From: Opitutus sp. GAS368
Lineage (GTDB): Bacteria > Verrucomicrobiota > Verrucomicrobiia > Opitutales > Opitutaceae
Assembly (NCBI GenBank): GCA_945859965.1
Contig: CAMAPG010000004.1
Span: 1 to 34,954, forward strand
DNA length: 34,954 nucleotides
Reading direction: 5' to 3'
In this document: in pieces, positions 1 through 34,954 of the stretch
Position numbering within the stretch: the first letter of the stretch is position 1
Layout of the letters: every line of letters starts with the position of its first letter
Position numbers and translations under genes: made by a program
Notes under the pieces: model-generated
The model's database searches: none
What the model saw: only the letters and a program-made list of their open reading frames with translations
What the model was told of the DNA's origin: nothing

Positions 1-450
1 GCACTCCAGGGTGGGCTAAACTTCAGCGGATGAGCCCGCCAAAAACTCCTCCAATCGGTCCTCGACCCGACCCCGCTTTTCGCTCCTTTTCAGGGAATTG
101 AACTTCCACATCTTCTCAACCAATTTTGCCGGTTTTACTGAGGTCTGAACCTACATGACGCTCAATCAGCCGAAGAAATCTCTATGCGGCGCAGGGCTTT
201 TTTCGGGGAAGGGTGAGGCGCTTGCCACCGCACTCCATAAGGGCGTTCCCAGGTTCATGGTCTCAATTCGAGACAACTCGCAGGCCTTATGTGCGCGATT
301 CTAGAGCGAGTGAAGATGCTCGTCTTACACCCAGAGTGAAGGTCAATTGATCTCGACCCTGTACGGGGATCAAACGGGCGCGAAACGCCACAGCCTTGGG
401 GACAGCGTCGAGGTGATCGGGATCAGGTCTCCTGATCCAATGCGGCTGAG

Positions 451-1695
451 TCACCGCGTCAAATCGCCCATCAGCACGTCCACGACACGCTCTTCTAGGA
501 CGGCTTTTCCGTGCGATCGCATCAACGCGGAAAGTTCCGCATCCCAGGCTGCCACCGCCGGGCGTCCGCGAAGCGGCAGGCTCGTCGTGCTCACCGCTGA
601 AAGGTAGTCGGGTGCGCTCATTCGCCAGGGTTCCACGGAAAAACGCTGGATTAGAAAATTGGCGATGGCGATTCCTGCCAGATCCATGTCGCCGTGATAT
701 AGAAGCCGGCACCCCGCCTCGCGCAGTTGCCGTAGCAGAAGCTGGGCGGCGGATGCGGGCTGGCCCGAAGTGCAGATCAAGGGGAGACTCCGAGGTCCTA
801 ATCGTTGGGCGACAGCTGCGACCACGCTGGGATTCTCGCAGACGTGGATCGGAATCGGGCGGAGTCCGCCAAAGGAGTTTTCTCCTGCCGTGCGAAGCTG
901 GCGAACCGTCAAATGACACGGCTCGCCCGCCGTCGCCATGACGTTCAGCAGTCGCCCAACGAGCGTGGAAGAATCTCCGCGAAGATTGAGCACGAGAACC
1001 GGCGCGCACAATTCATCCACCACCACGCCGACAAAATCCCACCGCTCTCGCCGGAAATCCGCGGACCGCGATGGCGGGACCTTTTGTTGCATGGCGATCG
1101 CCAGAAGACAGAGTGTTGACAGCGGTGTGCCAACATCCAGCGCATGACTGTCGGCGGCCACTCGAGCTGCGAATTCAGCCAGAGGCACCACCGGTTGAGG
1201 AAGCTGGCGCAGCACCGTGATCGCTTTTTCAATCAGGGCCGTGGCGACGGTGCGGTCTCCGCGAGCCAACCGCTTGAGCAGGCCCGTCGCTCGGAGGTGG
1301 TGCAACCAGGGAAGTAATTCGGGCAGGTCGGCGATGGCGAATTCGGCCGAGGCGAAGAGGTCAGACCAGCGCTGTTGCGCGGATTCCCGGCAGGCGCGCT
1401 GGTTGGTCACCGGGCCGGCGATAGCGTGCACCGCTTCCTCGAGTGAATCGCAGAGGTCGCCCTGGCGTAGAACTCGTTCCATTTCCGATAAACGGAGGGT
1501 CAAGGCTGTGCCGGAGGAAGGCTTTCGCGCGAGCAATTGGTCGATTGCGGACCGCTCGGCCTCGGGAGGATTGGACAGAGTTAATGAGCCCGTGAGAGGT
1601 CGACCCAAACGCAGGCGATCCGTCAGCGCTTGCAACAGGCGCGCGAGCATTGGGTGCCCGAGTGTCCGGCGGAGTCGCGCCAAATCATGGATCAC
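451..1695 (-). CDS. jetD: Wadjet type II JetD-like protein (TIGR02679 / DUF3323-DUF2399, Toprim-like nuclease)
   Basis: 414-aa ORF; C-terminal Toprim-like motif YHGDMDLAGIAIANFL with upstream CENPSVV; fourth gene of the jetABCD cluster; 4-nt overlap with jetC. Confidence 0.88.
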   Translation of the reverse strand: MIHDLARLRRTLGHPMLARLLQALTDRLRLGRPLTGSLTLSNPPEAERSAIDQLLARKPSSGTALTLRLSEMERVLRQGDLCDSLEEAVHAIAGPVTNQRACRESAQQRWSDLFASAEFAIADLPELLPWLHHLRATGLLKRLARGDRTVATALIEKAITVLRQLPQPVVPLAEFAARVAADSHALDVGTPLSTLCLLAIAMQQKVPPSRSADFRRERWDFVGVVVDELCAPVLVLNLRGDSSTLVGRLLNVMATAGEPCHLTVRQLRTAGENSFGGLRPIPIHVCENPSVVAAVAQRLGPRSLPLICTSGQPASAAQLLLRQLREAGCRLLYHGDMDLAGIAIANFLIQRFSVEPWRMSAPDYLSAVSTTSLPLRGRPAVAAWDAELSALMRSHGKAVLEERVVDVLMGDLTR

Positions 1696-4600
1696 GATTT
1701 CGGCTCTCCATCATCGCCTCGGAACAGATCTGCAGAATAGCCGTCGCCATTCTCGCCCGAATTGCCAGCCAGTTTTCCAACAGGTAAGGCTGTCTGTTGC
1801 GGAGGTTCTGCCTGCACTCGTTCCCGACCGTTCCAAACCCAGCGCGACGCCCACACCGCATCGATGCCGGCCCGAGCCGACAGTTGGTAGATCGCCAGAC
1901 CGGGTATCGTGGGATAGCAGCCCCATTCGCGTTCGCTGGTCATGACGAAATCAAGGTCGAACTCGTGCAGCATGCCCATGCACTTGCTGCGCATGTCCGC
2001 GTCGATTCCGACAAACGCTTCATCGAGAAGAATGAGGCGGGGGGCAAGCTTTCCGGCGCTGCCGTAATAGGCGGCCGCGGCCGCGAACTGCGGGATGGTC
2101 AACGCCAGGGCTTTTTCGCCGCCGGAACCCGTGCCGTGCGTGCGCCGATTGAGGCGTTGCCAATCCCCCTCCTGCTTGCGCTCGACATGGAACTGATGCC
2201 ATTGGCGATAATCGAGCGCCGTCATGAGTTGTTCCTGCCAGGTGCCGGTGATTTGGGTCTCGCGCACCCGGCGGATCTGCTCCTGGAGGAAATCGCCCAG
2301 CGCCTGCCGTTCCTGCGGCGACCAGGTTGAGCTCACCCCGAGCAATTTCTTGCGTGCTTCGGCAAACGCCGACGGCCCGTCGGCTAATGCCTCCCACTTG
2401 AATCGTAGCATCATGCCTGTGCTGGTGGGCCGCAGGTGCATTTGTTTGTTCATCCCGAGCACGAGCTCTTCCGCCCGGCGAATGAGTGATCCCAGCTCAA
2501 CGGCAACGTCGTGAATCAGATAGTTTTCCAACAGCTCCCGTTCCTTGGCGGTAAGCAGTGCCCGGCGATTGACGATTTCCTCGGCTAGCATGGTGCTAAA
2601 GCGGTTCATCGGCTGTCGAGCGCCCTGGAAGGGAATGGTCACCACGAGGACATCGTCGTCGGTCGTCGCTTCCGGTCGATAGTCGTGGCTTTGGAGGGAA
2701 TTGGTCAGGTCCTGAACATGCTGATACAGCAGTTTCTGGTTTTTATTCCACGTATCGTCGTCATAAACAACCCGACCGAGGACAGCATCAATTCGCCGGG
2801 ACAGATCCACCGCCGCGGAAACCGAGACATCGCTCGGCAACCCGCCGGGCAGCGAAAGTTCTTCCGCGGCCGCAATAATCAAGAGGCCGGTCCCGACGAA
2901 ACGGATCAGGTGTTCAATTGTTTTGGCACGGATCGCAACGTCCACTTCGATTTCCTTTTTGAAGTCGGTGATGGTCCCTTCTTGCAGGCTGACGGCTGCG
3001 CGGGCACCGCCCAGCGCTTCGGCGGTCGCGTTCTGTCGGGCCTGGATTGACCGAATGTGCAGGTCCACGGCCCGCAGGCGTGCCTCCAATTCCGCGACGG
3101 CGCCCCCGACGGTTTGCCGTAGCATTTCGGCCTCAGCCTCCGCTCTCGCGGCCTTCAGAGCCGCGTCCTGCGAATTGAGCTGGAAGCGCTCCGTGCGAAG
3201 GATGCTTTGATCGAGCCGGCCTTGTTGGTCGCGGAGAATCCGTTCTCCCGAGATCCGCTCGCGTACGAGCGGCCAAAGCGACGCCAGCGCCTGTTCATAG
3301 TTACCGACCGCATCCTCCAAGGCGCGGAGGTTTTCAACCCATCGCTGCAGGCCCAGATCGATGGCGGCGGCATCGCGCTCGGCGGACTTGCGGTTCCAGG
3401 TATCCCGCGTCGCAGCCAGACGCGCGTCGGCTTCCAGAAGACGAACCCGCGCTTGCGTCAACTGGCTTTGCTGGGCGTTGCGGCTTGCCATGGCACTGCG
3501 GACATGGACGTCGTTGGGCGCACGCTCCGCCTCGGCGCGGGCGGTTCTTCCGCGATCGTCGATCGCTTCGATTGCCGTGCGAATGGCCGAGAGGATCTGC
3601 TCCTGATGAGCAATTTCCTCATCTAGTTCATGCAGCCGCCGGAGCCTGGCTGCTTCGCGGGCGGCTTGACCGATGTGTTGAGCCCGGGGTTTCGCCCAGC
3701 GTCCAAATTTTGGCCCGATCCGCCAGCGCCCGGTTGGGTCGACCCAGACGGGTCCCTGATTTTCGCCCAACCCGATTCGGCGGAGAATTCGTTCCACAAC
3801 GCTTGCCGACACCGTGGCTGCCCGCCCGATCCGATCTGGCGAAGGACGAAGCACCGCCGCTAATGTATGCGGGTGCGGGACGAGCGTTTCGGCGGTGGAT
3901 TCGTCAGCACTGAGCAACGTATCGAATCGTTCAAGATCGACCAACGTTCCGTTCGGGTTTACCCAGGCATCCAGAAGGCCGGACGATTCCAGGGCTGCCT
4001 CGAGTGCGGCTTGCTGATCCGTTGGAATATCGTCTAAAAACTCACACAGCATCCAAAGCGGCGCTCCGTCGCGCGACTCGCGAGCATTCGGATCTCGCGT
4101 GTACGGGGGCGGGGGAGGCTGATGCCCTCCTTTCGAAAGCCGTTCCTGCTCATCGCGCACGCGTTGCATCTCAACCGTGTGCGATTGGAGTTCGGCGTTT
4201 CGGGCCGCCCGCTGGGCAGCGGCGTCCTGCTGAAATTCGGCGACGGCCCGCTCCACTGCTGTCTGGACGGGGCTCACGGTCGAAAAATCTTCATCGCACC
4301 ACCCCTGGATCGCCGGGGCGACCTCTTCGGGCGAAGCCGGCAGTAACACGATGACGGCTGCACGCCATTGCCGGTAGGATTCGGCTAGTTGCCGGATGGC
4401 ATCGACGACGGACTTCTCCGCGATTTGCAGCGCATCCGTGGCCTCGGCCACGCGCTCATTTTCCTGGTCACGTCGCTCGGACGTGCTCTGGACAGCGTGA
4501 TGCGCCACCGTGACCGCGTCGTTCAGGTCCCCGAGTACCCGCGCCGATCTCCGGCGCTCCGAGGCGAGACTTGCCACCACTTGCCGAGATTGTTCTACCC

Positions 4601-5918
4601 GAGCCGCATCCTCGGAGCGGAAGATATCTCCCCGCTCGATCGCGAGATCATGCGGGGCGTCGAGGCCGGCAAGGGCCGAAGCCTGACGCGTTTGGTTTGC
4701 GGCATCGTTTAACCGGGACAGCGTGGACCGTACCTCATTGCTACATCCTTCGACGGCGTGGGTCAGCACTGCCTGCTCGCGGGCGGATTCGGCCTGTTCA
4801 CGCGCTGCACTTATTGCCTCGTTGCGGCGTTCGATGGCTCGTTCTTGGGCCGTGTTGAGGTCGCGGGCCGAGCGCATTTCCGGGCTACCCTCCAGCGTCT
4901 GCTTTTCTCCCTGCGCGGTCGACAAATCCAAGCTCAGCGTTTGCTGCAGGGATGTTTGACTGGCGACTTGCTGCCTCGCGTGCTCCCACTGAGCCTCGTG
5001 CTCGCGTAGCTTTCGCAGATGGTTTTCGTAGGCATTGTGCGACTGGCGCACTTCCGCGGCGCGCCGGCACGCCAGAATCTGCGCGTATCGCCGATATTCA
5101 CGCAGAAATGAATCGGTCGACTGCCGGGCCGATTCCAGGCTTTCCAACGCGACGCGATCTTCTTCCAATCCGCGCATGGCCTCGGCCACCTGCATGATTA
5201 TCTTCTGCGATACCGGCGGCAGGGCGTTGCTGAGGGCATCCGACAGCATGCGTTCATCCAAATTTCGCGAGAGCTTGGGGCGCCGCAATTCGATCAGCAA
5301 CTCGATCAGCGCCTCATAACGTTCCGGTTGCAGCTCGAATAATCGGCGGTTCACCTCCGCTCGGTAGTCGGCGGCGGTGGTAAAAACCTGGCCTTCAGTC
5401 CCAACCGCTTCGATCAGTGAATCCTTGGGCAGCGGGTTGCCCTGGGACGAGCAAAGCTGCAGATCATTCCCGACGCGCCGGGTCGTGACGAAAAACCATT
5501 TGCCATGAATTCCCCGCCCACTGACGGCCCGCACGCCGCAGCCCAGGGTAAGATAATGTTCACGGCCGTCGGCATCGACGCGTCCGAACTCGATCCACGT
5601 GTAGCCGAGACGGTCCGCGTGCTTTCCCATCAAAAGGTTCCATTCAAACCGTTTGGCGGCGTCACCGTCCGGCTCGATGCGGTGCGGCGACGTTTCGCCG
5701 TCCAGCAAGAAGGGAAGTTGCAGAGCGAGCACCCGGCTCTTGCCCGTGCCGTTGTTACCGCGCAGCAGCAACCGACCCTGATGAAAATGAAACTCCTGGT
5801 CGTCGTAACGATAAAAGTTGACCAGCCCCGATCGCAGCGGTTTCCAGCGGGCACCGGTGGCCACCGGGGGCACAACCGGGTTTGGCCGCTCGGGATCAAA
5901 TCGCTCCGGTCGATTCAC
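1692..5918 (-). CDS. jetC: Wadjet type II JetC-like SMC/MukB-type ATPase (TIGR02680)
   Basis: 1408 aa; Walker A LLLRGNNGTGKSRVLALQLPFLLDGE near the N-terminus, Walker B RLILLDEAFVGIDADM near the C-terminus, long coiled coil between; overlaps jetB and jetD by 4 nt each. Confidence 0.92.
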   Translation of the reverse strand: MNRPERFDPERPNPVVPPVATGARWKPLRSGLVNFYRYDDQEFHFHQGRLLLRGNNGTGKSRVLALQLPFLLDGETSPHRIEPDGDAAKRFEWNLLMGKHADRLGYTWIEFGRVDADGREHYLTLGCGVRAVSGRGIHGKWFFVTTRRVGNDLQLCSSQGNPLPKDSLIEAVGTEGQVFTTAADYRAEVNRRLFELQPERYEALIELLIELRRPKLSRNLDERMLSDALSNALPPVSQKIIMQVAEAMRGLEEDRVALESLESARQSTDSFLREYRRYAQILACRRAAEVRQSHNAYENHLRKLREHEAQWEHARQQVASQTSLQQTLSLDLSTAQGEKQTLEGSPEMRSARDLNTAQERAIERRNEAISAAREQAESAREQAVLTHAVEGCSNEVRSTLSRLNDAANQTRQASALAGLDAPHDLAIERGDIFRSEDAARVEQSRQVVASLASERRRSARVLGDLNDAVTVAHHAVQSTSERRDQENERVAEATDALQIAEKSVVDAIRQLAESYRQWRAAVIVLLPASPEEVAPAIQGWCDEDFSTVSPVQTAVERAVAEFQQDAAAQRAARNAELQSHTVEMQRVRDEQERLSKGGHQPPPPPYTRDPNARESRDGAPLWMLCEFLDDIPTDQQAALEAALESSGLLDAWVNPNGTLVDLERFDTLLSADESTAETLVPHPHTLAAVLRPSPDRIGRAATVSASVVERILRRIGLGENQGPVWVDPTGRWRIGPKFGRWAKPRAQHIGQAAREAARLRRLHELDEEIAHQEQILSAIRTAIEAIDDRGRTARAEAERAPNDVHVRSAMASRNAQQSQLTQARVRLLEADARLAATRDTWNRKSAERDAAAIDLGLQRWVENLRALEDAVGNYEQALASLWPLVRERISGERILRDQQGRLDQSILRTERFQLNSQDAALKAARAEAEAEMLRQTVGGAVAELEARLRAVDLHIRSIQARQNATAEALGGARAAVSLQEGTITDFKKEIEVDVAIRAKTIEHLIRFVGTGLLIIAAAEELSLPGGLPSDVSVSAAVDLSRRIDAVLGRVVYDDDTWNKNQKLLYQHVQDLTNSLQSHDYRPEATTDDDVLVVTIPFQGARQPMNRFSTMLAEEIVNRRALLTAKERELLENYLIHDVAVELGSLIRRAEELVLGMNKQMHLRPTSTGMMLRFKWEALADGPSAFAEARKKLLGVSSTWSPQERQALGDFLQEQIRRVRETQITGTWQEQLMTALDYRQWHQFHVERKQEGDWQRLNRRTHGTGSGGEKALALTIPQFAAAAAYYGSAGKLAPRLILLDEAFVGIDADMRSKCMGMLHEFDLDFVMTSEREWGCYPTIPGLAIYQLSARAGIDAVWASRWVWNGRERVQAEPPQQTALPVGKLAGNSGENGDGYSADLFRGDDGEPKS

Positions 5919-7201
5919 GCCAAATTACCCTTCGTCCAAAGCGGCAGTTCGTCGTCTTTCAACGACAGGCTATTTTCCTGCACGATGCCCAATGCGTAAC
6001 GGGCGATCGCCGGCAATGGCGTAACCGTGGCGTTTGCACGATTCCAATCGATCAACCGCAACATCTCCAACCGACCGAGCGATTCCTGCAACAAGACACC
6101 CGCGGCCCCCGGCTCTGAGACATCCTTGCGCCAGTGCTTGCCAAACTGCTGGACGAGGGAGTCGGCGTATTGGGCAAGCACGACGAGGCTCACCGGTTTG
6201 GCGCTGCCATTGCGAAGGCCGTTGGCCAGATACTCGGCAATCAGGAGCGTGACGTGGCCGTCGGTGCCTTCGGACGGCATACGGACGTCGGTCATGGCGT
6301 CTTCCGGATCGATCATCGCCAGCCCCTCCTTGCGGGCCTCCTGAATGAGTCCACTCGCGTTCTCGATCTCACGGACGATCGATGGGCGCTGGGTCACCAG
6401 ATACGCCCGCTCGTCTTCTTCCAGGCTCGCGTAGTAGACGATTGGATCATCCAGCAATCGGCGAAACAGCCGGGTGCGCAGCCGCCGGTGGCGGCCGTCT
6501 TCGGTGTCGGGAAAGGTTTCGTCCACCATCGCCCGGATGCGCTCATCGGTCGAATCGACCTTGATGGTCGAGGGTCCGCGCCGCACGTTCAGCATCGCGG
6601 TCAGGAGGTTGCTGTTAATATTGTAAAGAACGTCCTGCTGCTGGGATGAAACGAATTGCTGCTCGTCCCCATCCACGCGTGTGAGAACATTCAGCCCAAT
6701 CAGATATTTGATCACTTCCACCAAATCGCGGCGATGTTCGCGGACGGTTAGGTCGAAGAAAATGCCCTGATTCGCCAGCGCCGGTTCGGATGCAAACTCG
6801 GCGGCGATGTCGTCGGCAATTCGCTGCAGGACGGTTTGCCGCTCGGACTTTTCCAGCACCGCCAGCGCCAGGCATAAGACGACATATCGCCGTCGGGTGA
6901 AGGGTTGGCTTTTGGTATCGAGCAGGGGGCGGGTGGCATCGTGCAGATCGCCCGGGTTCTTTCGCAGGCGGGCCATTTCGCTGCGGACCTGCAGGGTCCA
7001 CTGGCAGTGCTTCGAAAACCATTCGGCAAGCCACGTGGAATGCCGACGCACAAGTGTGAAATCTTCGACATCGCTCCGTTCGTCAGCTGTTAGGAGCGGT
7101 TGCCGCAACATCGCTGCCAACGCACGCTGACGCTCAGCCTGGGCCTGCGCGCTCAGACCTCGGGAGACCGTGCTCGTGATGGTGGATGCGTCGGCGTCCA
7201 T
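5915..7201 (-). CDS. jetB: Wadjet type II JetB-like protein (TIGR02678 / DUF2398)
   Basis: 428 aa; features such as FTLVRRHSTWLAEWFSKHCQWTLQV and RRYVVLCLALAVLEKSERQTVLQ; position between jetA and jetC. Confidence 0.86.
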   Translation of the reverse strand: MDADASTITSTVSRGLSAQAQAERQRALAAMLRQPLLTADERSDVEDFTLVRRHSTWLAEWFSKHCQWTLQVRSEMARLRKNPGDLHDATRPLLDTKSQPFTRRRYVVLCLALAVLEKSERQTVLQRIADDIAAEFASEPALANQGIFFDLTVREHRRDLVEVIKYLIGLNVLTRVDGDEQQFVSSQQQDVLYNINSNLLTAMLNVRRGPSTIKVDSTDERIRAMVDETFPDTEDGRHRRLRTRLFRRLLDDPIVYYASLEEDERAYLVTQRPSIVREIENASGLIQEARKEGLAMIDPEDAMTDVRMPSEGTDGHVTLLIAEYLANGLRNGSAKPVSLVVLAQYADSLVQQFGKHWRKDVSEPGAAGVLLQESLGRLEMLRLIDWNRANATVTPLPAIARYALGIVQENSLSLKDDELPLWTKGNLA

Positions 7202-7203
7202 CG

Positions 7204-8841
7204 CTAATCCTCGGCTCCGGCTAACTGCTCGATGAGTCCGGGCGCATTGCTTTCTGCGCCCATCCGATCGCTCGTCCGGCGGATGGTGAGATAATGGTCG
7301 TCACCTGTGAGCGCACCGGTTGTCGTGCGAATCACTGCCTGCACACCATCGCCGATTGGCTCAAGGTCGATTTGGAGCGCACCGTCGCTGGAAGCGGCCG
7401 ACATGGGCTCGTCGGGCCCCGCTTTGGCGGCGAGAGCATCGCCGAGCAAATCCAGAAACAATTGAAACGCGCCGTCCGGCAACGCTTCAAGATGCGACAG
7501 GCGCACCCGCCGGCCTGTGGCCAATTGTTGCCGCCACTGCTCGATCTGCTGGTTTTCCTCGGCGGCGAATTCGGCGAGGCGGGCCTTATCCGCGCTGCGA
7601 TCGATGACGACCGACGGCCGGCCCCGCGCCACATATCGGCCCGAACTATGCAGCCGAGGCGAAATGCGCAGGGGCGGGGCATTCACCCAGGGCGTCAGGG
7701 AGGGAACGGGGTCGGTCTCGCGCTGTTCGAGAGTTTCCGTATCGACGGAAAGATGCCGGCACGATTGCAGAGCAAACGCGCAGCGCCAGAGCCGATGGGC
7801 GGCCGGGTCATCCGGTGCCTGGGCAAACCAAACCGCGAGCGTTCGCAGATCGGCCGCGCGATCGCTTCGCCCAGCCCGGCGATCGTTGATCCCGGTCACG
7901 GCCGCCACCAACGAGGGAATCGCCGCCCGTGCCGCCCCGCGGAGTTCTTCGGCTTGGGAAGGGTGGTCATCGGTTCCGACAAACCAAGCGCAGAGGCCCA
8001 ACCACCGAAGCTCCCAGGCTCTTTGCGCGACGGCCCGATCCTCGTCGGTTACGAACAGCCGATCAATCAATTCGCGTTCGGCCATCCGATGCAAGAGAGG
8101 CACAATGTTATGGGGTTCGATCGAGCGAATGGTGAGGGCGATCTCGTGCGCCGTCAGCACCAGTTGCGACAGGAACCGCTCGAGGTAATCGATCAGGCGC
8201 TGTTTGTAGGCCAGGAACGCATCAACGTTGAGACCCTGCAATTCGATCCGGCGTTGAAGCCCCCCGATGAAGCGCTGGGCCTGGGCCGTCAATTCCTCGA
8301 ATCGCTGACGAAGCAGCAGGAGGGTATTGGAAACGTCACCGTCGTCAGGGTTAGCGTGCCGGGAAAGTTCGACGAGCCGATCGAGCTGACGCCGGATATC
8401 ATCGAGAGCCGCGGCCTGTAATTCTCCGGGCTGATGAATCGATTGCTCGAAGACCACGAGTGCCGCCTCGGCGGCTTCGCCCTCGGTCGACAACTGATAC
8501 AAGTTACGCACGCGCCACCACCCCTGGACGGTGGCCACCTCGGCGGTGTCCGAATGCGCCTCGAGGTTGCCCCAGGCCACCAACTGCTGCAGGGCCAATT
8601 CGGTGGACGAAGTATCCGACGGCGCGAAACCGTCCCCTTTCAGCTGCCGATCAACGTCTGCCGGCCGAAGGTGAATGATGAACCGGGCCTTGGACTGCGA
8701 GAAGATCTCCATGACCGCGCGGTAGAACACCGCCTTTTCGGCGGTCAAATGCGCGAAAACGGTGTACTTGGACTCGGCCGACTGCGAAGCCCGCCCATCG
8801 ATTCGTGCTTGGATATCCACGCGTATGAATCCGTTTGCCAA
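7204..8841 (-). CDS. jetA: Wadjet type II JetA-like protein (TIGR02677 / DUF2397)
   Basis: 545 aa; KYTVFAHLTAEKAVFYRAVMEIFSQSKARFIIHLRPADV N-terminal region and TRRAGRSDRAADLRTLAVWF-like region typical of DUF2397; first gene of the cluster; TTG start in the track, true start uncertain. Confidence 0.86.
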   Translation of the reverse strand: MANGFIRVDIQARIDGRASQSAESKYTVFAHLTAEKAVFYRAVMEIFSQSKARFIIHLRPADVDRQLKGDGFAPSDTSSTELALQQLVAWGNLEAHSDTAEVATVQGWWRVRNLYQLSTEGEAAEAALVVFEQSIHQPGELQAAALDDIRRQLDRLVELSRHANPDDGDVSNTLLLLRQRFEELTAQAQRFIGGLQRRIELQGLNVDAFLAYKQRLIDYLERFLSQLVLTAHEIALTIRSIEPHNIVPLLHRMAERELIDRLFVTDEDRAVAQRAWELRWLGLCAWFVGTDDHPSQAEELRGAARAAIPSLVAAVTGINDRRAGRSDRAADLRTLAVWFAQAPDDPAAHRLWRCAFALQSCRHLSVDTETLEQRETDPVPSLTPWVNAPPLRISPRLHSSGRYVARGRPSVVIDRSADKARLAEFAAEENQQIEQWRQQLATGRRVRLSHLEALPDGAFQLFLDLLGDALAAKAGPDEPMSAASSDGALQIDLEPIGDGVQAVIRTTTGALTGDDHYLTIRRTSDRMGAESNAPGLIEQLAGAED

Positions 8842-9041
8842 TTGGATTTCGGAACGGGTCGAATATGGTTATTGCGAGACACTCGGCAAGAATCGATTCC
8901 ACGGCCCCGACAGGGGTCAGTCAATGAGACGCGCGGTTTTGTGACGGCCCACCAGTTCCTCTGGTGATTCCCGCCAGTCGGCGATGTATTCCGGGTGCGG
9001 GACCGTGTCATAGCCCTCCTACGGTTCGATGCCGTGCTGGT

Positions 9042-10421
9042 TCAAAGCTGGAAAGCGCCCACGAACGTCTGCCACGTTTTCCTTTTTGTGGGATACTGGT
9101 GGAACAGCCAGAAAGTGTAACCATCCGGGTCGATAGCCAATCCGCTATATTCTCCCCAGCCGCCTGCCGTGTAGATGCCGACGCCGGCGCGGGCCGTGCG
9201 CACTGGGCGGGTCGTACCCGCGGCATCGGTTGCCTGCCGCCCAGTGTAACCAATCGCAGCGTACTGGTTTGCGCCGCCCACGGAAAAGCTCAGCCCCATG
9301 TTGCCGGCGGCGTCCACATTGATGTGCGGCAGCCACGTGTGAATGCCGGGGCCTGGATCCACGTTACCGCTCTGTAGCAGTGTGGCGGCTGTCGTCGGCA
9401 AGCCTGTAATGTCGAACTGATACCAGCGCACAAGAGACTCGGCATCACCCAACGGATCTCGAATTCCGTGCGAAGTCCAAAGCGCGCCGCCCCGCACAAC
9501 CGCGGACATCAGCCGGGCATCAATGTTGTCCAAGAGGATACCCGTGCCGCGCTGGGGCACGTTCGGCGGGCGATCGAACGGCGCCACTGGTACAAGCGAA
9601 ACAACGCGCGTTGGAGATGTTAAGACATCGGCCAGGGCGTGAACGACGATTTGGTCGTCAGGAAGCCTCGTGAGCGACTGGACGAAATACATCGCTGTCG
9701 CCGGCCCGTGGACAATCGCCGGATGAATGCTAAACGCAAGGTACGGAGAGTAAGAATCCGTGATCACCGGCTCATCGTGGAGCATTTGAAGCGGCCCGCC
9801 CGAGAGCAGGGGCGCTTTGGCGAGAGCGAAGATTTCGGTGTGAGAAAAATTCAGGGTAATGCTCTGGTTTTTGGCGAAATGACTGGACGTGATGTAAATC
9901 GCGTCTTCGTCCACGCCGACCTTGGCGTAATCAGGATTCGTGGGAACTCCGGGGAAACTCGGGCCCTGGTGCGTGCCGCTCCGGTCCAGGCTGTATTTGT
10001 TCCAGTCGGATGAGCTGACAGGCGTCGCCGACTTTGAAACCGCAAGATAAAGGGCACCTTTGGCACTCCCGTGGTCCGCAGCAATGGCGATGAAGCGGCT
10101 AGTGTTCGGATCGAAGATGACCCACGGTTCGGCGACCACGGAGCTTGCTCCATGCGCTCCCCAAAATCCGCCCGCGCCGCTCAGGTTCTGCTCGAAAAGT
10201 TTAGCGCCTTGCTTGTTAAAGATGACCATCTTCGAATTGACCATCGTGACAAGCGAGGCCGGCCCGGCGGCAATGATTGGATCGCATGGCGTCCATCCCG
10301 TGGTGGGAATGGCTTCGAAGCCCTGGATGAGATCCAACGGGGCCGCCTGCGCGGGCGAGAACGAGAATCCAACGAATACTGTGGTCAACACCGCGAGGAA
10401 GATTTTTGGAGATGTTTTCAT
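9042..10421 (-). CDS. Secreted protein of unknown function, possibly beta-propeller-like
   Basis: 459 aa with clear signal peptide MKTSPKIFLAVLTTVFVGFSFSPAQA; IIAAGPASLVTMVNSKMVIFNKQGAKLF and WVIFDPNTSRFIAIA motifs. Confidence 0.75.
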   Translation of the reverse strand: MKTSPKIFLAVLTTVFVGFSFSPAQAAPLDLIQGFEAIPTTGWTPCDPIIAAGPASLVTMVNSKMVIFNKQGAKLFEQNLSGAGGFWGAHGASSVVAEPWVIFDPNTSRFIAIAADHGSAKGALYLAVSKSATPVSSSDWNKYSLDRSGTHQGPSFPGVPTNPDYAKVGVDEDAIYITSSHFAKNQSITLNFSHTEIFALAKAPLLSGGPLQMLHDEPVITDSYSPYLAFSIHPAIVHGPATAMYFVQSLTRLPDDQIVVHALADVLTSPTRVVSLVPVAPFDRPPNVPQRGTGILLDNIDARLMSAVVRGGALWTSHGIRDPLGDAESLVRWYQFDITGLPTTAATLLQSGNVDPGPGIHTWLPHINVDAAGNMGLSFSVGGANQYAAIGYTGRQATDAAGTTRPVRTARAGVGIYTAGGWGEYSGLAIDPDGYTFWLFHQYPTKRKTWQTFVGAFQL

Positions 10422-10446
10422 AATAGTTTTGATAGTTGCTGATTTT

Positions 10447-10483
10447 ACCTTTCCATACGCTCTTTGAGTCGAAAACCCGCCAA
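10447..10483 (-). promoter_or_regulatory. Putative ECF-type promoter upstream of the secreted-protein gene
   Basis: Minus-strand TTGGCGGGTTTTCGACTCAAAGAGCGTATGGAAAGGT; near-identical layout to 13638-13673; CGTA -10-like element about 35 nt from the ATG at 10421. Confidence 0.5.
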
Positions 10484-10661
10484 TTTAGTTGAGGCATTTT
10501 CAAAACCCCTGCGCCCCTGCCCCAGGCAAATCCGAAAACCGAAGGCCGAAAGGGATGATCCCGAATCATCGCGCTTCACTTCGGATTTCGCGCTTCGGCC
10601 TTCATTCGGAATCCGGTCCTCGGATTTCGGGTTTTGAAATTGCCTCAGTTGATTAGTTGAG
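10482..10661. repeat. Imperfect inverted repeat / REP-like intergenic element
   Basis: Left arm GTTGAGGCATTTTCAAAACCC versus reverse complement of right arm ACTGAGGCAATTTCAAAACCC; inner arms carry CCGAAATCCGAA / GAAGGCCGAA type motifs. Confidence 0.65.
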
Positions 10662-10753
10662 TCGTTCCAGCGCGTCGCGTTTGCATTTTTCATCGCGTTC
10701 CGCCCAGGCCCAGTCGGCCAGCAGGCGGCCGAGGCGGGCGGGCGGAAACGAAA

Positions 10754-11875
10754 TCATTGCCCGCTGGGCTTCTGTTCAATGAGCGACCGGGCCTCACGCA
10801 TTAGCGCCTGGGCGAAGGGCCAATCGACCCAAGTATCGTAGCGGCCAAGATCGCCACTTTCAATCTTTGGCAGCGTTGTTTCCACCAGTTCGAGACCTCG
10901 AACAAGGGCTGAATCGGCCCGATCCCGTTCTCCAAGTTGGTGGCGTGCCATCGCTAACACCATCCAAGCCTCGACTTCGCCTCCGGGTTCGATTCGGCTA
11001 TCGTCGATAGCTTTTTGCATTGTTTCGGCGGCGCTGGCATAGCGGCCCTGGCGGTACCGAACCATGCCCTTGGACACCAGAAACCAAGGAAAGGCCCAAT
11101 GAGCTTCGCCCGCGGCCAGCGCCCGATCCGCCCAGCGATCGAGCACTGCGAGATCAATCCCGGAAGCCGGGAGAATTGAACAACTTTTGGCCATTCTGTC
11201 TCCGACAAGGGGATCCGTTGCTTCCGCAAAGCGAGCAACGATCTGGCGGCAGTTCCCGCGGTAAGCTTCGAGATCGCGGTCCTGGATCAGGCATGCCGTA
11301 CGGTGGTGGTAAAATAGGTGATTCCCTGGCTGCATTTGAATGGCCTCGGAGAAGTCCACATCAGCGGCCTTAAATTGCCCTCGCCTTGCGCGAAACTCGC
11401 CCCTCAACCTTAGAAGCGCTACGTTCGTTGGATTAATTTTGCGAAGCTCGGGCAGAGCCTGTGCGAGGTATTCCTCGATTTCGTTGGTTTTGTGGTATTT
11501 GAAAAGACTCCGCGAAAATCCCACGATTGCGTTGAGTGTTATCGGATGCCCCAGTCCTAGATTGGCTTTCGCCCGTTTGACCGTTTCTTCAAAAATTGGA
11601 AGCGCCTGATCGATTTTTTCCGCAACCAAATACGAGTTACCAAAATTGTTCATGCTCGAAATGGTCTCGGGATGCTCCGGCCCCAGCTTGGCCTTTTGAA
11701 TCTCAATAATCTGTTTATTGAGTTGCTGGGCTAGATCGTATTTCCCATTACGCACGAAGGTGATTGCCAGCTCAACCATAGTGCGAAGGGAGTCTGCATG
11801 CTCAAAACCGAGTTTATACTGCTGCAGCGCCCGCGCCCGCTCCAATTGCTGCAAAAGCCAACGATTCCTCACCAA
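10754..11875 (-). CDS. TPR-rich C-terminal segment of the kinase
   Basis: 373 aa; [46 protein letters not shown] units. Confidence 0.65.
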
Positions 11876-13115
11876 GGAGCCTGTAGCTTGTCCCTAAGGT
11901 GTAGCGGATCAATGCTTCCACCAAGGGACGGTCCTTGAACGTTCTACCAATCTGTGACTCGGCTGAATCTATCGCCTTGCGGAGGGTCACATTCCTGCCC
12001 AAGCCGCCTTCCAACTCCTCCGGCCGGCCTGCTGCGAGGATGTGCTCCCGGAAAAAATTCAGGACAGCTTCGGCGGATTCCTTTTCCGCTTGCGCGGCTT
12101 TCTCTGCTTGCCGAGCCCGCGCCGCCTGCCAAGTGCTCACGACGATTCCGATCGCGAGTGCGAGCGACACGGCGGTGCTGGCCGCGAAAGCGAGCTTGTT
12201 GCGGCGAACTAGTTTGCCGACGCGGTAAAGCCGGCTGGGCGGGCGCGCGGTGACTGGCTCGTTGCCTAGATAATGCTCGATGTCGCTGCCCAGCCCGTTG
12301 GCGGTGTCGTAGCGCCGCGTGCGGTCCTTCTCCAGGCACTTCATCACAATCCAGTCGAGATCACCTTTGAGCAGATGGATCAGTTCTGGCACCGAGGCAC
12401 GCCGATGCTGCGCCGTGGTGGTGCCTTCTCCCTGGTGCATCGTGCTCAACCGGGTGGAAGGACGGGCCGGCTCCTGCTCGCGAATCATCCGCCGCATCTC
12501 GTCCAGGCCCGAGTGCATCAGTTCCTTGGAATCAAACGGGGTATTGCCCACCAGCAATTCGTAGAGCAGCACCCCCAGACTGTAGATGTCGGACCGGGTG
12601 TCGATGTCCAGCCCGCTCATCTCCGCCTGCTCGGGACTGGTATAAGCCGGGGTGCCGATGAACTGCTCGAACTGGGTGAAGAGCGTCTTGTCGGTGAGCT
12701 TTTGCCCCAGGGCCTTGGCGATGCCAAAGTCGATCACCTTGGGCACCGGCACACCGTCGTGGAGGGTGACGAGCACATTGGACGGCTTGATGTCGCGGTG
12801 GATGATGCCCTTCTGGTGCGCGTGTTGCACGGCCTGAACCACCTTCGTAAACAACTCGAGCCGATCGCGGGTGGAAAGTTTGTTTTGGTCGCAATACTCG
12901 GTGATCCGGATGCCTCGCACCAGTTCCATGACGAAGTAGGGTCGGCCTGCCTCCGTAGCGCCAGCGTCGAGAACCCGGGCGATGTTCGGATGGTCCATCA
13001 TCGACACCGCCTGGCGTTCGGCCTCGAACCGGGCGATGACCTGTTTGGTGTCCATGCCGGGCTTGATGACTTTCAACGCCACGCGACGGCGGATGGGCTG
13101 CTCCTGTTCCGCCAT
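11814..13115 (-). CDS. Ser/Thr protein kinase catalytic domain + transmembrane segment
   Basis: 433 aa; [60 protein letters not shown]. Confidence 0.85.
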
Positions 13116-13127
13116 ATAGACGATGCC

Positions 13128-13406
13128 TCAACCGCCTTCGCCGATTTGTTGGAGCAGCTTGTAGCGGCCTATCATCGAGCCGACCACTTCGGCCCTGATC
13201 GGATGAGGCGGATCATCAAGCTGTAGCGGGTTGTTAGCCAGGAATTGATCGGCCTTGTGCTCCGCAGTCAGCTTGCGCTCGACGCGCTCGCGCAAAGGGC
13301 GGTCGTCACCACAGGCGCGTTCGAGATACGCCGCGCGCTCCTGAGGACGGGACAATTGCCGCGCCCCGATGAAGATCGTTTCTTCGATGGATCCTGAGTC
13401 GCTCAT
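13128..13406 (-). CDS. N-terminal part of the same kinase, up to the Gly-rich loop
   Basis: 92 aa ending ...MIGRYKLLQQIGEGG then TGA; downstream ORF resumes in the same frame with GIVYMAEQ. Confidence 0.65.
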   Translation of the reverse strand: MSDSGSIEETIFIGARQLSRPQERAAYLERACGDDRPLRERVERKLTAEHKADQFLANNPLQLDDPPHPIRAEVVGSMIGRYKLLQQIGEGG

Positions 13407-13448
13407 GGGTCATGGCTTTAGGCATTTCAGCGGAACGATGCAGTTAGA

Positions 13449-13605
13449 AACCACGAATAACACCAATGGACACGAATCCGCCGGGATGGCGGCCCGCCCG
13501 GAATTGCGGCCTGAACGCACACCATCCGATGGGGTGTTTATTCCCTGCCAACAAGTGGCCACCACTCCGGTCTTCATTTGTGTGAATTCGTGTCCATTCG
13601 TGGTT
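13449..13605. repeat. Inverted-repeat intergenic element
   Basis: AACCACGAATaacaccaATGGACACGAAT ... ATTCGTGTCCATTCGTGGTT; the right arm is the reverse complement of the left arm apart from a short insertion. Confidence 0.75.
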
Positions 13606-13637
13606 AAACGGAATGGTTCCGGTTAAGACACTGTTTC

Positions 13638-13673
13638 ACCTTCCTTACGCTCTTCGCGGTCCAAACCCGCCAA
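13638..13673 (-). promoter_or_regulatory. Putative ECF-type promoter upstream of the kinase gene
   Basis: Minus-strand TTGGCGGGTTTGGACCGCGAAGAGCGTAAGGAAGGT; same GGCGGG-N16-CGTA spacing as 10447-10483. Confidence 0.5.
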
Positions 13674-13679
13674 AATTTT

Positions 13680-14243
13680 TCATTTCGCCTTCATATTTTC
13701 GATGCGCTCGAAGAGCCAGGCCTTGGCGCAGCTCCAGTGGCGTTGCACGGAACGCTCGGAAAGATTGAGGAGGGCGGCGATTTCCGATTCGCTGAAACCG
13801 GCGAAGAAACGCAGCTTTACGATCTCCGCCCGCTCGGGCGAAACGGTTTGCAGCTCATCCAACGCGTCGTTCACTTGAAGTAGGACTTCATCCTTGGCCG
13901 GTTCAGGAATCTCAATCTGATCCAGATCAACCCTCTCGACATTGGCCCCGTGGCGGAGGCGGGAACGGCTCCGAGCGCGGTCGATCAGAAGGTGCCGCAT
14001 GGCTTCCGCCGCGGCGGCAAAGAAGTGGCGGCGGTTCTGCCATCGCTCCTTTTCCCCGCCCAAAAGCTTGAGATAGGCCTCGTGGACGAGGGCAGTGGCC
14101 TGCAACGTCTGGCCGGGCGGAAGCAAAGATAATTTGTAAGCGGCCAGCTTGCGCAACTCGTCGTAGATCAGAGGCAGCAATTGCTCAGCGGCCTGAGGTT
14201 TGCCCTGTTCCAATGCGCTCATCAATTGTGTCAGCTCGGGCAT
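13680..14243 (-). CDS. RNA polymerase sigma factor, ECF subfamily (TIGR02999-like)
   Basis: 187 aa; LLPLIYDELRKLAAYKLSLLPPGQTLQATALVHEAYLKLLG, RRHFFAAAAEAMRHLLIDRARSR, KLRFFAGFSESEIAALLNLSERSVQRHWSCAKAWLF. Confidence 0.93.
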   Translation of the reverse strand: MPELTQLMSALEQGKPQAAEQLLPLIYDELRKLAAYKLSLLPPGQTLQATALVHEAYLKLLGGEKERWQNRRHFFAAAAEAMRHLLIDRARSRSRLRHGANVERVDLDQIEIPEPAKDEVLLQVNDALDELQTVSPERAEIVKLRFFAGFSESEIAALLNLSERSVQRHWSCAKAWLFERIENMKAK

Positions 14244-14254
14244 GGCACCGCAGA

Positions 14255-14488
14255 ATGCCGGATTGGAGGAATCGAATCAAGCCAGCGTCGAAGGGAGCCG
14301 CGGAATACCGGATTCTGTTTTTTGTGACGGGGGGATCGGCGAATCGAAGCGACAAGGTGGTATGGGAATCCGAGGCGATAAAGGCAGAACTGGCCCGTGG
14401 AGGCGAGCTTGGGCTGGGTCAGGTGTTACGGTTGCGAGTGCGGCATTTGACGGACGGGGTGATTCTGGGATCGAAGGAATTTGTGAAC
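14255..14488 (+). pseudogene. Remnant of a REP-associated tyrosine (Y1/RAYT-like) transposase C-terminus
   Basis: Frame reads EYRILFF...AIKAELARGGELGLGQVLRLRVRHLTDGVILGSKEFVN, resembling the conserved RAYT tail (LRCRVRYFTDGVVLGSREFV); no N-terminal catalytic part upstream. Confidence 0.55.
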
Positions 14489-14497
14489 TTCAGCCAT

Positions 14498-14594
14498 CGA
14501 CGGACGAAGGACGAGGGACGAAGGACGAGGACGAAAGCGCCGCAATGGGGTCCTTCAAATCGTCCTCGTCCGTCGCGCTCGTTCTTTGTCCTCG
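14498..14594. repeat. Imperfect inverted repeat of GGACGA-type units
   Basis: CGACGGACGAAGGACGAGGGACGAAGGACGAGGACGAAAG facing CGTCCTCGTCCGTCGCGCTCGTTCTTTGTCCTCG. Confidence 0.6.
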
Positions 14595-14648
14595 AATTGC
14601 GAAATGGAGTCGTTTTATGGGCAGGGTGGCCGCTTAAATTCCTCGAGA

Positions 14649-15677
14649 TCAGAAGCCCTGAGCTTGCCGTGCCCCCCGCACCTGAGCCTCGAGGTGGATC
14701 AACCCCTCAGCGATGCTGATTCCTGGCCGGTAACCGAGATCTCGCCGGGCTGCATTCATGTTGAACCAGTGCGACGTGCAAAGCTCCTTCACCACGAACC
14801 GAGTAAGGCGGGGCTCGCGCGGGTTGCGGGTCACGCGGTGAAAAGTTTCAAAGCCCCATGCCAGCAGGAGTGCCAGTGGCTTCGGGATGCTGCGCTGCAC
14901 CGTCGGCGCGCCCGCGGCTTGCAGCAACCGGTTGATCATCTCCCAGATCTCGATCGGCTCGTCCTGAGAAATAAAGTAGACCTTTCCGGCAACCGGCGAA
15001 TCGGGGGCCAGTCGATCTGCCGCCAGCAAGTGCGCCTCGGCGGCGTTATCGACGTGGATGGTGTCAATGAGCTTTCGCTGCCGCCCAATGCGGCGCAGTT
15101 GGCCGGCCTGGGAGCGGGCGGCGAGGCGCGGCAGAAGATGGTTGTCGCCGGGGCCCCAGATCAGATGCGGGCGCAAAGCCACCGTGGCGAGTTGGGGACT
15201 ATTGGCGCGAAGGACGTGCTGCTCTGCCAGCGCCTTGGTCCGTGGATAATGTGCGTCAAAGTGGCGGGGATACGGAACCCGTTCATCCACGCCTTCCATG
15301 TCGTGGCCATCGAACACCACGCTGGGCGAACTTGTGTAAACGAGGCGAGCGACCCCGTGGTGCCGACAGGCGACGATGATGTTCTCGGTGCCCGTCACAT
15401 TCGTTCGATGGTAATCCTGGTAGGGTCCCCAGATGCCGGGTTTGGCGGCGACGTGAAAGACCAACTCGCATCCGGCCACCGCTCGGGCGACCGCTTCGGC
15501 GTCGCCGAGGTCCCCTTGGAAATGTTCCACCCCCAACTCGCGCAACGCGGGATGGTCCTGACGCGAAAAGCCGCGTACGATAACACCGCGCGCCACCAGC
15601 CGGCGAACGATCGCCATGCCGAGAAATCCGCCGCTGCCGGTGACCAGGGCTTTCATGGCCGCTGGCGACGGGCCCAT
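14649..15677 (-). CDS. oleD: OleD-like NAD(P)-dependent 2-alkyl-3-oxoalkanoate reductase (SDR/3-beta-HSD-like)
   Basis: 342 aa; MKALVTGSGGFLGMAIVRRLVARG Rossmann motif, YPRTKALAE (YxxxK); last gene of the oleABCD order. Confidence 0.87.
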   Translation of the reverse strand: MGPSPAAMKALVTGSGGFLGMAIVRRLVARGVIVRGFSRQDHPALRELGVEHFQGDLGDAEAVARAVAGCELVFHVAAKPGIWGPYQDYHRTNVTGTENIIVACRHHGVARLVYTSSPSVVFDGHDMEGVDERVPYPRHFDAHYPRTKALAEQHVLRANSPQLATVALRPHLIWGPGDNHLLPRLAARSQAGQLRRIGRQRKLIDTIHVDNAAEAHLLAADRLAPDSPVAGKVYFISQDEPIEIWEMINRLLQAAGAPTVQRSIPKPLALLLAWGFETFHRVTRNPREPRLTRFVVKELCTSHWFNMNAARRDLGYRPGISIAEGLIHLEAQVRGARQAQGF

Positions 15678-17317
15678 ACCGCGAGTTTCTCGCGGAAGAT
15701 CTTCGCGTTATGCCGGATGTCGACCGGGAACGCCGGGTGGAAAAGGAACCGCTTAATGGATTGGGTGTGAGCATGCTTGGCCGCCAATTCCAGCAGTTCT
15801 GCTCTGAGCTGATCGGGCGAGGTGGATCGGGCCGATGGTTCCAACTCGACACAAAGAACCGGCTCCGTGTCCGCCGCACGCGGCACGCCGACCAGCGCCG
15901 AACGAAAGACGGCGGGATGCGTATTAAACACGGCTTCGCAGGGAATCGTGTAGAGGGTCTCCCGCCCCGTGACGACCCGGTGCGACTTCCGCCCGCAAAA
16001 CCAAATCCGCCCCTGTGCGTCCACGTAACCCAGATCCCCCATGCGATGATAGAAACCGTCATTCGCGGGATCGCAAATCTTTGCGAGAGCGGTGGCCGCA
16101 GGCCGATTCAGGTACGTGCGAGTGACGTGCGGGCCCCGAACGGCAATCTCGCCAATTTCTCCGGGCGCGACTTCCAGAGAGTCATTCCAAGCAGCAATGA
16201 CCTCATCACTGATCCGGATCACCTTTACCGTCAACCCCGGCACGGGTTGCCCCACGCAGACGCCGCGACCCAGATCCGTTTGATAGCGGGTTTCACTCAG
16301 CAATACATCGCTACCGATGGACGACACCGGCAGACACTCGGTGGCGCCATAGGGGGTAAACACCTGTGCGCCGGGTGCCAGCATCGCGGCAAACCTCTGA
16401 ATGACCTTCGCCGGCACGGGTGCGCCCGCGGAGATGACCCGACGAAGCGTCGGCAGTTTAACCCCCTGCGTCTCGCCGTAGCGACCGACGCGGTTGATCA
16501 CGGCGGGTGAACCGAACATGTTCGTAACTCCGAAGTTCTCGATGGCTTCGATGATCTTGACGGGATCAACCTCCGCGGGTCGGGTCGGGTCCATGTCCGG
16601 CAGGATCGACGTCATGCCCAGGGCGGGGCCAAACAGGGCGAACAAGGGGAAGGTAGGCAGGTCGATTTCTCCGGGCCGAATGTCATAGAGACGTCGAATC
16701 TGTTCGACCTGCTGCCCAAAAAACTCATGCGTGTAAACGACTCCTTTGGACGGGCCGGTGCTGCCGCTGGTAAAGAGAATGGCGGCCGTCTCGTCTGGTT
16801 CCGGTTTCACGATTGGAAACACGCCGTGTCCGGCGCCCAGCTCGCGGACGTGTCGGGTCGTCGGTCCTCCCAGCCCCACGCGCCGACCCGCCGTAATCTT
16901 GATCGAGATGGACGCTCGCGCCCAACCTAGGACGGCGCGGGCCACATGGGCTTTGGGAATTCCGATGAAAGCTTCCGGCGCAGCCTCCGAAAGCCCCTTG
17001 CCGAGGTTGAGCGCACCTATGCCCGGATCAATCAGCACCGGCACCGCTCCCAGCTTGAAGAGTGCAAAGGTCAGCGCAAAGAAGTCCAGACTCGGTGGCA
17101 CCATCAGTGCCGTGTGCATTCCCCGTCGGAGGCCGAGGTGCTGAAAGCCGTGCGCGAGTTGATCACTGACCTGGTCGAGTTGCCGGAAAGTGTAGTGAGT
17201 GTAGCTCACCCTACCCTGTGCATCACGCCCCTCGGGAAAAACCACCGCGGCTCGCCACGGCTGCTGCTTCGCCATCGCAGGCAGATGCGCGGCGATATTG
17301 ATGGCCGGCTCAGACAC
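15653..17317 (-). CDS. oleC: OleC-like AMP-dependent ligase / beta-lactone synthetase
   Basis: 554 aa; AAILFTSGSTGPSKGVVYTHEFF, MFGSPAVINRV, YGATECLPVSSI, MGDLGYVDAQGRIWFCGRKSHRV. Confidence 0.88.
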   Translation of the reverse strand: MSEPAINIAAHLPAMAKQQPWRAAVVFPEGRDAQGRVSYTHYTFRQLDQVSDQLAHGFQHLGLRRGMHTALMVPPSLDFFALTFALFKLGAVPVLIDPGIGALNLGKGLSEAAPEAFIGIPKAHVARAVLGWARASISIKITAGRRVGLGGPTTRHVRELGAGHGVFPIVKPEPDETAAILFTSGSTGPSKGVVYTHEFFGQQVEQIRRLYDIRPGEIDLPTFPLFALFGPALGMTSILPDMDPTRPAEVDPVKIIEAIENFGVTNMFGSPAVINRVGRYGETQGVKLPTLRRVISAGAPVPAKVIQRFAAMLAPGAQVFTPYGATECLPVSSIGSDVLLSETRYQTDLGRGVCVGQPVPGLTVKVIRISDEVIAAWNDSLEVAPGEIGEIAVRGPHVTRTYLNRPAATALAKICDPANDGFYHRMGDLGYVDAQGRIWFCGRKSHRVVTGRETLYTIPCEAVFNTHPAVFRSALVGVPRAADTEPVLCVELEPSARSTSPDQLRAELLELAAKHAHTQSIKRFLFHPAFPVDIRHNAKIFREKLAVWARRQRP

Positions 17318-18212
17318 GTTGGCCGTCGACGGGGTGACGTTGGAAAAAGTTCTGGATCAGGGAGAGAATCTCGGCGCCGGCATCCTCGAGTACCAAATGT
17401 CCCGCTTGGGGGAATTGATGCACCTCCGCCTCGGGCAGCGTCTTTCGCCAGACCGCCAGAAAATGATGGTCGAAAACGAAGTCGTCGTCGCCCCAGCAGA
17501 CCAGCGTTGGAATCTTGCGAAACCCGGGGAGTTTCGCCTGCACTTCACTCACGCCGGCATAGCTGCGATCGCCCGGCCGCAGCGGGATGTCTTGCACAAA
17601 CCGCAGGTGAGCGAGTCGCCGCTCGGCGGATTCGTGCGGCGAGAGATATCCGTCGCGAACCTGTTCTGACATGGGGTTGCTGCAACCCCAACGAGTAACG
17701 AGGCGACAGAAAAGTCCGGAACGACGGATGAGAAAGTCGTCCAGTTTCGTATGGCGACACATCCACAGCGAGGGCGGCAGCTTCTTGGTCTCCGGGAGGT
17801 GAAACGCCGCCGTATTCAACAGCACCAACCGGGCGATGCGTTCCGGATGCCGAGCGGCGTAGGCCATGCCGATCATCCCACCCCAGTCGTGCAGGATGAG
17901 CGTGAGTGGACCCGCGATCTTGAGGTGGGCAATCAGCGCCTCCAAGTCCTGCACGCGCCGCTCGAGCGTGAACTCATACCGCCGGTCATCGGGCTTGTCC
18001 GACAGCCCGCAGCCCATGTGGTCCGGCACAATGGTCCGGCACTGCGAGCGCAGTCCCAGCACCAGATTGCGATAAAAGAACGACCACGTCGGGTTGCCAT
18101 GCAGCATGATGACGGGATCGCCGCTGCCTTCGTCGAGAAAGTGCAGCGAAAGGCCGTCGAGGTCGAGACGTGAGCCGGCAAAGGGATAAAGGTCTTTTCG
18201 AAAAGTCGCCAT
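17310..18212 (-). CDS. oleB: OleB-like alpha/beta hydrolase (haloalkane dehalogenase-like; beta-lactone decarboxylase)
   Basis: 300 aa; LTLILHDWGGMIGMAYAARHPERIARLVLLNTAAF nucleophile elbow, MLHGNPTWSFFYRNL. Confidence 0.87.
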   Translation of the reverse strand: MATFRKDLYPFAGSRLDLDGLSLHFLDEGSGDPVIMLHGNPTWSFFYRNLVLGLRSQCRTIVPDHMGCGLSDKPDDRRYEFTLERRVQDLEALIAHLKIAGPLTLILHDWGGMIGMAYAARHPERIARLVLLNTAAFHLPETKKLPPSLWMCRHTKLDDFLIRRSGLFCRLVTRWGCSNPMSEQVRDGYLSPHESAERRLAHLRFVQDIPLRPGDRSYAGVSEVQAKLPGFRKIPTLVCWGDDDFVFDHHFLAVWRKTLPEAEVHQFPQAGHLVLEDAGAEILSLIQNFFQRHPVDGQRV

Positions 18213-18218
18213 AACGGA

Positions 18219-19268
18219 TCACCATTCCAGCCCGAGCATGAGACAGGTCAGCCCGCTGCCGATACCCAGGAACGCCAGCCGTTGTGCTGGCTTGAGCACC
18301 CCACGCTCATGGGCAATCGCTGCGGTCACCGGCAGCGCTGCGGTACCCATGTTTCCGAGAAAGCGGTAGGTCGTGTAGTCTTTTTCTTTGGGGACTTGCA
18401 GCGACTTCAGAATTGCATCCTGATGGCCGTGTCCGACCTGGTGGCAAACCACTCGGTCCACGTCTGCGGCCCGCCATCCAAGATGCGCCTGAAAAAGCTC
18501 CCAGGTCCGCTGCCCCAGGTGCACGCCGTTCTTGAGCACGGCCACCGAGTCCGTCGCCATGAACTGTTTCTGCTGAAATTCACCGCTGGGCTGGAGGCCC
18601 CAGCGGCAGAGACGGTGGTGCTCGGGCGCGACTTCGGACACCGCGCCCAACAAACGATGCCCGGTTAATCCGCCAAAGGAACCGTCGGTCAAAAGCACCG
18701 CCACCGCGCCAGAACCGCCGGTAAACGTCGCGATGGCTTGCGAGAATTCGGCCATGTCTCCGCCCTCGATCAGGCGTTGCAGGGCAATTTCGTTGATCTC
18801 TCGAGCCGTCTCGCAGGACACCACCAAGCCGGCGCGGATTTGCCCCAGCTCAATCCGGTTCGCGACCTCCAGCATGCCGTTGAGTACGCCCAGACACGCA
18901 TTGCTCAGATCGTAGACAAACGCCCCGCCCCGGACGCCGAGTCCATCGGCCACCGCGCAAGCCGTCGCCGGTTCGAAGTTCTCTCGACAGACACCGCCGT
19001 AGATTACCATACCAATATCGGCCGGAGTCACCGTTGTCTTGCGCAGGCTCTTGCGGGCCGCGGCCAAGGCGCCCGCAGAGAGTTGAAAGCCAGGCTGCCA
19101 CCAACGGCGCTCGGCAATGCCAGTCCAGGCTTCGAGTTGGCCCGCTTGCAGATTAAGCCGCGCATAGACGGGTGCCAACCGATCCTCCAATTCCGCGGAG
19201 GTCACGACCACTGGACCCAGTTCGTAGCCGAGTGACGTCAGGAAAACCCTTTGGTACTTCGGCATCAT
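18219..19268 (-). CDS. oleA: OleA-like thiolase-fold acyl condensing enzyme (KAS III-like)
   Basis: 349 aa; active-site region VYDLSNACLGVLNGMLEVANRIELGQIRAGLVVSCETAREIN, C-terminal HERGVLKPAQRLAFLGIGSGLTCLMLGLEW. Confidence 0.88.
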   Translation of the reverse strand: MMPKYQRVFLTSLGYELGPVVVTSAELEDRLAPVYARLNLQAGQLEAWTGIAERRWWQPGFQLSAGALAAARKSLRKTTVTPADIGMVIYGGVCRENFEPATACAVADGLGVRGGAFVYDLSNACLGVLNGMLEVANRIELGQIRAGLVVSCETAREINEIALQRLIEGGDMAEFSQAIATFTGGSGAVAVLLTDGSFGGLTGHRLLGAVSEVAPEHHRLCRWGLQPSGEFQQKQFMATDSVAVLKNGVHLGQRTWELFQAHLGWRAADVDRVVCHQVGHGHQDAILKSLQVPKEKDYTTYRFLGNMGTAALPVTAAIAHERGVLKPAQRLAFLGIGSGLTCLMLGLEW

Positions 19269-22200
19269 GTTTTTCCCTGCTCGTCCCGTTGCGCTCGCAC
19301 GGTAAAGTGTTTCATCCCATAGATCACCCGGCCGTCCACCGAAAGAAGGCCATCCGCGGTGAGCATGCGTGCGGACTCATCCACCGCTGTGACGAGGGCT
19401 TCGATGGTCACCAAGGTATCGTTCGGAATGATCTGCCCCCGGTAGACCCACTCATGGGGTTCCCCAATGGCGACCGCCTCCCAGCGGGTACCGTCCGTGT
19501 GACCCCAGCGCTCGATGGCGAGGAACTTCAGCAATTGGAGAAACGACTCGAGGCCGAGCGAGCCAGGCACCACCGGATCTTGGTAGAAATGCGCTTTGAA
19601 GAACCACTCTTCCGCCACGACCCGCTTGGTGGCGCGGATGAATCCTAAACCGCTCGGCCCACCGTTGGCACAGTATATCTCGATGGAATCTACCATTCGC
19701 AAGGGTGCGCCCGCGAACGGCGGCTGGGCGGGATAAGGCAGCGACGTACTGGCAGCCAGTTCGGCGGGGCTGGGTTGGTACCGCTTCGCGTCGCGAATTC
19801 CCTCCTGCCTAGCCAGCGCCGCCGCGGGGAAGAAGCCGAAGTAGGTGTTGCCCTGATAGAGCCGACCCGACTTACCCCGCACTTCCAGGTCGAACCATTG
19901 GATGATCATCCCGGCCGAACTCGAAACGCGGGTCAGTTTCACTCGCGTCACCAGAGTTCCGGCGGTCGGAGTCACCGGTGCGAGTTGGGTTCCGGTGCCT
20001 CCCAGATTGCGGAAGGACAAGTCGGTTTCGCTGGTGAGAGCCGAACCGACGTAGGCGGCCAGCCAACCACACGGCTGCAGGGCGATTTCCAGCACCACGG
20101 CGAAGGGCATGTCGTTTTGGTGGTTTGCGGCGAAATACCAAGCTTCCGGCGGGACAGCGTATTCCGCCACCGCCACGCCGCCGGGCACCATCTTGAACGG
20201 CTCGCCGGTCACCTCCGTGATATGGTCGAGGAATTGATACGGCGGACCCGGCAACCGTGCGATGCGCCGCTCTTCGTCGAAGACTCGGTAGGGTGCGCCG
20301 AACGCCTCGGAGGGCTTGCCAACGGCAAAGGACAGGATGCGATCGGAGTCGTAAAGAACGCCTTGGGCTGGGTGCGATCGAGTCGCAGCCCACGTTGCTT
20401 GAAGCAGGTCGCGCGTCACACCCGCATAGCGCAGACTCATGTTTCCGATTTCAACAATTGCCTTGCCGTCCGCAAACATCAGCGCGTCCGCAATCACGTA
20501 CGGCTCCGGTTGGTAGCCAATTTCCTTGATCGAGATTTCGTAGGTCACGACGGCTGTGGTGTCGAGCACCTGGCCGCGGCACTTCAACTGACTCACGACG
20601 CCGGGCACCGGTTCCAAAACGGCCAGGTCCTGTTCCACGACCCAGCCAAGGCGCAGCAGCAGCACGCGAAGGGTGTGCAGGCAGCACTCGAACATCAGCG
20701 TCCCAGGCATCACACGGTCATCCACGAAATGGCACGTCAGGAACCAATCGTCGGGATGAATATCCGCTTCGCCGCGCACCCAGCCCAAACCAAAGCGCCC
20801 GCCCGTCGGATCCAAGCGGGGGATGCGATGGACCAGCTTCATTTGGCCCGCAGGCAGCGTGATGGGGTGTTGGAGATTCAGTCCGGAAAACTCGGGCCCA
20901 AAGCACGTTGCTAGATCTCCCACTCGCAGCGCATCCAACTGCTCCGCGGAGTAAGACTCAACCCCGACGGCGACCAACTCCTCCCAGTCAGCGGGTCGCT
21001 TACCCGGCCTCGGCTCGAGGTCCATCGCCGTCCGCACGATGCCGCGGCCACCGCTTAATTCGGCAGCGGAGAAGAAGCCGGCGCAACCTTCGGTCATGGT
21101 TAGAAATGGCCGGCCGGCCACGGTTGCCTCAAAATTGAAGCGGAACAGCCACGTGCTGCCCTGGCGGAAGAAGCCGTCGATGCGGATGTCGTAGCGAATC
21201 ACCGCGCCCGGCCCCGGCAGCCCGCAATGAAAACAGACCTTGGCATCGAGCAAGCGGTAAACGGCCAGTCCCTTTGTCTCGAAATCAATACCGAGAAAGC
21301 CGGAGAGAAAGAGATCGGCCTGACCCGCCTCGACTGCGATGCAGGTGGGGATGTGCCCGCCGTCCAGATACCACGCGCCGGAGAGGATGTCGTGCTCTGT
21401 CACCACCCGACCGTGCGTCATGGAGCGCGCTTCGCCCTCAATTTCCAGAATCCGATCCACCAGCATCAGCGGCTCATCCGGCAGGCGCACCCGAGTCGGG
21501 TAATCGTCCACGGCACTGAACTGCGCGCCCAGCACCTGGGCCACCGCACCGCGTGCAAATTCCAGGCATGCCGCGCGATCGAGCGTTGGTGTGCGGCGAT
21601 CCAAGCTGTGACTGCCCTCGTCCGGCAGCTCCATTCTCGCCGGCTCCGATGGCACGGACTGATGTTCGCGGCTGCGAGAAGCGAGCTCGTTGCCGGCGCC
21701 GTGTCGCGCCGTTGCCAGGTGGCGATTCGTTCCAACGGCGGTCTCCTCCCCCGCCAGTGCGGAGATCAATCCCAGCTGGGAACGGACGGTTTGGGCCAGC
21801 GTCTCGCCCACTCCCTGGGTGAAATTGAGGTAGGCCTGATGAGCGTTGATCGCCGCCGCTTGTGAATCCGCCATGCCCTGGAAGAACTCCGTCTCGAAGG
21901 GATCGCCTGCCTCGGCTGCCGTTGTCGGGGTCCCGTCGGAAAACTCCGGAGCCGTCGCCTCAACGCCAGGGCCTTCCTCCATCCATGCGTCCAGGCGGGG
22001 CGCGAGGGTGCGTCCGGCAGCAGCCGGGGCGGGAACCCTTCCTGACGCATCCGTCGCAAACAGCGGGCTGACGACGCGTATCCGCACGCAGCGCGTTTCG
22101 ACTGGGGCGGACAAATTCGTCACGGCCCGTGCCTCGCCGCCGGACAGCTTCTTCAAATCCACGGCGATACCCTCGGCAACCAACTGGCCCAGCACCCCAA

Positions 22201-25200
22201 GGATGGCCAATATCGGTTCCTGCGCTGAGGCACACAGGGAGCGCGCGACGTGCGGCCGACCGTGCAGAATCTGGCCGATCATCCGACTGCAGGAGTTGCC
22301 CGGCCCCATTTCCAAGAAGACGCGCATTCCGGCATCGTAGGCGGCTCGCACGACGCGCGGAAAATCGACGCAGTCGCTAGCTTGGGCCACGATGGCCGCC
22401 GCCGCCGTCTCCCGATCGGGTATATACTCGCGCCCCCAGCCACCGCTGAAAAAGCGCACGCTCGCCGGCGCAGCGGTAGGGAAACGGTGAAGTTCTCGGT
22501 AGGCTTCCTCGAACGGGCGCAGCAGCTCACAATGCACCGTGCTGACGCCGTCGAGCGGCCACCAGTGACAGCTCAGTTTCGCCACCAATGCGCGCACTTC
22601 GGTCGCATCGCCGCCGATCACACATTCGCGGGGTGTGTTTACGATCAGGATGTAAATCCGTTCCCGGCTCGCAATGGCGGCGCGCACTTCCGTCGCTGGG
22701 CGATCCACCAGGCCGGCCAGCCATTCGACGCTTGGTTGCCCCACCGGTACTCGCCAGACGCGGCGGAGTTGCTCCGGCTTGCCGGTCAGGTCCTCGGAGA
22801 AAAGCGTGGAGCGCGTGACGCGCCTTAGCATTTCATCGCGGGCTGCCCAGGCCCGGAGAGCGAACAAGCCAGTCGCCTCACCCAAACTGTAGCCGACCAT
22901 CGCGTCGGGCTTGAGTCCGAACGAAACCGCCAGGTCGCTGACCATCGTCCCCAGCGCCACTTGCCCGCAAATCACGGCGCGGTGGTCGGTGCCGATGTTG
23001 GCGGGTGAAGCGACGTTCCAGAAGCGATCTGCGCACATCTGACTGGCGAGGAACTCGTTCTCCCGATCTTGCGCGCGAAGAATTTCCGGCCAGCGCAGGG
23101 CCAATTCTCGTCCCATCTCGGGGAAGGTGTTGCCCGCGCCGGGAAAGACGAACGCGATGCCACCCTTGATCCGCTGGTCCGGCGGCGTGAAGAAGAGCCG
23201 GTCGCGATCCTGTCGGGGCAGGGTCGATGTATCGGGACTCGCGCTGCGTTGCACGCAGTCTCGAGCCGACTCCAACAACCGCAGCAGTTGTGCAACGTCC
23301 TGCGTTACGAGCGCAACGACCCAGGGTGCGGTCGGCGTCTCGCCGGCAGAACCTGCCGCGTTTGCGCCCCACCAACGCCGCGCCAAGGCTACGATGGTTT
23401 CCCGACCCACCGAGGTAGCCAGCGACCGCAGCGCCTCGATCTGTTTCAGCAAGCCCGCCGGCGCCGCCGCCGCCGCCACGAACAGTGCGTCGCGGCGTGT
23501 CTCGACCGGTTGCTCGCGCTCGGTCTGGGCGCGTTCGCTGGTCTGGCCCTCGCAGGCTTCCAAGACGACGTGCATGAAATTTCCATCCACGCTGGCCGTA
23601 CTCACTCCGGCGCGGCGCGGCCCATTCACGCGGTCGCGCACCCAGGGCTGAGGGAAGGGTCGAGCCAGGAGCGTTGGCGAAGTGGCCAATCCTGCGAGCG
23701 GCTGAAGGAGTCCGCGCAGCGGCGGAAGGACTTCTTGGTACAGCGCCAGACTGGCCTTAACGACTGCGACCAAACCGGTCGCCGCGCCCGTGTGCCCGAC
23801 ATCGGCCATCGCGCTGCCAAGTCGGCAGGAAAATTTCCGCCGAGAAGAGCCGAAGAACGTGTCGAGAACCTGGATCTCACGGAGATCGTCCTCCGGGCGT
23901 GCCGTACTGTTCGTCTCCAAGTAGCCCACGGACGCCGGGTCAACGCCTGCTTCCGCGTAGGCACGGTCCAGAGCCTCTTCCGCGGTGCGTGGCGCTCCGA
24001 TCCGCGACGGGTGGGTGACATCAAGGGCTGGGGCCACGGGCGCTTCGAATGCGCCCCCAATTCCCCCCCCGCTCGCCGAGCCGATGCCACGGACGATCGC
24101 GTAAATCCGGTCGCCGTCGCGCTGTGCGTCGTCGAGACGCTTCAGCACTAGGGCCACGGCGCCCTCGCCGGGCAGGACGCCATCGCCGTGGGTGTCGAAC
24201 GGTCGCGCGACGCCCGCGAGGGAAAAGGGCCGCACGGCATTCGTTCCGAGGAGCGTGCGAGGATCGCCCGCGACGTCGACGGCACCGGCGAGAGCCATAT
24301 CCAGTTCACCCGTTTGCAGGGCGCGTACCGCAATTTCGAGCGCCTTGGTGCCGGAACAATCTTCCGTGCAAACGGTGAAACTCTGCCCGCCGAAATGAAA
24401 CTCCTTCGCGATGCGACTGGCGTTAATGCCCGCAAGAGCGCCCAGCGTGCGGTCCGCCGTGAGCGCGGGCGCCTGACTTTCACGGCCCGCTGCCAGCGTG
24501 GCCCAGCGGAAGTGGAAATCCGTCGTGCGCAGGTCGAGTCCGAGACCAATGCACACGCCCGCGCGTGCCGGTGCCGGCTTCGGGGTCTGCGCGTCGGCGA
24601 GGGCGGCGCGAGCCACCTCCAGCATCAACGCCTGTTGTGGCAGAAGCTCGGCGAGTTCCTTGGGCGGGATCCGATAGCGGTTCACCGGGAGGGCGAGGTC
24701 GGTGAGGAAAAAACCGGGGAATGGGCGGCCGTCTCGGGCGGGAAGCACCTCGCTGCCACCACCGAAAACGCGCTCTTGAAATGCCTGCAAGGTCGGCCAG
24801 GAACCGACATGGGCGGCCAGACCGACGATGGCGACCGGAACAGCCGTAGTAGGTTCGGGGGAGCATTCTCCTCCGTTGAGTGGTTTTCGGTGTCGTGCCG
24901 GAAACTCTGACCCGCCGACTTCGGCAGCGGGCATTTCCGGAAGCGAGTTTGATGCCGGTTCGGACGCGATGCCCGAACCGGCGCCCGGGACGCATGCGCT
25001 CGCTCTACGGGTCCCGACGCCGTTGCGCTCTCGGTTGACATCACCCAGCCATTCCTCGATCAGCACGTGGGCATTGATACCGCCGAAGCCGAAGCCGTTG
25101 ATCGCGGCACGGCGGGGTGTCGCGACGGCGCGACGTGGCCACGGCTGGCTTTCCTGAAGAATCCGGAACGGACTGCCCGCGAGAGGGATTTTCTCCGCCG

Positions 25201-26518
25201 GTTGACGGAAGTTGGCGGTGGCCGGCAGGATACCGTGCTTCAACGCAAGCAGCACTTTGATCAGAGACGCACTGCCTGCTGCCGTCAGCAAATGACCGAT
25301 GTTGGCCTTCACCGCCCCGAGGACGCACTGGCCGGGTTGCCAGGATTCCCCCCGCCAAAGTTTTGACAAGCTTTCGAACTCCACCGCGTCTCCAACGGGC
25401 GTGCCGGTGGCGTGACACTCGATCAGGTCGACCGAGCCCGGCGACCAACCGGCTTGTTGGTACGCCTGCTTCAATGCGCGCAACTGCCCTTCGGAACTGG
25501 GCGAAAGCAGGTTGCCATCGAGATCGTTGGAAAGGCCGATTCCGCGGATTATTGCGTGAATGGAATCGCCGTCGCGTCGCGCATCGGCCAGCCGTTTCAG
25601 CACGAGCACGCCGGCGCCTTCGCCCACGATCAAGCCGCTGCTCGCCGCTTCAAACGGTGTGCATCGCCCGGTGTGCGCCAGCGCGCGGAGTTGGCAGAAA
25701 CCCATCTGCGTGTAGAGCGAATCTGGGCGCGAAAGCCCACCCGCCAGCATCGCGTCGGCGCGGCCGGCGCGCAATTCATCGCACGCCAGCTTGAGTGCGT
25801 AGAGGGACGAGGCGCAAGCGGCGTCGAGGGTGCACGTGCCGCCGCCGAGACCCAACGCTTGCGCGAGCACGCCGGCGGGCAGGCCTGAGACATAGCGGCG
25901 GGGATCGAAATCCGAACGCCGAGATCGGAAGGCCGCAAGGGCTTGAGCCGAATCCGCCGGCCCGGCTGAGGAAAGGTCCTCCCTAACTCGGTGCGAAGAG
26001 TTTAATCCAGCGCGTCCCCTCGCCGGGTTCGGATTTCCTTCAGATCCCGGAGATAGGATCTGGGCTTCCCCCATTACCTCCTCGCACAATTCGGACACCG
26101 CTTCCGTCGGCAACGCGATGTTCCCCAGCACCACGCCAACGCGGCGTCGATCCACCGGGTCCGTGCGCGCACTCGCCCAGGCATTTCGCCCCGCTTCGAG
26201 GAGCAGATGAATCGAAGCATCCAGCGCAGAGAGCAGGTCGCCCGGCAGATCCAACCCGGTGGGATCGAGTTGGAAACCCTGGATGAAGCAGCCGCGATCC
26301 GTATAAACGCGATCCGGCGTGCCCGGCGTAGCGTCCTGAATGGAATTGGGATCGAGAATCCAGCGCCCGGCGGGCACCGGGCAACTGGTGTCCTCGCCGT
26401 ACTCGATCCGATGCCAGAATTCGTCCAGCGAGCGCGCGCCAGGAAAAACGCCGCCGTAGCCGACAATGGCGATCGGTTCCGCACCGTCTCCCGCAGCGGG
26501 TTCGGACTTACGCTCCAT
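19265..26518 (-). CDS. pfaC: PfaC/Pfa3-like PUFA synthase subunit: KS - chain-length-factor-like KS - AT - tandem FabA-like DH (four hot-dog units)
   Basis: ~2.4k aa; KS DAACASSLYALKLA / ECHATGT; second, degenerate KS; AT GIAFVFPGAGNTFPEMGRELALRW and MVGYSLGEATG; FabA-like WYLDGGHIPTCIAVEAGQADLFLSGFLGID, DDRVMPGTLMFECCLH, FAANHQNDMPFAVVLEIALQPCGWLAAY, QDPVVPGSLGLESFLQLLKF. Track start is 26545; the ATG at 26518 (MERKSEP) seems more likely. Confidence 0.88.
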   Translation of the reverse strand: MERKSEPAAGDGAEPIAIVGYGGVFPGARSLDEFWHRIEYGEDTSCPVPAGRWILDPNSIQDATPGTPDRVYTDRGCFIQGFQLDPTGLDLPGDLLSALDASIHLLLEAGRNAWASARTDPVDRRRVGVVLGNIALPTEAVSELCEEVMGEAQILSPGSEGNPNPARGRAGLNSSHRVREDLSSAGPADSAQALAAFRSRRSDFDPRRYVSGLPAGVLAQALGLGGGTCTLDAACASSLYALKLACDELRAGRADAMLAGGLSRPDSLYTQMGFCQLRALAHTGRCTPFEAASSGLIVGEGAGVLVLKRLADARRDGDSIHAIIRGIGLSNDLDGNLLSPSSEGQLRALKQAYQQAGWSPGSVDLIECHATGTPVGDAVEFESLSKLWRGESWQPGQCVLGAVKANIGHLLTAAGSASLIKVLLALKHGILPATANFRQPAEKIPLAGSPFRILQESQPWPRRAVATPRRAAINGFGFGGINAHVLIEEWLGDVNRERNGVGTRRASACVPGAGSGIASEPASNSLPEMPAAEVGGSEFPARHRKPLNGGECSPEPTTAVPVAIVGLAAHVGSWPTLQAFQERVFGGGSEVLPARDGRPFPGFFLTDLALPVNRYRIPPKELAELLPQQALMLEVARAALADAQTPKPAPARAGVCIGLGLDLRTTDFHFRWATLAAGRESQAPALTADRTLGALAGINASRIAKEFHFGGQSFTVCTEDCSGTKALEIAVRALQTGELDMALAGAVDVAGDPRTLLGTNAVRPFSLAGVARPFDTHGDGVLPGEGAVALVLKRLDDAQRDGDRIYAIVRGIGSASGGGIGGAFEAPVAPALDVTHPSRIGAPRTAEEALDRAYAEAGVDPASVGYLETNSTARPEDDLREIQVLDTFFGSSRRKFSCRLGSAMADVGHTGAATGLVAVVKASLALYQEVLPPLRGLLQPLAGLATSPTLLARPFPQPWVRDRVNGPRRAGVSTASVDGNFMHVVLEACEGQTSERAQTEREQPVETRRDALFVAAAAAPAGLLKQIEALRSLATSVGRETIVALARRWWGANAAGSAGETPTAPWVVALVTQDVAQLLRLLESARDCVQRSASPDTSTLPRQDRDRLFFTPPDQRIKGGIAFVFPGAGNTFPEMGRELALRWPEILRAQDRENEFLASQMCADRFWNVASPANIGTDHRAVICGQVALGTMVSDLAVSFGLKPDAMVGYSLGEATGLFALRAWAARDEMLRRVTRSTLFSEDLTGKPEQLRRVWRVPVGQPSVEWLAGLVDRPATEVRAAIASRERIYILIVNTPRECVIGGDATEVRALVAKLSCHWWPLDGVSTVHCELLRPFEEAYRELHRFPTAAPASVRFFSGGWGREYIPDRETAAAAIVAQASDCVDFPRVVRAAYDAGMRVFLEMGPGNSCSRMIGQILHGRPHVARSLCASAQEPILAILGVLGQLVAEGIAVDLKKLSGGEARAVTNLSAPVETRCVRIRVVSPLFATDASGRVPAPAAAGRTLAPRLDAWMEEGPGVEATAPEFSDGTPTTAAEAGDPFETEFFQGMADSQAAAINAHQAYLNFTQGVGETLAQTVRSQLGLISALAGEETAVGTNRHLATARHGAGNELASRSREHQSVPSEPARMELPDEGSHSLDRRTPTLDRAACLEFARGAVAQVLGAQFSAVDDYPTRVRLPDEPLMLVDRILEIEGEARSMTHGRVVTEHDILSGAWYLDGGHIPTCIAVEAGQADLFLSGFLGIDFETKGLAVYRLLDAKVCFHCGLPGPGAVIRYDIRIDGFFRQGSTWLFRFNFEATVAGRPFLTMTEGCAGFFSAAELSGGRGIVRTAMDLEPRPGKRPADWEELVAVGVESYSAEQLDALRVGDLATCFGPEFSGLNLQHPITLPAGQMKLVHRIPRLDPTGGRFGLGWVRGEADIHPDDWFLTCHFVDDRVMPGTLMFECCLHTLRVLLLRLGWVVEQDLAVLEPVPGVVSQLKCRGQVLDTTAVVTYEISIKEIGYQPEPYVIADALMFADGKAIVEIGNMSLRYAGVTRDLLQATWAATRSHPAQGVLYDSDRILSFAVGKPSEAFGAPYRVFDEERRIARLPGPPYQFLDHITEVTGEPFKMVPGGVAVAEYAVPPEAWYFAANHQNDMPFAVVLEIALQPCGWLAAYVGSALTSETDLSFRNLGGTGTQLAPVTPTAGTLVTRVKLTRVSSSAGMIIQWFDLEVRGKSGRLYQGNTYFGFFPAAALARQEGIRDAKRYQPSPAELAASTSLPYPAQPPFAGAPLRMVDSIEIYCANGGPSGLGFIRATKRVVAEEWFFKAHFYQDPVVPGSLGLESFLQLLKFLAIERWGHTDGTRWEAVAIGEPHEWVYRGQIIPNDTLVTIEALVTAVDESARMLTADGLLSVDGRVIYGMKHFTVRAQRDEQGKT

Positions 26519-29500
26519 GCGGCAAATGATTCTGTCGGAAGGCATCCCGCAGCCCCGGGTCGATCACGCATTCGTACCCCTCGGCCACGGCCAACAGCTG
26601 ACCCTGCCGGTCGAAGAAATGCAGGTCGGCCGTAACCACGGGGGGCGCGGCGTTGGTAATCTGGATCACCACACGACTGCCGCTCTTGGGGAAAGTCGGG
26701 GCGTACTGGCGAAAGCGCCGGATAGCGCACGGCAGGGAGCCGGCCTCGTGATGTTCCCAACTCCAGAGAATCATCATCTGGAAGCTGCTATCGAGCGCCA
26801 GCGGGTCCGAGAGCCAGTCGGTGCGCAGCGGGTTCTGAATCCAGTGCTTCGGGGCGGGTGCGCTCTTCACCCGTGCGGCCATCTCCGTGGCGGAGCAGAC
26901 TTCCAACTTTTCAATGCCCTGGAAATGCCGCCCATGAAAAAGATGCCCGTCACCATAAATCGTGCGGGGCCTGGTGCCGTTGGAGGAAACGTGTGGTGAC
27001 GGGGCGGTCACCGGCGCGGCGGGCAGGACTTCCGCGAGCAGGACTTCCGCGCGAGCGTGCAGCACTTGGCGCGGCCCGCTGCGGCTGACCAGCTGCACGG
27101 GCACGTGGAGCAAGCCCTCGCGCATCTGCCCCGGTTCGGCGAGGATACTGACGTGGGCTGACCCGCCCGGCTCCAGCACCACACCTTTGAGAACCTTGAA
27201 CATCTCGAAGCCGTGAAAGGCCATCCCGGGATTGCCATGGACCGCACCGTGGCCGAGCCATTCGATCATGAGGGCCGCCGGTAGCACCGCGCGACCGTTG
27301 AGCACGTGCGACACAAGGCACGGCAGTGTCGCGACACTGATTTCGCGCTCGAAGGCAACGCTCAGCGTCGAGGGTTCGGTCACGGTCGTGACACAGGTAT
27401 CGTGACGGTCTTGTTCGCACGGGCTGGAAGCCGGGGCCACGATGCTGCCGCCGCTCCCTTCGTTTAAGGATAAGGGTGCCAGCGCCAGCACTTCCACGCA
27501 GCCGTCGTTGCCGGAGGAAATTTCCCGGACAAAAAACTCCGCGCCCGCGCCGGGCTCGATCAAGCCGACGCCCTCACTTTCAAAAATCTTCCGCAGCCCG
27601 GCCGAAACCATACCGCCGTTCCATGGACCCCAATTGATCGAGACGACGCGGCACTCCGGACGCTGTCGAGAGACGCTTTGGGCGATTTTGTTCAGCACCT
27701 CATTGGCGGCGGCGTAATCAACCTGGCCCACGCGACCAAATCGGCCGGTGTAGGAGGAGAACAGCGCCAGCAACTTCAGATCATCACCTCGCAGCGCGTC
27801 CAGCAGGTTGCGCAAGCCCGACACCTTGGTGCTGTAAACCAGATCAAACTGCTCCGCCGTTTTGTCCTCGATCTTTCGGTCCGCCAGCACGCCAGCACCG
27901 TGGATCAAGCCGCGGATCGGTCCGAGTTGCTCGCGAATTTCGGCGCAGGTTCGCGCAATCTCGCCCGCGTGACGCACGTCGACCGAGCGGTAGAGCGCCG
28001 AGGCACCGGTGGCCCGGATCTGCCGGAGGCACTCGCGAATTTCACGCTGCGCCAACACCTCGCGAAGCTGCTCGGCGATCTTCTTCGGCGAACCGTTGCC
28101 GTTGGCGCGGGCCAGCAGGACGCGCCGGATATCTTGTTCGTCCGCCAGACTGGCCAGCCAATCCGGCTCCGGTGCCTGCTCCAGCAGCGGGCTCCGGCCC
28201 AGCAGCACGAGTTGCAACCGCTTTCCGCGCGCCAGTTGCAGCGCCGCCGTCGCCGTAATGCCACGCGCGCCACCGGTCACGATCACCACGTCGCCCTCTT
28301 GAAGGATCGGCGTGGCACCGGGAACGGCGGGTGCCGCTGTTTCCAGGAACAAGCCAAACCGCGATGCGCCGGAAAGCCCGACTTCGACCGGCCCGAGTCG
28401 GAACATCTCCCCAATCAACGGACCGGCCTCGTTGGCGCTGATGCCCAGTTCCGGGTTGAGATCAATCGCCTTGCAATGCACTTCCGGCCACTCGTGAGCC
28501 GCGGTTTTCACCAGACCGGCGAGGCCGCCGCTGATGGGGTTGCCGCTGCCGTTCAGTGCGCCAAATCCGAACGCGCCGTCCAGTCGTGAAGCCGTCACCA
28601 GGATGCCACCCGCTTGCCGCAGCGAGGGACCGGCCAACTGGATCAGACGAAAGGCTTCCTTCAGCGCCATGTCGTCGCCGCGAATGGCCGGCCAGAGAAT
28701 CACCAGACCAGCGGGCGTTTCGCCGCGCGGATCACGAATCAATTCTGCCGCGGTCCCCCGGCGCACGGAGTAGCCTCGCGCCGCAAGCTGGGCCTCGACG
28801 GCGGGTGCCAGATCAGAACCATCCTCGGTGACCCAGATCCGCGCGCCGCGCGGCAGGTTCACCGTGGGCTCCGTTGCGGAGTCGGCGATCCGGACGGATT
28901 TCACAACCTGGCGGTGGAGCGGGGCGTGATCCGGGATCAGCGATGAGTCGGGCTTTGTCGGGAGCGCGACGGATGCCGCCGTCAGGAACTCCACAATTTG
29001 CTGGAGCGTTTGCAGCGTGCCGAGGTGCTCGGGCTTGATCTCCGGCGCCTCGGGCAAGAGCGTGCGCAGCGCGGCCATGATCTCGACGCGCTTGATCGAA
29101 TCAATGCCGAGATCGCTGTCCAAACCCATGTCGAGAGTGAGCATCTCGACGGGGTAACCGGTTTTCTCCGCGACGACTTGCAGCAAGGCGGCGCGGACGC
29201 GGGGGAAATCCACGGCGCCATCCGTGCTGGGGCCTACGAGGGATGGCACCGGGCCCACCGGCTGAGCTGGGGTCGGATGGCGGGCGGCGTCCCCGGACGC
29301 GGCTTGCCCGTGACCACTCAATAGAAAGTCGACCACTTGCTGGAGCGTTTGCAGCGTGCCCAGATGCTCGGGCTTGATCTCCGGCGCGGCCGGCAGGCGC
29401 CCGCGCAGCGCGGCCATGATTTCGACGCGTTTGATCGAATCAATGCCGAGGTCGCTGTCCAAGCCCATGTCGAGAGTCAGCATCTCCGCCGGGTAGCCGG

Positions 29501-32500
29501 TCTTCTCGGCCACCACGTCGAGCACGATGGGGGCAACGTCCGGTGAGACGGCGGGCGGTGCGGGGACTTGCGGCGCGGCGACGTCGGGGGGAATGGGCGA
29601 AGGCACGCTCGCGGCCGCTCGGCTTTGGGGGGCTGGTGGCAGCTCGGAGCGTCGCCCCCCGGTAGCGCTGGGCACCCGTGGGGTCTGCACCGGACTGGAC
29701 GGCCCGTGCAGTAGGTCGCGCCGCTGGGCAAGAAGTCCTTCCAAAGTTCGGCGAGCCGCGTCCTGACCTTCGAGGAACTGACGGTGCAACTGGGCGGTCT
29801 GCTCCTGCATTGTTTGTAGCGAGAGCATGCCTTGCTGCGCGATTTGGAGCGCGTTCGCCAAGTCAGCGGGCAATGAGGGTTGCGCAACTGGAGTGGGGGT
29901 GGAAGCCTGCAACTGCGGCGTCATGGTGTCACGGCCAAGGATCGCATTCTCCCCGGGTTTTTCCGAAGAGTGGCGCCTGGTCAAGACGCTGCGGTGGGGA
30001 TCCGGAATCGCTGGAGACGGTTGGGGCGCCGAGGCACCTGCGGGCGCGCGTGGCGGGCGCGGCGCTCGTGGGGTGCGATGGTTGGCACCGGTCAGCGCGA
30101 CGGTAATACCGGTCTTGCCATTGGCCGCGGCGGGCGGCGTGGCCGCAGACTCTTCCCAGCGTGACAGCTCGACTCCGTGCCCCAGCGCGGCCAGACGGCA
30201 CAGCGCGACGGCCAGGTCGAATGTTCCGGAGCGCGAGCCTTTGGAGGCATCCAGCGCGACGGCCTCGACGTCGCGGCCTTGCGCGATGGCGTGCACGAGG
30301 TCGCTGAGAACATGCCCTGGCCCCATCTCGACGAACGTCGTCACACCATCGGCGAGCATCGTCTCGATCTGCGCCATGAAATCCACGGGTTGCACGATCT
30401 GGCTGGCGAGAAGCTCGCGAGCTTGCCGGGCACCGCTAGGGTAAGCTTTGGCCGTGCTGTTGGCATAGACGGGGATGTGTCCGCGACTGAACTTGATGTC
30501 CTCCAAGGCCGCAGCAAACGGCGCTCGGGCGTCGGCGACCAACGCGCTATGAAACGCGGCTGACACCGGCAGCACTTTGGCGCGCAGGGAACGCTTTGTC
30601 AGTTCGCCGGCCGCGCGCTCGATTTGTGCATTCGAGCCGGCCAGCACGAACTGGCTGGGCGAATTGCGGTTCGCGATGACCAGCGAGCAATCATTTTCGC
30701 CGACGAAACTGTTGACGGTCGCCTCGGACGCCTGCACGGCGAGCATCGCGCCGCGATCGTGGTGGCCGCTGCGATTGGCCATGAGCCGACCGCGGACGTT
30801 GGAGAGACGGTGCAACGCTTCTGGATCCAGCCGGCCAGCGCCACAAAGCGCCAGCAGTTCACCGTAGCTGTGACCGGCGGCGGCCTCGGCCGTGACCCCG
30901 AAATAAGCCAACACATTCAGTGCGCCCAGGCCCGCCGCACCCAGCGCCGGTTGTGCGATCTCGGTCGACTTCAAGGCGGCTTCCTGCTCGCGCCGCGCCT
31001 CGTCGCTGAACGCCGGGTGCGGATAAATGAAATCGCTCAAGCGTTGCCTGCCCAGCTCCGGGCGCTCGCCGCCGAAGACCTCATCCGCCGCCGCGAGCGC
31101 TTCGATCATCCCAGGAAACTGGCAAGCCAGATCGCGAAACATGCCGACATATTGCGAACCCTGGCCGGGGAACAGTGCCCCCAATTTGCCGCGCCGCTGG
31201 CCGGATCCGAACGCGATGCCGGTAGGCAACACCCAGTGCGACTTCTCGGGGTGCTGCTCAAGCATCTTTAGCGCCGCGTCACGGAGCGCCGGGAGTGGGC
31301 TTTCCGGCGTCACCGGCAGGAGCAGACGGAACTCGGCGGCACGCCTGAAGTCCTGCCTCGATTGGGTGGCGCGGGTTCGCACTTCGGCCCATGCCGCGGC
31401 AGGCAGCCCGGCAACTTGGATCTGCAATTCGGCGCGGCTGTCGGCGCTGAGTGCAAGGATTTCGACATCGCCGTCCCAGCCGGGCTTCTCCATCCGGATA
31501 CCATGCTCTTCGAGCACACAATGAAAATTCGTGCCGCCGAAACCAAACGCGCTCACGCCAGCCCGACGCGGATGCGCGGCGCGGGGCAGCCAGGGACGCT
31601 TCTGCGTGTTGATATAAAACGGGGAACAGCCCGGCGCCGCCTCGCTAATTGGCTGGCTGACTTTGATCGTGGGCGGCAAAACCTTCTGCTGCAATGCGAG
31701 CGCGGCCTTGATCAGTCCCGCCACGCCGGCGGCGGCCTTCGTGTGGCCGATCTGTGACTTCACCGAGCCGAGCGCTGCCCAACTGCCTTCCGAGCGGGCG
31801 GCGCGGAAAACTTTCGTCAACGACTCGAGTTCTGTGGCGTCACCGACCTTGGTGCCGGTGCCGTGCGCTTCGACGAGTTCGATGCTTTCGGGGGTAATGC
31901 CGGCATCGGCGTAGGCGCGGCGCAGGGCTTCCATTTGCCCATCGGCCTGGGGGGCATAAATCGCGTTGCCACGCCCGTCGCTGGAGCTGCCGAGGCCCTT
32001 GATCACCGCGTAAATCCGGTCCCCGTCGCGCTCCGCATCCGACAGCCGCTTGAGGACCAACATGCCGAGACCCTCGCCGAGGATGGTACCGTCGCAGTCG
32101 CGATCGAAAGGCTTGGCATCGCCCGCGGGCGAGAGCGCCGGGGTCTTGCTGAAGCACACATACATGAAAATGTCGTTGAAGGTGTCAATCCCGCCCGTGA
32201 TCACCATGTCCGAACGGCCGGAGGAGAGTTCCAACGCGGCTAGATGCAGCGCGGCCATGGAGCTGGCGCAGGCGGCGTCCACCACGCAGTTAGTCCCCCC
32301 CAGATCCAGGCGGTTGGCGATGCGCCCCGCCGCCACGTTGCCAAGCAATCCCGGGAAGGAGTTTTCCTGCCACCCGACGTAGGAGTCGGCGATTCGCTGC
32401 ACAACATCCTCGGCAACGGGTTCCGCCACGCCGGCTTCTTTCAAGGCGCGACGCCAGATCGGATGCCCGAGCCGGGCACCGAGGGGAATGACGAGCTCCA

Positions 32501-32876
32501 AAGCGCCGGTCACGCCGAGGATGACGCTGGTGCGCTCTTTGGCGAAGGGCTTGTTGGCGTAGCCCGCATCCGCGAGCGCTTGTTTGGCGGCGACCAGACC
32601 AAGAAGCTGAGTGGTGTCGGTGGCCTCGAGATCCTTGGGCGCGATGCCGAATTCCATCGGGTTAAAGGCGATGGGGGAAAGAAAACCGCCGCGCTGGGCG
32701 TAGGTCCGATCGGGTGCCTTGGGGTCGGCGTTGAAGTAGTCCGCCGCGCTCCAGTGCGACGCGGGAATGGGCGTGATGGCGTCCACTCCATGCTTGATGT
32801 TCCGCCAGTAGGACTGGAGGTCATCCGCTTTCGGGAACAGACAACTGATGCCGATTATAGCCACTGATTCACTCAT
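26508..32876 (-). CDS. pfaA: PfaA/Pfa2-like PUFA synthase subunit: KS - MAT - 2x ACP - KR - DH
   Basis: 2122 aa; VAIIGISCLFPKADDLQSYW, DAACASSMAALHLA, EAHGTGTKVGD; MAT LFPGQGSQYVGMFRDLA and GHSYGE; two LGLDSDLGIDSIKRVEIMAAL ACPs; KR VIVTGGARGITATAALQLA; DH SHVLNGRAVLPAALMIEWLGHGA with LDSSFQ. Confidence 0.92.
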   Translation of the reverse strand: MSESVAIIGISCLFPKADDLQSYWRNIKHGVDAITPIPASHWSAADYFNADPKAPDRTYAQRGGFLSPIAFNPMEFGIAPKDLEATDTTQLLGLVAAKQALADAGYANKPFAKERTSVILGVTGALELVIPLGARLGHPIWRRALKEAGVAEPVAEDVVQRIADSYVGWQENSFPGLLGNVAAGRIANRLDLGGTNCVVDAACASSMAALHLAALELSSGRSDMVITGGIDTFNDIFMYVCFSKTPALSPAGDAKPFDRDCDGTILGEGLGMLVLKRLSDAERDGDRIYAVIKGLGSSSDGRGNAIYAPQADGQMEALRRAYADAGITPESIELVEAHGTGTKVGDATELESLTKVFRAARSEGSWAALGSVKSQIGHTKAAAGVAGLIKAALALQQKVLPPTIKVSQPISEAAPGCSPFYINTQKRPWLPRAAHPRRAGVSAFGFGGTNFHCVLEEHGIRMEKPGWDGDVEILALSADSRAELQIQVAGLPAAAWAEVRTRATQSRQDFRRAAEFRLLLPVTPESPLPALRDAALKMLEQHPEKSHWVLPTGIAFGSGQRRGKLGALFPGQGSQYVGMFRDLACQFPGMIEALAAADEVFGGERPELGRQRLSDFIYPHPAFSDEARREQEAALKSTEIAQPALGAAGLGALNVLAYFGVTAEAAAGHSYGELLALCGAGRLDPEALHRLSNVRGRLMANRSGHHDRGAMLAVQASEATVNSFVGENDCSLVIANRNSPSQFVLAGSNAQIERAAGELTKRSLRAKVLPVSAAFHSALVADARAPFAAALEDIKFSRGHIPVYANSTAKAYPSGARQARELLASQIVQPVDFMAQIETMLADGVTTFVEMGPGHVLSDLVHAIAQGRDVEAVALDASKGSRSGTFDLAVALCRLAALGHGVELSRWEESAATPPAAANGKTGITVALTGANHRTPRAPRPPRAPAGASAPQPSPAIPDPHRSVLTRRHSSEKPGENAILGRDTMTPQLQASTPTPVAQPSLPADLANALQIAQQGMLSLQTMQEQTAQLHRQFLEGQDAARRTLEGLLAQRRDLLHGPSSPVQTPRVPSATGGRRSELPPAPQSRAAASVPSPIPPDVAAPQVPAPPAVSPDVAPIVLDVVAEKTGYPAEMLTLDMGLDSDLGIDSIKRVEIMAALRGRLPAAPEIKPEHLGTLQTLQQVVDFLLSGHGQAASGDAARHPTPAQPVGPVPSLVGPSTDGAVDFPRVRAALLQVVAEKTGYPVEMLTLDMGLDSDLGIDSIKRVEIMAALRTLLPEAPEIKPEHLGTLQTLQQIVEFLTAASVALPTKPDSSLIPDHAPLHRQVVKSVRIADSATEPTVNLPRGARIWVTEDGSDLAPAVEAQLAARGYSVRRGTAAELIRDPRGETPAGLVILWPAIRGDDMALKEAFRLIQLAGPSLRQAGGILVTASRLDGAFGFGALNGSGNPISGGLAGLVKTAAHEWPEVHCKAIDLNPELGISANEAGPLIGEMFRLGPVEVGLSGASRFGLFLETAAPAVPGATPILQEGDVVIVTGGARGITATAALQLARGKRLQLVLLGRSPLLEQAPEPDWLASLADEQDIRRVLLARANGNGSPKKIAEQLREVLAQREIRECLRQIRATGASALYRSVDVRHAGEIARTCAEIREQLGPIRGLIHGAGVLADRKIEDKTAEQFDLVYSTKVSGLRNLLDALRGDDLKLLALFSSYTGRFGRVGQVDYAAANEVLNKIAQSVSRQRPECRVVSINWGPWNGGMVSAGLRKIFESEGVGLIEPGAGAEFFVREISSGNDGCVEVLALAPLSLNEGSGGSIVAPASSPCEQDRHDTCVTTVTEPSTLSVAFEREISVATLPCLVSHVLNGRAVLPAALMIEWLGHGAVHGNPGMAFHGFEMFKVLKGVVLEPGGSAHVSILAEPGQMREGLLHVPVQLVSRSGPRQVLHARAEVLLAEVLPAAPVTAPSPHVSSNGTRPRTIYGDGHLFHGRHFQGIEKLEVCSATEMAARVKSAPAPKHWIQNPLRTDWLSDPLALDSSFQMMILWSWEHHEAGSLPCAIRRFRQYAPTFPKSGSRVVIQITNAAPPVVTADLHFFDRQGQLLAVAEGYECVIDPGLRDAFRQNHLPHGA
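29001..29525 (-). repeat. Tandem duplication encoding the two ACP domains (339-nt period)
   Basis: ctggagcgtttgcagcgtgcc...cttgatctccggcgc...gaatcaatgccgag.tcgctgtcc starts at 29001 and again at 29340. Confidence 0.9.
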
Positions 32877-34668
32877 CGTTTTGCAATAGTTTCTTCATAT
32901 CCTCCACGGATACGAGCGGACCCTGCGCCAGACTCCCCGGCCAGGGAACTCCCTGCGTGCGCAATGCCTGCGCCCGAAGCTGCACAGCCGCCCCGTGGAG
33001 GAGGCTCAGGGCGACCTGCGCAGCGTGCCGGTTTTCGGGCGGTTCGAGACAGGTGCCGCGCGCCCATTCGTTAAACGCGCCCATCGCCGGACCGCACCAG
33101 ACTTGGTAATCCAGGACGCGCGTGGGATCGCCCGCGTTTGCCCAGCGCGAACTCAACCCGAGATAGCTCCGAAATACTAGCGCCATCTTGTGCTTTGGAT
33201 CGCGCTCGGCTCGTTCGACTTCGCGGGGATCGCGCTCCTGAAAGTAGGCCCGAGTGCTTTGCCAGGCGGCCTCCAGCGACGCGCGAAAGAATTGTTTCTC
33301 CAGCACGGTGCGGTCGGATGCCGCCAGGGTTTCCAGAGACGGGTGAGTGCGATACAATTCGTAGAGTTTTGCAGCGCGCATCGCAAACATGGTTCCGCGC
33401 TTGAGCACCTGGACTTTGACCCCCATCTCGAACATGTCGGCGGCCGGTGCCATCGCCGTGTCTGCCTGCTCGGCTTGCGCCAGCAGGCGCCGGACGGTGT
33501 CGCAGGAACCGGATTCCACGCAGGCCTGATTGATCGAACCCGTCACCACGTAGGCTGCGCCCATCGTAAACGCCGCGGCCAGCGCCGCCGGTGTGGACAG
33601 CCCGCCGGCGGCACCGACTCGGAGCGTTTGCTCGAACGCAAACTTCGCCTGGAGCCGGTTTCGCAACGCCAGCAGCGTCGGCAGCAGCGTCACGAGCGGG
33701 CGATTGTCGGTGTGTCCGGCGGAATCGGCTTCGGCCGTGATATCCTGGGCCATCGGGATCTGCGCCGCGAGTTGCGCCTGTTCCGCGGTGATTGCCCGGG
33801 AGTGCACCAGTTCGTTGAGGAACTCCGCCGGCGGCGGTGACGCGAATTGCGTGGCCACCTCCAGGCGCGAAACTTTGGCCACGATCCGATTGGGCGTGAC
33901 CACCCGCCCGGCGGCGTCCCGGGCGATGCCCGTTACCCGGTAGCGCACGACCGGCAACGTGAGACGTAAATATGCGGCTGCCTCAACCAACCGGATACCG
34001 CGGCGCAGGTACAGGTCCACGGTCGCGGCTTCGCGGTCGGGTTCGTTGGGACTATGGATGAGATTAAATCCGAACGGAGAGCCCGCCAAGCTCGTCTTCA
34101 GCCGATCAATTGCGTTCCCAATCCGCTCCAACTCGAGTCCCGCCGAGCCAAAGAACCCGAGCATCCCGGCCCGGGCCATGGCCTCCACCAGCTCGACCGA
34201 CGCAATGCCGTTGGCCATGGCCCCGGCAACGTAGGCAAAACGCAACCCGTGATCGCGGCGGAAATCGGGATCCCCCAGGTTCTCCAGCGGCAATGCGGGG
34301 AGACATGCCGCAATCCGAGAGTCGACGGGCGCCGTGTCGTTTCCGTTGGCGACGCCCATGCCGCCGGGTACCAACGCAAACTGGGCTCCGCGTTCCAGCA
34401 CCAGCCAGGGCTCGCCCAACCGGCCCAAGGCACCCAACAAAGACAAGAGAACAGCCTCGGTCGGAGCGCCTTCGCGGCTCCACCGAATCTTTGCGGTGAG
34501 TTCGGACTGGCTGTCGGCTTTTAGAATCAAGGACCTGCAATATCGAGATAAGCGAACCGCAAGTAATGGGTTTCTCCCTTGCTTGTCCATGCCAATCGCC
34601 ATCGTCCGCCGACACGGGTGTTGGACAAAAATCTGATTCCGTTGAAAAACAGGCCGTTTTCTTGGCAT
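32869..34668 (-). CDS. pfaD: PfaD/Pfa1-like enoyl reductase (nitronate monooxygenase-fold) of PUFA synthase
   Basis: 599 aa; LRFAYVAGAMANGIASVELVEAMARAGMLGFFGSAGL, AAGGLSTPAALAAAFTMGAAYVVTGSINQACVESG, MAPAADMFEMGVKVQVLKRGTMFAMRAAKLYELY; start may be internal (34602 or 34590). Confidence 0.92.
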   Translation of the reverse strand: MPRKRPVFQRNQIFVQHPCRRTMAIGMDKQGRNPLLAVRLSRYCRSLILKADSQSELTAKIRWSREGAPTEAVLLSLLGALGRLGEPWLVLERGAQFALVPGGMGVANGNDTAPVDSRIAACLPALPLENLGDPDFRRDHGLRFAYVAGAMANGIASVELVEAMARAGMLGFFGSAGLELERIGNAIDRLKTSLAGSPFGFNLIHSPNEPDREAATVDLYLRRGIRLVEAAAYLRLTLPVVRYRVTGIARDAAGRVVTPNRIVAKVSRLEVATQFASPPPAEFLNELVHSRAITAEQAQLAAQIPMAQDITAEADSAGHTDNRPLVTLLPTLLALRNRLQAKFAFEQTLRVGAAGGLSTPAALAAAFTMGAAYVVTGSINQACVESGSCDTVRRLLAQAEQADTAMAPAADMFEMGVKVQVLKRGTMFAMRAAKLYELYRTHPSLETLAASDRTVLEKQFFRASLEAAWQSTRAYFQERDPREVERAERDPKHKMALVFRSYLGLSSRWANAGDPTRVLDYQVWCGPAMGAFNEWARGTCLEPPENRHAAQVALSLLHGAAVQLRAQALRTQGVPWPGSLAQGPLVSVEDMKKLLQNDE

Positions 34669-34753
34669 GAAATGTCTAGGAAATCTCCTGAACGAGTTCC
34701 GCCCTGCCAGGGGGGAGGACGCACGCGCAGGGCTACGTCTGCGTGTTACCTGT

Positions 34754-34812
34754 CACCCCGCTGGGGCTTGAACACTGCGGGCGTCGAAACCCATGGCTCG
34801 CGCCATGGGCTA
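34754..34812. repeat. Dispersed-type palindromic intergenic sequence (two hairpins)
   Basis: CACCCCGCTGGGGCTT and perfect 8-bp hairpin CCCATGGC-TCGC-GCCATGGG (34790-34809). Confidence 0.55.
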
Positions 34813-34954
34813 GTGCGCCTGTGAAGGCGTCAACATGGCGGGGTGAAAGTCCCCGTCCGGTGGAAGTTCATCCGCCGGTGACTGAAGGTAACTGCGGCGC
34901 AGTGATGTGACCGTGGAGAGCAACTGGAAGTGAACGTCCAGTCCGTAACAACGG
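34813..34954 (+). mobile_element. 5' end of a probable group II intron (truncated by window end)
   Basis: Starts GTGCGCC, then GGGGTGAAAGTCCCCG and a series of paired segments (TCCGGTGGAAGTTCATCCGCCGGTGA, CAACTGGAAGTGAACGTCCAGTCC), typical of group II intron domain I; no ORF visible before the window ends. Confidence 0.6.

Follow-up and report, generated by a model that had tools for sequence, protein, structure and literature searches.

The pfaBC-oleA stop/start overlap of a pfa-ole type operon in Opitutus sp. GAS368 and its counterparts in related operons

Background

It has been observed that pfa and ole genes co-occur in 44 of 80 pfa-bearing genomes, where they are 'often linked', and that in Type I clusters, in which pfaB and pfaC are fused, the synthases may feed olefin synthesis (Shulse & Allen 2011, PMC3098273). 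In Shewanella and Photobacterium, pfaABCDE and oleABCD together make up the hentriacontanonaene pathway, in which Pfa chains pass to OleA and OleBCD finish the product (PMC6463001). Allemann et al. (2019) found that OleA condenses Pfa-derived acyl chains to a 31:8 ketone and that an inactive OleA still lowers EPA, and proposed a contact, probably direct, between OleA and the ACP domains of PfaA (PMC6463001).

For adjacent genes, −4 and −1 nt are the commonest distances everywhere in a survey of 1,695 species, and −4 nt lies within the range of −8 to +10 nt tied to termination-reinitiation, in which pairs are enriched for partners in complexes (PMC10666635). The 4-nt ATGA overlap, described for gene pairs with termination-reinitiation, is the commonest overlap class in 49 phyla (Huber et al. 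2019, PMC6728339; 2023, PMC10666635). In Escherichia coli and Haloferax reporters, coupling is almost lost when the spacing is about 20 nt (PMC10666635).

We analysed a 34,954 nt stretch of contig CAMAPG010000004.1 of Opitutus sp. GAS368 (the window). The first-pass annotation had reported an ATGA overlap between a pfaC-like gene and oleA, taken to join two pathways normally regarded as distinct and, by translational coupling, to fix the stoichiometry between the megasynthase and the condensing enzyme. The separateness is out of step with the literature, in which the linkage was published in 2011 (PMC3098273) and the hand-over from Pfa to OleA in 2019 (PMC6463001).

Gene content of the operon

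Seven genes form a compact run on the minus strand in the order pfaD-pfaA-pfaBC-oleA-oleB-oleC-oleD (Table 1). In PfaA, the ACP motif LGIDS occurs twice (residues 1143 and 1256). In PfaBC, domain matches comprise two ketoacyl-synthase stretches (KS and KS-like), a PfaB-like AT and FabA-type DH; the KS cysteine lies in DAACAS at residue 241, the AT serine motif GYSLG at 1218, and CHF (1938) and AHF (near 2318) show that both DH histidines are present. On alignment to the Xanthomonas OleA structures, the catalytic Glu, Cys, His and Asn of OleA are conserved, with NACLG, HQVGHGH, GNMG and the FEPAT Glu falling on Xanthomonas NACLA, HQVSRPH, GNIG and LEPST. We take the roles of these residues (catalytic Cys, His and Asn; cross-dimer Glu) to be those of Xanthomonas OleA. 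The genes oleB, oleC and oleD adjoin oleA, and oleC and oleD score below the equivalog cut-offs for Xanthomonas and Shewanella (oleC against OlefBLtnSynXan, 694 bits with a cut-off of 900).

Table 1. Features of the operon and of the pfaBC-oleA junction in window coordinates
Feature	Description	Position	Strand	Evidence
pfaD	trans-acting enoyl reductase of PUFA-type synthases, first in operon	32869..34668	−	TIGR02814 641 bits, cut-off 449
pfaA	KS-AT-ACP(x2)-KR-DH-like	26508..32876	−	TIGR02813 1490 bits, cut-off 1010; Pfam domains
pfaBC	fusion, KS-CLF-AT-DH-DH, 2426 aa	19265..26545	−	Pfam/NCBIfam domains
AGGGA	weak Shine-Dalgarno-like run within pfaBC, 5 nt before oleA ATG	19274..19278	−	direct reading
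ATGA	stop/start overlap of pfaBC and oleA	19265..19268	−	direct reading
ATGATG	tandem start of oleA with TGA inside	19263..19268	−	direct reading
oleA	thiolase-fold condensing enzyme, 349 aa	18219..19268	−	PRK09258 (covers OleA) 461.9 bits, cut-off 285
oleB	alpha/beta hydrolase, haloalkane-dehalogenase-like	17310..18212	−	PF00561 and dehalogenase-like NCBIfam matches
oleC	beta-lactone synthetase, AMP-binding	15653..17317	−	PRK09274 764.8 bits
oleD	2-alkyl-3-oxoalkanoate reductase	14649..15677	−	NF042422 416.8 bits, best match, under 580 cut-off

The operon thus matches the known pfa-ole type (polyunsaturated hydrocarbon), with chemistry and product predicted from its genes. The Pfa synthase would build a polyunsaturated acyl chain on the PfaA ACPs, OleA would take two such chains and condense them head to head, and OleB, OleC and OleD would convert the OleA product to a long polyene hydrocarbon.

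A close likeness is to the Shulse-Allen clusters of Geobacter, Desulfuromonas and Gemmata, which share with the window a pfaBC fusion and a synthase co-occurring or linked with oleABCD, and which likewise occur in bacteria that are not known producers of EPA or DHA. This likeness is by the fusion, the Type I trait found here from the KS-CLF-AT-DH-DH domain positions; the window differs in that pfaD comes first, the seven genes follow one another as a single overlapping series and PfaA has two ACPs. In Shewanella and Photobacterium, by comparison, pfaB is a gene distinct from pfaC and the ole genes have an operon of their own (PMC6463001), whereas in the window pfaBC is fused and oleA follows it directly. 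In Photobacterium pfaT lies between pfa and ole (PMC6463001); the window has neither pfaE nor pfaT. Profiles for pfaE-type phosphopantetheinyl transferases also gave no match in the 84 % complete genome, although among 14 control genomes PF01648 likewise failed in four and PF22624 in 12.

Geometry of the pfaBC-oleA junction

The minus strand reads ...GAGCAGGGAAAAAC-ATGATG-CCGAAG... across the junction, or in a second rendering of the context AGGGAAAAAC-ATGATG-CCGAAG. The TGA of pfaBC occupies 19267-19265 and the first ATG of oleA 19268-19266, giving a 4-nt overlap. Both the overlap and the gene identities stand as first annotated, with ORFs at 26545-19265 and 19268-18219 and agreeing profile matches. 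With the second ATG as start the overlap would be 1 nt (TGATG) rather than −4. Upstream, AGGGA is a putative ribosome-binding run for oleA. RNA structure at the junction did not exceed that of shuffled sequences, either for the window (z = −0.07) or for its nearest relative, L033 (z = 0.74), and a consensus scan gave no promoter between pfaBC and oleA.

This junction is one of six in the operon, all of them tight at −25 to +6 nt with likely starts chosen: pfaD/pfaA at −8, pfaA/pfaBC at −11 or more, oleA/oleB at +6, oleB/oleC at −8 and oleC/oleD at −4 or −25. Neither this tight spacing elsewhere nor the doubled ATGATG had been recorded in the first-pass annotation.

To place the overlap in context, gene distances were counted over about 430 kb of the same genome (20 contig stretches and the window). 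An overlap of −4 nt was found in 19 of 218 co-directional pairs (about 9 %) and in 19 of the 56 pairs spaced by 10 nt or less, counts that are low in this class, as the crude gene caller undercounts −4 pairs. The JetB/JetC and JetC/JetD pairs of the window also overlap by 4 nt and were both missed by it.

The junction in related operons

One scan of the GTDB genome collection yielded 45 OleA relatives (L076 and L077 being distant), and in 40 of these a pfaC homologue lies next upstream of oleA on the same strand, giving 41 operons with the window. Stop-to-start distances in this set range from −4 to +1675 nt: −4 in 13 operons, −1 in three, 1 to 10 in five, 11 to 28 in five, 52 to 202 in 12, and 695, 782 and 1675 in one each. 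The gap exceeds 20 nt in 16 of the 41. For L061, a spurious match gave an apparent distance of −220 nt, which proved to be −4 on inspection by eye.

Within the 19-member OleA clade of the window the distances are −4, −4, 2, 4, 6, 13, 16, 20, 20, 28, 108, 145, 155, 175, 195, 202, 695, 782 and 1675 nt, and the two cases of −4 are the window and L033, which is 93 % identical. Six of the gaps of 108 to 202 nt contain repeat-like or palindromic sequence by eye (L035, L036, L038, L044, L046 and L075), and the gap in L034 holds a SnoaL-like gene and a small ORF. In L041 (2868-3566) a MazE-like antitoxin, identified by profile match, and a PIN toxin lie between pfaC and oleA; L040 (2074-3752) has the same PIN toxin there, preceded by antitoxin sequence. 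Both are Nitrosomonadales MAGs, and in them oleA starts immediately downstream of the toxin gene.

Mapped onto the OleA tree, the −4 state requires at least eight changes, compared with a mean of 11.2 and a minimum of 7 for shuffled labels. For comparison, the oleC/oleD overlap is kept in 29 of 33 operons. Aligning the junction in homologous operons had been proposed as a check on the coupling claim, with long gaps in relatives named beforehand as evidence against it; such gaps are present and −4 is not conserved. The order pfaC-oleA is conserved in the sequences compared but the junction itself is not. Overlaps of −4 or −1 nt nevertheless recur in 16 of the 41 operons, including several lineages outside the clade of the window, and some selection for tight pfaC-oleA spacing is conceivable on that count.

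Origin of the overlap and alternative explanations

In the clade of the window, PfaBC tails extend about 4 to 11 residues past a conserved K(N/D/H)F-type motif and share no conserved sequence; in the window the last nine residues, AQRDEQGKT, lie beyond the conserved end. The oleA start ATGATGCC is present in eight relatives that have no overlap. Every tandem ATG contains a TGA in the +1 frame, so a pfaBC reading frame whose own stop was lost close to oleA would be caught there. The pfaBC tail may thus have drifted beyond its ancestral stop until caught by the TGA within the ATGATG of oleA. This TGA is probably the default catch for a drifting pfaC end, which would explain the overlap without selection; the direction of change, a stop gained downstream, is the parsimonious one in an unrooted clade. 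We have high confidence that the seven genes form a presumably co-transcribed pfa-ole operon in which the ATGA is an ordinary product of compaction, and not a stoichiometric device selected across the family. The overlap is real yet of the commonest bacterial junction type, and we regard it as close to ordinary because it is common only to the nearest relative and joins pathways already known to cooperate.

Ribosomes ending pfaBC may still re-initiate on oleA in this genome, and local coupling may be mechanically possible, with the right distance and the weak AGGGA run before the start. A stronger version, that oleA translation depends on completion of pfaBC so that a selected overlap sets the OleA:synthase ratio, appears unlikely. 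The −4 nt distance would suit it, being inside the termination-reinitiation range (PMC10666635), as would the recurrence of short overlaps noted above and the reports of an apparent binding of OleA to Pfa ACP domains and of an about tenfold drop in EPA even with dead OleA, by which dose could matter (PMC6463001). However, this is the default distance class in the genome and is found in just 2 of the 19 clade members, relatives carry inserts of 100 to 1675 nt that include the toxin-antitoxin pair and the SnoaL-like gene, and the proposed ACP partner of OleA is PfaA, not PfaBC. An effect of OleA dose is plausible, but the reported contact is with PfaA. A fixed synthase:OleA ratio, as first proposed, is not supported with a junction that varies from −4 to 1675 nt in one OleA clade. 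Compared with described ATGA termination-reinitiation pairs, the overlap in the window is identical in class but not conserved in relatives. The overlaps recurring in unrelated lineages, at −4 or −1 in the 16 operons and with −4 gained or lost eight times or more on the tree, might also be read as coupled translation helping to load OleA onto the synthase ACPs, such that the OleA:ACP ratio sets the acyl share passing to hydrocarbon; we consider this rather improbable. It is very improbable that the true start of oleA is the second ATG (19265) or lies further downstream, making the −4 overlap a matter of annotation choice. The tandem ATGATG would allow it, much of the homology begins at residue 4 (KY), and several relatives begin MKY, MRY or MIF and have no second Met, but MMP, with both Met codons, is kept in 10 rows of the 11-member OleA subclade of the window. 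As the MMPKY start is conserved and the second ATG would only shift the distance from −4 to −1, a short overlap remains with either codon and the biology is little changed; a downstream start, raised beforehand as a possible objection, is not decisive.

Distribution of the cassette

The 41 pfaC-oleA operons span about nine phyla. By record titles, several of which look unreliable (e.g. 'Akkermansia muciniphila' and 'Klebsiella pneumoniae'), the relatives belong to Verrucomicrobiota, beta- and gammaproteobacteria, Planctomycetota, Acidobacteriota, Desulfobacterales, Myxococcota, Elusimicrobiota and Sumerlaeota. The distance matrix of OleA correlates strongly with that of PfaC (Spearman 0.86, a value reached by 0 of 500 Mantel permutations), indicating that the genes travel together.

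Of 388 genomes sampled from the phylum, only 4 had a strong match to the OleA of the window (56 % identity or more); one of these is its own genome, and the other three are at 56–58 %. The genome encodes a second OleA (C200:1818-2852, 41 % identical) with an OleB-like neighbour and so carries two ole systems, and in the tree this copy groups with the OleA found in nearly all relatives of its order. The few strong matches within the phylum, together with the second OleA being the usual copy of the order, suggest that the operon is a patchily distributed cassette that has probably moved horizontally. No plasmid-borne copies of the window OleA were found at E ≤ 1e-60.

Two gammaproteobacterial pfa-oleA operons (L060:5222-7152 and L053:10001-21203) have no oleBCD in the next 10 kb, and a polyunsaturated ketone may be their end product. 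The oleA of L060 overlaps a gene for a phosphopantetheinyl transferase. The OleA proteins of the gammaproteobacterial and planctomycete clade (L051-L060, L071 and L074) carry an insert of about 50 residues at residues about 228-234, which is absent from the OleA of the window.

Neighbouring loci

The window also encodes a complete Wadjet type II-like defence system, JetA2-JetB2-JetC2-JetD2 (451-8841, minus strand), in which two junctions are −4 overlaps. Directly after oleD in L033 come JetA and JetB (93 % identical), and pfa-ole and Wadjet are syntenic in both genomes. A block at 9042-14243 in the window, encoding an ECF sigma factor, a kinase, a TPR protein and an unknown protein, is absent from L033. 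At the contig end upstream of pfaD (34790-34954) there is a sub-threshold Acido-Lenti-1 match (21.7 bits, gathering threshold 37), followed by GTGCGCC...GTGAAAGTCCCC, where the contig ends; this we take to resemble the 5′ end of a group II intron.

Significance

The combination of pfa and oleABCD is a co-inherited cassette over many phyla in which pfaC almost always adjoins oleA, with the pfaC-oleA translational junction free to drift or be interrupted. As it stands, the significance of the overlap is small, being a standard junction in a known type of operon. If coupling were true, the junction could be used to test how OleA dose splits acyl chains between fatty acid and hydrocarbon.
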